Source: Tribonema minus (Eukaryota > Sar > Xanthophyceae > Tribonematales > Tribonemataceae). Taken from it: 64,000 bases of DNA. Position 1 is the first letter of the stretch. Each line of letters starts with the position of its first letter. A program made the translations under genes and the position numbers. Below, one piece after another: positions 1-64,000 of this stretch. The DNA is taken from assembly GCA_017506865.1 (NCBI GenBank), contig JAFCMP010000512.1, forward strand, positions 1-64,000, written 5' to 3'. A model generated the notes under the pieces. That model did no database searches. It was given only the letters and a program-made list of their open reading frames with translations, and was not told the origin of the DNA.

Positions 1-1320
1 TGCGCCTGCCCCTGGGGGGGAGGGGGGGGGGGGGGGGTTAGGGGGACAAACCTTTCATGAACTGATATGGCGAATAGTGGGGTAATGTGTATATACATGA
101 CAGCGCATGACTTCGCGTGTGTACGACCTGACGGGGAGGGGGGCGAGGGGGTGTCCAGGGAGAGAAACTATACGATGAAGCTTCCATTGGCTCATTGCTC
201 TGTGAAATCGGGATGTAGACCAGCTCAATAGCACGTCTGCTTGGCAGGAGCATGGCGCCCAAGGTTCACATACTGCCGACGCCGTTTCTGCTTGTCAAGG
301 TGCAGCCAGCAGCATAAGGCGGCGCGCAGAGAGAGTGCGCCACACCTGCCGCCTACCCCGCGCCAAGCCCTAACCCCAGTAACCTACCCCCAATCTGATC
401 GCTTCCTTGTGCGGGTGGCGAGGGCGAATGCCCCATACAGTACTGAAACTGTACTTTGTGCGGTGTATTGCACCGTACTGTGTACTGTACTGTACGCGGT
501 GGGCAGTGCTCCAGCGGCTCCATGCTCTGTCCACGACTGTTGCGACTGGTTGCAGGTGCATGGGAGCGTAGAAATCCACTGCACGGCTGTGCAGTCGCCA
601 CAGGCCCTGCTATGACGAACGCTTTGATGCACGCATGATGCAGCAGTTGAAGGCTGACAAGGAAGCACTGACACCAAGAGGGTGTCCAAGCGCCGCGGCA
701 TGAGAGCGTAGCTGCTCTGCTACTGCGAGGTAGCTCGTTCTGACAGCTCTGGCACCGCGTGGCGCCGTACGCGTTTAGTGCGCCGCGGGCCACGAGCGCC
801 CACTACTTCAACCAGCGACGCACCTGCGTTCTGGATGACCTCCACACAGCAGTAGCTGCACACGTGAGCGGCTATACAGTGCTCAATCCTGCCTTGCCGC
901 ACAGATCACACTTTACCTCAAAGTGCATGCATACATGTGAGATACCGGACAACTGCAGTCCCTTTGCAGCAGAGCATTGCACGCACCTGGTCATCATTGT
1001 TTCCACCCCCCGCCCTATCCCCGTAATTGCCCCCCTTCTCCCCCCCCCCCCTCCCCCCCCCCCCCCCATCACCTAACCCTAACCCTACAAGTAAACTAGC
1101 CCTGGCCGTCACCTGCTCAAACGTGAACCCGTTCCTCGAACTCGTCCCAGTCAAAGCCACCCTCGCCCCCCGGTCACCCCTCCTTACACTAACCCTAGCC
1201 CCGACCCTCACCTGCTCAAACGTGAACCCGTCCCCAAACTCGTCCCAGTCAAAGCCGTGCATGGGGTAATACCCCCCCTCACGTCACCTCCAAACCCTAA
1301 ACCCTAGCCCCAACCCTCAC
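1..1320. other. 3' flank or intron of the HA-repeat gene; no gene recognised
   Basis: I see no convincing coding exon. The stretch holds a G run near the window start, a C-rich block around 1040-1068, CCCTAA-type telomere-like runs at about 1070-1090, 1188-1200 and 1293-1318, and two decayed copies of the 3' edge of the exon at 1321-1551 (near 1110-1160 and 1210-1260). A minus-strand open stretch at 720-902 has no recognisable domain. The HA gene probably continues here or beyond the window edge. Confidence 0.4.
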
Positions 1321-1370
1321 CTGCTCAAACGTGAACCCGTCGCCGAACTCGTCCCAGTCAAAGCCGTGCA
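1110..1370 (-). repeat. Three tandem copies of an HA exon 3' edge with donor
   Basis: The last 40 or so bases of the exon at 1321-1551, with its donor, recur at about 1210-1260 and 1110-1160. All three encode GFDWDEFGDGFTFEQ or a close variant. The outer two copies carry substitutions and sit between CCCTAA-type runs. Confidence 0.75.
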
Positions 1371-4300
1371 TCGCGACCGCGAGCCGCTCCTGGTCTGTCA
1401 TCCAGTTCATGTCGGACGTATTGACGCCGCGCGGAATTGCGCGTCCCTGCTGCGCGCCGCCCGCCGCCGCGCGCCCCCCAAAGAGCCCCCCCCCCCGCCT
1501 CCTCGCCCGCCGCGAGCTCCGACGCCGCTGCCGCCGCCGCCGCCGCTCCGGCTGCGCCGGCGCACGCGCAGGAGGGAGGGGCGGGGGGGGGGGGTGAGGA
1601 AGTGGTGCCTGCGGCGCGCGCCTGTGGCTGTTCGTGCGCTGCTGGATACATGCGCTTGTCTGACGGACGAGCGCCCGAGCTGCGAGCATGAAGTACGGGC
1701 TGCTGCCTTTGCCCTTGCGCACGGCTGCAATCACTTGCCGTGCAGACCTGCCGACGGTGCATCCCCGCCCATTTCCATCAGCTCGCCACAACCGGTGCCG
1801 CGCGGCGGAAACGCGCCGCCAATGAGAGAGCGGCGTGCTCAGCCGTGAGGCGCGACAGACAGCGCGCTCAACGCGCCACCAGGAACGCAACTACAATGTC
1901 ACATCGAGCCGCGCTCTGTAGCTGCGCCCTGCTGATGCAAGCGAGCCGCAGCGCGCTCAGACGGCCGTGCAAACATGCGGCAGCGCACGCAGCAGCGCTC
2001 AAAGCACCGCCGACGGCGCGACGCGCGCGCGCGCACCTGCGGCGCTCGCGGCGGCGGTGAGGAATGTGCCCCTGCCGGCGGCGGCGGTGGTCTCGCTGGA
2101 GACGTAGCCGTCGCCGCCCATGGCGGTTGCGCCGAGGACGCCCATCATGCGCCGCGTCGCGTCCACGCCGTGCACCTGGGGGAATGGGGGGTAGGGGTAG
2201 AAGAAGAATTAGGGTTGAGGGGGTAAGGTTGGGGCTAGGACTAGGGCTAGGGTTAGGTGCGGGGCCGCGAGGGTGGCAGGGCTCAGTGGCGCGCCGCTGC
2301 CGCTGCCGCTGCTGCTGCGCGAGCGAGTGCCAAGGGCGTTGAGGGGTGCAAATGTTGGCACACGCATGGCGGCCGCGCCGAAAACACCCATCTTGCGCCG
2401 CGTCGCGTCCATGCCGTGGACCTGGGGAGGGGGGGGTAAGGGGGGGGGGAGGGGGGTGTGGGGGGGGGGTAAGGTTAGGGTTGGGGGGCTAAGGTTGGGG
2501 TTAGGGGCGGGGGCGGGGGGGGTGTTGCCAGTCGCAATGCGCCATCGTGTTCGTTGTGCGGGCCGATACAGCCGCGCTCTTCCGGAGAGTGCGCCATGAA
2601 GTGATGCCGTGCATGGCTGTGGTCTTTGCAATCAGGCGACCCCCCCCTCCAGGATTTACAACCGCGCTGTTCCAGGAAATACCCTATACCTATATATATA
2701 TATATACCTACCCCCTGTGGAATACCAATCATATCTGCGGCCAGCCCACCGTGGGCGCCTCTGGCAACCCCTCCAGCACACAACAACTTAATGTACAACC
2801 GCACATAATCAGTGAAGACGCTATACCTGTGCCTACGACCAATACTACCAATACATACCTGCGGCCAGCCCGCCATGAGCGCCTCTGGCAGCCCCTCCAA
2901 GGCGCTACAAGCGCATGGAAATCGCTGATTTGTGTGCTGACTTGTGTGCTGATTTCAAATCAGCGAATACCCTAATAACCACCCCCTAGTGAATACTTCA
3001 AGTATCAAACATACCTGCGGCCAGCCCGCCATGGGGATCTCCGTGCCCGGCAGCGGCGGCACGCTGAACTCGGTGAGCAGCTGCGTCATCACGGCGCGCG
3101 GGTCCTCCGGCTTTACGAGGCCCGCCGCCTCGCCGATCGTAGAGGACCCCGCCGCCACCTGTCATGGCGGCGGCGGCAGCGGCAGCAGCGACGGCGGCAG
3201 CAGCGGCAGCGGCGGCGGCGGCAGCGGAAAGGGAAGCGGACATCTGAGGCGCTGACTGATTGTGTTAAGGGGGCGGAGTGAGGCTGCGGCCGTGCTAGGG
3301 GGCGTTGCGCGCATGTGTGTAATGCATGCTCTCAACACATATACATGGACATGCTGACTGCTGCGTGGAGGAGCGACAGTGGAGCGCGATGCGATTCTGT
3401 CGACGGGGGCCCTGCGGAGGGTGAGGGCGCACTGCAACTGGCGACGTGCCGCATCCACGCGCTGTGGTCTTTGACGCAAGTCTAACGCCAGGTGAAGAAG
3501 AAGAGCACAGCTTGCACCATCTTGTGTGAAACTTCACCCATAAAACTTCACAAAACTTCAACTGTGGCTCAGGGCGCGCGCGCTCACCTTGGCGGCGGTG
3601 CTCATGATCTGGTCGTTCTTGATGCTGGCCACGAGCGAGTCCAGCAAGCTCTGCGCGACAACAAGAGGCAACGGGAGGGTTAGGGTTGCAGTATAAAGGT
3701 AGGGTTAGAGGAGGACGGGCGCGAGGTTTCACGCGCTCAGCGTACCGCATGCGATCACCGCGTCATCAGCGGGCCGCATTGAAGTTGAAGTACCATATAT
3801 GGTATATCAGCTTGCACAGTCACAGTTACAATTCATGGACGCAGGCAGCGCCTCGCCCAAACCACAGGCGCACTGCGTGAACGAGATTATTCACTTCACG
3901 AGAAACTGCAGTGCACGTACAGAGACGCAGCCGATGTGTGCCGCCGCCGTCGCCGCGCCGCGCGCAGGCAGCATCGAAAACCTACTGGCCGACAGAGGCG
4001 ACTCGTCTTCATGAACAGTGTTCCCCCCAACTGCCGTCACACGCACGAGAAGAGAACCGCGGGCGCGCACTTTGGCGCGCCCGCCTGCGCCGCGTGTGAC
4101 ATGAGCCGACACCTTGTACGCAAAGCTGGTGGTCCACTTTAATGCCACTACCACGGGGTATCACGCCACCGACGCATTACATCTACCGCGCCCGTTCAAA
4201 AGGTCATATACTTTTGAGTCTGCCGGTATCAGCAGGGGGTAGGTAGGTATGCACCTGCGCCGCATCTCCTGCCGCGTCCCTGCTCGTCCGCGCCGCGCCG

Positions 4301-7300
4301 CCCAACCCCCCTATCTGCGGCAGCTCCCCCGCCGCCGCCGCCGCGGCAGCAGCGTCGCCGTTCACCGCGACCTGCGCCGGCGCCGCCATGCTGGCGTTGA
4401 CTGCTGCTGCGGCAGCGTTCCGCTGCTCCCGTTCCGCCGCCGCCGCCGCCTCCAGCACGCTGTCCTCCAGTATCTGCGCCTTCGTGCGGCGCACCTGCGG
4501 CGGCGGCAGCAGCGGCGCAGCGAGCGGTGAGGCAGCGCGCGTGTGCAGCGATTGCGGGGTTGGCGGCGGCACGCGGATCTGGAGGTGAGCGCCGCGTCTG
4601 CGGCAGTGGGTAGCGGTGCTGCTGCGGGGCGCGCCGCGGCGCGCTTGGTGCGTCGGCGCACGGCACGCGCAGAAACTGCCCGAGCAGGTGTGCACGTGGC
4701 ACTCGCGACGACTGACGCAGGCCCGCTCGCGAGCACGCGATCCTTGCTTGATATACGTACACACACGCATCCACGTATGCCGCTGACGCACTCGCTCGTG
4801 ACCGTGCAATCGTGTTCTGCAGTCCCCCCTTGTTTGACTGCCTACACGACGTCGCCCTGAAGAGTATTGCGGACAAACTTGAAGTGGACGCACCTTGGTG
4901 CCCTTGACCGCCCTCCTCGCCGCAAAGTCAAAGCCCTCCGCCTCCAGCATGGCGCGGCGCGCGGGGTGCGCCTTGATGAACGTGCCCGTGCTGCGTATGC
5001 TCGCCACGCTCTGGCCGAGCTGGGGGGGGGGGTGGGGGATCGGCGGGGGACGGCGGCGGGGGAAGCGCTCAGCTAGTGTCCATCTTAGGGTTAGGGTTAA
5101 ATTAGGGTTTGGCAAGGGGAGGAGGAGGGGGCAGGATGCGTCAGCAACGCTCAGCGGGCGTCATCGTAGGGTTAGGGTTAGGGTAAATGCAGACTCGCTG
5201 TGTTCAACGGGCGTCCATCTTAGGGCTTAGGGTTGACGCGGACTCACAGCGCGGAAGCAAGTGTCCATCCTAGGGTTAGGGTTAGGGTTTGTACGGACGC
5301 CCGCGCGCCCCCGGGGCGAGAGCACTTGGCGCCTGGTCATCGAGTCCGCGCATCGAGGGGAGTGCGACAGGCAGCGGCGGCATGCAGACGCACGGTACCC
5401 TAGGGTATATAGACATGGAGCGTGGAGAACAGTACATGCATACATACCTTCATGCCCCACCACTCCTCCGGCCACGGCGCCTCGCCCGGCACGGCAAACG
5501 ACTGCGGCACATCCAGCGTGCCGTTGAGGTCGCGGTACATCATCAGCGCGTTGAAGATCTTGCGGAACTTGGTCTCCGTCGCCTGCGGCGCAAGGGGGGG
5601 GCAGCGGGGGGGGGGGGGGGCAGTCACGCTCACGCTGCAATGAGCGCGCATGCTTGCGATAACGATGGTATGTGCGCGGCAGCACGGCGCCGCAAGCGGA
5701 GAATTACTTCAACTTGAGCAATTACAGCTCTGCACTGCGAGTTTGCGCATACACCGCTCGAGGCAGCTGACCCCCGACCACCAACCCTGTCCGAACGTGT
5801 CGCTTGGCGCACTGAATTTGAGCAATGTCGCGTGGCCTTACCTGATTCTTGTTGTCGCAGTCAAAGCCGATGGCCGCCAGCTGCTGGAGGCGCTGCGGGT
5901 GCCCTGCGACGTACATGTTGCGGCTGCACACAGGGGGGGGAGACGGGGGGGGGGGGGGGGGGGGGGGTGAAGAAGGTGAGCAGCGCGGCGCATGATGAGA
6001 CGGCCGGCTGGCGCAGCAAACATACATGCTCATAAGTACATACTTCACAGGTGAAGACGTCCTGATGACAAAACCGGCTGACGCAAAGCCGCGCGGTGTC
6101 ATGAGGAGAAACAGGGGTGGTCGGCAGCGGGTCGTGTGCAAAGGCAGGAAGCTCCGGCGCGCCACCGCATGCGCAGGGGCAGCGGCTGCGTGCACCTCAA
6201 GTGCCTCGGTGCCGCCTGTTGCTGCCGCCTGCCCGCGCTGATGCACATGGTGAGCAGCGCTGCTGCAGTGCGCCGCGCCGTCTCAGCACAAGACGCAACC
6301 CGCAGCGGGCGCGCTCGCACTCGCTGGTGACGCAGAACCTGCGCACGTCGATTCGTGTGCCATGGCGCTCGGCACGTCACCCACCACGCTTTGAATCACC
6401 CACGCCAACTTCAAGGCGCGGGTGCAGTGGGTGCCAATAGCGCTCGGCAGCGGCACGTCACAGTTCGCGCAGCATCAACATCAGCTTTCAGGCAGAGTGC
6501 AGCATGCATCACAGCGCTCCGCAACGGCACGTCGCTCCTCGCGCTGCGGAGCCACTGGCAGCAACCTCAAGGCGTACACACGCGTGCGGACGACGGAGCA
6601 GCGGCACGTCACCCCTTGCGCTCCTGGATCACCCCTAGCAACTTCAACGCAGAGATGCAACAGGCGCCACAGCGCTCCGCAGCGGCGCATCGCCTCCCGC
6701 CCTATAAAAACGACATCTCGTGTTCAAGGCCTTGTCAGCCCCACAAGTGCGCAGCTTACACCACTCAGCCACTTCAAGACACACACGCGCCTGCGGATGC
6801 CGGAGCAGCGCTGCCCCAGCCCTAGGCCCCACAGGCGCTGCGGCCACTCCTCCGTTGACGGCACCACAAAGTCGGAAGGGACCAGGGTGTGGCCCCGCAG
6901 AGACTTGAACACCTGCCGCGCGGGGTGAAATGGTGGAGGGAGAGGAAGGGGCGGTGAGGCGGGGGGGGGGTGTGATATGTTCGCAGCTTGCTCCAGGCAG
7001 CCGCAAGTGCCGCAGAATGATTGGATAACGGGGGGAAGAGAGAGGGGGTGAAGTGGAGGGGGGGTCGGGAGGGACACTTGTCAGAACATGTGCACGACGC
7101 AAAGGTTAGGGAGCCGAGTGTATCACCAAGCATAAGATGTTGCAGCCGCCTGTAAGGTGATCATGCATTCCACTGGCCTCCATTTTAACCCTGACCCTAA
7201 CCCTATCAGTCCGAACCCTACATAAAAACTTGCCTCAGCAGTGCATCAGGAGAACGTCAACATCCGTCAGCGCACGGCGTCGCGTTCAACAAAAGAACAG

Positions 7301-10300
7301 CACATGGGAGATGCGATCGGCCTGTTGACGAGCCGTGCTGCGCAGAGCAGATGCCTGGGCCGTACGCCTGCCAACGTCATGTGCGCCGATAGCCCCCCCT
7401 CCCCACAGTCTGCCACGACCGCAGCAGGGCAGCTACAGTGCAGCAATTAGTGGAGCGGAAGGCAGCATGTATGGGCGCAGTGTCGCCATGTTGTGACCGA
7501 AGCTGGCCTTATCAAAGGGTAGTTGTCGTGTTCGCATGTTCACAATGACAATGGTGTGGTTCAGGTGCTAATGGCCAAGTGAACACCCAAGGCGGCCCCT
7601 TTGCTGTGTCAAACGCCAGTCAAGCCTCATCACGCAGAGCCTCGCCTTGGAGTTGGACAAAGGGTGATGTTGAAATTGACGTCAGGCACAACCTACGCTT
7701 TGCTGCTGACTGAGCCGCATTGCCATGTGTGGTGACCCGCCTCCTCGTACCCCAGGGTGACAGGGCCGCAAACAGCAAGCCACACTGCCGCTGTGTCAAT
7801 GCAGTTGAAGATGCACTTGAAGTAGCACCCCGGTGACGCTCCTGATCCAGCGCCTGCGCAGGCAGCGCTCCTGCGATCCGAAACTCTGGGAACGCCGCCG
7901 CAAGCGTAGCCACACCGCCCGCCTGTCACGACCCTGTCCAACCTTCAATCCTAACTTCAACACCTACCTGACCTGCTGTACGCTGCTGTACCGGAACCTA
8001 CAGAGCCGACCAGCCACAACGTACTGTGTACCAGCCCAGGCGGATGAAGGAAGTCCATGCTGTACTGAATGCCGTACAGCACGCACCCGCATTCCCGCTC
8101 GATACATGATGCTCATCTTCATTGATTGCCATGACCAGGTAGTACTGGCATTGAACTAGCACGGGCGTCATTGGCAGTGCTGGCACCTCAAACTGTTTGT
8201 CAGTTACAACTGTTTTGGCAACCGGCCCATGATGGCCGCACTTCCCTGACGCGCCTCACATTGTTTCACAGAGCGCTATTCAACTCCACGGCTTGGGGTG
8301 GATACAACAAATTGGCAGTAGTTGAAGTCGGAGCCTGCCATCACACCAGACCTGCTGCCAGGAATACCTCAACAGAAGTGAAAGTTGTAGCGACTCATCG
8401 GCAGTGCATCCAGCATCACCTCGAACATGAACACAAGAAGCTTTGCCTAGTAGACTCTCGTTACGATCCTCTTTGAATTGAGTTGAGAAGGATCTCTACT
8501 GTCTCACCTGCAGCGCCTCCACCACCGCCCCAAACATGATGACAATTTATATTCAACGGTACGTATAAAGTGTTGTCAAACCTGCAGCACCTCTCAGCAG
8601 CGCCCCAACCATGAGTAGTACTGCTATGTGGTACCATACAATGGTAGGCCCCCCAAAAGGGCATTTGAATTCAAGGGTAGGTCTGCCTGTCTCACCTGCA
8701 GCGCCTCCACCACCGCCTCAAACATGAGCAGTATCGACAAGTCCTTACATTAAAGGGTAGATGGGAACACAGAAGTGTCTACATGCAAGGGTTAAAGGAT
8801 ATGCTATAGGCAGGTATACTGTAATGAAATGCAAGGGTAGGTATGTTATGCTGCCTCACCTGCAGCGCCTCCACCACCGCCTCAAACCCCGCGGCGGACG
8901 CCTCATCCGCGTCGTCCGACGTGCGCACCTTCCACTCAAACCCCAGCGCGTCCAGCTCCGCGCGCCGCTCCTCGCGCCCCTGTGCACATTATGCACGCAT
9001 GCACATTTAAGGGAACAGCAGTCAGCGGCAGGGCCGGGTGAAGCATGCTCCTTGAGATTTGAAGTTGAGCTTGAAGTTCATACATTGCCGGGCGAAGCAT
9101 GCTCCTTAAGATTTGAAGTTGAGCTTGAAGTTGATATATTGGAGATTGAAGACACCAGCGCGTCCAGCTCCGTGTGCCGCTCCTCGCGCCCTGCACGCAT
9201 TATGCACACGCATGCGTACGCATTGAGCACTGACTGCCGGTTGACACAGCGCGCAGTGACAGCGCAGGGACCTGAACTTCAAGTTCTGCCGCACGCCGCG
9301 CTGCCACATGTTTACGGTGTGATGGCAGTACGGCCGGACGTAGCATGCTCCAAAGATTTGAAGTTGAGCTTGATGTTTGAAGTATGAAGTTGAGCTTGAA
9401 GTTCCTCCACGCAGAAGAAACAAAACCGAGCGCATCCAACAACTGAATATATGGCGTGATTCACACGTTGGCACTCCCTTTGTTGTTAGAGATTGCTGTA
9501 CAGGGTGCAAGACATCTCAGTAGAACCATCGTGCACCCAGTGCGCATTGATACACTTTTCCAGTGCTTACACAAGAAACATGTGGACTCAGTGGTAGCAC
9601 GCTGGACGACCACCATCTGGGGCCTTTCGCGCCCTACGCGAGAAAAAGAGTACGCGCGCAATCAACCGCGCGCGCCGTGTCACGCCACCTGCAGGTACCG
9701 GCCCGTGCTGCGCATCGCATTGAGACACTTTCAAGGTGCTCGTTAAACATACACGGACTCTCTGGCAGCAGGCCGCAGCTGGCCTTCTTCGCGCCCTCTG
9801 CGAGAAATTGCTGATGGGAAAAGGACACGGAGTCTGCGTGCGCGAGGCCACCTGGAGGTACCGCCCCGTGCTGCGGATCGCGTTGACGCGCATGCCGAGC
9901 TTGTCGCCGTGCAGCGCCTCCGGCCACGGCGCCTCCGCGGGCACGGCGAAGCGCGACGGCACGCGCGTGTCGCCGTGCAGCGCCGCGTACGTCCGCAGCC
10001 CCGTGACCACCGCCTCCCAGTCGTCCACCTTGGGCTTGCGCGCGGGGCGCCCCACCTTGGCGGGTGGTGCTGCTGCGGCGGCGGCGGGCGGCGCTGCCTC
10101 CGCTGCTGCCGCGGCGGCGGCGGTGACTGACGGGGCCTGCTGCGGCGGGGGCGTGTGTGTGTGGGGGGGGAGTGATGCTGCTGTTGTGTGGAGGAGAGCG
10201 CATGCACAAGAGGTGTGGCGCGAGAGGCATTGCTCAACGGCCTCGGCACTGACGTGCAACTTCAACTGCAACTGCTCCGGCAGTGAGGTGTGAACTTGCT

Positions 10301-12198
10301 AGCTCCACACCTAGCGCAGCAGAGTTGTTGAAGTGAAAAGTTGAAGTACCAGCGACTGCTCAGACAACGAGGTTGGCTTCTCAATCACTGCCAGAGCATG
10401 GCGGTGGTGGCCCAGCTGTTCAAGCACACGTGTTGACGTAGCCAGTCATTAGTGCCCAACATTATGCATCTGTGCCACAGCCAGGCGGTGCATTTCGCGC
10501 CCAGCACAGCACTCGCCAAGTCGCACAGGCACGAGGGCAGTGGGGAGGGCGTTGCCAACGACAGGTTGGCTCCAAATTCACTGAAACCACCGTGCTGGCA
10601 AACTTTAGCTTGGATGGCAATTGGGCCGTCGAGCAATTGCTACTTTTGTGTACAAGTAGAACTGACTGTGCTTGATTCATCAAGTGCACTTATGACAATC
10701 AGGTCTTTGAGCACGCAATCACAAGGCAGCAGTCAACTAGGTGCACCTGGTACTCCCCGATACTCGCCGCCTATGGCATGGCAGCAGTGGCGCTGTGCGC
10801 TGTGCTCAGTGCGTTGTTCCTACCGTACGTATTAAGCACGCAATCTCAAGGCAGCACTGAACGAGACGCACCGGCCCTCCCACCACTCGCCGCCTCCAGC
10901 ACGGCGACGGAGGCGCTGTGAGCTGTGCTCGGTGCATCGTTTGTACCGTGCGTATCGAGCATTGCAAGGCAGCGCTCGACTCAAAGGGAAGCGCTAGGCT
11001 AGACGCACCTGGCCCTCGCCCCACTCAAAGCCCACACTCCTGAGCATCTGCACCCGCTCCGGATACATCGCCACGTACTCGTCCCTCTCATTCCGCAGCT
11101 GCGGGGCGGCAGAGCGACAAGCGGCGACACGAGCGACAAGCGCAGTGACCGTGTGGTGCAACGTCATTATCGAGCTGACGAGGGTGCTGCGGCCTGCTGC
11201 CATGAGTGTGCGCAAGTTTGCCGCGCAGCGCGCCGGCGCACCCGTGTGAGCGAGCACAGAATGCGCTCTTCGCTGGCGAATGTCTGATTCTTGAGCGGTC
11301 AGAGCCAAAAGGGGTATCCAGGATCAGTGGCCGACCTGTGATTCCATGTGGTCTGCAGTTCCTCATGTGAATATGAGCATTCGCCAACATTTTCATGGAT
11401 TCCATGGGCAAGCGCAGGAACCTGCCTTATCCTACCATGCACCTGCTGCTGTGCTGTGCATTGAGTCACTGTTGTCACTGAAACTCAAACTTGACGTTGC
11501 AATGTCTGCAGCCGCTACAGCATTGAAGCGTGGCCGGCGCGCACGCAGCGCAGCTCTGCAAGCATCGCCACCAATAAGCGCGGGCGTGTGCCTCACCTGA
11601 GCGACTCTACGCCCTAACCGCATCCCCCATATATCCTCGGGCCCCGTCCCCTCTGGCACCACGTACTGCAGGGGCACGTCCGCATCGCCGTGCTCCGCCT
11701 TGTACGTCGACAGCGCCTCCAGCACCTGCATGCGAGTGAAGCCAGGAGGGCGAGTGAGAATCGCGGTTGACACTGCACAGAGCACCGCGCTTCCGTTTGC
11801 AGTCAAAGTTGATGTTGAACCTGCGGCGGTACCTGCGGGAAGTCGTCCATGGTCATGGTGGCGGAGGCGGCCAGCATGGTATGCCGCCGTCGTGCAGTGT
11901 AGCGGGAGCAAGCTGCATGCTGAGGTCTGCACCCTGCAAAAGCCCTGGAGAAAGGTTGCAGAGCTGTCCGCACACTACTGCGACCCGCTGCCCCTGGCCT
12001 CAGGGCAGCGCCAGCGTGCCTGTACGCGTGATTGTGGCCCGGCGCCATGGCTCCCACATGATGGAAGGCCTTTGCGAGCCTGGCATCCGCGGCCAGCAGC
12101 AGCAGCACCGCCAGGGGCCTACACCTGCGCCGCCGCTCTGCTGGTGTCAGTGGGCGGTGGCCGGCCTGGCTGGCAGCGCCACCACGGATGGCTGCCAT
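1321..12198 (-). CDS. Multi-exon protein with tandem helicase-associated (HA) repeats
   Basis: Fourteen exons read on the minus strand: about 11833-12198, 11597-11725, 11009-11098, 9852-10139, 8860-8979, 6791-6912, 5842-5923, 5448-5582, 4894-5019, 4255-4494, 3588-3650, 3015-3158, 2037-2175 and 1321-1551. They encode about four HA-domain repeats (the PF03457-type pattern AL-x2-Y-x3-HG-x3-VP-x3-VVP, then WG-x2-LG, then GF-x-W), for example HGDADVPLQYVVP, HGDTRVPSRFAVP, RGHTLVPSDFVVP and NGTLDVPQSFAVP. An Ala-rich linker (4255-4494) and a tail ending in FTFEQ follow. HA domains sit at the C-terminus of some bacterial helicases, but algal HA proteins like this lack the helicase core and their role is unknown. 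Almost all exons are phase 0 and join in frame. The exon at 6791-6912 needs a weak GC donor. The last exon shifts frame by one base at an 11-base C run (1486-1496). The first-exon extent is uncertain and the 3' end was not found. Confidence 0.8.
2364..2421 (-). other. Duplicate of the HA-gene exon at 2037-2175, possible alternative exon
   Basis: This segment encodes VHGMDATRRKMGVFGAAAM, matching VHGVDATRRMMGVLGATAM at the start of the exon at 2037-2175. Both copies have a CAG acceptor and a GT donor. Both enter in phase 0 and leave in phase 1, so either could be used but not both in series. It may be a mutually exclusive exon or a decaying copy. Confidence 0.5.
2738..3055 (-). repeat. Three copies of an HA exon 3' edge and donor
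   Basis: The end of the exon at 3015-3158 (MAGWPQ followed by GTATGT) recurs near 2858-2900 and, more decayed, near 2738-2790. The middle copy keeps both the coding edge and the GTATGT donor. Confidence 0.7.
5086..5292. repeat. Interstitial telomere-like TTAGGG runs in an HA-gene intron
   Basis: Four short TTAGGG runs (about 5086-5110, 5165-5190, 5218-5235 and 5268-5291) are each preceded by a similar phrase containing GGGCGTCCATC or GTGTCCATC. The cluster is therefore a tandem repeat whose unit contains the telomere-like run. Confidence 0.7.
6340..6700. repeat. Degenerate tandem repeat in HA-gene intron
   Basis: Roughly four diverged units share phrases such as GCGCTCCGCAGCGGCACGTC and CAACTTCAAGGCG. 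The period is about 90-110 bases. No coding potential was recognised. Confidence 0.5.
6913..8859. other. Large intron of the HA gene; no nested gene recognised
   Basis: This intron separates the exons at 8860-8979 and 6791-6912. It contains a CCCTAA-type run near 7175-7210, G-rich tracts next to the acceptor at 6913, and the donor-edge copies listed at 8500-8900. Open frames around 7620-7941 show no domain. Confidence 0.5.
8500..8900 (-). repeat. Four copies of an HA exon 3' edge with donor
   Basis: The last 30 or so bases of the exon at 8860-8979 (encoding AVVEALQ, then GTGAGG) recur at about 8503-8535, 8579-8612 and 8691-8726. Three of the four keep CTCAC|CTGCAG on the plus strand, an intact donor on the minus strand. 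The 5' edge of the same exon is copied at about 9145-9195. Confidence 0.75.
9050..9420. repeat. Cluster of TTGAAGTT-type short repeats
   Basis: The phrase AGATTTGAAGTTGAGCTTGA and close variants occur at about 9054-9080, 9108-9135 and 9354-9400. The same core (TTGAAGTT or its complement AACTTCAA) recurs in many other introns and spacers of this window. Confidence 0.65.
9680..9895 (-). repeat. Copy of an HA exon 3' edge downstream of the real exon
   Basis: The 3' edge of the exon at 9852-10139 (STGRYLQ followed by GTGGC) recurs at about 9680-9722 as a near-identical copy ending in a GTGGC donor. Confidence 0.65.
11833..12198 (-). other. Candidate first exon with signal/plastid-targeting presequence
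   Basis: The reading frame of the first HA exon stays open upstream to an ATG at 12196-12198. The predicted N-terminus has a basic stretch, then a hydrophobic core (PLAVLLLLAADARLA) and a K-A-F step, then a region rich in H, R and A. This resembles the bipartite signal plus transit leader with Phe at the cleavage site known from stramenopile plastid proteins. A shorter start at 11875-11877 (MLAASATMTMDDFPQ) also keeps the frame. Targeting is inference. Confidence 0.35.
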
Positions 12199-13507
12199 TG
12201 CAGAGCAGACTAATGTACAACGCACTCGTCTGCAAGGCCCCTGGCGTAATGGCTGCTGCAACGCCGGTGCCTTCGCTCTGCCAGAGTGTGGCCTTCTTCA
12301 CCAAACGCGCTGTGTGGTTGGTGCAGCTAGAGGTAGCCCTTTTCCGTCGTTGCACTGGAGCGTTGTGCGTGTTCCGGCAAGGCTGCGCCAATGTTACAGC
12401 AGAACTTCGGTCGACGAGCTGCTTCCTTGCCAGCCCGCGCCTCGCAATGTCAAATGACCAATATCTGAGCCAGGCAAAAAAACAGGCGAGCTGGGGTCAA
12501 ATCTGGCTTCCGAAGTGCACTTAAGAGTGGGTCTTCTTCAACTCGCGCCAACCACTTCCAAGGCGCTAGACACACACCAGCACAACGCACTCAGCCATTC
12601 GTTTGCGCCAGACGCATGCCCGGAACACGGCATGCGTTTCTGGCCATCCGCAATGCGTCGCGGCACAGGCAGCACTCATCATCAACATTTAGGGTCATGC
12701 AGCATGACCAAGATGGTGGCTTCAGCACCTCAAAGCAGGGCCTGCCCAGCCTGGCACTGCGGTCGGCAGTCGCGACAACAAAGGGGTGCACATACGGTGT
12801 TTGTGGCTGCTTGATGTGCTGGGCACATTTGGGGTCTGCATGAGCACCAGCGCAGGGGTGCTGCACAATGGTGGCGAAGCTCAGTGCCCGTCTTGACGCA
12901 CTGTACGCGAGACCACATGCGGGCCAGCTACTACCTTCGCCGCAACTCTGCGGCGCCCCCCCTCTCAAGATCAGCTCAGATAGCCTCAAGCTGCCCTCAT
13001 GAATGTTATGCGGATTCAGCAACAACGACAGCACCGACTTGGTGTCTGCAGCAGCTGTGCTCAGGATCATAGCATTCCCATCAGCAAACGATGGCTTGCA
13101 TGTGCCGTGCCTGTGGTGGACTGCATACCCTCCCATGCTGCACCCCTGCCAGTTCCGACGTCATCACAGGCCCCACACGACATCAGCGCCCAGCAGTCTC
13201 TGCATCCTCGGTGGCAGTCCGTCCGCCTGTGGGTGATGGAACTGTGCGCTCAGTCCATGCCAGGCCATTTCTTTCCTGCAGAGTGCCGTGCCAGAGGGTG
13301 AATTTGCTGCGTGTACAGTTTTGTCCACGGTCGAACTTCCTAGGCCTCGGCAATGGCAACGCCGCCCTAACGGGCACCACTGCCTGCCGCCAGCCGCACA
13401 CCCAGCATGCTCGCATGCAGCCCCGCCAACACAGCAGAATCATTATGTTGTTCACTGCATTTGCAAAGCTGGACGTCACACTCCGAGGTGCAGCGCCAGG
13501 ATGTTGC
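12199..13507. other. Spacer with no recognised gene
   Basis: Base composition is less GC-rich than the exons. A 181-residue minus-strand open frame (12591-13136) and a 274-residue plus-strand frame (11700-12524) cross it, but neither shows a known domain or a coherent splice pattern. It may hold the 3' part of the possible gene at 13508-13909 and the promoter of the HA gene. Confidence 0.3.
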
Positions 13508-13909
13508 TCATGGACGTTGGAAGCTCTGGCGTGCAGAGAACAACGCACGCTTAAGCCGTGGCAGGGAACTGGTTCCCATGTAGCCGGCATCATTTGTGGC
13601 CATCTCCACATCCTCCCCAGTCTCCGAGGTCGGCTGAAACGTGTCATGGTCAGCAGCTTGAAAGCCTCCGTGTTGTGGCTGCTGCTGCGTCAGAAATTAT
13701 ATTGCAGAGCGTGCATCACCGGGCCGATATCTAGAGGTAATTTGAATGACCGACGTTGCCAATGGCAGAGGCACCACTGAGGGTTCGCCGTCCTGCAGTC
13801 GACACTGCCCACTGGCAGGGAAACTGAACAGTGATCCACAGCCAACTGAGGGGGAGACTGCTTCACAATCCTCAACACCTAGCTTCTGTGCTGTGTGGCT
13901 GCTCCACAT
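13508..13909 (-). CDS. Possible small hypothetical minus-strand gene (two segments)
   Basis: Not a recognised family. One segment (13697-13909) starts with ATG and reads MWSSHTAQKLGVEDCEAV, with a normal residue mix. A second (about 13508-13676) follows an acceptor-like TTTCTGACGCAG and reads QQPQHGGFQAADHDTFQP, with acidic residues and TSETGEDVEMATNDAGYMG before a stop. No confident donor joins them. It would be divergent from the Frag1-family gene, whose start lies 269 bases away. Either a real hypothetical gene or chance open frames. Confidence 0.25.
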
Positions 13910-14178
13910 ATAGGCGATGATTACTGCAGCACTTCAAGAGTGTCATGAAGATGAAGTTGACTGAACTTCAAATCTCCGAGGTGGTACACACCAGTCGCGC
14001 CCTGCATAGCCATCGCCAACATATATAGCGTGGCAGACAAGCGCACAGCGGTCAGCTTGACTCCCAGGAAACGCTGCCGACGCCGACGTGTACAACTTGA
14101 TTTGGCCGATTGTGGAAGGAACAGGTTTACGAAGCACTAGTTGAGGGGCCGGCCTCATGAGCCTAAGCCGGCAGTGCA

Positions 14179-16869
14179 ATGGACGATGACTATGCGGAGC
14201 TGCTGGCGCGGCCCCCGCCATTTGCAGGTGAGCCAACCCTTAATTGCTGGTCATTCACTACTTTCTGAAGATGATAGTCAGGGCTTGACGCACAGTCATT
14301 CTCGCAGGCACATGGCATTCCTCGCAAAGTGTAAGTCGTCATCAGATGCTTGTTCACCTCCATCATTGAAACATATATGGATTGTTACTCAAGTACTGGA
14401 GCCTGGCAAAATGATGCTGACTGCCAGACGTCGCACACATGCACACGTCGCATCGCATGTCGTGCAGGCACTACGCATTTCTCTGTGCGGCTGAGGGCGC
14501 TGCCGGTGTTCTCAGCGGTGCTGGCGCTGAGCACAGTTCTGGTGGCGGGCGTGCTCTTTGGCGTCACCGGGAAAATCAAAGAACTGCCTGGCACCGGAGT
14601 CAGGCTGCCCACTGTCAGTCGGCTGGGGGCCTACCCGCCTGGCTGCTATGTGTTTGCGGGAGGCATGCACCTGGGCGCGATTGTGTTCATGCTGCTAGTC
14701 TGGGCAGTCAGGTCAGTGAACACCGCAGTGAGACCGCAACGACTGGATTGTGAGTGTCCGTGCGCGAACGTGAGCGCACATCGGGCGTGCGTCATCTCGT
14801 TGCTGTTCACTTGCGCGCATGGGCGTGTGTAATTTCGGTGCTCTTCAGTCGCACGCTGGCTTGTGCCTCCGGATCTCGCACATGCGTGAGTCAGCGGTCA
14901 TGGTGTCAGCACGCACATGCCAGGCCGCAGCGCACCGGTGCAGCCCTCGCACCGGCGAGCGACTGCACGGCAGTTACACACCCTTCAGTTGGCTCCCTGC
15001 GCAGACGCGCAACTCGATCTCAAAACTACTTAGCAGCACATCGCACGCACCACTGCAGCTCCCCATGCCCCGAGCACCACGCACGCACTCGCGGCATCGC
15101 ACAAACCGCTGCAGCGCACCACACCCTGAGCACCGCAATTGCAACAGCGCTTCGCGGCCGCCGCCGCCGCAGGCTGGCCCACACGCAGCGCCTCCGGGCG
15201 CGCACGGGCCTGGAGAAGTACGACAGCAGGGGCGCGGCGGCGCGGCGCTGCGCGGACGCCGCGTGCGCCGTGGGCACCGCGTTCAGCGCGCTGTGGTTCC
15301 TGGCGGGCTCGGTGCCGCCGCTGGCGCGCTACGACGGCGTCGCCGCCGCGCAGGACCGCGCGCACGTGACGGTCGCCGCGCTGGGCATCGCCGCGCTCGC
15401 GGCGTACGCGGCGATCGTGTGCTTCGGGTGAGCGCCGCCGCAGCTGCTGTTGCTGCTTGCAGGCATCACTTGTTGGGGTTAAACGCAAGCCACGTGCGTG
15501 TGCTGACTCGCGCGACGTGAGTGCGCTGCGCGAGCAGGCAAGGCGGGCAGACACATTGAACGGGGCACTTGTGGCAGCCATCGCTTGCATGAATGTCTGC
15601 TGCGCGAGACTGGCGCAACGTGAATGCGCTGTGCAAGCAGGTGATGGGGGCAGGCACGTCGCACAGGGCACTCGTGGCATCTTGACTGCCTTGCTGCCCC
15701 TCGAAGCGCTGACATTGCTCGCATCACGACCACCTGCATCGCGGGAGGTGCGCTGCACCGTCCAGTGGAGCATCCGCGCAGCACCGCCAGGCCGGTGCGC
15801 ACCGCCTTTCTCAAATGCATGCGTACAATGCACTCCACCACTTGTTTGAAGCCGCTGGTGCTGCAAGCTAACAACAACCCGCATTGTGCGCGCTGCCGCT
15901 GCCCTCTCAGGGTCCTGCTGTGGGCGCGGGGGGTGTTTCTGCTGTCTGAGACGGACGTCTTCTGGTTTAGATGGAAATTGTGGTGTGTGGCGGTGCTGGT
16001 GGGAGCGGCGCTGTCAACTTGGATAGCCGTGCCCATTCAAAATCGCTGGTTCCCTGATGGCGCCGACTGCAGCTTGGAATGGTGCAGGTAAGGCGGGCCT
16101 CATTGCGCACTCATGCATCTCATGTGTGCAATATCAGCACCAAGCGCATACACCCCCCCCTCCCCCTGTGGTAGGTTGCAGCAGCACGGCTTCACTGTGT
16201 TGCGCAGCAGCATTTGCCATATTCTTTCACCCCAAATGACGCATCTGCTCACAGCACAGCACCCGCCTGCAAGGGGGGTGGCTATACGCTGTGGTGTACA
16301 TACAGCACAGGCGGCGCATACGTGTGCATAGTGTGCTCGCGTCGCCTGCTGCTGTGCCGTACGTAAATGTATTCCTCATGCACTTATGCCATGTTGTGCT
16401 CTGAAGTATGCGCTTGTGACATGTTGGATCAGCATCGGCTTGCAGCCACGGACGCTGGGCAGCACGATGTACAACGTCAGGCAGCGCTGTTGTAGGAGGC
16501 AAAGGGCAACGCTGATGGAGTGTCACACGCGGAAGTTTTTCGGGCGCCATCATGCGGCATGCACTGCCCGTGTGTATGTTTCTGTGGCAGCCTATGCCTC
16601 ACCTTTTCGGCGGTCGTGAAGATCCCAGTGGCAGTACAAACATCAACTCTGGTGTGCACAAGTACACTGTCAACGTGCTCAAGTCCGCGCAGTCATCACC
16701 GCTGACACCATTTCCCCATGTGCGCTGCGCGCGTCGCTGCAGGCAAGCCAGCATACAGGCCGTTGGCGAATACGTCATGTTCCCGGCCGCCGTTCTGTTC
16801 ATATTCTCATTAAAACACGACTTGGCGTCCGTGCACGGCAACCTCACTGTGGAACGCGTCTTCCTGTGA
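14179..16869 (+). CDS. Frag1/DRAM/Sfk1-family six-helix membrane protein
   Basis: Five exons (14179-14227, 14468-14711, 15173-15427, 15911-16087, 16743-16869) join in phase to 852 nt, 283 aa. Hydropathy by eye gives six helices: LPVFSAVLALSTVLVAGVLF; then YVFAGGMHLGAIVFMLLVWA; two in the third exon; WKLWCVAVLVGAALSTWIAV; and VGEYVMFPAAVLFIFSL. A short acidic N-terminus (MDDDYAELL) faces a luminal loop with GTGVRLPTVSRLGAYPP, typical of the family and of the N-terminal part of Cwh43. Members include the lysosomal autophagy modulator DRAM, Frag1/PGAP2 (GPI-anchor lipid remodelling) and yeast Sfk1; which role applies here cannot be told. A polyadenylation-like AATAAA lies at 16925. Introns 3 and 4 carry tandem repeats (for example about 15500-15690). 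Confidence 0.85.
15500..15695 (+). repeat. Two diverged tandem units in a Frag1-gene intron
   Basis: Two units of roughly 100 bases share GACGTGAGTGCGCTGCG/CAACGTGAATGCGCTGTG and GGGCACTTGTGGCA/GGGCACTCGTGGCA. They lie in the intron between 15428 and 15910. Confidence 0.5.
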
Positions 16870-17675
16870 CACATTTGCGGGATGGATTCCTGTAAATACA
16901 AAAGGGCATACACAAAGCAGATGTAATAAAGGACAAGTCCCAATTCGCAGGCTGAGTGTGAGCTCGCCAGTGCTGCAGTGGTGTCTGTGATGTCTGCATG
17001 ACGCACTTTTGTTGCACACAGTGCGCAGGCTGTGGCTTGTCGTTCGCAAGATGTGCGATACCATTTCCATTCACGCATGATATGGGACAACGCTCACGAC
17101 GTGTGATTAAAATTTTGGCAACGCTGTGAAACACTTCCATGGATGCCAGCCCTCCTCGTGATCAACGTAGACGACATTCTCAATGATGATGGTTGCTTCT
17201 TGGTGTGCTATGTAGTTGGGATGCTACAGTGATGATTGTGGCGCAAGAAGCCCGCCAGATCAATGCGCCATAAGGTTTGTTCGACACGTCATGATGACGG
17301 AATATTGCCTTGCAAACTGCTCGACCATATACGTCACCTCAGGCACATCATTTCTTCACATTGGTACTGAAAAAGGACTTGGGGGGATGTGACCTCGGGG
17401 GGCGCCCCAACCCTACTTCCTGCATTGGGTAGAAACAGACGAGTAGGAGTTGCATGTACTGCGCTGTACGACACTACAGGCTGCGCATAGCTGTCAGTGC
17501 GGTGGTAGTCTAATCATCGGCAGCGCCGACGCTGGGTGGCAGTTGCAGGAGCCAGGAGGGCTGTTCAGGGAGGTGCTGCCCTCGGCACTTGGCGAACAGA
17601 TCCTTTCAGAGCCGGCTGACAGCAGCGTGCTGCACAACGACAGCCATCAGCATCAGCAACGCAGCGTGAAGCAGC
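16870..17675. other. Spacer between the Frag1-family and ankyrin genes
   Basis: Contains the AATAAA at 16925. No confident coding exon; the 163-residue minus-strand frame (16599-17090) lies partly antisense to the Frag1 last exon and shows no domain. The ankyrin promoter should be here, but no core motif is evident. Confidence 0.4.
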
Positions 17676-20600
17676 ATGTTCAACTTTTTGTTCCAGGGTA
17701 ACCTGGGGGACATCATCGCCCCCATCCAGAGCCCGGAGCAGCAGCTCCTGATCGCAATACAGAACAGGCAGATGGACAAGGCAAGTCGCTGCTGAAGCCA
17801 TCAACAAGTGACTGTGTGCATCAAAATATCATTGTTATTGTGACGCAAGAGGCAATGGTCTGCATGTACGCGTGTCTGCGCAATACAGCTGTTGATGTGG
17901 CGCTCCTCTCCAGTGCGCGCGCCTGCAACGTACAGCAACAAGGGCTGCTGTGTGTGTGTTGTGGTCATTGTCATGACGTGCCCTCCCATCGTCTCTCATG
18001 CAGGTGCAGCAGCTGCTGGAGGTGCAGAGGGTTCCTGCTAACTGTCGCAACCAGGTGAACGACTTGGCAGTACAACGCCGTAAGGCACCAACTACTCAAG
18101 CTAGTCTAGTGCAGCCTTGCTGGAGATGCCAGTGCCCGCCCTAGCACGTCACTCCTGTGCTGCCGGCAGCTGCACAGCGAATTGCACTCGCCGCGTCAGC
18201 CATCATTGCGGCTATCCCTACCAAAGTTCTCGGCTGGTCAAGCGTCTCCTCATGGCCAAACCACTTAGTGAATGCATAATCAGCAGAAGTCGATCAGCTC
18301 AACCTTTCAATGCCTCTTGCTGGGCTACCAGGACCGTAGGGTCAAGGGTCTTGAGAACACACCGAGTTGGTTGACGGGCTGGCACATGAGCTCTGACAGC
18401 CATTACTGCTGCAGCCATAAGCCTGATTGCAACACTGAGTGCATCAGCCGCTGCACATTTGTCTTGGCTTCGCGAGCCACTCTGCTCATTGCAGCTGAAC
18501 GGACCCCGTTGAACGATCACCACGGGAAGCGATAGGCGTAGCTGCCGTGCTGTTGCGGTATGGAGCCACCAATGCACATTCTGGCATGCGCGACGTGCAG
18601 AAGGCAGCCCCCATCTACTTGCGTAGGGCCTGTCCCGAAGTGCAGCAGGCGCTTCTGTTCGGTGGCAGCGATCAGCATACGAACGCGCTGCTGCCGGCGT
18701 CCAGGCCCGTCAACATGCGCTGCGCGTTGTGCTCATGGCGTGTGCATATGCATCTCCGCGTATGCTCGTAGGCTCCCCCATAAGCAGCCGCGTCAGCAGC
18801 ACCGGCTCGTGCGTATCGTTCAGCTCTGCGCGTTCCGCCGAGCACTACCCCTGCCCAAACCTATTCTGACAGGCTAGTTGTGGACATACGTGCACACACT
18901 CTCAGCCGCGCCCGACCGCTGCCGCGCACCGCATCTTGCGCACGCGGCGGAGCGGTGCTGCCGCGGCGTGCGTCCACAATCAGGGTTAGGGTTAGGGTTA
19001 CAGACCCACATGCTACTCCTCAACCGCACCTCGCCGCCTGGCGCAGCTGCGGCGCCGGTACACACACACGCACACACACACACACACACATCCGTACATG
19101 CGCACGCTCCTGCGAATGGCAAGCAGCGGAGAGTCGCCGCAAGGCGCATTGTACGCGCGCGTGACGGGCCAGGCGCGCCCGCTGCGGCGCCCGCCCACAT
19201 CTCCACACTAGGAGTATACACGTATACTACCCCGAAACCACGCATCGGATCCCTCGCGCTCCTCGCGCGCGCGCGCGGCAGAGCGGCGTGACGCTCGTGC
19301 ACACATACCCCCTCATGCATACATGAGGCCCTCACGCACACATACCCCATCACGCATACCTACCCCCTCATGCATACATACCCCCTCACGCGCGCGGCAG
19401 AGCGGCGTGACGCCCGTGCACATGGCGTGCCAGGCGGGGCTCGCGCACGCACATACACACATTGCATATATGCATACATACCCCTGAACCGCGCCCACAC
19501 TGCGCCTGCTCGCTTGCGTTCGCCGCGCGCGCGGCAGAGCGGCGTTACGCCCGTGCACATGGCGTGCCAGGCGGGGCTGCAGGAGCTGCTGCGGCGCCTG
19601 GCGGAGCTGGGGGGGGACCTGGCGGGCGCGGACAACAGCGGCAACACGCCGCTGCACTACGCCGCCAAGGGCGGGCAGATCGACACCGTCAAGTGAGTCG
19701 GCGGCGCGCGGAGTTACACCCAAAGCGTACAGTAACTGCTGTGTGGTGGCGTGTCTGTTGAAGCAGAGGGCGTCGAGTGCGTCGGAGGCGCGCGCGTTAC
19801 AGCCAAAGCTTGCGATGAGAGCGGCGCGCTGGACGGAGTGCCTCGCCATAGTCTGGTCGACGCGGGGAGGCGACAACGCTCCTCAGAGTAGCTGTACTAC
19901 TGCATGGCCTGTTGAAGCGGGGAGGCGATGCTCCACACGGTAGGTATGTATTCAGGGCAGGTACTACTGCAGACTGCAGGGAGGTGGCACTCCTCCACGC
20001 GAACGTGCGACCAGGTGCAGAGGCGGGGGTGCCCCCCCCAGATTACACACTTGCGAGCATCATAGTCTAATGAAGCTGAGAGCGTTGAGTGAGTGGGAGG
20101 CACGCGCGTCGCCGCCACGGTGTGTGATGCACGTGGCGCGTTGGAGTGCCTCGTCATAGTCTGTTAAAAGTGGGGAGGTGACGCTCATCAGGGTAGGTAG
20201 GTATACTACTGCAGACTGCAGGGAGGTGACGCTCCTCGTGAACTTGCGACCCGCCGCAGAGGCGGGTGCCCCCCCCAGACATACACTTGAGAGTGGAAGA
20301 CGGAAGAGACACGTGCGCGCGCGTGTGTGAGCCGTTTTCAATCGGTTGCGGTTGCCCTAATGTGCTGGTAGGCGCAAGCCGCGAATTTGGGTTAGGGTAA
20401 CCCTGAGAGGGCGGCAGGCCATTGAGCGCTCTGGCGCTATGGACGGGACTGGACAGCTTGCGCACAGCGCGCGCGGTTTGGTGCTGGGCACACGGCGTAT
20501 TATGTGCAGCGCATGGCCGACTTTGAGGGTGCTGCCCATGTTAGGATTAGGGTTAGGGTTAGGGCAGGGGTTAGGAATGCGGGGTGAGGGTGAGGGCTAG

Positions 20601-21354
20601 TCTGCTGCGAGGGCTTGCGGTCTGCTGCGAGGGCCTGCGCTCTGGCACTGCGGCGTAGGTCAGGCACGCGTAGAGCTCCAACGACAGAGCTCTGGCGCGC
20701 AGACGTCGCACACAAGTATCTGCTGCAAACGCTGTCAAAAGCAGCACATGTACGCACAGTGTTTTGGAGGGGCAGCCTGGTCTTCTCTTGAAACGATGAA
20801 GCGCGATGCAGATGTGCTGTGTTTGCCAATTGCCAGCTTGCTTGAAGTTGAACTGGGCCGCCACGTTGAAGTTGATCTTGGCTTCACACGCACAAATGGA
20901 CCATGAACATTTCTACTTTGTCACCGCTGCAACGCTGGTCCACTTGCGTTGCTGCGCGAACGCTGCGGCCCCATGGTACTCAGGGTTAGCAGCCAAGAGC
21001 TCACAGCGCCTGCTTGGTCAAGGGTTAGGGTGAGGGTCAGGCGGAGAGTCAGGTCAGGGCTGGGGTTAGGGTTAGGGTTCAACAGCCCTCATTCGCACCC
21101 AGAGGATGGCTGCTCCGCGTGAAGAGCCGCAGCGACATGAGACGTCATCGGGCAGCAGGAAGGGCCCCGTTGCCCGCGCAGCGCTGACGAGCAGCGAGCA
21201 CTTCACGCTGGGCCTCTTGCCCGCGTCGCATTTGCGCCGCCGCCTCCGCAATACGCCCAAGGCCTGCAGCGCCATCCGACGCCGCAAGGCAGTACGAAGC
21301 GCCTCGCTGTCCGAATAGCACAGGAGGCCCCCAGCCTCACCCCCGCACCGCTTT

Positions 21355-21386
<32 letters not shown>

Positions 21387-24300
21387 TCTGCCCCCTCGCT
21401 GCTGCGCAGGTGGCTGCTGGAGCTAGGCGCGCGCGTGGACGCGCGGAACGCATCGCGCCAGTCGCCATACGACCTGGTGAGCAGCGCTCCGCAGCCGCCC
21501 CTGCCCGCACGCATGCAGTATCCATCAATCTGATCCCTACTTTGCCAGTGTGAGATGAGGGGGCGTGTGCTCTGAAGCCTGGGTGCGTGCGGCATGCGTT
21601 CGTTCGCGCCGTGGACGCGCGGAACGCGTCGCGCGAGTCGCCGTACGACCTGGTGAGTGCGCACGCTCGCGCCGCGGCGGCAGCGCTCTGCTTGTTTGGC
21701 CGCGCGGCGCCGCTGCGGCATGTGCGCCTGCCAGCGAACAGCCTCCATCGTGTACACAGATGGAGCCTGTGCCTGTGTCGTGACGCCCGTCCGTATGATG
21801 CAGAAGACGACGAAACCCAGTCTCATCTGTCGCACAAGAAGGAGTGGTGCGCGCGCACGCCGCGGCGGCAGCGCTCCGCAGCGGCCCCTGTCCGCGCGCA
21901 CGCGGCAACAGAGATGATCTTCAGCACGCGATGATGGGGCTCCGATGAGAAAGAAGCCTGGTTGTTGCATGCGCTTCTTTTCTCCCGATCCGCACGCACA
22001 CACGCAGCGCCTCTATTGCAAGGAGAAAGAAGATGGGCGGAGCGCGCGCGTGCCTCCCCTGCTTGCGTCCTTTCCAAGTCAAAACCCCAAAACTGAAGTC
22101 TGAGGTTCAACTGCAGTTTCTTTGGCACAAGGTGGGCCACGAAAAGGTCAGCGCCTGCGTTGCGCGCGACCGTGAGTCCGCTTGCCCGTGGACGAGCAGG
22201 TCGCGGCGCTGTTGACACCGGAGACTGTGGAGCGGGTCAGGCAGATGGTGCCAGCCCTGCACAAGTTTGATCCGGACAACCACGGTAGTGCCATAGGCTG
22301 GCGTAGGCTGGCGTAAGCATAGGCTGGCGTAGGCTGGCACTACGGTGGTTGTCCAGTCCGGATCGTACTTGTGCAGGGCTGGCACTACCTGCCTGACCCG
22401 CTCCACAGTCTCCGGTGTCAAAAGCGGCGCGGCGCACGCGGGTCCGCCGGTGCGCACGCACGCCAGCACCGCGAGACTCTCAGCAGCGGTGAGTTCCGCA
22501 ACTCCGAGCTGCACCCCGCCTGCCCCCCCCCCCCCCCCCCCCCTGCGTCCCCCTGTGCGCATTGCTCAGGCGACCAGTCAGTGGTGCGGCAGTACCTGGT
22601 GGGGGTCGCTTGCAGGGGCCGCCAGTGGCATGCGCAACGCTGCCGCCACTCTCGCTGCCGATCGCTTGCGTGCTGCCCTCTCTGCGGCTGACACATTCTT
22701 GCCACGTCTGCCGCTGCCGCTCCCTCCCCCCCCTCAACCCCCGCCCCCTGTGTCCCCTTGTGCGCATTGCTCAGGCGAGGTGCGGCTGCAAATCTTGAGC
22801 TCCACGATGCCGTGCTGAGCCCTGCCCCCCGCCCCCCCAACCCCAACCAACCCCCCCTGCGTCCCCCTGTGCGCATCGCTCAGGCGACCAATCACGTGGT
22901 GCGGCAGTACCTGCTGCCGCTGCAGCTCAAGGCGGAGGCGTCGAATCCGTCCTCGGCGGCGGCGTCGCCGTACGACTACCCGGGCGCGCAGGCGCAGCAG
23001 CAGCAGCAGTACGCGGCGCCGCTGCCGCCGCCGTCCGCCGCGCTCGAGGCGCTGATGCAGGTGGGGGTTTGCTGCTGAGTGATGACACTTGGTTGAAGTT
23101 GACGTGCCGTTGCTGCTGCCGTTTGCGGCGCGCGAGGCGCTGACAAAGGCGAGATTTGCACTTCAGTGATGAGTGACACTTGGAATCTGAACGTAATCCC
23201 AATTTTAAGTCTGAATACACTTGAAGTGTGAACTGACCCTTAGTCCCAAGTTGAAGGTGGACTATATTCCCAGCATGGCATGTGCCTGGCGGGTAGATGA
23301 GGTTGCAGGAAGAACGCCATCGGTAGGCCATCACCGATGCGCAGGCAAGCACGCCGCTGATCGTGCCCGCCTGCTTGATCTCACTTCACGGCCCCGCACT
23401 GCTGTGCAAACTGCGCGCCTCACGATTGATTGCAAACGCAGCGGCGGCGCTGCTGAGCCGCTGACGCAGCGCGCTCCCGCACGACTCTCGCCGCCACAGG
23501 CGCACAGCGGCGCGCCGCTGCCGCTGCCCGGCGCCGCCGCCGCGTACAAGCCGCCGCCGGTGCCGCATCCCATGGGCATGCAGCAGCAGCAGCAGGGCGG
23601 GGGAGGCATGTACCCCCCTCTCTCCCCCATCCTGTCGTCCCCCCTGCCGACCCCCGCTGGCCCAGTCAATCCCCCTGCGGCGTCGCAGCAGCAGCAGCCA
23701 CAGCAGCAGCCGCCGCCGCCAGCGGCGGTGCCGCCGCCGCACATGCCGCCGCCGGTGGCGGTGCAGACGGCAGTGCCGCAGGCGCTGACGTCGGCGCCGA
23801 CGCCGCTGACACCGCCTCCCCCAGGTACTGTACGCTTTGCATGCGAGGTTTTTGGGGACTGTGGGCTGTGAAAGCGCAGGTCGCGGTTTCACATAAAGCT
23901 TTAGCGCTGTTTTGTGAGGGTTCGCACAGGTACGCGCGATATGATTCCGTGCGCGCTGTGAGAGTGCCAGTCACTGGTTGAGATATGGTCAGCAAACATT
24001 TTGTTGCATACAGGTAGCGCTTTGAGCGTGGATTAGGCACAAGGACATCCTAGTACTGATCGAACCACAGGTGACTCCGTGCTAATCGACTAACTCAGAT
24101 GTGCAGCCCCTCCTCCGGGGCCGCTGCCTCTGGTCTGGCTGGTATCAATGGCAGCACATGTGTTCCGTTGACTCTTGACTCACTCCTGCACATGCGCAGT
24201 CTTCTTGGGGGCGGCGCCGTCGGAGGGAGGCTGCGTAACTGCCACTGCGATCCTCCACGCCGCAGTCGCATTGGCGTGACCAGGAGGCGTGCGCGTCAAT

Positions 24301-27300
24301 AATCGCACCGCAGACTGTAACCCTATCAGCACGTGTCATCGCCCTAACCTGAGCCCTATCCTAGCCCTAAGCTGGATGGAGCATGCAGTGCGCAAGCTGC
24401 GGGCTGCCTCCGCGTTTTTGAATCTCAACTGTGTACTTTCAGAAGTGTGACTCAGTCCGCTATGTGCGAGCGCGGCACGCGAGCGTGCTGTTCACGTGTT
24501 GTAATCCCCTGCTGTACTTCTGTACTCCCTGTCGTTCGGCGACGGAGCATGCAACGCGCGCGCGCCGCACGCCCGCTAGAACCGTAACTGTTTGCGACTG
24601 AGTGCCGCTTGGCCCGAGTGCGCATGCGCGACGCGCAGCATTGCGCTGTCACTCGGGGCTACGCTCAAAATGCGCTCAGGCAACGGCGTGCGCTTACGCG
24701 CCATGACTAACCCTAACCCTAAGTCTGTGCTCGACCGTAGCTGCCACCCCCCTGCCCCAACAACTCCCTCCTCACCGTACCTCAACTGCAATCCCCCCCC
24801 CCCCCCCCCCCCCCCACACACACACACCTTAATCTAACTGCGTCATGGTCCCCTCCCCCCCGCTTCCCCCCCCCCCTTCTTCAACAGCAGCGTCCCCCGC
24901 GGTCCCCCCGCCCCCCGCCGGCCCCCCATCGCTCAGCGCGGGAGGAGCGTCTTCTGCCGTCAACACGCCGCAGTCTGCTGCAGCAGAGGCCTTTGCCACG
25001 GCGCCAAACGCGGCCGTCACGTCGCCGCGACCGCCGCCGCCGTCGGCGACGTCGCCGCTACCCGCGAGCGCGCCGGCGGCGCTGCAGGTGAGGTTGCTGA
25101 GCGCTGCTGCTGGTGCGCTGCTGCTGCTGCTGTTGTCGCTGCCGCTGCTGCGCGCTGCTGCTGCCGCTGCGGCGCATACGCTGCCGTCTCGTCCATCGCT
25201 ACGCCCCGTGGGGCGTGCCTGCGATTTGCACCGTGCCATCATCACCACACGGGTGATAGCAGCAGCAAACGCTGGCAGGACTCAAACACAATCTCCTGTT
25301 GTTGACAAGTTCTCTGATGCTGGGTCCCATTTTCTTCCAAATTCTTGCAGCAACAGTCGATGGGAACTGCTTCTAACCGCCAAAACATACAGGTGGCCCG
25401 GCACCCTGTCTGGCCCCAACCTCGCAGCACCCACCGTTTTTCCCAGCATACCCCAACCCCCTTTTGCTTCCGCACTCACAAAGCATTGGCCCCATGGGCC
25501 TGACCACTAAATAAGGCCGTAGCCAAGTACCGAGGGCGCGAGTCTTGCTCCTTCCTCAGGCCGCCACTCCCGAGTCGCCCGCTCTTATCCCATTATCTCG
25601 ACGTCTTTGGCTGCCATGCACACACGACCTAGTCACCCCTTAAACTCGCTCGTCGAGGTCTGCGAGTCCGCCCCATGGGCCTGACCATTGACAAGATCAT
25701 AGCCAGGCACAGGGGACGGGAGTCCCGCTCCTCTCTCAGACACGCCACTCTTGAGCGAGCCCCGCGCCCTTGTCCCGGCATCGCTGCGCCTCCTTGCCTG
25801 CCATGCACGCGACCCACTTGCTCTCAAGGCTCTCATTTTCGTGATCCTCAAACGCACTCACTCCGGATTCTCTCCCTGTTGCGTTGCGAGCGCACGGACT
25901 TAGGGTTAGGTTAGGGTTAGGGTTAGGATTAGGGTTAGCGCCACTCACCCCGTCGCTACCGTCGTCATCGCTCCCTCGAATGCAGGTGTCCGTCCCCCCG
26001 CCCCCGGCGTTCCCCCCGCCGCGTCCTCCCCCCTGCCCACTGGCGGAGCGTCACCTTTCCCCCCGCCGCTGCCGCCGGCGCCGGCGACTGCGCCGCAGTC
26101 GGTGTCGTCGCCCCCTCCTGCGGGGGGCGTGGCGGGGGGGGTGGGGGGCGCGCGCCCCACAGACTTCAAGCCCATCAAGCCCGACGGCTTCCACAGCAGC
26201 GCCAGCGACAAGGCGCTGCAGGCCCGGTGCGTCACCGTTTAAGTTTGTCAACTCCGCAGCCACACCTGATCAAAAGCGGCTTGAAGTCCCTGAACTGCGC
26301 TCCGGCTGCGCCGATCGGGGAGCCTCAGCGGAATCCTTGAGGTCTGAGACGCACGCGAGCTTTTGAAGCATTGAGGAATGATGTTTTTTGCCTTGTTTTT
26401 TTCAAGTTGAAGTGAGCTGCGCGCACGCACCCGCCGCTGCCACACTCCTACCTCTCCTGTCCTTGCGAGCGGCCGCCGCAGTGTCTGCAAAACTACACGC
26501 ATGCTCCGCCAGGATTTGAAGCAGGCTGCCAATGGAACCACATCATGTACTGTCTTGGAGGTTAGGTCGCCGACCTGACTTTGTGCCGAGCGCGCGGATC
26601 GCAGTGCGTACATGCATTTATAAACACATATGTACATCATGCTGAAGTACATGACTGCAGACTCACGCAGCAGCGGAGGTCGCAGCGAACTGCAAGTGCT
26701 GCCGACAGAGCAGGATTCCTCGCAGCCTCGCATGCATCACACGCAGAGTTAGGGTTACGGTCAGCACGCTATGGCTAGGGTTAGCACGCATCGCACGCCC
26801 ACATGGTCCATCGCTTGTCACGCCACGGGCATGCTCCTAGCCACTACCGGACGAGACAGGACCTTGCGTTACAATTTGGCTCGCACGCAGCGCCCATCGC
26901 AGCAGCTCTGAGGGCGCAGATCGGGGACATCATGCTGGAACATGTTCATTAGCGAGGGTGGGTACATGAGGGGGGGCAGGCAATCAATCGCGCAACTGCC
27001 TCCGCAGATTCGGCCACAATAAAGCGATACATGCACCTAGCGCGCCGCCGCTGCCCCCGCCATGCTTCTGCAGTGATCGTCACCATCATTGCAGTTGGGC
27101 CCACGATCTCTCAAGTGCTCACTTGAAACCACGATATCCCTCTGCCCCCCTCCCACCACGGTGTCCAAACCGTGCGCACCGCCGCCACCGCCGCCGCTGC
27201 CGCAGGTACGGGCACACCAAGGTTGAGTACAACCTCGCGCCGCCGCCGACGTTCTCGCAGCTGAGCCTCGGCGACGGCGCGGCGGCGGCGGCGCCGCCGC

Positions 27301-27449
27301 GCCACCACTACAGCGCGTACTCCGCCGGCGCGGCGCCGCGGCCCTCGTACATGATGTACGGCGGCGGCGGCGCCTCAACTCAGGTGCGCTCGCAGCAATA
27401 GCGCGCACTGCGGAGTTCTTTGCTGCGCATGCCGATGGCAGCGTGGCGC

Positions 27450-27484
<35 letters not shown>

Positions 27485-28694
27485 CGTTTACGCTGCTTGC
27501 GGCGCTCCCGTGCGCGCCCCGTGCAGCGCCTGCATTTGTATATTGATGTTGAAGATCAGCGCTTAGGCGGGCACCATGCGCTTGTCGCGCAGCAGCGTCA
27601 GCGGGCCGGTGACGCACCGTCGCGGCGCGGCGTCGCTGGTGCCTCACTGCCGCTGCGGCGCATGCCAGCGCTTGCGCACGTCTGATCGCGCCGCTGCCGC
27701 CCTGCTTCCCGTCGCCGCAGGCGCCCGCGCCGCCGCCGTCGCCGCCGCAGTTCTCGTACCACCAGCAGCAGCAGCAGCAGCACCAGTTTGCGCAGCCGCC
27801 GCCGCAGTATGCGCAGCAGCAGCAGCAGCAGCAGTACGCGCCGCAGCAGCAGCAGTACTCGCCGCCGCCCGGGCCGCCGCCGCCGCAGTACGCGCCCGCC
27901 GCGCAGCAGTATGGGCAGCAGCAGCTGCCGCAGGCGCAGTCGCCGGTGCCGCCGCAGCGCGCCGGCGGCCTGTTCGCCGGGGCACCTCCGAATGCGCAGG
28001 TGCGTGCAGCCAGCGTTCTTGCATTTGTACTTTGGTATCGTGCGCATGGCCGCTTTTGCACCGCGCCAACGGGCGTGGCCCGCGACTGCTTGCACAGCCA
28101 CATTTGTGCTCCACAGGTCTGCGATGACCGGTTTTCTGTTGCTCGCGGCAATATGCGTGTTTGCATCAGGGAGGCACACTTGTTTGAGTGTCGCTCACGC
28201 CAAGTTGTCGACGGGTTGTACAAGCAACCAATGTCTTGGGTTAGGGGTAGGGTTAGGGTTAAGGCTGGAAGCAGGGTTTGCCTGCCGCGCCACGCTGCTG
28301 CGCAATCCCGTCGCAGTGTCTTCGCGCGCTGCCGCTGCGCTAAGTCCGTGCTGCTGCAGCGCGTGCGACGTCACTGTGGACGCCGCTGAGCGCGAAGGCG
28401 GAATGCCAGTTGCGCAATCTAGTGTTCAGTACGCGCCTGTGCATGCCCACGGTGGTGCGCACCGCAGCGCCCGCTGCCCGCAGTTCTCAGAGCTGCGTCG
28501 CACCACCACCGGAACCAAACCGCTCGCGATGCTGCCCTCTGACGCTCCGCTGCGCCCTCTCTCATTCGTCGGTGCCCTCACCGGCGCAGGTCTCCGTGTT
28601 CGCGGCGCCTCCCGCAGCAGCAGCAGCGACGGCGTCCGCGGGCGCAGACGCGACGGTGGTCGACGCGTCGAGCGCCAGCAGCAGCGTCATGTGA
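17676..28694 (+). CDS. Ankyrin-repeat protein with long P/Q-rich disordered tail
   Basis: Exons: 17676-17780, 18004-18054, 19538-19692, 21410-21476, 22884-23060, 23500-23824, 24888 (or 24891)-25087, 25986-26226, 27206-27383, 27721-27999 and 28590-28694; about 627 aa. The N-terminus (MFNFLFQGNLGDIIAPIQ) leads into about three ankyrin units with GVTPVHMACQAG, GNTPLHYAAKG and WLLELGARVDARNASRQSPY, then HVVRQYLLPLQLKAE. The rest is low-complexity Pro/Gln/Ala, broken by an island, FKPIKPDGFHSSASDKALQA then RYGHTKVEYNLAPPPTF, that looks conserved. Ankyrin repeats mediate protein binding and the tail suggests a scaffold; function unknown. The first intron has a GC donor (AAG|GCAAGT). The exon at 24888 has a NAGNAG acceptor. 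Between the exons at 24888 and 25986 the frame is off by one; a missing base in a C run near 26026 would repair it and make the total divisible by three. Confidence 0.8.
19250..19600 (+). repeat. Three copies of an ankyrin exon 5' edge with acceptor
   Basis: The acceptor and first bases of the exon at 19538 (GCGGCAG|AGCGGCGTTACGCCC) recur at about 19267-19295 and 19395-19440. The second copy extends through GTGCACATGGCGTGCCAGGC. Runs of CATACATACCCCCTC and a CA repeat (19060-19088) lie just upstream. Confidence 0.75.
19685..20295 (+). repeat. Repeats of an ankyrin exon donor region
   Basis: The donor and intron start after 19692 (GAGTCGGCGGCGCGCGGAG) recur near 19767 and 20087. A further unit with ACTACTGCAGACTGCAGGGA occurs at about 19964 and 20203, both copies leading to GCCCCCCCCAGA-like ends. 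Confidence 0.65.
20543..21080. repeat. Interstitial telomere-like runs in ankyrin intron
   Basis: TTAGGG runs sit at about 20543-20566 and 21063-21080, with imperfect units near 21018-21060. They lie in the intron between the exons at 19538 and 21410. Confidence 0.65.
21357..21385 (+). repeat. 29-base C run before a splice acceptor
   Basis: An uninterrupted C run ends 24 bases before the acceptor CGCAG at 21409 and appears to serve as the polypyrimidine tract. Confidence 0.8.
21410..21905 (+). repeat. Ankyrin exon and its donor copied downstream
   Basis: The exon at 21410-21476 (VDARNASRQSPYDL, then GTGAGC) has a copy at about 21607-21660 reading VDARNASRESPYDL, then GTGAGT. The first intron bases are copied again at about 21850-21905. 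Confidence 0.75.
22195..22432. repeat. Inverted repeat of about 95 bases around a short tandem repeat
   Basis: The sequence from about 22200 to 22290 (CGGCGCTGTTGACACCGGAG onward) returns in reverse complement at about 22340-22432. The spacer is four or so units of TAGGCTGGCG. One arm reads plus-strand LLTPETVERVRQMVPALHKF. The arms could form a large hairpin in the pre-mRNA. Confidence 0.75.
22555..22930 (+). repeat. Three copies of an ankyrin exon 5' edge with acceptor
   Basis: GTGCGCATTGCTCAG|GCGA occurs at about 22555-22575 and 22758-22775, and as the true acceptor at 22869-22887. The first copy also keeps GTGGTGCGGCAGTACCTG followed by a GTGGGG donor, making a potential mini-exon. Confidence 0.75.
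25899..25939. repeat. Interstitial telomere-like run
   Basis: About six near-perfect TTAGGG units lie 47 bases upstream of the acceptor at 25985. Confidence 0.8.
27451..27483 (+). repeat. 33-base C run in ankyrin intron
   Basis: An uninterrupted C homopolymer in the intron between 27384 and 27720, far from the acceptor. Confidence 0.85.
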
Positions 28695-29578
28695 CGGGGC
28701 TGCTGCGTGTGGCCAACACGCATGTGCGGCGGCGGCGGCGCAGCGCGGGGCCTTGCGCGCGTCTGGCGTCCGTCGCGCAACGGGGGGCATCAATCGACAC
28801 GCTGCGGCACTCGATGGTGCGTGCCGCCGCCCTGCGCGCGTTGCAGCGCTCACGCTGCAACACTCACGCGCGGCCCGCAACGCGGTCACGGCACACGGCT
28901 CTGCGGCGCTCCACGCACGTAGCGGCGCGGCGCTGCCGCCGCTGCGCCGGTCTGCCGCCGCCGCTGCGCAGACGCAGCGGCGGGCGCGGCGGCGACAGTT
29001 AGGGGAACTGCTGCTGCACCTGCGCGCGGTGCAGCGGTTCGAGCTAGGAGTGCGGTGCGGCGAGCGTCGCGCTTGCCCCAAAGTAGTCATGCGGCTTAGG
29101 CGGCGGCGCAGATGACAGCCGCAGCGGCCTGCTGCTCGCGCACTCGCCGCACGCACCGCAGTGTAAAGTGCCGCACCAGGCACGACAGTACGCGACAAGT
29201 AATGCACGGAAACATACCCACCAGAGGGCCTCGCCGCTTGCTTCGTTCTGCCGTGTCCCTTGTGAGAATGTGCGCGCTGGCAGGTATCCTGCCTGCAGCT
29301 TTTGCATGATCCTCACTCTGTTCACAGTTCCAAATTTTCATTAGCATTGCTCTCACGCTCTACTTCAAGTTCAACTACCCAAGCAGGTTGTTGGGCCAGA
29401 GGGCAGCAGTGAGATTTGTGTGGGCAGCGTTTTGAGGCACTTGCACCCACCCAACACCTTCTGTAGAACTAATTGAAATATGCATGAGCACTCGCCTGCC
29501 TGCGCTTGCCGCACGTCAAAAGTTGAGAGAAATGCAAGTGATAGTTGCCGCGGCTGTTGCAGCGCTCCCTTAGTTCCC
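28695..29578. other. Spacer downstream of the ankyrin gene
   Basis: GC-rich at first, then more AT-rich after 29100. Open frames on both strands (for example 28578-29207 minus) are arginine- and alanine-rich without domains. No gene recognised. Confidence 0.4.
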
Positions 29579-29971
29579 ATGTACGTGCTCCGGGAGCTGC
29601 TCAATGATGTTGACAAAGTATGTTCATGAAACCTGTGCATGCCTCCCAAGTAGTGTTGAAGGCAAGCAAGTGTAAGTGACTGACTCCACTGTTGTGCAAG
29701 TGTGCAGAGCAACGCAGCAAACAAGGCAGCCCAGGCACGAGCACCCATTTCCACTGCCCCCCTGCACCAGCAGCAGCACACGATAGACATGAAGCTGCAA
29801 GACGGACTCTCAACGTCTATCTCGTCTATTTCCAGCTCTTGGTTCTCCTACGGGCCAGTGCTCTCGGACGCTGCAGCCATCTTTGTGCTCGCACCAAACG
29901 ACAATGCATGTCTGGTGCATCTTTGTGGGCGCTTTCGGGGGACCTGGAAACACCTGCTCCTGACCGGCTAG
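29579..29971 (+). CDS. Small hypothetical protein, two exons
   Basis: Not recognised. An exon at 29579-29617 (MYVLRELLNDVDK, donor GTATGT) joins in phase to 29708-29971 (acceptor TGTGCAG; SNAANKAAQARAPISTAPLH, ending GTWKHLLLTG and a stop), giving about 100 aa. The composition, with D, E, K and hydrophobics in balance, is more protein-like than the surrounding frames. The reading frame is open upstream of the ATG to a Met near 29482, so the start may be earlier. It lies between the ankyrin gene and the convergent calycin gene. Confidence 0.35.
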
Positions 29972-30769
29972 ACCGAAGGGGGTAGCCTGAGAATGCGCAG
30001 CCTTCGCGAAGGCTCGTGTCCCGTCGCCAATTCCGGGGGAGAGAAGGCTGGAGTTTTCAAAATTTCTGTGTACACAACGCAACAGACGGCGGCACGCGCC
30101 GAAAAACTATCTCGCAACAACACACATTTGGGCACCGATTCGGCGGCGGCCGGCGGCGGTGGCAACCGCTCCTGTGCAGCAGGGGCCGCGCCACCGCCGC
30201 TGCCGCCGCCGCTCTGCTGCTGCTGCTGCTGCCGCAGCCATGAACCCGGTTGTTGGAAACCACTACTCCCGAGTCCGCATGCGAGCATCGCTGCTGTGAT
30301 CGACAAGTGACTTGCGCGCTGCTCTCCGAGCGAGAGCTGCTGGGGGGCCGCTAGACTAGCGTGGCGCTGCCGCGTCGCCTGCCCGTGTCACGGGCGTAGG
30401 GGCGCAGCAGCGCACGTCGTGATGTGTTGGTCGCACAAGTCTGCTTTGCACACTACAGTAGTATGGGGCGTGCGGAGGCCTAGCGCCGCCGCCGCCGCCG
30501 CTGCCGCCGCCGCCACTGCGACTGCTGCCGCCGCAGCCAGCGCTGACGCAGCCACCGAAAATAAAAACATGGTCACAGCCGTACTGCGCGTTTGAACAAG
30601 TGCGGGCGCGCCGCAGCGTGCAGAGACCGTATTGCTCCCATGAGCTACCACTGCCACCGCGCGCGCGGGCGATGGACACAGCCGCTGCCGTCTTCGCTGT
30701 ACCGCCACGCAGCGGCAGCACCGCCGCCAGCGGCAGCATCAGCACCAGCGGCAGCAGCAGTCGCCGCCG
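29972..30769. other. Spacer between convergent genes
   Basis: Contains GCC/GCT-rich low-complexity DNA (about 30140-30235 and 30480-30545) and no recognised gene. Confidence 0.4.
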
Positions 30770-33700
30770 CTACCACGCGCTGTGCTGCCTGCCGCGCTCC
30801 GCGGCGCGCGGCCCGCGCGCGGCGACGGCGGCGGCGGCGCGCTCCGCCAGCTGCGCCGCCGCCGCCTCGCAGTCGTCGCCGTCGTAGCCGTCGTCGTCGA
30901 GCTGCACGCGCCGCACGACGAGGCCGCCGCGCGCCGTCGCCGCGGCAGCAGCACCGGCAGCAGGGCTAGTCGTCGAGGCTGCGGAGCGCTGCTGCGGCGC
31001 GGCGGCGGCGGCGGCGGCGCGCGGCTCGGTGAGGCGCTTGAAGATGTGGCGCGCGCGCGCCTCCTCGCCCGTCGCGGGTCTGCGCACGATCTGCTGCAGC
31101 ACGAGGGTGGCGCCGCCGTCCTCGAGCGTGCGCACGGCGATCATCTCCAGCGGCGCCGCCGCCGCTGCTGCAGGGGGGAGGGGGGGGGGGGCAAACGTGG
31201 GTGTGTGTTAGAGTGTTTGCTGGGGCGGCAGAGGTGCGGCAGGGGGGGGGGGGGGGCGGGGGGGCGGCAGACGGCGGGGGTGTCAGGGTGTTTGCTCAGG
31301 AGGCAGAGGTACGGCGGGGGCTGTCTGCGCTGGGCAACAGGGGGGCATCAAGGAGGGGGGGGGGGGGCAAATGGGGGGTGTCAGAGTGTTTGCTGGGGGG
31401 GGCAGAGGTGCGGCGGGCACTGGGCAACAGGGGGAGCATTGAACAGGGGGGGAGGGGGGCATCGGAAGGGGGGAAGGAGGGGGGGGGGGGGCTCAAGTGA
31501 CTGTGTGCTTGGATGAAGCTCCGCTGTCAACGCAGACTTGCAGCAGGTGTGCTGGGGGTGAGGTTTGAGGCGAACCGTGGTCGCCTTTGCGCAGCACCGC
31601 GAGCATCGGTGATGCACGCGTGCGCTCGCAGCGCTGCGCGAAGGCAACCGCGCGCTGCTCAAACCCCCGCGCATTGTCCAATGCAGGTGCACACCAACGC
31701 GCATCGCCGCCGCCGGCCGCTGCCCCTGCTAAACGGTAGATGCACGCGGCACACGTGCAGTTCCACAACAACCTCAACATGCCCCATGCAAAAGATTCGT
31801 CGCTCGGGCGCGCAGCACTCACCCTGGCTGCCGCCGCTGCTGCTGCCGCTGCTGCTGCCGCTGCTGCTGCCAACAGCGACGCTCGTCAGCATGAGGCTCT
31901 GCGCCTTGCCGTTCGCGGTGCCGCTGGCCCAATCAAGTACGACTTCATAGTCGCGCCCGCCGGACTTCTCAATGCGCGGCTCGTCGCCTGTACACCGCAC
32001 GCAGCGAGGAACGCACGCAGCGGCAGCGCACGGCACAGAGTGGCGTGTGTGAGGACCGGCAGGAGGCGAGAAAGTGTGAGGAGTCGAAGGGGGGCATTGC
32101 AGCAGCGTGGGTTTAATTGAATGAAGACAGGGCACGTGTTGTCTGCACGCGCGGGTCGTCGCCTGTACACCGCACGCAGCGAGCGGCATCGCAGCGGCAG
32201 CGCGTTGGCAGACAGGGGTGTGATCAGCGGCGGGGGGCGAGGAAGTGCGAGGATCCGAAGGGGGGCGGTACAGCAGCACGGCTTCTGCTGTATGAATTCT
32301 GCTCGCGCGGGCAGCGAGAGGCGTCGCAGCGGCAGCGCGCAGCGCAGAGTGGTGCGTGTGATCAGCTTAGGGTTAGGGTTGGGTTAGGGTTAGGGTTCGG
32401 GAGGTCAGGAGCGCGAGGAGTCGAAGAGGGGCGTTGCAGCAGCGCGGCTGCTAGTATATAGTTTCTACTTCGAGGGCACGTGTTTTCTCCGTGCGCGCCT
32501 GGTCGCCTGCTCACGCAGGCGGCGAGCGTCGCGGCGGCAGCGCGGAGCGCAAAGTGGTGTGTGTGATCAGCGGCGGGAGGGCGACGAGTCGAAGGGGGGT
32601 GTTGAAGCAGCATCGCTTCTGTTGAATACATCTGCTTCTGCAGAGCGTGTTGGATTCACGTGCTGCTCATCGTCGCCTGTTCGCGCAGGCAGCGTTGCGG
32701 AGAGCGGTTGCAGGTCGAAGAGATGCTGAAGTAGAACTTCCGAAAAAGCGTGGAATGCATGGGGGGCTTCACGAGGCGCCTGCCAGCAGGCGCTGCTGCG
32801 CTGCCGTAAGCCTAAACCTAATCCTAACCCTAGACCTAATACTAACCCTTATGTGGTGAGCACTGTCGCAAGCTACGGAAAGCGTTGCGAAATGCTCGGC
32901 GGCGCCTTGAGTAGGACAAAGGTCAAGGGTTAGGGTTGAGTTAGTGTTTGGGTTAGCTCTAACCCTCACCCTAACCCTAGCCCTATTCCTAAGAACAATG
33001 AACGCGAAACAATGACCCTGACCCTGACTCAGGACTAGCTCGACACACGGCTCATGGGTTGGGTTAGGGTCGGGGTTGGGCTAGGGTTAGCCGTACGTGG
33101 GCGTTGCAGCAGCGCACAGCGCAGATGGGTGCGAGGAACGGTGGGAGTGCCTCGGAGCGGTGCTTGCAAGCCAAAATGGCACTGCAGTGTACCTTCTATG
33201 CAGCGCGATTCCTACACTGGGATGACCGTCGAGGGTGGCAGCGCCTGGCGCTGCCTAGTTTTACCCCCTACCCTAACCCTGAACCCTAACCCTCCGTGAG
33301 TGCTACCGCCCACGCGGGCAGCGTCGCAGTAGTGCACATCACAGATGAGGCGTGCGGAGCGGCGGGAACGAGCGGTGCCGCAACTTGAAGGGGCGCGGCA
33401 GTCTATAGAACTCTTACAAAGCGCGTGATGAACGGGCATCGGCGTTTGGCACGGATAGCACGACAGCACGCCAACAACCACAATTGACCGACTCTGCAGG
33501 AGCAGAGCCGCGCGCGCGCCTATGCGCGCGCGCACCACTGTTGTAGTGGCCGTCGACCGAGCCAGTTGACACCAGTCGCACACCAGCGCGCCCAAGTGGC
33601 CACTCCGCCTGATTCATCAACGACAGCACAGCAGCGACTGTCGCGTCACCAGTAAACCTAACCCTAAGCTCAAGAGGTCGTCCACGCTGCGCAGGCCAGC

Positions 33701-36695
33701 CTCCCCCTCGCCAGGACACCGCAACACACACGGGGTTGACATGAAACACCCACTCGTACGCACCTATGATGTAGTGGCCATCGACCTTGGTGAGGCCGTT
33801 CTTGAACTTCAACTTCTCTAAAGCACGCAAGACACTGGAATGGCACAGTACGATAACACGCCCCCGGCAATAACACGCCAACGGCAATAACGGCTCGCGC
33901 GGTACGCACCTATGATGTAGTGGCCGTCGACCTTGGTGAGGCCGTTCTTGACGATGAGCCGAAAGTAGTCGTCGTCGTGGTCGATGATGTGGACGGCGCG
34001 CCGCTGCGCCGCGCTGAGCGCTGCCTTGCGCGGCACGCCGCTGAACGCCAGCAGCTCAATGAAGCCCTCCACGCGCGCGCGCTTCCAGACGCCGCTGAAG
34101 TCCGGCCGCGCCGCAGCGGCGCGGCGCCGCAGCTCCGCCGACGGCGTGCGCCTGCGTGAGGAGCGTCCCAAGTTCAAGTTGCAGTTGAGATGAGTGCAAT
34201 GAGGAGTTTTTTTCAATGGCGCCGCAGCTCCGCCGACAGCGTGCGCCTGCGGAGTGTCCCGAGTTCAGGTTGCGGTTGAAGTGAGTCCAATTGAGGCTTC
34301 ACAAATGTATCTTGGAGTTTGTCAAGTTCATATCGCAGTTGCAGTGAGTCAAAATGCTGTTGACGTGAGTCCAATCGAGGCTTCGCAGTAAAGCTACGAG
34401 GTTTCATGTTCAGATCGCAATTAAAGGGAGGTTTTCAAGTTCAGGCCGCAGGTGAAGTGAGTCCAATGGAGGCTTCAACGTCTCATGCCGCCCAGGGCTG
34501 CTGACACAACGTACATAGCTCACAGGGACGCAGGCGGGGCAGGGGAGTGGGGGGTGGGGGGGAGCGGGCTCAGCGGCAAGCGTTAAGCGCTGATGCGGTC
34601 GTGCGGCGCAGCTTGCTAGGGCTGTAACCCTAATCCGCACCCTAACCCTTTCTGGGGCTCAGGACAGCTGCACAGGCGCAGCCATGCACGCCAGTGCTCG
34701 GCTGTGCAATGCCACGGGGGGCAGGCTTGGGGTTAGGGTTGGGGTTAGTGTTAGGTGTTGTGGCGGCCGCTGCTCTGCTGGCGGCGCGCAGCTCCGTGGG
34801 CCTTGGCTCTGCCGCTTGTGCCCGGCGCAGCAGGGGCGTCGCTGTCGACTGCGCCGTGTGACAGTGGTCCGCGCCTTGAAAGCGTTTTGTAATAGTACAC
34901 GGGAGTGATGTCTACTTCAAAGTATGATGAAAACTTCAACAAAGCATACTGCCAGTACATGCGCAGTCACACGACGCGAGAGAGCCAAAACCTCGAGGAC
35001 TTAACCTGTACCTTCACCCTTGAGCTAAACCCTGAGACACAGCACAGGCGGTTGGGTGCACGATGCGAGTGAACCAAATTCGGGCACAACCGGAACAACC
35101 CTCTAGTACTTCTACCATACCCTGAGGCACAGCACGGGCGGATCGCGAGGGCGGCAGCAGCAGCGCACCTGTGCATCGCGCCGCTGCCGGCGCCGCTGCC
35201 GGCGCCGCTGCCGGCGCCGCTGCCGGCGCCGCCGCCGCTGCTGCCGCCGCCGCGCGCGCCGCAGTCATCATCCTCCGAGCTGCTGAGCTCGCCTTCTGTC
35301 GCGAGGTCCTCCTCATCGCTGCTGGTCCAGTTGGGCGCGTGCGCGCCCTCCCGCGCGCGCGACGACTTGGGGCTGTACTCCTGCGGGTGCGTCTTGAAGT
35401 AGAAGTCCTTGTGGAAGAGCGCGTAGGGGGAGCGCGAGAGGTCCACTTCAACGCTGCGTCTGCAGGGGGGGGGGGGGCAGGGGGAAGGGGGGATGGTGTG
35501 TGTGGGTGAGCCGCGGCGCTGCGAGGGCCGGCTGCGCCCGGTGTGGCATTTAACAATGACAACAGAGAGAGAGAGAGAGAGAGAGAGATTGGATGCTCTG
35601 CGTCTGTCTACTAGAGTACCTGCTCATGGTACAGACCCTGCCTTCAAACAGCCAAGCGCGCACGGTGCACCTGCCATACGGTCAAAGTCAAAGCCCTCGG
35701 TTTGCGGTGACGCTGCCTCAGCAAAGGGGCTCGTGGCGTACGCTCAAACCGACAGCCAGGCTCGGCGCTCTTCTCAACTTGAGGAGGCACAGTGAGCAAG
35801 GGCAAAAGCGGTCACGTCACCCGCACCGCTCATGTAATGCATAGCTGGCATCGCCAGCAACAGCGATACGGACTGAGGCGACAGCAAACTGGCAATGATG
35901 CCTCGAGGTGGAGCGATGAAGCGATGGAGTGGTGCTTTTGTCCACAAAAATGCCTGCTGATGATGATGGCTGTGGTGGGAGCATAGCGACTTCAACGCGA
36001 AGGCCAGCAGACAGCTTGAATCTGCAACCCCACCACAGGAGCGTAGAACTGCCTATTGCAGCAGTCAAAGTGTTGTGAGAGACAGCAAATCTGATTGCGA
36101 CCTCGCAGTTCCTCTGCAGTATGCTGTAGCGCCGTTCGTGAACAACTGCCTGCTCATCACTCAAAAGACACAGCGCGAGGTCGGCGAAACCTCAGCGGTG
36201 CACCACAGAACGCCAGGCCTCTGAAGCCTGCGAACGCAGCACAGACTCAGCTTGTGCGGCTACCATGCCTTCAGACATCGACATACCCCGACACGGTTCA
36301 ATGCAGGTACTTGGGGCACGAATCTCTACGAGTGTCCATCGAGCTGTTGTTTGCCTTGCGTGATGTTCAAGCGCCTCACCTGTCGACGTCCGGGTCCGCA
36401 TAGCCAAGAATGATGGGCTCGTCCCTGAAGTGCACGCGCAGCTTAGGCCGTGAACACCGCCTCGGTGCTTGCAGTGCCAGAGCTCTGGGACTCAGCCCAC
36501 GCTTACCTAACGACGGAGGCGGCGAGTTTAGCCAGAAAACTGACTTTGCACCCTCCGCCCCCGCATCTACAGTCGCCTGCGCCGCCTCCATGCCGTGTGT
36601 GGCGGGTCCCTGTCCCGCTTATCGCCTGATGTTCTCTTGATGTCAACTCACGAACTGAGGTTGAAGCTGGAGCTGTTGCGCCGCCGCGTGCGCAT
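30770..36695 (-). CDS. Lipocalin/fatty-acid-binding-like (calycin) protein
   Basis: Six minus-strand exons (36652-36695, 36380-36484, 35169-35459, 33910-34151, 31823-31987, 30770-31167) sum to 1245 nt, 414 aa. The N-terminus has KLRVHFRDEPIILGYADPDV and VEVDLSRSPYALFHKDFYF, then an acidic, Ser/Gly-rich spacer. The fourth exon opens the barrel: DFSGVWKRARVEGFIELLAF and VHIIDHDDDYFRLIVKNGL. The fifth and sixth continue with YEVVLDWASG and PATGEEARARHIFKRL. The GxW-type start followed by beta strands matches cytosolic lipid-binding/lipocalin proteins seen in algae; the ligand is unknown. The C-terminal 75 or so residues are Ala-rich with an acidic LDDDGYDGDD. No signal peptide, so probably cytosolic. 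The acceptor at the second exon is the least certain. Confidence 0.75.
31970..32720 (-). repeat. About five copies of a calycin exon 5' edge and intron end
   Basis: Units of roughly 130-190 bases repeat the acceptor edge of the exon at 31823-31987 (plus strand CGTCGCCTGTACACCGCACG) near 32157, 32505 and 32669, with a more decayed unit near 32310. Internal phrases GCGAGGAGTCGAAGGGG and GTGTGATCAGC recur. TTAGGG runs (32366-32398) are embedded. Confidence 0.7.
32366..33095. repeat. Cluster of telomere-like runs in calycin intron
   Basis: TTAGGG-type units at about 32366-32398, 32925-32958 and 33057-33092, and CCCTAA-type units at about 32820-32850 and 32965-32990, so both orientations occur within 700 bases. 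Confidence 0.7.
33515..33960 (-). repeat. Three copies of a calycin exon 3' edge with donor
   Basis: The end of the exon at 33910-34151 (KNGLTKVDGHYIIG, donor GTGCGT) is repeated at about 33764-33812 almost unchanged and at about 33538-33570 in decayed form. Confidence 0.75.
34130..34470 (-). repeat. Copied acceptor edge and decayed minisatellite in calycin intron
   Basis: The acceptor edge at 34151 is repeated at about 34221-34256. It is followed by several diverged units with GTTGAAGTGAGTCCAAT and GAGGCTTC up to about 34470. Confidence 0.6.
35568..35588. repeat. GA dinucleotide microsatellite
   Basis: An uninterrupted GA run of about 21 bases in the first part of a calycin intron. Confidence 0.8.
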
Positions 36696-36991
36696 CGCAG
36701 CAAACAACGCACTTTTCCGTCCCAGGCTTTGCGCGACAGTATAGCTATATCGCTGCAACGCAGCAGAAACGCTTAGATTGAGATAGAGCGGGCCTGACTT
36801 ATTGGTTCGGCACTCTCCAGTTCGTTGTTTCGCGCCTTGAAGTTGGAGTCGTGTGCTTGAAGTTTCCGTCCAAACCAACGCCGCAGGAGCAGGAGACATT
36901 GTTGCTGGCCTGGATTTTAAATTGAGTAGGTCATTGCACTAGGATAAGGTCTTTCCCATCAGCGGCTAGTTTTTCATCATAGTTGGCTTTC
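36696..36991. promoter_or_regulatory. Divergent promoter region between calycin and OTU genes
   Basis: The two start codons face away from each other across 296 bases, so both promoters must lie here or within the first exons. No core element could be identified with confidence. TTGAAGTTGGAG and CTTGAAGTTTCC occur inside it. Confidence 0.45.
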
Positions 36992-37405
36992 ATGCCTCCG
37001 TTGCTTAAGCGGCATGCTCCGTCTAGGCGGGGGCTGATGCTGCGCTCGACTGCTTCTGCAAACGCAGCTGTGGTGCCGCGGCCAGCGGCGAGAAGCAGCA
37101 CAAATCATCTCCCCATTGCACGGCCACAACACCAGCCCCAGCGGGATGTGCAACAGCTGCATCAAGCGCCGACGAAGCAGAATGCAGACCAGGATAAGCA
37201 GGGGCAGGATGTGCACCAGTACCAGCAGCAGCTGATTATGAGCCTTCCCAAAACAGTCTCCGTCGCTGCGACCGCAGCTGCTACACCAACTAAACCGGCA
37301 GCTAAGGCACGTGAAGCTGGTTCGCCTCCACTGCTGACACGGCAGCAGCGGCTGCGGCAGCAGCAGCAACAGGAGCAGCAGCAGCAGCAGCAGGAACAGC
37401 GGATG

Positions 37406-37437
<32 letters not shown>

Positions 37438-38129
37438 TCTTCAGCAGGAGCAGCAGCACCCCAACACTCACCAGCAGCAGCAACAGCAGCCCGTGGACAT
37501 GGAGGTTGTGAAGCCAGATGACGCGCCCAGCAGTGCGCCGCCCTACCCATGCCACACGGACGTGGTGTGGATGTGTGAGGCCTGCGCGGTGGAGCACTGC
37601 CTCACCAGCAAGCAAGCGCTGGCGCCGTTCCGAAAGGCGCATGGCTTCAAGGTACGCCTCCTCTCCATGCTGCGTGTCCCCCGCACTAGCTGGTGTGCAT
37701 GTGACGCAGACACCCAGGCGCAGCAGCACGCACATGCCCCGTGCAATGTCACAAGCCATGCGCACCTCCACTCTACATATGCTGCAGGTGCATTGCGGCA
37801 TGGGCCAGTGGAAATTCAGACCGCCTGCGCTGCGTTGCCGTGCACGATATTCTCAACAAGCGCTTGGCTCTCATGGTGTCGCCCGCTCATCCGCCGCGCT
37901 CCGCATCGCCCCGCTGCTGTGACTGACGCACGCGGCGCGCCCCCTCGCCGCGCAGGTCTACGCGGTCCCCAAGGACGGCGACTGCTTCTACAGCAGCGTG
38001 TGCATGGCGCTGGCGAGCGTGGGCGTGCGCGCGACGGTGGCGCAGCTGCGCGAGTGGGTCGCCGCGAGCATGACGGAGGAGCACCTGCGCTTCTACCAAG
38101 TGCACGCGGAGGTGCGCCGAGAGAGGCGC

Positions 38130-38177
<48 letters not shown>

Positions 38178-38894
38178 GCTGTTATGCGGATGTGCAGGAG
38201 CGACGCGCACTTAGGGTTGGGGTTTGGGGTTAGGGTTAGGTTTAGCTGCAGGGCGTCATGCAGACACTACAAGGCTTCTGTTTCTGGTGACATTCAGTAG
38301 GTGCTGGTAAAGCGCCGGGCGCGGTTAGGGTTAGGGTTAGGATAGGGATGAGGGTTAGGGTTAGGGTTACCGTAGGGGCGCAGGGGGTGCACACAGCCAG
38401 CTATGATAGCAGACTGCTACTAGCCGCTGTGCTTGCTGCGACTCCGTGTTAGGGTTAGTGTTAGTTACAGTTGGTGTCGCCATGGACCAATTGCAAGAGT
38501 ACCTGCTGTCCGCAGGGCGTGCAGCATGGCCCTCTGCGGCTTGCATCTCGATTTTTCGGCTGATTTCTGTGTAGGGGCTGGCCACACCTCGTGCAGCGTT
38601 GTTGTGCATTACGGGCCTTCGCCGCATTCATCATCGTGCGCACACACCAACAGTGATGGCGTATTCCAGTGAAGCGCCAGCGACACGCACATGCCTCAGT
38701 AAGAGCGCCCTTCCCGTTGCGCTCCGTCCAACGCCGCACAACACTCCACTCACTCTGCGCTCACAGGCAAACCCCAGCGCGAGCTGGCTCGATTTCGTGC
38801 GAGACACGGCAGGCGGGCGGCTGCGCGGAAGCTCGGAGGCGGCGGAGGCGGGGCGTACGCGCGCGCAGCGGGCGGAGGCGCAGGAGCAGAGTGG

Positions 38895-38929
<35 letters not shown>

Positions 38930-40310
38930 AGGGGGAATCGGGGGGGCGGACGCGGCGATCCGGCGGCGAGGCGCGCGGGCCCGCGGTGCAGACCGTTGAG
39001 CAGCTGCAGGAGTACATTCGGAGGTATGTATGTATGTTTGGCATGGTGTGGTGAGGGGGGGTGGGGGGGGTGGGGGGTGGGGGGGGGGGGGTCGCGCTTG
39101 TGGATGGCCTCGATCCCTGACTGGCTTTGAGTGGAGCAGTGCCTGTGTTGCTGCTGCTGAAGGGAATCTTGCAGCCGTGCTCAGGAGGAGCGCCAGTTTT
39201 GTGGATGGCTGGAAAGATGCGCATGTGTATGTACGTAGGAGTACGTTATCGTCGACTTGCCTCTCTGCATGCGAGTTCAGCAGAGCAGGCCTCGCACTGC
39301 AGCAATATGTGGTTTGCACGCACCCCCAAACACACTCTCAATCCGTGAGCGTGGCCGCAACGCCGCGCGATGGCGCCAGTGCTGTTGTGCGCTCAGAAGG
39401 CCGGCCAGCACCAAAGCGTTGCTGGCGCTTGAAGCTTGGTCAGATGCAGCGACCGCGCCTGCGTTGAGGCTTTGTTGATCTACAACAGCGCGTTACCTCA
39501 GCCACGCGCAGACCCGTACCCCGCGCGCCACATCAGGCAGTGGTGCCCCGCCGTCTCTGCGCTCAGAGGGCGCTCGTGACTGCACGAGGGCACACGCTCA
39601 CGCGTTGCAGCGCACGCTCACGCGTTGCAGCGCACGCCCCAACCCCCAATGCGCAGCGTCGCGTGTGAGCGGTGCGTGCCAGAACCTGTATAGACGTGTC
39701 CGAAAGCGACCTGGTCTGAATCAGTGCTCCCGGGAGCAACCCGCGAAAGACTCTGAGCCCTTGCTTGAACCACCAGGAGCGCCTATGCGTCGCGCGACTC
39801 ACGCAGCGCTGCTCACGCGCTTGCACGCGGCCTGTGTGCACGCCGCAGGGAGGGCTGCGCATATTTGCGCCAGCGAGTGCATGTGGGCGGACGACGCGGC
39901 GTTCGCCGTCGTCGCGCACGCGCCGCACACACCCAATGCGCTGCGCCACGCCCCCCCTCTCACACACCTGATGCGCAGCGCCACTCACACGCGCGCCGCT
40001 CACACGCTGCGCCGCGCAGGGAGGGCAGCGCGTGCGGCGCCGGCGACTGCATGTGGGCGGACGACGCCGCGTTCGCCGTCGTCGCGCAGCGCCTGCGCCT
40101 CGGCATCCTCTTTGTCGACATGGAGCGCGCGCGCTGCGCGTGGCCGTATCGCCAGCTGGCCGCCTGCGAGGGCGAACCCGCGCACTACGTCGTGCTCAAG
40201 CGCGAGGGCCCCGCGGGGCACTTTGTGTACATCGGCGCGGCGTCGGGCGCGGCGGCGTTCGCGCTGCGCGACCTGCCCAACGCGGTGCGCGCGCTGTGGA
40301 GCGAGCACCT

Positions 40311-40342
<32 letters not shown>

Positions 40343-40362
40343 CGCCGCCGCCGGAGGCGTAG
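36992..40362 (+). CDS. OTU-domain cysteine protease (deubiquitinase-like) with polyQ N-terminus
   Basis: Four exons (36992-37651, 37956-38111, 38767-39023, 40020-40362) sum to 1416 nt, 471 aa. The first 160 or so residues are low complexity with glutamine runs coded by CAG repeats. Next comes a cysteine-containing stretch (VVWMCEACAVEHCLTSKQAL) that may bind metal. The OTU fold begins with VYAVPKDGDCFYSSVCMALA, carrying the D-G-D-C nucleophile motif. It continues through FVRDT, EYIRR and DCMWADDAAFAVVA, and ends with AHYVVLKREGPAGHFVYIG, where the His of HYV is the likely catalytic base. OTU enzymes cleave ubiquitin or ubiquitin-like modifiers; the substrate is unknown. An Ala run (about 38895-38930) sits between OTU segments. 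The last exon encodes a Pro-rich end. Confidence 0.85.
38131..38176 (+). repeat. CTG trinucleotide repeat next to an OTU-gene donor
   Basis: About 15 uninterrupted CTG units begin some 20 bases inside the intron that starts at 38112. It is non-coding in the gene model. Confidence 0.8.
38212..38375. repeat. Telomere-like runs in OTU intron
   Basis: TTAGGG-type units at about 38212-38245, 38322-38340 and 38353-38371, with a further short run near 38448. Confidence 0.7.
39855..40095 (+). repeat. Partial copy of the last OTU exon upstream of it
   Basis: The acceptor and first 65 or so bases of the exon at 40020 (CGCAG|GGAGGGC ... TGCATGTGGGCGGACGACG) are present at about 39845-39920. That copy encodes ECMWADDAAFAVVA, then diverges. 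Confidence 0.75.
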
Positions 40363-41147
40363 CGGGGCGGAGTGGAGCGCGCTTGTGTACGAACTGTGTG
40401 ACTGGGACGGCGCGGCATTTAAGTGCTCTTTTACAGAAGTGCGTATTGGATACGAGAGTCTGTGGCAGAGTAGATGCGGTGTTCTGCGCGTGTGCTGCGA
40501 GTGCGGCGCCGCATGATGACGCTGCGTGCTCCCTTGTGAATACATACATACACCCCTGGAGGCACCCTTGCGCACGCAGCTGCGAGGCAAAGCGCCGGCT
40601 CGACTCTGCTGCTGTGCTCGCCTGTTGAGTACAAGTGTTGACAGCCAATGTCGTGCAACGAGATAGCGATGGCGGCAGCCACAAGTTACCACCCTTATGA
40701 CTTAACGGTACGCATTGCAACCTTAGTGAGGCGTGCCTATTAGTAAGAACACCCGCACCTATCAGGATGACCCGCATTGCGTACTTGAAGACCCTGGCGA
40801 TAACCCAACCGGGCAGGTGCATTGACATGGTGATCACATCACAACAGCAGCAGGGCAGTACACGCAGAGCACGGGTATAACAAAAGTCGAAGAACAGAGT
40901 CCATGTCCAGTTCATTTGCATTTACTCCCGAGAGGGGGGGGGGGGAGGGCTCGCAAAGTGCGCCGAAAGCTTGTTGGTCATGCTCATGTGCACGCCTCAC
41001 GCAGACGCACGCAGGCGCAGGCCATGCCTCATACATGTCTTGTACGCCCACTTATGCCCATGGCAGGTGCCGCAAAGGTATGCGGGGTGCGCTCAGTGAG
41101 GCTGATGGCCGAGCGCGCCGCACAGTCGCGCAAGTGACACTTCAGAC
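40363..41147. other. Spacer downstream of the OTU gene
   Basis: No exon recognised. Contains a short G run near 40936 and an AT-richer base composition than the flanking exons. Confidence 0.4.
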
Positions 41148-42330
41148 CTAACATGGAGGCAGAGGCGCTGCCAGAGCTGCGGCAGTCACGCTTGAGACCC
41201 AGTCGCGTCGCTGGCTATCTCGACTGGCATGGCATGGCAGTGGTGCAATCGGCTGCCCGTGGCAGAGGGCCTGTGCGATGGCGCGCCTGCGAAACAGCGG
41301 GAGAGCAGCGACGATTGTTGGCATACATGCTGCGATACACATGCCCAGAGTTTTGGTGGCTGCGTTGAATTTGAAGAAAAAAATGTGCGCTGGGGCCTCA
41401 TACAAATGCCTCATAGTAATCACTGGATGGCAAGGCCCTATGAATGAATGGTGGGCGCTTGCATCAGACTCGTCATCTGTTTTTTAATCACCGGCGCCAG
41501 CACAATTCTTTGAAGTACACATGTGATCCTCGTTGCATACACAATACACTTGCTCAGAATATGCGAGAGTTTGATGACTGATCCGCCATGCAGCACTGGC
41601 TGGCAGCAAAGCACATGTGTTCAGCACCATCAGCAATCAGCAACACAATCAAGGTTGCAGGCTCATTGAGGTGATCAGACAAATAGTGCACATAATTATT
41701 CATCAACTGCTTTTAAATAGAGAAAAGCAGTGCTTGTCATGGTCTGCTTCGGGCGTGCTCAGACATCCAAGGAAGATATTCTTGCCCCATGGCTCAAGCT
41801 CCAGTGCGAGTGGGGCGAGCATCGGCGGTCACTGCGAATGTTTATGGGAAAAGATATCATCATGGCACGCCCGTGTGAAGCAGACGTCTGACTGGCCGTA
41901 GCTGGAAACGGCGGATGAGCTGCTGACAGGCAAAACACATTGCTGACACAAAAGGCAAAAAGCTTCTGAGACAACTACTTCAAAGTACACATCTGTTTCA
42001 AAGACTGTTTTGGAAGACGTGATCAGATCATGCTACTCATGCTGTCACTTGAGTTAAGCAGGCCAAAGGGCGCTCTGCCCGATAAGGCATGTAATGTAAC
42101 AGGTGCAGCAGTGACTTGCCTTGCTGACTCATGCTACTCATGCTGTCACTTGAGTTAAGCAGGCCAAAGGACGCTCTGCCCGACAAGGCATGAAACAGGT
42201 GCAGCAGTGACTTGCCTTGCTGACTCGCGGCGCTCAGCGCAATGTACTGGCACTGTGTAGCTCCTGGCGCCAACCGAGAGCTTGCATGTGGCACTGCTGT
42301 GACGAGCAAACAGAAGAGGATGACACGCAT
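41148..42330 (-). CDS. Possible secreted hypothetical protein (uncertain exons)
   Basis: Not recognised. A first exon at 42216-42330 has a textbook signal peptide, MRVILFCLLVTAVPHASS, and ends at a GC donor (CAAG|GCAAGT). Possible later exons are a protein-like stretch near 41700-41830 (LALELEPWGKNIFLGCLSTP) and an open frame from about 41480 to 41148 (EAPAHIFFFKFNAATKTLGM). I could not prove the joins. The donor of the first exon is duplicated in the tandem repeat at 42030-42226. Signal-peptide evidence is fair, the rest is weak. Confidence 0.3.
42030..42226 (-). repeat. Two 101-base tandem units carrying a splice donor
   Basis: The two units begin at 42030 and 42131 and differ at only a few sites. 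Each contains minus-strand GAGTCAGCAAG|GCAAGTCAC, the edge and GC donor of the candidate exon at 42216-42330. Confidence 0.85.
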
Positions 42331-42875
42331 TAGCCAGAAAGCGACCACAGCCGCTCCAAAGCATCATCACCGGATGCATTCAGTCCTCGGAAACACAGGT
42401 GTCACACTCTTATTTCCACATGGGTTTACAGAAACTCGGCATGTTTGATTCATGTTTTTTCGTCACCAGACTGCTGGGCAAGACACGCCACATGAAGCTC
42501 GAACAGTGCAGAACAGTGCACGACGCTCACCATTAGTCTCTTGAGCCGATGACTGCAACTCCCATTGCCATTGAAAGAGAGCATGTGCTGTGTGTGGGCT
42601 GGTTCCATCATCAGGTGGCTGGGATCACAGAACAAAGGCAGCAGCAGAGCGAGGGCGTGGGGGGGGGGGGCGTCAACTGATGCTCATTCACCGGATCCAC
42701 ACATTCAGGTGGCATCGCAAGGTACTGTGCAGACCGCCCTCAGTCGAAAGATGGTGATTCATTTCATTCCACATGTTTGCTTTCTGGTGTGGTGCATGAA
42801 CTTGTCGATCATAGGGTGCGCACAGTGCAGTCGATGCAGAGCAAGATCCTGAGTGCTCTGCAGGTCAAATCTTAC

Positions 42876-43047
42876 CTTTCAGAGGCGGTCGTGCTTCATG
42901 GCGAGCAACGCCGAGGAATATTCCGTATTGACGGCATTCATCAGCAGAAGGATGCACGCATTCTGCACACAGCACAAAGACGAGGAGGATACGAGCCAGG
43001 TTGTGGGTGGCCAGGATCGCAGTGTATCGGTGGTACGCAGCAAGCAT
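42876..43047 (-). CDS. Candidate hypothetical exon with a hydrophobic segment
   Basis: Not recognised. Starts with an ATG at 43047 and reads MLAAYHRYTAILATHNLARI, then a hydrophobic LLVFVLCAECV, and ends at a strong donor (AAAG|GTAAGA). A following open stretch near 42690-42850 joins in phase. It faces away from the BolA gene, whose start is about 300 bases away. Confidence 0.25.
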
Positions 43048-43351
43048 AGAGCCCAGGGCCGACAGCAGCGCTCATAAGGAAGGCAGCATGTGTTTTCTCA
43101 GCACTATTACGTATGCCAGAAGTGGTACATGACTCATCATTGCGCGGCGCCTGCTTCGAGCCATCCACTCTGCAACATCACCCAGCCTCGTACCTTCTCT
43201 CTGAGTGTGAGCCGACAGCACTCCTGTCAACCCGCAGCCCCCAAGCTGAATGACTGTCGCCTTGCACCCGCCATGGCGATGTCTGACTGCTGCAGGTTGG
43301 GAGTGGCGAGGGAACCGAGCCACACGATTCTTTTTTGGGGAAACCACGGCC

Positions 43352-43648
43352 ATGCTCAGCTCCAGGAAAGTGACGCGTCACCGTTTGAAGTTTCTTTCGA
43401 GAGGTTTACCTGGCAGCATGCAGGCAGCGATAGAAGCCAAGCTCACCAGTGCGCTCGCTCCCACGCACCTGGAGGTGACTTGCAGCGATGGCAACAAGTG
43501 GGCTGTGACTGTGATTAGCGAGGCATTTCAGGGGAAGCCGCTGCTGGCACGACATCGGTTGGTGAACACGGCGTTGGCAGAGGAACTGGAAGACATACAC
43601 GCCCTTTCTCTGAAAACCAAGACTCCTGCGGAGTGGGAAAAGAGCTAG
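43352..43648 (+). CDS. BolA-family protein
   Basis: A single-exon BolA-like protein. The conserved part runs from Met at 43418 (MQAAIEAKLTSALAPTHLEV) through GNKWAVTVISEAFQGKPLLA and RHRLVNTALAEELEDIHALS to TKTPAEWEKS. RHRLVN and the final HALSLKTKTP match the family's C-terminal signature. BolA proteins pair with monothiol glutaredoxins and handle [2Fe-2S] clusters. Starting at 43352 adds MLSSRKVTRHRLKFLSRGLP, an Arg/Ser-rich leader that could target mitochondria, so I chose that start; a start at 43250 is also open. An AATAAA at 43663 lies 15 bases after the stop. About 76 aa without the leader, typical for the family. Confidence 0.85.
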   Translation: MLSSRKVTRHRLKFLSRGLPGSMQAAIEAKLTSALAPTHLEVTCSDGNKWAVTVISEAFQGKPLLARHRLVNTALAEELEDIHALSLKTKTPAEWEKS

Positions 43649-43662
43649 TGCAAAGGCTTGTA

Positions 43663-43668
43663 AATAAA
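43663..43668 (+). terminator. Polyadenylation-like AATAAA of the BolA gene
   Basis: TGTAAATAAAG lies just after the BolA stop and contains both AATAAA and TGTAA-type signals. Confidence 0.5.
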
Positions 43669-44037
43669 GTCAAACTGTCAACAACTTGGCTTGCTACTGG
43701 TGGATCCTTTTTCTGGTGAGTCTGTCTGCCATTAACTGGCCGCAGCTGTTGAGAATGCCAATATGTATATCTCGTGACTTGTCTTGCATGTCATGCGTAT
43801 TTGCACTGCAAATGCGGCTAAGCTTGCAGTAAGGGGCGTGGCACGTGCAAATGTGCACACGGACACAGTCAGGCGACGCTCACGCCTGTCATTTGGCACT
43901 GCGTATTATTGTGACTGCTGTGCAGCATACGTTTCGTTGTAGTTGCTCATGTATTCAGACATGCTCAATAGTGTACAATTGTGATTGCTGTGCAGCATAC
44001 GTCTCTTTGTAGTTGCATATATATTCAAGAAACATGA
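43669..44037. repeat. Spacer with two ~70-base tandem units
   Basis: GTGACTGCTGTGCAGCATAC at about 43910 and GTGATTGCTGTGCAGCATAC at about 43981 start two units that both continue with GTTGTAGTTGC-like and ATTCA sequence. No coding exon was recognised in the spacer. Confidence 0.6.
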
Positions 44038-44736
44038 TCAATAGCAGCCGCAGTGAGGAGAGACTTGTGTTCTCATGTTGTTGTGCTTGGCAGCCCAGTT
44101 GGGCTGTGCCATTTCAGTGCCATGCTTGCAAAATAAATGCAGTATACTAAGACCAATCACAAGATTACTTTTGACAGGACGCTGGGTGCAGAACAGTGAT
44201 GTTGTTTGTTTGTGATTGGTGCCGTAACCTCGAGGCTTGTATTGCCAATTTTGACGGTCCTGCTGCATCATGCATGGCTGCGCCGTTGCTCCGCATGCAC
44301 AAATTATTAAAGTGTTTGCAACGCAGCTGCGGCCACCAGCGAATTGTGCATCGTAGCATTGGCTTATAGTCTTTGAGTGCATCAAGCACCTCTGATTTAA
44401 GGCCTTGATTGGGGTACCTAAATTGAATGCAGGGATGCAACCACAAGTGCTTGTGCAAGTCATTGCGCACACATGCGCACTGCAATGAATGCCGATATCT
44501 TTGTGACAAGGATGAACAGCAAAAGCCAGATGTTTGCATGGATGCATACGGGGAGCTGCGCTTGCTTGCAGAGCTCGGCGTGCATTGAGGACCAACTTCA
44601 GGTCGCCTGCAGGCATCTCCTTGCCACATAGAGGCAACAAGCGTGTGCTAGTGAGTGCAGGCACGCACTTGTTTTGAAGCAGAGGGGTAACGTCAGCTCC
44701 AGCGCTGGCATCTTCCAGTCCCCCAGTGCACTCCAA
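44038..44736 (-). CDS. Long open frame, hypothetical
   Basis: A 232-codon minus-strand open frame in a region of moderate GC. The first third looks protein-like (VTPLLQNKCVPALTSTRLLP, then CGKEMPAGDLKLVLNARRAL); the rest is Cys/His-rich without a known pattern. It would be divergent from the TPR/dioxygenase gene. Chance openness cannot be excluded. Confidence 0.22.
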   Translation of the reverse strand: MECTGGLEDASAGADVTPLLQNKCVPALTSTRLLPLCGKEMPAGDLKLVLNARRALQASAAPRMHPCKHLAFAVHPCHKDIGIHCSAHVCAMTCTSTCGCIPAFNLGTPIKALNQRCLMHSKTISQCYDAQFAGGRSCVANTLIICACGATAQPCMMQQDRQNWQYKPRGYGTNHKQTTSLFCTQRPVKSNLVIGLSILHLFCKHGTEMAQPNWAAKHNNMRTQVSPHCGCY

Positions 44737-44981
44737 GACCGCATTGTGCTCCTCAACAACCTTCGATCATTTGATGACTCTCTCCACACCGATGATGGCC
44801 GTACACTGCATGCAGTAATTCAAAACATCAGAGGCATCGCAAGATGAGTCGACTCTATTTCATCACCAACTGCAACTGCAAGTGCAACGGACCTCACTTC
44901 AAGTCCTACTTGAAGATCGTAGTGCTCGACGCACTGCTCGTTAGCTTTACCTGCCATTACAATTAATTGATAGTCGAAAGC

Positions 44982-47900
44982 ATGAAGTCGCCAAAACACC
45001 AAAAACTTGCGCGCAAGAAGCAACGCAAGCTCAAGCACAAGCTGCGGACCGAGGACGCCGGCGCACTACAAGCTGCATCAGCGAAAGTGGCTTCGCCGCC
45101 GGGCAAGAGCAAGAAGAAGGCTGGAATACGCGCTCGTAGTGAAGGTAATCTGCCTGGGAAGGGGTCAGACGCAGATCATGTCGTGGACTTCTTTGCAAAG
45201 GCGAAGTCATTGCTGGACCTTGCAGCGGCGGCGATGGCGCGGGGGCAGGAGGACGAGGCTGTTGCCACACTGAGAGAAGCCGCCCAGGTGAATGCTCTGC
45301 TCGATGTGGATCTGTGTCATTGCTTCATGCTTCGACTCTGTGGATTCGTAGGTCCTCATGCCAGCAGTGCGCGTGATGGTGGAGAAGAGCGACGCTTTTT
45401 TCTACCAACTTCTTCTTGGCGCGGCCACCTTGAGCTTTATCCAGTGACACCTGCATGTACCGGCTCACCTGTCATTCCTAAAAGCTGTGAGACTGCAGGC
45501 GAGTCATACACTGCCTCCAGGCCTCCAGCGCCTCGACTGTATTTGTGCTTTGCCGCCTCCGCGAGCCTGCCTCTCGCGGCGGCATCATTTGCGGCAAGCG
45601 CTCCTTGCGTCCCCCCTTGGCGTGTCCCCTTGGCCGCCTCCGCAAGCCCGCCACTCACGGCGACATCTTCTGCGGCAAGCGCTCCTTGCGTCCCCCCTTG
45701 GCGTGTCCCCTTGGCGGCAGGCAGGCCATTACCAACCTTAAGTTTGACCCCCAGCATTCCAGGACTTTGCGCAGTTCACTTCGGTTCCCAGCGTGAGCCC
45801 GGGCTACGAGTGCGTTGTGACCCACCCCACTGAGCCAACAGCAGGCATGCACGCGCAGCAGCCAGCGACGGCACGCGCCGAATGCAGGCACTGGTGCCCA
45901 TGTAGCTGCCCATCCCCCCCCCCCCCCCCCCCCCCCACACACACACCGCCACCACCCCCACACTCCCCCCCTGCAGGCCTGCCCCGGCTGCGTTCAGGCG
46001 CGCGTCGCGCTCGCCAAGGCGCTGCGGCGGCAGGCCGCGAGCCAGGCGCAACTGGACGAGGTCGAAAGCGAGCTGCGCGCAGCGCTCGACGCTGCTGGCG
46101 GCAGCGGCGTTGGCGGCGGCGGCGACGACGATTTGGAGAGCGCCAGCGCGCTGGAGGCGCTGCAGCTGCTGGCATTCCACCTGTGCCAGGAGGGGCGCGA
46201 CGCCGAGGCGGAGCCGGCGCTGCGCGCGCTGCGCAAGACGTACAGGTGCGGCGGCAGTGCCTCGTTTTTTGATTCACGTGCAGCGTCGCAGCGCCTGAGA
46301 GGCGTGACGACGACAGTCATGGTGAGGCGCCGCTCGCGCTACGCGCGCTGCGCAAGACGTACAGGTGCGGCAGCGGCGGCGGCGGCAGCAGCGGCAGCGC
46401 CTTGTATCGCGAGTCACGTGCGGCGGTGTCGCAGCGCGCGAGAGGCGCGGCGGGGACGCGCAGGGTGTGAGGTGTTGGGGGTAGCGAGGGGGTCGGCGGT
46501 TCATCCGCCACGAGCGCTGAGGCTTTCTTAGGGTTAGGGTTAGGGTCCGGGTCAGGATTGACAAAAGTGCAGGAGGGGCGCCGCTTGCGCCTGTGACGCG
46601 CGTGCCGAGCTGTGCGCGTGGCAGCGGCGCCGGCAGCGGCGGCGGCAGCGGCGGCGGCGGCGGCGGCGGTAGTCGAGGTGCATCTGGCGCGGCGGCTGCA
46701 CATGGCCAGCGCTGCAGTGACCGCAAGCTGAAGCATGTGGCGAGCGATGCAACGGCCGCGCGCGGAAGTGCAAATTGTGGCGCACCTTGGCGTACGCGCA
46801 CGTCGAGAGTTTGCGGGGATGGGGCGTGTGCGTATGTGTGAGATTTGGGCGAGGGTTAGGTGTGTGCGCAAGTTTGCCTGTGCTGCTCGCATTTGGCCTC
46901 CTGCCGCATTCATGGGCAAGTGCTGCTGCTGTGGGGCCTCATTGTCGACCGCAGTCTGCGCTCACTGGGCGCGTCAGCAACAGTGCAGATTCGGCGCTCC
47001 GAAGCCGCATTTGTTTAGCGTGTTCTGGAAGCCAGAAGCCCCTTGAACCCTAGCAGCACACCGCGGCGCCCGTGCAGATACGTTTCAGATGCCGTCGGCA
47101 GCGGTGCAGGAGCGCTGCGACGTATCGCTGACCGCGGCAGTGGTGATGAGCTCACAGGCATTCTGAAACGGCGGCGCTGCACGCATGGCCACACGACAAA
47201 TATGCGTGCGCTCTGTCCCACGGGCTGTGCCAGGATGCGGCCCTAGTGCCCATGAGCGTCGGGGAATGGATGGGGGGGGGGGGGGTGATGGGTACGTGTA
47301 GGGTGGGAATGGATGGGTGGGGGGGTTGATGAGTATGTGTCGGGGGGGAATGGATGGGGGGGGGGTTGATGGGTATGTGCAGGGGGGAGGGGGGGTTTGC
47401 TCATCTGCTACGTGCATGTGTTGCGTTAGCGCGCCAACTTCAACCCCCCGCAAGGCTCATGGACACGATTCTGCTGGTCGCTGCTGCGCGCGCGGTGCGC
47501 CGCAGGCTGAGCCGCGAGGCGCTGTGCGTCAAGGTTCCGCATGCAGACGTGCGTGACGTGCTCATCAGCTGTGCACGTGCGTCGCCTCCGCATGCGTCAG
47601 CCGTGCTTCAACGAGGCCGGACACGCGCCACCTCTCACGCCTTTTAACCCCCACACTGCTTATAAATAGACACCAATTCTGCCGCTCGCTGCTGCGCGCT
47701 TGTTGCGCCGCAGGCTGAGCCGCGAGGCGCTGTGCTACGAGCGGCCGCACTGACGGGTGGCTGGGGGGCAGGGGGAGGGATGATGCGTGTGTGTGTGCGG
47801 GCAGGGGGTTTGCTCATCTGCTGCGTGCATGCGTTGCGGCAGCCCTGGACCTACCGCCAACTTCAACTCTCCGCAATGCTCATAGAAACGATGCTGCTGG

Positions 47901-50900
47901 TCGCTGCTGCGCGCAAGTGCCGCAGGCTCAGCCGCGAGGTGCTGTGCTACGAGCAGCCACGCGCGCCGCCGCAGAAGGACCGCGGCGGCAGCACCAAGCA
48001 CGTGCGCATACTCGACGGCGCGCTGCCGCCGGACATGTTCGCCATGATGCAGGTGGGCATGTTTGTATATCTGGCGCGCTGCCCCCGGAGTTGTCCCCCG
48101 GGCCCCTCCCCTTCCCTTTTTTAGCCGCTGGAGGGTATGTAGAGGGGGGTGCCAGGGGACAGCCCCCGGACATGCTGGCCATGACGCAGGCCGGGGCAAG
48201 CGTGTAGACATCTGGCGCACCTGGTGTGTATGTGTGTGTGCGTGCATGTGTGGTCACTAGTAGGTGGGTAGGTATCTGGTGGGCGCTGCCCCCGGACATA
48301 CCGGCCGTGATGCAGGTGCGGGCGCGCGTCTGCATCCCCGGCGCACTTGCAGGGTATGGGGGTGTGTATCTGGTGCACTAGCGGGCAGGCATAAGGTGCG
48401 CGTGGGCGATAACTGTACCTGCATGCATCTGGTGTGTGTATGGGCGGGGCGCTTCGCGTGTGTGTTCAGCATCTCTGCAGTCGCCTACGCGCTCGCCTCC
48501 TGCCGCTTGTGGAACGAGAAAGGGTACGCAGGGGCGGCGCGTCCCACAGTGAGACCGAACCGTAACCCTAGACCCTAAACCCTAACCTGCAGCTAGACCT
48601 AATCTGAACCCGAGTCAAAGCGCACCGGACGGGACAGCGCGCACAGCTAACCCTAACCTTAATTACCCTAACCTTAATTTCAACCGTAACCTTAAGGTTA
48701 GGCTCACCACGCCACTCCACGCCGTGTATGTGGTCGTGCTCAGACTTCGCGCTAAGCGCTCTATTTCATGCTGCTTGATGCTTCACTTCATTGAGGTGCA
48801 TGTGCATCGCTACTGCATATTTTGTGTGTTATCAAGCGCTTGCGCAGGGAGTGAACTCAAAGAACGCTCTGGACCCTCGGCGCCCTCGAGGCCCTGTAGG
48901 TACAGGTCCATAATGTCTGACGGGTCGCACTTCCGCTTTTTCCACACATGCTCAGTCGACATTTGTGCCAGGCGCGCCCTTCCGGCATGACTACGCCTAC
49001 CTCAATACATACTTCATTTCGCTGAAGTATATACTTCGAAGTGTAGTGTCAATGTACAATGTGCGTACTTGTGAAGTAACTGGCCGCCTCATCGCCGCTG
49101 CCGCAAAGTCGGTGTTAGCGTCGAGCGCGCCCTTCTGGGCTGACCCTACCCTTGCAGGCCTTTAAATTACAGGCCGAGAGTACCAGCAAGCGGCCTCATT
49201 GCTGGCGCTATTCCCAACCCTAAGAGGCCTCTGCAGATGCAGGTCGAGAGCACCAAGGAGCTGTCTCGCCTCTGCTGCCGCAAGTCCGCGCAGTCGGCAT
49301 TCGCGTCGGGCGCGCCCTTCTGGCCCTCACCCTTACGCTGAAAGGCTTCGAACTATACAAGCGGAGAGTACCAACGAGCTGCCTCATGGCTTCTGCCGCG
49401 CGCCGCACAGACCGCGTTCGCGCCGAGCGCCCCCTTCTGGCGCGAGCACGCGTACCACAATACATACTTCAAAGCAACACATCAATGTACTTGACGTGAT
49501 GCTTGATTACACCTCATTTTACAGAAGTATCAATGCTGAACATTCAATGTGTGCACAGTTGTGAAGTGACGGGCCGCATCATCCCTTGTGCTGCGCGCTG
49601 CGCAGACCGCGTTTGCGCCGAGCGCCCCCTTCTGGCGCTAACCCTATCCCGAGAGGCCTCTGTAGATACAGCTGAATGAGTACAATGATTATCAATGAGC
49701 TGCCTCATCGCTTCTGCCGCGCGTTCACGCAGTCGGCATTCGCGCCGGGTGCCCCCTTCTGGCGCGAGCACGCGCACCACGTCTCAACTTTGGAGGCTCA
49801 CCTTGTACTTCACCTCGTACTTGCTGTGTGTGATCATGCTTCATCTCACTGAAGTGTACATTACTTCCATGCGCACTCGTGAAGTAACGCGCCACCTCAT
49901 CGCTCCGCCCGCACAGTCGGCGTTTGCGCCAAGCGCGCCCTTCTGGCGCGAGCACGCCTACCACGACCCCGCCACCGGCTACTTCTCGTACGTGCACGCG
50001 CTGGGCGGCGGCGCGCCACGCAGCGGCCTGGACCAGGTCATCCGCCACATTCACGCGCTGGTCTGCCGCAAGCAGCCTCAGGCAAGTGCGTTAGTGTATG
50101 CACTATATATTCACTTGAATATACGTAGTTCTTTGTGTATAGGTCATCCGCCACTTTTACGCGCTCCTCGTCTGCCGCAAGCAGCCTAAGGCACGTGCCT
50201 GTGTACATGTATATGTATATCGGAGTGCTTTATAGAGGTCGTGTGCCACATTCACGCGCTCGTCTGCCACAAGCAGCCTCAGGCAAGTGCCTATATATTG
50301 GTACTTCAAGGATATGATTCAGAGCACCAAATACATGGAGGTCATACGCAACGTGCCGCAAGCAATCCCAGGCAAGTGCTTCTATTAGTGTATGATGTGA
50401 AGACCTGTATGAAGGTCATGCAGCGCGTGCGCGCGCTCGTCCGCCGGGAGAAGCCTCAGGCGAGTGCCAGCCCCGCCGCTGACGCTGACGCAATCGCTCG
50501 CTTCTGCATGTGAGGTACCGTGTAGACGCCATAGGTGCCGTCTACACAGGTGCCGTGTAGAGGCCATGCGCCACGTTTACGCGACTTCCGCGCTCGTCTG
50601 CCGCAGGCAGCCTCCGACGAGTGCCTGTATGTGCTTGAGAGGTACACGATATGAGGTATCCATGTCGGTACGCACCGGTCATATGCATGCGCTCGTGTTG
50701 CCGCAGGCAGCCTCAGGCGAGTGCCTATACATGCATAGCCTTCAAAGAGCTGTGTGTTCTGAGGCCACATGGCGCATGCCCGTGCGCGTGCGGCCCTGCG
50801 AGTCGTGCTTGCATCGGTATAGATCACAGTTACACATGAGGGCCGTGCGGCACGCGCTCGTCCGTCGGAAGCCACCTCAGGCATGCGGCCGATGCGGACA

Positions 50901-53900
50901 TAGCGTCGCGGCAGGGAGTATTACGTGTGCTTGGAGGAAATTGCGCTCATCTTTTGCGCGCTCTGTCCACACATCCAACGGCGACGACAACGCCGCTTGG
51001 ACCAGGCCATATGTCGCGCGCGCGCGCGCTCGTCTGCCGCTAGCAGCCTCTGGCGCGTGCCAACCCTGATTCCGATGCTGATGTTGAATTAGGCATGCAA
51101 TGCAATCCATCCTTGCGCTGCTGCGCAAGATCAACAACAAGTCATGAGTCAATGAGTCATGAGGGATGCGCCGGCCCTGATGACTGTTCCGAGCAGTCCT
51201 CGAGCGTGCCTGCGCCGCCGGATGATGGTTCTCTCAGAATGTATTCAGCGGCGCAGCGGGCTTGCTGCGCGCGGAAGTCCAAACCTCGGGTTAGGGTTAG
51301 GCGCCGCCCGCACGTCCTTGTTGAGCGCCATCTCCCTCGCCAGCCTCGCGGCGACGATCAGCGGGGGGGCGCCACCCGCCCGTACTTGTTGAGCATCGCT
51401 ACGCCCAGGGGTTAGGATTAGGGTTAGGGTTAGGGTTAGGGCTTAACTGACCTGTGCTGCCGTCCACGAGCTGTGCGCCCCCCCCCTCCCACCCCCCCCC
51501 ACCCTCCGCTCCCCCCGCGTCAGGCGGAGCAGGCATGCTGTGCGGAGTGGTGTGCGCACTGCCCTGTTGAACATCACCACGTTCACTTGGGCTAGGGCAA
51601 GATAAGGGTTGAATTGATCTGCGCTGCCGTCTGCGACTTCCCCTCCCCGCCCCTCCCCCCCCCTTCCCCCTCCCTGCGGCAGGCAGAGTAGGCGTGCTTT
51701 GCGGAAGTGGTGGGCGCACTGCCCGGTTGAGCATCTTAGAACTAGGGGTAGGGTTAAACTGACCTGCGCTGCCGTCTCCCCCTCCCCCCCTCCCAGGCAG
51801 AGCAGGCATGCTTTGCCGAGTGGTGGGCGCACTGCCGGCCGCACTCGTCGGGGCACCAGCTGCACTTCGACTCGGACAACGAGGGCCAGGGGACCGTGAG
51901 GAACCCGATCCTGAGCAGCGTCATATATTTACACGAGGATGAGGTGGGTGCGCAGCGGCGACGTGAACTTAGTACAAACGTTTTTTTGCAGAGTACTTGA
52001 TGAAGAACCTATGTAGGATGAGTGCACTGTGCACGGACCACTTTGTGGAGCGTTGTAACCGCTAACTTAAGTTTAACCCTAACGAAGAACGGCGCTGGCG
52101 CATCACATGCAGACCGACTGCATGGCTGTACGCAGCAACGTGCCTCAACACTTGAACTTTCAACATGTGCTGTCTTTTGAACTTCAAGCGTGCGCTCTTT
52201 GCGGTGGCGGCCTCGAAATCGTAGGGGCGTGCACGAATATTCCTGGACTGCTTCCCTGTGGAACACTGTGGCTGCTGCGCACAGCGCAGGTGCAAGTGCC
52301 TTCACGCTTGAACGTTACGTACTCTTAGAGTACTTCTCGAAGAACCTTGGCCATGTGCCGTGTACATAGACTTTGTGGAGCGGCACACGCTGCGTCACAG
52401 ACTCTCGCAGAGCAGTTCTAGAACAATTCAGGCGAGTGCATTTGTACACCTACCGCTTTGTGGAGCGTCAACGGCGCTGTTGCATCCATCACATGCAGAC
52501 CGGCTGCACACTGGGAGCAGCAGTGCTCCTTGCCCCCGCCAGCGGCATAATCTACAGGCGCGGTTACTGCAGCTCTTGTCACGGACAGTTCTCGGCGCAG
52601 TGACGCAGACAGCGAGCGGTGCGTGCTGATACATGCACGGGGTGCGCATCAGTGGATGCCGCTGTACGTGCGTCAGCCGCGATTGCAGAACACTCGCAGA
52701 GCGCCGCTGCTGGCATTGGCGCTGCTGCGGCGCCCCTGGCTGCACGGACTGCCAGCTCCTGCACTTTACCCCATCTCATCTCCGCTGCGCTCTCGCGCGT
52801 TTCATCAGGTGCGCGTGCCACGAATTCCTCAAAGGCGCCACAGGAACTTCTCAGCGACCACGGTGCACTGACGGCGTCGAGGCCTCCCCCCGCCCCCCCC
52901 CCGCCCCCTGCCCCCTTCACTGTGCCCCCCCCCTTTTCTGCACAGACCGTCGGCGGCCCGACTCAGTATTAACAGATAAAACTCTCAGCGACACGATCTG
53001 ACTTCGCTGAACACCGCCCCCCCCCCCCCCATCCCCTGCCCCCTTCACTATGCCCACCCCTTCTGCGCGCAGTCCGTCGGCGGCCCGACACTCACTTCGC
53101 CCTGTCTCTGATGTGCTCTCCAGCATCGCACTGGTGCGCAAGCCATGAAGTCCATCAAGTTCTCAGAGGCACCCCTCAGCGACCACGGTGCTCTGACGCC
53201 ATCGAGCCCCCGGGAGGCGCCACCCGCCCGTACTTGTTGAGTATCGTATCACCATGCTCGCTTAGGGTTAGGGCCAGGTTAGGGCTAGGGTTGAACTGCC
53301 GTCTGCGCGCTGCGTGCCGCCCGCTCTGCCCGCAGGCAGAGAACAGGCGTGCTTCGCGGAGTGGTGGGCGCACTGCCGGTTGAGCATCACCACGCTCCTA
53401 AGAATAAACTTCTGGACTGACCTGCGCTGCTGTCTGCCCCCCCCTCCCTCCCCCCCCCCCGCGGCCCGTACGCAGTCCGTCGGCGGCCCGACGCTCATGA
53501 CCAACCAGCGCCTCGGCGCGCGCCTCGCCGACCGCGGCTGGCTCGTCTTCCCGCGCGCGAACCGCCTCGTCTCCTTCGACGGCGCCGTGCTGCACGGCGT
53601 CGTGCCGGGGCGCTCGTACGCGCCGCCGCCGCCGCCGCCACATGAAAGCGGCGGCAGCGGCGGCAGCGGCAGCGGCGGCAGTGGCGGCGGCGGCAACGCC
53701 GCCGGCGGCGCGGCGGGCGCGCGGCGCGTCACCTTCATGGTGGCTTTCTGGCGCGCCATCCGCACGCGACCGTCGCCGGACGGTCGGCCGGGGCCCAGCC
53801 AGCCGTTCCCGTACAAGGCGGCGGCAGCGGCAGCGGGGCGCACGTGGCAGCGGCCGCTGCTGCCGGTGCGCGAGGGGTGGGGGGAGGACGCGGCAGCGGC

Positions 53901-54036
53901 GGCGGCGGCGGCGGCGCCGCGTGTGGTGCTGCCGTTCCCGCTGCGCCGCGTGTGGGAGGCGGTGGGGGAGGAGATGACGCCCGTGGAGGCGCTGTCGGGG
54001 CCGCCGCACTACAACCTGTGCTTCCAGGGCTTCTGA
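44982..54036 (+). CDS. TPR plus Fe(II)/2-oxoglutarate dioxygenase-like protein
   Basis: Six exons (44982-45287, 45977-46245, 47926-48052, 49917-50081, 51797-51943, 53476-54036) total 1575 nt, 524 aa. A very basic N-terminus (MKSPKHQKLARKKQRKLKHK) could be a nuclear or nucleolar signal. TPR-like helices follow (LLDLAAAAMARGQEDEAVAT, CPGCVQARVALAKALRRQ). The catalytic part has WWAHCRPHSSGHQLHFDSDN, whose HFD is the HxD iron motif, then SSVIYL, VGGPTLMTNQRLG and SFDGAVLHGVVPG, whose His is the distal iron ligand. RRVTFMVAFW supplies the Arg expected to bind 2-oxoglutarate. The family occurs in microalgae; its substrate is unknown. The exon at 49917-50081 ends in a GC donor (CAG|GCAAGT). The introns are packed with copies of the neighbouring exon edges. 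Confidence 0.8.
45914..45936 (+). repeat. 23-base C run upstream of an acceptor
   Basis: The C run followed by CACACA and CCACCCCC leads to the acceptor CTGCAG at 45971-45976. Confidence 0.8.
46215..46400 (+). repeat. Copied 3' edge and donor of the second dioxygenase-gene exon
   Basis: GCGCTGCGCAAGACGTACAG followed by GTGCGGC occurs at the true exon end (46226-46252) and again at about 46346-46373. Both are followed by similar intron sequence (GAGTCACGTGCGGC or a variant). Confidence 0.75.
47440..47970 (+). repeat. Three copies of a dioxygenase-gene exon 5' edge with acceptor
   Basis: GCCGCAG|GCTGAGCCGCGAGG-type edges at about 47500-47535, 47707-47742 and the real exon at 47926. Each is preceded by GCTGGTCGCTGCTGCGCGC or similar and by a CATGGACACGATTCTG-like phrase. 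Confidence 0.8.
48005..48350 (+). repeat. Three copies of a dioxygenase-gene exon 3' edge with donor
   Basis: The exon end (LPPDMFAMMQ, then GTGGGC) recurs at about 48150-48190 (PPDMLAMTQ) and 48288-48322 (PDIPAVMQ, then GTGCGG). Confidence 0.75.
48560..48710. repeat. CCCTAA-type telomere-like cluster
   Basis: Imperfect CCCTAA and CCTTAA units are spread over 150 bases, more decayed than the other clusters, in the intron between 48053 and 49916. Confidence 0.65.
48960..49940 (+). repeat. About seven copies of one exon 5' edge with acceptor
   Basis: The start of the exon at 49917 (CACAG|TCGGCGTTTGCGCC, encoding SAFAPSAPFWREHAY) is repeated at about 48968, 49106, 49285, 49409, 49597 and 49728. 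Several copies extend through CCCTTCTGGCGCGAGCACGC. Spacing is 120-190 bases, and intronic ACTTCA/GAAGT sequence between the copies is repeated too. Confidence 0.85.
50040..51062 (+). repeat. About nine copies of one exon 3' edge with donor
   Basis: The end of the exon at 49917-50081 (VIRHIHALVCRKQPQ, then GCAAGTGC) is repeated near 50144, 50237, 50339, 50413, 50562, 50667, 50830 and 51004. Donor-equivalent bases vary among GCAAGT, GCACGT, GCGAGT and GCGCGT, so some copies keep a usable donor. The spacer after each copy (GTGCC-TGTAT) is also shared. Confidence 0.85.
51413..51445. repeat. Telomere-like TTAGGG run
   Basis: About five TTAGGG units, four of them perfect, in the dioxygenase-gene intron, followed by CTTAACTGACCTGCGCTGCC-like sequence that recurs beside the acceptor-edge copies. 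Confidence 0.75.
51520..53395 (+). repeat. Four copies of a dioxygenase exon 5' edge with acceptor
   Basis: GCAG|GCAGAGCAGGCATGC-type edges (AEQACFAEWWAHC) occur at about 51534, 51671 and the true exon at 51797, and again at about 53330 downstream of the real exon. The false copies end in a stop after CACTGCC.GTTGAGCATC. Confidence 0.8.
52035..52530. repeat. Direct repeats within a dioxygenase-gene intron
   Basis: ACTTTGTGGAGCG recurs at about 52040, 52372 and 52457, and CATCACATGCAGACCG at about 52102 and 52488, each in similar order. No coding function was recognised. Confidence 0.6.
52930..53500 (+). repeat. Three copies of the last dioxygenase exon 5' edge
   Basis: GCAG|TCCGTCGGCGGCCCGAC (SVGGPT) occurs at the true exon (53476), at about 53069-53092 and, with ACAGACCG, at about 52941-52962. 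Each is preceded by a C-rich tract. A shared block containing CTCAGCGACCACGGTGC occurs at about 52848 and 53176. Confidence 0.8.
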
Positions 54037-54774
54037 TGAACTTCAAGTGCTGCGTGGGCGCACGCTGGGAGCAGCGCCGCGGCAGCAGCGCATGGCGGCG
54101 GCGGCGGCGCGCCGCAGTACCTCTTCAAATTATATACGTATGAGTATGAGTTGAAGAAAACTTGTGCTGAAGCTGGGCACAGCAATGCGAAGGGAGGACT
54201 CTTCGCCCTCAGATGCGCGTTTGTGGCACAAGTGTTTGCTTCCTGGACTTTTGATCTCGCAGTGACTGCGAAGCGACTGCGAAGCGAAGTGCACACACAG
54301 GCAGAACACAATCAAAGGATTGTGTGAAATCTGCTCAAGCGTCGTCGCATCGCTCGCTGCGTGCTGCCGCCCTTCGCTTGCTGGTCTGCTCAGTGCGGCA
54401 TTGAGGTGCGCCCACTGGTGATGCTCAGCATAACAGCGGAGCGCTGCTGCGCTCATCGGCGCTTTTGATCGCCACTGCTGCCCGCCAAAGTGCAATATGT
54501 GACTCAACAAGTGCACATTGGTGGTGTCGAGTGATGTGACAACACTACAAGGAGCAGTTGAGTGTCCTGAAGGCCTAAATCACCAAGTGCACATTGGTGA
54601 TGTCGAGTGATGTCAAAACATCACCAGGAGCAGGAGCAGTTGTGTACTCTGAAGGCTTGTACTGCATGGGGCGCTTGTACCACGTGGCACAGTAACTGCA
54701 GCGTGGCTGTTGTGCCGGTTGAGTGTCAGTTACGATTGCCTGAGTGTTCCCACTCCCGCATTGGGTGCAGCAGT
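54037..54774. other. Spacer downstream of the dioxygenase gene
   Basis: No gene recognised. A direct repeat, CAAGTGCACATTGGTG followed by GTGTCGAGTGATGT-like sequence and AACA(T/C)(T/C)AC, occurs at about 54508 and 54584. Confidence 0.45.
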
Positions 54775-55095
54775 ATGCAGGCTGCACTAACAGCGACCGC
54801 CGCAACGCATCAAACATCCCTCGTGCAGCCACTGCGGCAACGAGCCCATGGCAACCCCTGGCATCGCCCGCATTGTGTAGCCGTGATTCGCACGTCTGAT
54901 TCGGTGTTGCGGGCAGTCGTGAGCATGAGCCCAGGGCATCACCTCGCAACGATTGTCCTGCGCGGCACAGCGCACTCCCCGAGCACCCCTGCAAGCACGC
55001 CAGCCCGCTGCAGCATGCCGAGGAAATCTAACCCCAATTCCAACCCGAACCGCCGGCGGCGCGTCCCAGAGACCCAAGCCCACTGCAGCATCACG
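54775..55095 (+). other. Candidate 5' exon of the PLGG1 gene
   Basis: An open frame from ATG at 54775 (MQAALTATAATHQTSLVQPL) ends at a strong donor (TCACG|GTAAGT) in phase 0, which is compatible with the next recognised exon at 55912. Its Ala/Thr/Ser/Arg-rich composition would suit a transit region. Other candidate leader segments exist near 55650-55790, so the 5' end is open. Confidence 0.25.
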
Positions 55096-55911
55096 GTAAG
55101 TACAGATGACTGCCGTCTGCAGCAGAGCCTCTCTGAATGATTTCTTATTATCAAGTGCAGTGTGCACAAGCCCGCTGTGGCGCCTGCAGATGTCCTTTGC
55201 GCACCCCAGCTGTGTATGCATGTATGTTACACGGGGGCACTGCGTGGGCCTGTTCCAGTGCGTCCGCGCAGCCCTTGTGCACTTATGCAGTGAGCCCACT
55301 GCCGCACGGCCACATGGTCAGACTGCACAGCATTGTCGTTTGTCTCCTTTGTCGCAGATGCAGCTACCCAGCCGCACCGCCTACAGGGCATCTCCTGCAT
55401 GTGTCCTGGTCCTGCGAACAACGCTTGTCGGTTCAGCACGTTGTAGAAGCAGACAGCCCGTTACATGGAGTTGGCAGAGGCCGGCATGCCCTCGCCTAGC
55501 TAAAGTCCCAGGCCCGCGGCGCACAAGGTGCTTGCCCGCTGCAGCACCAACACCAGTATCCACAGCAGCTCTGCTCCTGCACGCACTACGGCAGGTTTTA
55601 AGTCGGATGTGCTGCGGACGAGTTGCATCCTTCAACAGTGCGCCAAGCGCAATGCACGTTCAGCTTCGCTCGCATTCACGCCAACAGCGTTTCGGAACTT
55701 CAAATGCAGGCGCGTCTCCTCAATTGAAGAGTTCGAAATCAATTAAATCACCACCGCAGTCATCGCCAAAACGTGCAGGATGGTGTTGGCTGGAGCTTGA
55801 TCCTGGCTAGCTGAGCCGCCTGCGTCTGCTAGACTCAGGACTGTGGACGGGGCACCGAGGCTGGAGAACATGTCGCACGCACGAGTTCACGTGCCTACTG
55901 TGCGACTTCAG

Positions 55912-58525
55912 GTGGCGCTAGCCGCTGTCGCGGCAACCGTGCTGGTGCAGAACAGGCATGCCATCAAGTATATTCCCGTGCTGCTGCAGCCCAACAAGGG
56001 CAATACTCGGAAGGTGCGTGTGCGCTTGGACTTGGACCCACCCAAGCGCGACAACGTATTGAAACTCCCAGAGTGCAGGACTTCCAGTTACTGTTCTGGT
56101 TAGCCTTGTTGCCCTCATGTTCGCCTTAATTTGTACCGTAGCAGATGCGGCCTACACGAAAGTGCTAATTCGGCAACGAATTGCATCGCTTCTCAAGTTG
56201 TCAACGCCTCAGGCATATCGTTGATGATTCCTCGCTGCTGCCACTGATGCCGCATAATTTTCGCATACATACTGCACTGCTTCGCGCACAATGCGCAGTC
56301 AGTACGGCAGCAGGACTGCTGAGCGCTAACACCACATCGAGGCTGAGCCACGCCACTGCAGTCGCGAGGTTTGAAGGGCAGTCACACTGCGTGCTACACT
56401 TCTTACTGAGCTCAGCATGATATATCCAACATCCTTCTGTTCATCATACACTCATCGCACCGGCTCAGCTGCCAGAGCTGCGTGCTTCAAGCGCTCATTC
56501 ACAACGCCCCGCCCCCGTGGCCTGACAGCACACGCATCACTGTCCCCTCTCCCCTCCTCCCCCCCCCGCAGATGCTCATCGGCATCGGCATCATCTACGC
56601 GTACGAGCAGGCGTGCGCCAAGGCGCTCCAGAAGCTCGGCCTCGCGCTGCCCAGCTCCCTCATCTCCATGATCTCCATCTTCGTCCTGCTCAACGCGTAC
56701 GCCGCCGCCGCCGGCGACGCCGCCGCGGACGCCGTCGCCGAGTACCTGCGCCCCGCCGTGGACCACCTCGGCAAGTGGATGCCGCTGTACCTCACGCCGC
56801 CGCTGGTGACGCTCCCCAACGCCGTCGCCGACCTCGGCCCGTGCGGCGCGGCCATGTGGGCCAAGCTCGGCGGCATACACGTAGTCGGCTGGCTCGCGAC
56901 GCTCAGCAGCACCGCTGCCATCGCCGCCGCCGTGGAGGACGCGTGCGCCGGCGGCAGCGGCAGCGGCAGTAGCAGCAGCGCCACTGCGAAGCGGCACGAG
57001 GAGGACGCGGCGCCGCCTGCGGAGCAGCCGCAGCGCGAGCAGGCGCCGCTCGACGGGGCGCCGCCGGCAGCAGCAGCAGTCGCCGCTGCTGCCGCGCCGA
57101 GCGACACGGAGGACAGCGGCGCGGGCGACGCGGCGGCGGCGGCGGCGGACGTGGCGGAGGCGCTGCTGTCGGAGGCGCCGGCGGAGGGGGAGGCGGCAGC
57201 AGCGGACGCAGCGGCAGCGGCAGCGGCGGCGCCGCCCGCAGCGACGGCGGCGCCGCGCGCCAAGACCAAGGAGGAGAAGTTCCGCGAGGCGTGGGGGGTG
57301 ATCACGGCGGCGTCGTTCGTGATCGCGCCGTTCTACAGCTCGTCGCCGGCCATGTTCAGCACGACGGTGGCGGCGCTGCTGAAGGGCAACGCGCTGCCGG
57401 CGCGCACGAAGGCGGTCGTGCACCCGCTCGTGACGTGCTCCGTCGTGACGGCGGTCGTCGCGGCGGTGCTCGGCCGCTCGGAGGGGCTGACCACGAGCGG
57501 CGCGCTCGCGGCGTACTTCACCAAGCGCGGCATCGCGTGCGGCGGCGCGGGCGACGCGTTCTTCGGCCTCCTGAGCGCGTGCTGCTGCGCGCTCGGCGTG
57601 CGCATGTACGTGAGCCGGCGCACGCTCTTCGACAACGCGGCGCCGCTGCTCGCGTCGTCGCTCCTCGCGGCGTCGCTGAGCCTGTTCGGGACGACGGCGG
57701 CGTGCGGCGCGGCGCGCGTCACGCCCAAGCTCACCTTCACGCTCGCGCAGCGCTCCGTCATGTCGTCGCTCGGCATCTCCGCGAGCCAGATCCTCGGCGG
57801 CAACGCGGGCATGGCGGTCGCGTCGATCCTCCTCACCGGCATCTACGGCGCGAGCTTCGGCAAGACGCTGCTGGACAAGATGGGCTACACCAAAGACAGG
57901 TGAGGCGAGGGGAGGGGAGCAGCCTGCGGCGCGGGGCACGCCTTCGAGCTGACGCGGCGCTGCGTGTACGCGCGTTCGCTGTCTTGTGTCGCGTGCGCAG
58001 CGCCGTGCCGCGTGTCGCCAGAAGCTGTGGGGGGCTTCACTCTCTGGCACGCCGTCCTCTCACCGCAATCCTTGACACATGTGTATCATGCAGTTGTGAG
58101 TTGATCTTTGCTTGCCCCGCCGCCGCGAGGCCGCCCGCCAGATGCACCTTCGCTCACCCCTCCATAACACCTGGCTCACGCGCCGCCACCACCTCTCTTG
58201 TGAACCTGGCTCACGCGCCGCCGCCGCCACCGCCGCCGCCACTGCCACTACGTTCAACTGCAAAGCGCTTCTGAATCAGCGGTTCTATACCTTGACCTCT
58301 GCTGTCTGTCCCTGCCGCCGCTGCGGCGCCCCCCGCAGGATCATCCCGCGCGGCATCGCGACGGGCGCGAGCGCGCACTCGATCGGCACCGCCGCGCTGC
58401 TGGAGGACGAGCCCGATGCGGGCGCCATCTCCTCCGTGAGCCTGTGCCTCACGGGCGTCTTCCACACGGCGCTGTGCAGCATCCCTGCGGTGCAGTTCGC
58501 GCTGCGCAAGCTGGCGCGCGCATGA
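55912..58525 (+). CDS. PLGG1: Plastid glycolate/glycerate translocator (LrgA/LrgB fusion)
   Basis: Recognised exons 55912-56013, 56572-57899 and 58339-58525 sum to 1617 nt (538 aa, N-terminus incomplete). The first half is LrgA-like: hydrophobic VALAAVAATVLVQ, then PSSLISMISIFVLLNAYAA and WMPLYLTPPLVTLPNAVADL. A low-complexity Ala/Glu/Pro linker of about 115 residues follows. The second half is LrgB-like: AYFTKRGIACGGAG, QRSVMSSLGISASQILGGNA and, in the last exon, GIATGASAHSIGTAALLEDE, the family signature. Plant PLGG1 sits in the inner plastid envelope and exchanges photorespiratory glycolate for glycerate. The acceptor of the main exon follows a C-rich tract. The targeting leader is not resolved. 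Confidence 0.85.
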
Positions 58526-59464
58526 GGAGGTGCGCCGCGCGCCGCCGCCGCCGCGGACGGAGTCGTGCGTGTGCTGGTGTGGCGCTGGTTGGCTGCCGTC
58601 GTTGGCGGGGGTGTTCACGTTTTTTCCGGCTGGGGAGGGGGGGTGGGGAGGGGGGGTGGGGAGGGGGGGGGTGGGGGGTAAAGCCTTGAGGGCTTTAGAG
58701 GCCGGCATGGAGTAGATTGGCGACTTTGGAGTGGGGTACATTGCTCGGCGTCTGTAAGGTTGTGCGAAACTGCACAGATCCTGATACGGCAGCACACGCT
58801 GTGAGACATCGTGTATGCGCGCGGGGGGGGGGGGGGGGGGGGGGGGGGGTACCACTGTACGACAAGTCCGAGTCCATGACTTTTAGCATAGCATGTTCCA
58901 TACAGCATAAAGTTTGTGGTTAGATGAGGTATCATGACGTTGGCCCCATGACAACGGTAGCGCTCACGATTTGTTACACTCGCCCGTATCGCCCCTTTGG
59001 CACGCCATTTCACCTCCAGGGTAGTAACTTGAAGTTTTTGGCATGTCGCCCGCGGCAGCGCCGCGCCGCACAGCCCACCTGCGCCAGCTAAGTGACTGCG
59101 TTTTCACCTGTGCTTGTGCTGGAAGTTTCTGTTCTGCGCTTGGGTGTTCTTACGTCTGCGCCAACGTTCAGATTGCATTGCACTTGAAGTAGTCGACTAG
59201 CGCCATGCACAATGCGCATGAGATGAACATATTCACAGTGGCATGACACCATCCCTGCATGCCACAGGTAGTCGATCAAGTAGGCAGTGACTAAAGTCTC
59301 TGCAACTCTCATTTGTCAACGTTACATTTTAGTGCGCACACATGCACTATGCATGGCAAACCAAAGGAGAAATAATTTTAATTTTTTATTGTAAAATTTG
59401 TTGGGCACGTCACCACCCTGACCTATGTCCGCGGGGTCCGGCGGCAGTGTAGTATTTCTGCAGC
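58526..59464. other. Spacer between PLGG1 and ALDH genes
   Basis: Contains G-rich blocks (58635-58680) and an uninterrupted 27-base G run at 58823-58849. No exon recognised. The ALDH promoter should lie in the AT-richer last part (about 59330-59400). Confidence 0.5.
58823..58849 (+). repeat. 27-base G run
   Basis: Uninterrupted G homopolymer in the spacer between PLGG1 and the ALDH gene. Confidence 0.85.
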
Positions 59465-60481
59465 ATGGCGGCCGCCATGCAGGACGCCATCGAGCAGCTG
59501 CTGGATTTTCTGAAGTCTCTTGATCCATCAGTGCTGTCGGCAGCTGTTGCAGGGCTGGTGGTAGTGGCGTCTGTGTATGGCGCCCTTGGACGTGCGAGCA
59601 TACCGAAGCTGAACATCCCGCTGGAGCCAGGTGCGGTCAGTGCCTGCATACAGCTCGATATGTACATCAGTGATGCCTCAGTGGTGTATGCTGTCCTCGA
59701 GCATACCATCCATATTGGCCACAATATTTTGAATTTCCGCAATGAACGAAAGTGTGCCAAACAATGCACCTGGTCGCCTGCAGATACGCAACCTTCTTGC
59801 CCGTTCCTTGCTCTGTGCAGCGGAGGCTTCGGATGATGGCCTCTCTGGCCCCTCCTTCCCTGAGATGCTGCTCAACGATCCTGCGCGCCCCGGCTTCATC
59901 CAGTGCTACGACCCCGCGACGCTGCAAAAGCTCGGTGAGGTCAAGGCGATGACTGCAGAGGAGGTGAATGAGGTTGTGGCCAAGGCGGCCGCGGCGCAAG
60001 TGGAATGGGCCAAGACCTCGTTCAAGGAGCGGAAGCGCGTGCTACAGACCATGCAGGAGTACTTTCTGGCGCATCAGGACGACATCGTGAGGGTCGCTTG
60101 CAGGGACTCTGGAAAGTCAAGTGAGCGCCTGTACCTGTGCGATTCTCCGGCCCATTTCCTGTCGCGCTGGCAGCAGTTCTCTGCTGTAAAACTGTTTGTT
60201 GCCGCACACCGTCTTCAAACACGCATTCAGCAGGCCTCTGTGTAGCTCTGCTGTTCCGCATCCGTTTCCTATTGCGACGACAGTTATGTGCTGGTACCAG
60301 ACCTACATCACAGCGGGGCCTTTCCGCTGCAACAGCGTTCTGGCATACAACGCACCTACATCGTAACTGCCGCCTCAGTGGTCTCGCGCCGCCTGCCCCA
60401 TCCCCGCACCCCTGCCGCTTTTCGCCGGAGTGCACATCCGCTAGGCCGCATCACTCACGTCCCTGAGGCACGTTCCCGACC

Positions 60482-60514
<33 letters not shown>

Positions 60515-63220
60515 TGTCTCAGAGGTGGATGCGCTGCTCGGCGAGGTCCTCGTCACGTGCGAGAAGTTCCGCTGCACGTGGGCGCACGGCGCGGCGTGGC
60601 TCGCGCGCGAAAAACGCCCGGCCGGCCCCCTCCTCCCCCACAAGACGGCGTACGTCGAGTACCACCCGCTCGGCGTGCTCGGCGTCATCGCGCCGTGGAA
60701 CTACCCGTGCCACAACGTCTTCAACCACGTCGCGAGCGGCCTCTTTGCGGGCAACGCCGTCGTGACCAAGGTGTCCGAGTACACGTCGTGGTCGTCGCGC
60801 TACTTTGGCGCCATCGCGCGCGAGGCGCTGCGCGCGTGCGGCCACAGCCCCGACCTGTGCGCGATCGTCACAGGTGAGGCAGCGGCGGCGCACCGGGGGG
60901 GGGGGGGGCGGGGGGGGGGGCGACTGCTGCTGGTGCTGCTGACGCGGGACGATGCCCTTGTTGCATGAGTCGCTTCTGAGCGCAGAGCAGGAGGTGGTGC
61001 TGCCGGCGGTCCACGGGACGTTGAGAAGTTGCCGCAGGCCAGCTTCACATGTGTCAACGCTGCAACGCTCCAAACTCATTGTTGGCACCACTGCCCCCCC
61101 CCCCCCCTCCCCTGCCCCCCCTGCCCCCCCCCCCCCCCGCCAGGCTTTGGCGAGGCCGGCGCGGCGCTCGTCGCGTGCCCGCAGGTCGCGCAGATCATCT
61201 TCACGGGGTCGCCGGGCGTGGGGCGCAAGGTCGCGGCCGCGGCGGCGCCGCTGCTCAAGCCCGTCATCCTGGAGCTCGGCGGCAAGGACCCGATGGTCGT
61301 GTGCGACGACGCGCGCGTCGCGGCGGTCCTGCCCTTTGCGCTGCGCGGCGTCTTCCAGAACTGCGGCCAGAACTGCTGCGGCGTGGAGCGCGTGTACGCG
61401 TACGCGGCGGTGTACGACGCGTTCTGCGCCGCCGCCGCGCGCGCCGTCGCCGCGCTGCGCCAAGGCCCCGCGCTCGGGCGCGACGACGTGGACTGCGGCG
61501 CCATGGTCATGCCCGCGCAGCTCGACATTGTGCAGGTGCGCGCGCGCGCGTGCGTGCGCGTGCTGTGGCGGCGAGGTCGCAATTGCTGTGTGCCGCGTAG
61601 TGCTGGGAAGCGCATTGCTGCGTATCAAAGGGAGTTTGGGTGAGGGGACTGCGCTGGGGAGGGCAGCGGTGGCGGCGGCAGCAGCGGCGGCGGCCGCAGG
61701 CGCACTAGGTGGTGGACAGAGGGGGGGGAGGGGGGGCAGTGCCCCGTGCGCACGTGGCGACCCGTCACGACAGCGCCCTGTACACAGGTCTCGCACTGCT
61801 GACCACACTGTGCAACCCGCCGCGACTGCGATCGACAACAGGACTCGCAGCCGCGCGCTGCCGCTGGTACCCGCCGCTGCAGGCACCCCCCCATCACCAT
61901 CTGATTTTAACACACCTCAGCAACTTCAACTGGTGACCCCCCCCCCCCCCCCCACGTGCTGCGCGCAGGCGCTGGTGGACGACGCCGTCGCCAAGGGCGC
62001 GCGCCTGCTGGCCGGCGGGCGGCGCAACGCGCGCTTCCCGGACGGCCTCTTCTACGAGCCCACCGTGCTGGCGGACGTGACGCACGACATGCGGATCGCG
62101 CGCGAGGAGGTCTTCGGCCCCGTCATGTGCATCCTCAAGGTGCGTGTGCGCGCGCGCGCACCATGCATTGGCAGCTCTGACATTCCACCTCTAACATTCA
62201 TTACGCCTTTAAGTCAGTCCCGCCGGTATTCACCACCGATTGGTAGCTTTGTCTTCAAACGCCCAAGGCAGTCTCGCCGGTATGCGGTAATCTTTAGTGC
62301 AGCAGTGCGTGTAGCGGGGTTCGGTGCAGCGTAGGGGCCGCGCAGCATGCGGCGCCTGACACCGTGCCGGTGTGGGACTAACGCTCGTTGGGGGGGCGCG
62401 GTGTACGCCATGTGCATCCTCAACATGCGCCGCGCGTGTGCACCGATGAATCGGTAGTGTCGACGTCAAGTCAACATCGTCGTTGTGCGGCGAGCGGCAG
62501 CGCGGCGGCGCGCGGCGGGAGTCTTGGGGTACTGCTTGCGTCTACGCCGCTCTGTGCGCGTGCTGCGTGCAGAGGGCTCCCGCAGAGCCTAAAAAGTGAA
62601 AACGATGCCACGGACAATGCGCGATTGCCGTAGGCTCGCACCTTGCCGCAGGCGGCCCACCACCGCAGGTGGCCACACACTTGTACATACATACATGCAC
62701 ACACATCCCTCGTCACGACACGCACCAGCGGCGCAACACTGACCAAGCCCCTGCACGCGCGCTGCGCCGCTGGGTTACCCCTGCGCAGGTGCCCGACGAC
62801 AGCGACGCGACCGCCGCGGCGCTCGTCAACGACTGCGCGTACGGCCTCGGCGCGAGCGTGTTCAGCGGCGACGCGGCGCGCGGCGCGCGCCTCGCGCGCG
62901 CGCTGCGCTGCGGCATGGCCTCCGTCAACGACTTCGCCGTCTTCTACATGGCGCAGGCGCTGCCGTTCGGAGGCGTGAAGGACAGCGGCTACGGGCGCTT
63001 TGCGGGGCCCGAGGGGCTGCGCGCGTGCTGCCTGCTCAAGTCGGTCGTGGAGGACACGGTGCCGTTCATCAGGACGGTCATACCGGGGCTGCTGCAGTAC
63101 CCGATCGCGCCGGGCGGGCTGCAGTTCGCGCGCGCAATGGTGGGCGTGACGTACGGGGCGGGCGCGTGGGCGAAGGCGCGCGCGGTGGCGCAGATGGTCA
63201 GCGCCATGTGGAAAAAATAG
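59465..63220 (+). CDS. ALDH22A1: Aldehyde dehydrogenase, ALDH22A1 type
   Basis: Six exons (59465-59630, 59821-60120, 60523-60873, 61144-61535, 61969-62139, 62789-63220) sum to 1812 nt, 603 aa, close to plant ALDH22A1 and related to yeast Msc7. A hydrophobic N-terminal helix (VLSAAVAGLVVVASVYGAL) suggests membrane anchoring. The NAD-dependent catalytic core shows GVIAPWNYPCHN (catalytic Asn), FTGSPGVG (nucleotide loop), ELGGKD (general-base Glu), NCGQNCCG (nucleophile Cys) and EEVFGPV. The C-terminus has the subfamily-specific LPFGGVKDSGYGRFAGPEGL, CCLLKSVVEDTVPFI and LQYPIA. The reaction is oxidation of an aldehyde to the acid; the natural substrate of this subfamily is not settled. Three introns end in long C runs before the acceptor (60483-60514, about 61094-61138, 61938-61953). 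Confidence 0.92.
60483..60514 (+). repeat. 32-base C run acting as polypyrimidine tract
   Basis: The uninterrupted C run is followed directly by TGTCTCAG and the ALDH exon at 60523. Confidence 0.85.
62120..62455 (+). repeat. Copied 3' edge of an ALDH exon
   Basis: ATGTGCATCCTCAAG|GTGCG at the true exon end (62125-62144) is echoed by ATGTGCATCCTCAACATGCG at about 62409-62428. A second pair, CAGTC(C/T)CGCCGGTAT, lies at about 62215 and 62270 between them. Confidence 0.65.
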
Positions 63221-63593
63221 GGTCGGAGGAGATGAAAGTGGGTGGGCTCAGGTGGCTGAAAACGTTTTCAGCAGCGTCGACGGATCGGTCGTCAGGCACG
63301 GTTGTGTCTCTCCGTCGTAAAGTGTAAGCCGGCGCAGTGCCATTTGGGGCAGCGCGGCATGCAACGACGTAACATCACAGTTGTTGACACATGTATTGTT
63401 GCATCTTACGCTTCTGCGCGGCTGTTGTGCGCGATGCTCCAGGACAGCTTGGCATGCGTTGCTTGCAGACCCGAGATTATTGGTATACCACTTGCTGCAA
63501 GGTGCGTGTGCATGTCTTGTCCCAATAGTGTGCATTGCTCAACCTTTGTCTGACACCATCAACTTCATCTAACCACGGGTGAAGTTTTTAGTA
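63221..63593. other. Spacer downstream of the ALDH gene
   Basis: No gene recognised. A TGTAA element occurs near 63324, and AACTTCAA/TTGAAGTT repeats begin near 63580. Confidence 0.45.
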
Positions 63594-63726
63594 TTTGAAG
63601 TTTCGACTGCGAACTTCAAGGGTAATATACAACTTCAACGGGGGAGTAACTTCAAAGTCGTGCGAGGAGCTCTGGCAACTGTTTAGTCCACAGCAGGTAC
63701 AGCAGGCTGGTGGCGTAGTGGGCGCC

Positions 63727-64000
63727 ATGATTACCCTGCAGCAACAGCAGCAGCACTCGCAGCAGCAGAGAAGCCCTTCCCCGACGTCCACGCCAGGCAA
63801 GGGCGGCAATGACACCCTTTTCAATGAGTCCTTTTACTCCCTGAATGGCTCTCTGCCCTGCGGCAGCACCATTTCGGCTATCATGGAGGCAGGGGGGGAC
63901 TCAGTGGGCGCGTCTCCTGCAGATGTCTTCAGGCTGCGCCGCAAGCCGTCCGCAAACGGCGTGTACGATTGGCAGTCCAGGCTCTGCCAGGCTCCGAGCT
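63727..64000 (+). CDS. 5' part of an unknown Q-rich protein, cut by the window end
   Basis: Not recognised. From ATG at 63727 the frame stays open to the window end: a Gln/Ser-rich start (MITLQQQQQHSQQQRSPSPT), then GGNDTLFNESFYSLNGSLPC, ISAIMEAGGDSVG and FRLRRKPSANGVYDWQSRL. The residue mix beyond the Q run is clearly protein-like. The frame is also open upstream to about 63594 (including CEELWQLFSPQQVQQAGGVV), so the start may lie in an earlier exon or this may be an internal exon. Confidence 0.6.
   Translation, partial: MITLQQQQQHSQQQRSPSPTSTPGKGGNDTLFNESFYSLNGSLPCGSTISAIMEAGGDSVGASPADVFRLRRKPSANGVYDWQSRLCQAPS

Follow-up and report, generated by a model that had tools for sequence, protein, structure and literature searches.

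Zhuo et al., in an account dated 2007, reportedly described human introns that come from tandem arrays, and the origin of alternatively spliced introns. In the tandem genomic duplication model (Rogers 1989; PMC3443670, PMC4974935), exonic AGGT gives rise to a new intron. In the potato RdRp gene, an intron-exon structure was duplicated in tandem, and the duplicate inherited the branch site, tract and acceptor (PMC4974935). Introners are described as a cause of large-scale change in eukaryotic intron content (PMC9860276), and NAGNAG and GYRGYR tandem sites, treated together with intron sliding, place competing splice sites a few bases apart (PMC2891723). Among the titles and abstract openings searched, which covered few subscription journals, we did not find sided arrays of junction copies presented as a mode of intron growth.

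Arrays of this kind are present in the yellow-green (xanthophyte) alga Tribonema minus, within a window of 64,000 nucleotides. The working exon, at 49917-50081 on the plus strand, belongs to a Fe2OG-dioxygenase-like gene and was called by the gene finder; the five exons of this gene, this one included, join in a single open frame, and this exon and its neighbours are backed by protein alignment to distant relatives. Its innermost acceptor is at 49917; judged by homology, its donor is more likely to be the GT at 50086 than the GC at 50082, with some uncertainty. Edge probes of 45 exon and 15 intron nucleotides were run against positions 44900-54100, and copies were called where a match exceeded every score from 100 stretches of other loci. 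Six acceptor-edge copies were found at 48950-49773 (48950-49000, 49101-49138, 49286-49324, 49403-49455, 49590-49638 and 49730-49773) and eight donor-edge copies at 50143-51060 (50143-50198, 50238-50290, 50354-50379, 50415-50467, 50580-50624, 50673-50724, 50851-50883 and 51025-51060), all on the plus strand. With the working copy added, these make the seven acceptor and nine donor copies that an earlier note on this DNA had estimated. As that note had also claimed, the exon edges resemble the adjacent introns, with scores far above those of mismatched-exon controls, and the copies are sided: against the flanks of unrelated exons, the acceptor edge reached a z of 16.7 upstream versus 1.7 downstream and the donor edge 23.0 downstream versus 0.2 upstream, and no copy of either edge was found on the wrong side within the probed range. 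The observation of sided junction-copy arrays is confirmed. A further claim, that the copies keep local intron sequence, held on the acceptor side (z of 4.6, above all controls) and was marginal on the donor side, where the nearest spacer reached a z of 3.7, just under the best control. Tandem Repeats Finder, which had been proposed as a check, did not list the arrays; its output within their span was an unrelated run of 25 bp with a period of 12 (49798-49822). A minisatellite or satellite array was rejected because homogeneous units are absent from this listing.

Other exons of the same gene, all on the plus strand, carry copies of their own edges. The upstream exon at 45977-46245 has one donor-edge copy downstream (46324-46374), and the exon at 47926-48052 has two acceptor-edge copies upstream (47499-47527 and 47707-47746) and two donor-edge copies downstream (48162-48206 and 48283-48318); both exons rest on the gene finder, the open frame and homolog alignment. 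The exon at 51797-51943, with its acceptor at 51797 or 51801, was missed by the gene finder and is supported by the open frame and homolog alignment. It has two acceptor-edge copies upstream (51509-51563 and 51668-51723), no donor-edge copy detectable by the probe search, and one acceptor-edge copy downstream (53333-53379), an exception to sidedness within this gene. The last exon (53476-54036; gene finder and open frame) has an acceptor-edge copy upstream at 53068-53094 (z of 7.1). Elsewhere in the window, the probe scan detected copies at four predicted exons: two donor-edge copies downstream in the gene for the minus-strand exon at 1321-1498, called by the gene finder (at about 1197-1256 and 1098-1158, calculated from distances); two donor-edge copies and one acceptor-edge copy, all on the expected side, for the minus-strand exon at 8860-8979; and, on the plus strand, two upstream acceptor-edge copies for the exon at 19538-19692 and one for that at 22884-23060.

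Edge-copy arrays can mislead annotation, and the deposited protein model of the Fe2OG-dioxygenase-like gene is an example. This model begins in the intron immediately before exon 47926, at a point that the acceptor array of this exon covers; the preceding exon, which relatives support, is missing from the model.

Junction-copy arrays are not special to exon 49917-50081. We sampled about 232 kb of T. minus, taking the edges of predicted exons as junctions and passing over, in the probe scan, those flanked by fewer than 600 bases. With the threshold at z > 5, a downstream copy was seen for 20 of 73 donor edges and a wrong-side, upstream copy for 3; among 82 acceptor edges, 13 had a copy upstream and none had one downstream; the difference in rate between donors and acceptors was not significant (p = 0.12). 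When scores above all controls were required instead, donors gave 21 copies on the expected side versus 3 on the wrong side, and acceptors 15 versus 1. Two of the three wrong-side donors belong to predicted exons with a match that runs into an adjacent predicted exon, which is what one would see had the finder taken an outer copy for an exon. Two kinesin genes, selected by homology, had copies at 8 of 22 junctions, none of them on the wrong side. Copies occurred on several contigs and at several unlinked loci.

The earlier note had proposed tandem duplication across the exon-intron junction, and the repeated spacers and a spacing of about 150 bp uphold this. Copy spacing had a median of 152 bp (quartiles 122-186), and copy identity was mostly 75-98%. 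The adjoining intron, that is, the spacer past the junction, was also homologous at 21 of 30 junctions (at one merely level with the best control), with the copies head to tail in the same orientation; at the other 9, including the nearest donor spacer of exon 49917, spacer homology was not above controls, which counts against the reading that we favour. Homology extended over at least 0.8 of the spacer at 18 of 30 junctions, often beyond one unit; as this measure stops early at larger indels, spacer homology was tested separately. In 12 of 13 arrays the farthest copy scored below the nearest (p = 0.0034), and in a fourteenth the two tied; 52 of 73 within-array pairs were ordered by an outward loss of similarity. 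One array (L011 5851) is reversed, its outermost copy scoring best, which also counts against the favoured reading. The exon of a homogeneous 236-bp satellite array at another locus, L021 (8 of 69 copies and 1 of 31 junctions), was excluded from the analyses of spacing, age order, extension and spacer homology, and likewise from the substitution and indel counts, the rates at junctions and mid-introns, the splice-matrix scores and the dinucleotide retention; both L017 and L021 were excluded from a spacing comparison.

Our results suggest, with a probability of roughly 0.83, that introns already present grow longer through generic tandem duplication of 100-250 bp, with selection on the spliced exon acting as a filter. 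Head-to-tail local duplications of roughly this size would arise in noncoding DNA, presumably by slippage or unequal exchange, and would be especially visible in introns. A duplication spanning one exon-intron junction would produce two copies of the exon edge and of its splice site, and an intact message would come only from the copy still attached to the rest of the exon; selection would retain this innermost copy, while the outer one would turn into intron. Repeated rounds would push older copies outward, lengthening the intron from either end. The inner sites are probably the ones used, as exon definition, the pairing of sites across the exon, probably favours the nearest pair. Sided, outward-decaying copies at several unlinked loci agree with the intron growth by junction duplication that the earlier note had envisaged.

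A duplication hot spot at the junction was considered and rejected, as junctions were duplicated no oftener than intron interiors (21 of 98 versus 39 of 185 probes; Fisher p = 1.0). The input to this test included 220 of 240 mid-intron and 220 of 444 other probes, and low-complexity probes were removed (31 donor, 42 acceptor, 19 and 43 flanking-intron, 31 mid-intron, 12 other and 35 exon-middle). None of 29 exon-middle probes was duplicated. Local copies were commoner in introns than in other noncoding DNA (39 of 185 versus 13 of 205), an excess that generic duplication leaves unexplained, and the introns of L005, L007, L010 and L019 showed no local repeats, which again counts against the favoured reading.

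The alternative that survives best, although we consider it improbable, is that selection maintains the outer copies as alternative exon ends or mini-exons, which would be spliced into some messages. On the splice-site matrix, a score above 3 was reached by 37 of the 43 donor copies and by 13 of the 18 acceptor copies, and by eye an AG precedes the start of similarity in 7 of 8 donor copies of exon 49917; as this AG is also in the working exon, it can be due to descent. Copy-private substitutions, counted in arrays with at least two copies, are however near-even over the codon positions (57 of 514, 52 of 537 and 60 of 492, or 0.111, 0.097 and 0.122) and similar to those of the intron part (55 of 450, 0.122), and most indels in the exon parts (20 of 27) would shift the reading frame. 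The coding constraint expected of alternative or mutually exclusive exons was not found in the copies after correction for base composition (60 third-position changes observed versus 48.0 expected, p = 0.068), although this slight lean counts against intron lengthening by generic duplication. Mismatches between copies and working exon are skewed by codon position (0.105, 0.072 and 0.151), a skew that constraint on the working exon alone would produce. Selected conservation of the exon-edge parts was rejected, since the pattern fits a constant working exon with decaying copies. Splice dinucleotides were kept in 38 of 43 donor copies (36.0 expected) and 14 of 18 acceptor copies (14.0 expected), the neutral rate in both cases, and so nothing suggests that the outer sites are maintained for use. 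As to the earlier suggestion of a reservoir of decoy or alternative sites, most donor copies still score as plausible sites, but their dinucleotides persist at the rate expected without selection. Given the near-even substitutions and the neutral retention, the outer copies look like decaying debris.

Still less probable is an origin from mobile-element or introner-like insertions that bring with them, or duplicate, extended parts of an exon edge. The 9 junctions without a recognisably repeated spacer would suit such insertions, but the spacer belongs to the repeat at the other 21, the extension of homology and the spacing described above do not favour them, and a DNA search of the genome with the exon alone as query returned at least four matches, all inside its own array. 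The Rogers model, in which an AGGT segment within an exon is duplicated in tandem and so creates an intron, is refuted in this sample. Many exon edges carry AG/G and the process is likewise tandem duplication, but the copies lie at the edges of already existing introns, and the donor region resembles the acceptor region of the same intron in only 4 of 73 introns, 3 of them through overlapping test windows in introns of 64-70 bp and the fourth a doubtful split exon. Introns with both ends copied from one AGGT-containing exonic segment thus number at most 1 real case in 73, and the link to AGGT duplication drawn in the earlier note is not sustained. An assembly or haplotype artefact is hardly credible even for a draft of 554 contigs, since the copies are mostly 75-98% identical and lie on several contigs, and sided, age-ordered, decayed copies are not expected from mis-joined haplotypes or collapsed repeats.

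More tentatively, junction-spanning tandem duplication might be a main route of intron lengthening in this algal lineage, without transposons, with arrays age-ordered like growth rings and tolerated because the spliceosome dependably chooses the innermost site from as many as nine similar donors and seven similar acceptors. If so, the arrays would put exon definition to a test in nature and would keep splice sites in reserve. Our observations bear on how introns lengthen without transposons, by steps that here can be traced in the sequence: selection holds the exon constant, so that it serves as a reference for the exon part of every copy, and the copies therefore remain identifiable and can be placed in order of age. 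The presence of similar competing sites around one exon is, in addition, a natural experiment on splice-site choice.

In the human case of Zhuo et al., tandem repetition reportedly yields intron structure, as it does here; outward-decaying edge copies were reportedly not its subject. The Rogers model, as outlined in its sources, shares with the Tribonema arrays a local tandem duplication that includes splice signals and selection on the spliced product; however, it makes a new intron, whereas these arrays lengthen existing ones and the end-to-end AGGT signature is practically absent. The potato RdRp duplication, as summarised, was one event with a new intron and a changed exon, while those in Tribonema are repeated, sided, age-ordered and spread over several genes, and they show no trace of intron gain. 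Introners, as their source presents them, are dispersed copies of one element, and the Tribonema copies are local, each stemming from the exon next to it. The NAGNAG and GYRGYR sites, in the published outline, resemble these arrays in offering several competing sites per junction; there the sites lie a few bases apart, whereas in Tribonema the units are whole segments of 100-250 bp and the working site need not shift.

The exon at 49917-50081 is flanked by duplicates of its own edges. Edge probes recovered six acceptor-edge copies (decayed duplicates of the 5' edge with its splice site) upstream, at 48950-49773, and eight donor-edge copies (the equivalent for the 3' edge) downstream, at 50143-51060, as the earlier note had claimed. 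With the flanks of unrelated exons as controls, the acceptor edge gave z = 16.7 upstream versus 1.7 downstream and the donor edge z = 23.0 downstream versus 0.2 upstream. Measured from the junction through the outermost copy, spacers included, the acceptor array fills 967 bases of the preceding intron (1864 bases) and the donor array 979 of the following one (1715 bases). The arrays of neighbouring exons add 266 and 288 bases, respectively, bringing the arrays combined, by arithmetic on their coordinates, to about 66% and 74% of these introns. One acceptor-edge copy, that of exon 51797 at 53333-53379, lies on the wrong side, downstream of its exon; parts of 51355-51838 are similar to parts of 53203-53460. 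The introns also contain dispersed TTAGGG-like or related short runs (51409-51441, 48650-48679 and elsewhere), and long C or G runs occur at about 60483-60514 and 45915-45936, each shortly 5' of an acceptor, and at about 58823-58849, beyond a gene's end.

The window covers the initial 64 kb of a contig of 800,606 bases in a 158-Mb eukaryotic assembly of Tribonema minus, a xanthophyte (ochrophyte) alga. The array-bearing gene, matched in a protein search by P0012, a hypothetical protein of this species, would encode a Fe2OG-dioxygenase-like protein, judging from the names of relatives such as the matched proteins P0050 and P0060; a Pfam search of the product gave no match at E 0.001. Its five exons, at 45977-46245, 47926-48052, 49917-50081, 51797-51943 and 53476-54036, when joined form one open frame with a stop at its end. 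Relatives align to the product over all four junctions; the first three are gap-free, whereas at the fourth most rows show a gap of 1-3 residues. The deposited model P0012 starts at 47891-47925, in the intron just 5' of exon 47926 and inside the span of that exon's acceptor array, and lacks exon 45977-46245, yet distant relatives support this exon in the alignment. From protein homology we infer that the inner sites are those used.

The exact donor of exon 49917 is less clear. The deposited model has the residues QPQAKQ, consistent with the GT at 50086 joined to an acceptor at 51801; the alternative pair, the GC at 50082 with an acceptor at 51797, gives QPQAEQ. Because seven aligned relatives carry K or R (four) or A (three), and never E, at this residue, the comparison favours GT 50086; both positions fall within the copied donor-edge unit. 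Across all loci, the gene finder placed GC at 14 of 73 predicted donors. This single homology-checked case suggests that some predicted GC donors may really be nearby GT sites.

Edge copies are a habit of the sampled genome and not of one exon, which extends the original observation. A gene finder using codon use and splice matrices, seeded from the window exons and given no information on repeats, called 126 exons in about 232 kb from 19 Tribonema minus stretches (the window, L005-L017 and L019-L023), of which 96 were used in edge tests. At z > 5, 20 of 73 testable donor edges had a downstream copy and 3 an upstream copy, while 13 of 82 testable acceptor edges had an upstream copy and none a downstream copy. 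Requiring scores above all controls gave 21 expected-side versus 3 wrong-side donors and 15 versus 1 acceptors. Of the three wrong-side donors, one is a weak case; in the other two, the match of the predicted exon overlaps an adjacent predicted exon. A stricter threshold left 69 copies (8 in one satellite) on 31 junctions, i.e., 20 of at most 85 donors and 11 of at most 96 acceptors, these denominators being maxima since the scan passed over junctions with short flanks. In an independent sample of two kinesin genes rich in exon matches, picked from 132 matches before any copy search, with splice points set at the best matrix sites close to homology edges, expected-side copies were found at 8 of 22 junctions and wrong-side copies at none. 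Loci differ: no local repeats were seen in the introns of L005, L007, L010 and L019.

The spacer past the junction was also repeated at 21 of 30 junctions (one only level with the best control) and similarity extended over at least 0.8 of it at 18 of 30; hence, most copies are tandem units rather than inserted exon edges. Copies are spaced at a median of 152 bp (quartiles, 122 and 186). In 12 of 13 arrays the nearest copy outscored the farthest, and a fourteenth was tied; such an order would follow from insertion of every new junction-spanning duplication beside the exon. Duplication of one junction would leave one copy joined to the whole exon and one detached; as only the former would yield a correct message, spare acceptors would come to lie upstream and spare donors downstream. 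This geometry suffices for the sidedness, to which the data add repeated occurrence, and the proposal that introns grow by junction duplication is supported. Cross-exon pairing of splice sites would make the inner site on either side the preferred one and could account for tolerance of the arrays.

Junctions were not favoured over intron interiors: 21 of 98 junction probes (donor, 14/49; acceptor, 7/49) and 39 of 185 mid-intron probes had local copies (Fisher p = 1.0). The intron adjoining donors gave 11/59, that adjoining acceptors 4/45, and exon middles 0/29. Across all loci, local tandem copies were about threefold as frequent in introns as in other noncoding DNA (39/185 versus 13/205, p = 2e-5), an unexplained excess; the latter class may contain transposon DNA of younger age and introns that escaped recognition. 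The same ranking held for repeat coverage (intron, 0.205; other, 0.089), and the exon value of 0.123 is probably due to exon edges and to predicted exons that are themselves copies. Median local repeat spacing was similar outside and inside introns (209 versus 238.5; 36 and 84 pairs), suggesting a single general process of duplication. Outside predicted genes, a tandem duplication of the same size class, 101 bp long, young and 92% identical, lies at 42028-42226. In L021, positions 179-3744 form a homogeneous satellite with 15 units of 236 bp, which overlaps a predicted minus-strand exon at the exon's end (3731).

Differences between copies and working exon at codon positions 1, 2 and 3 (0.105, 0.072 and 0.151) could, taken alone, suggest coding constraint on the copies. 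Changes private to a single copy, however, are nearly even (0.111, 0.097 and 0.122) and like the intron part (0.122), so the skew comes mostly from the working exon, whose private changes (4/122, 0/125 and 6/123) fall only where the protein permits. A slight third-position excess is left in the copy-private changes (p = 0.068). As splice sites, 37 of 43 donor copies have a plausible matrix score, compared with 4.3% of all GT/GC dinucleotides. GT/GC is retained in 38 of 43 donor copies and AG in 14 of 18 acceptor copies, close to the 36.0 and 14.0 expected from the same copies' divergence; hence, copies seem neither maintained nor purged, and a reading of them as a maintained store of decoy sites is not supported.

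The earlier note had also linked the arrays to intron creation by duplication of AGGT-containing segments. That mode of gain predicts intron ends that are copies of each other, and the ends were alike in only 4 of 73 introns, three through test-window overlap and the fourth where the split of an exon is doubtful; this link is not supported. Introners would be dispersed; a genome search with the exon alone as query listed matches only at its own locus. No account of sided, age-ordered junction copies as a way in which introns grow turned up in our literature search, most subscription journals lying outside it. In summary, the mutational process, tandem duplication, is a known one, and its outcome here is unusual and informative.
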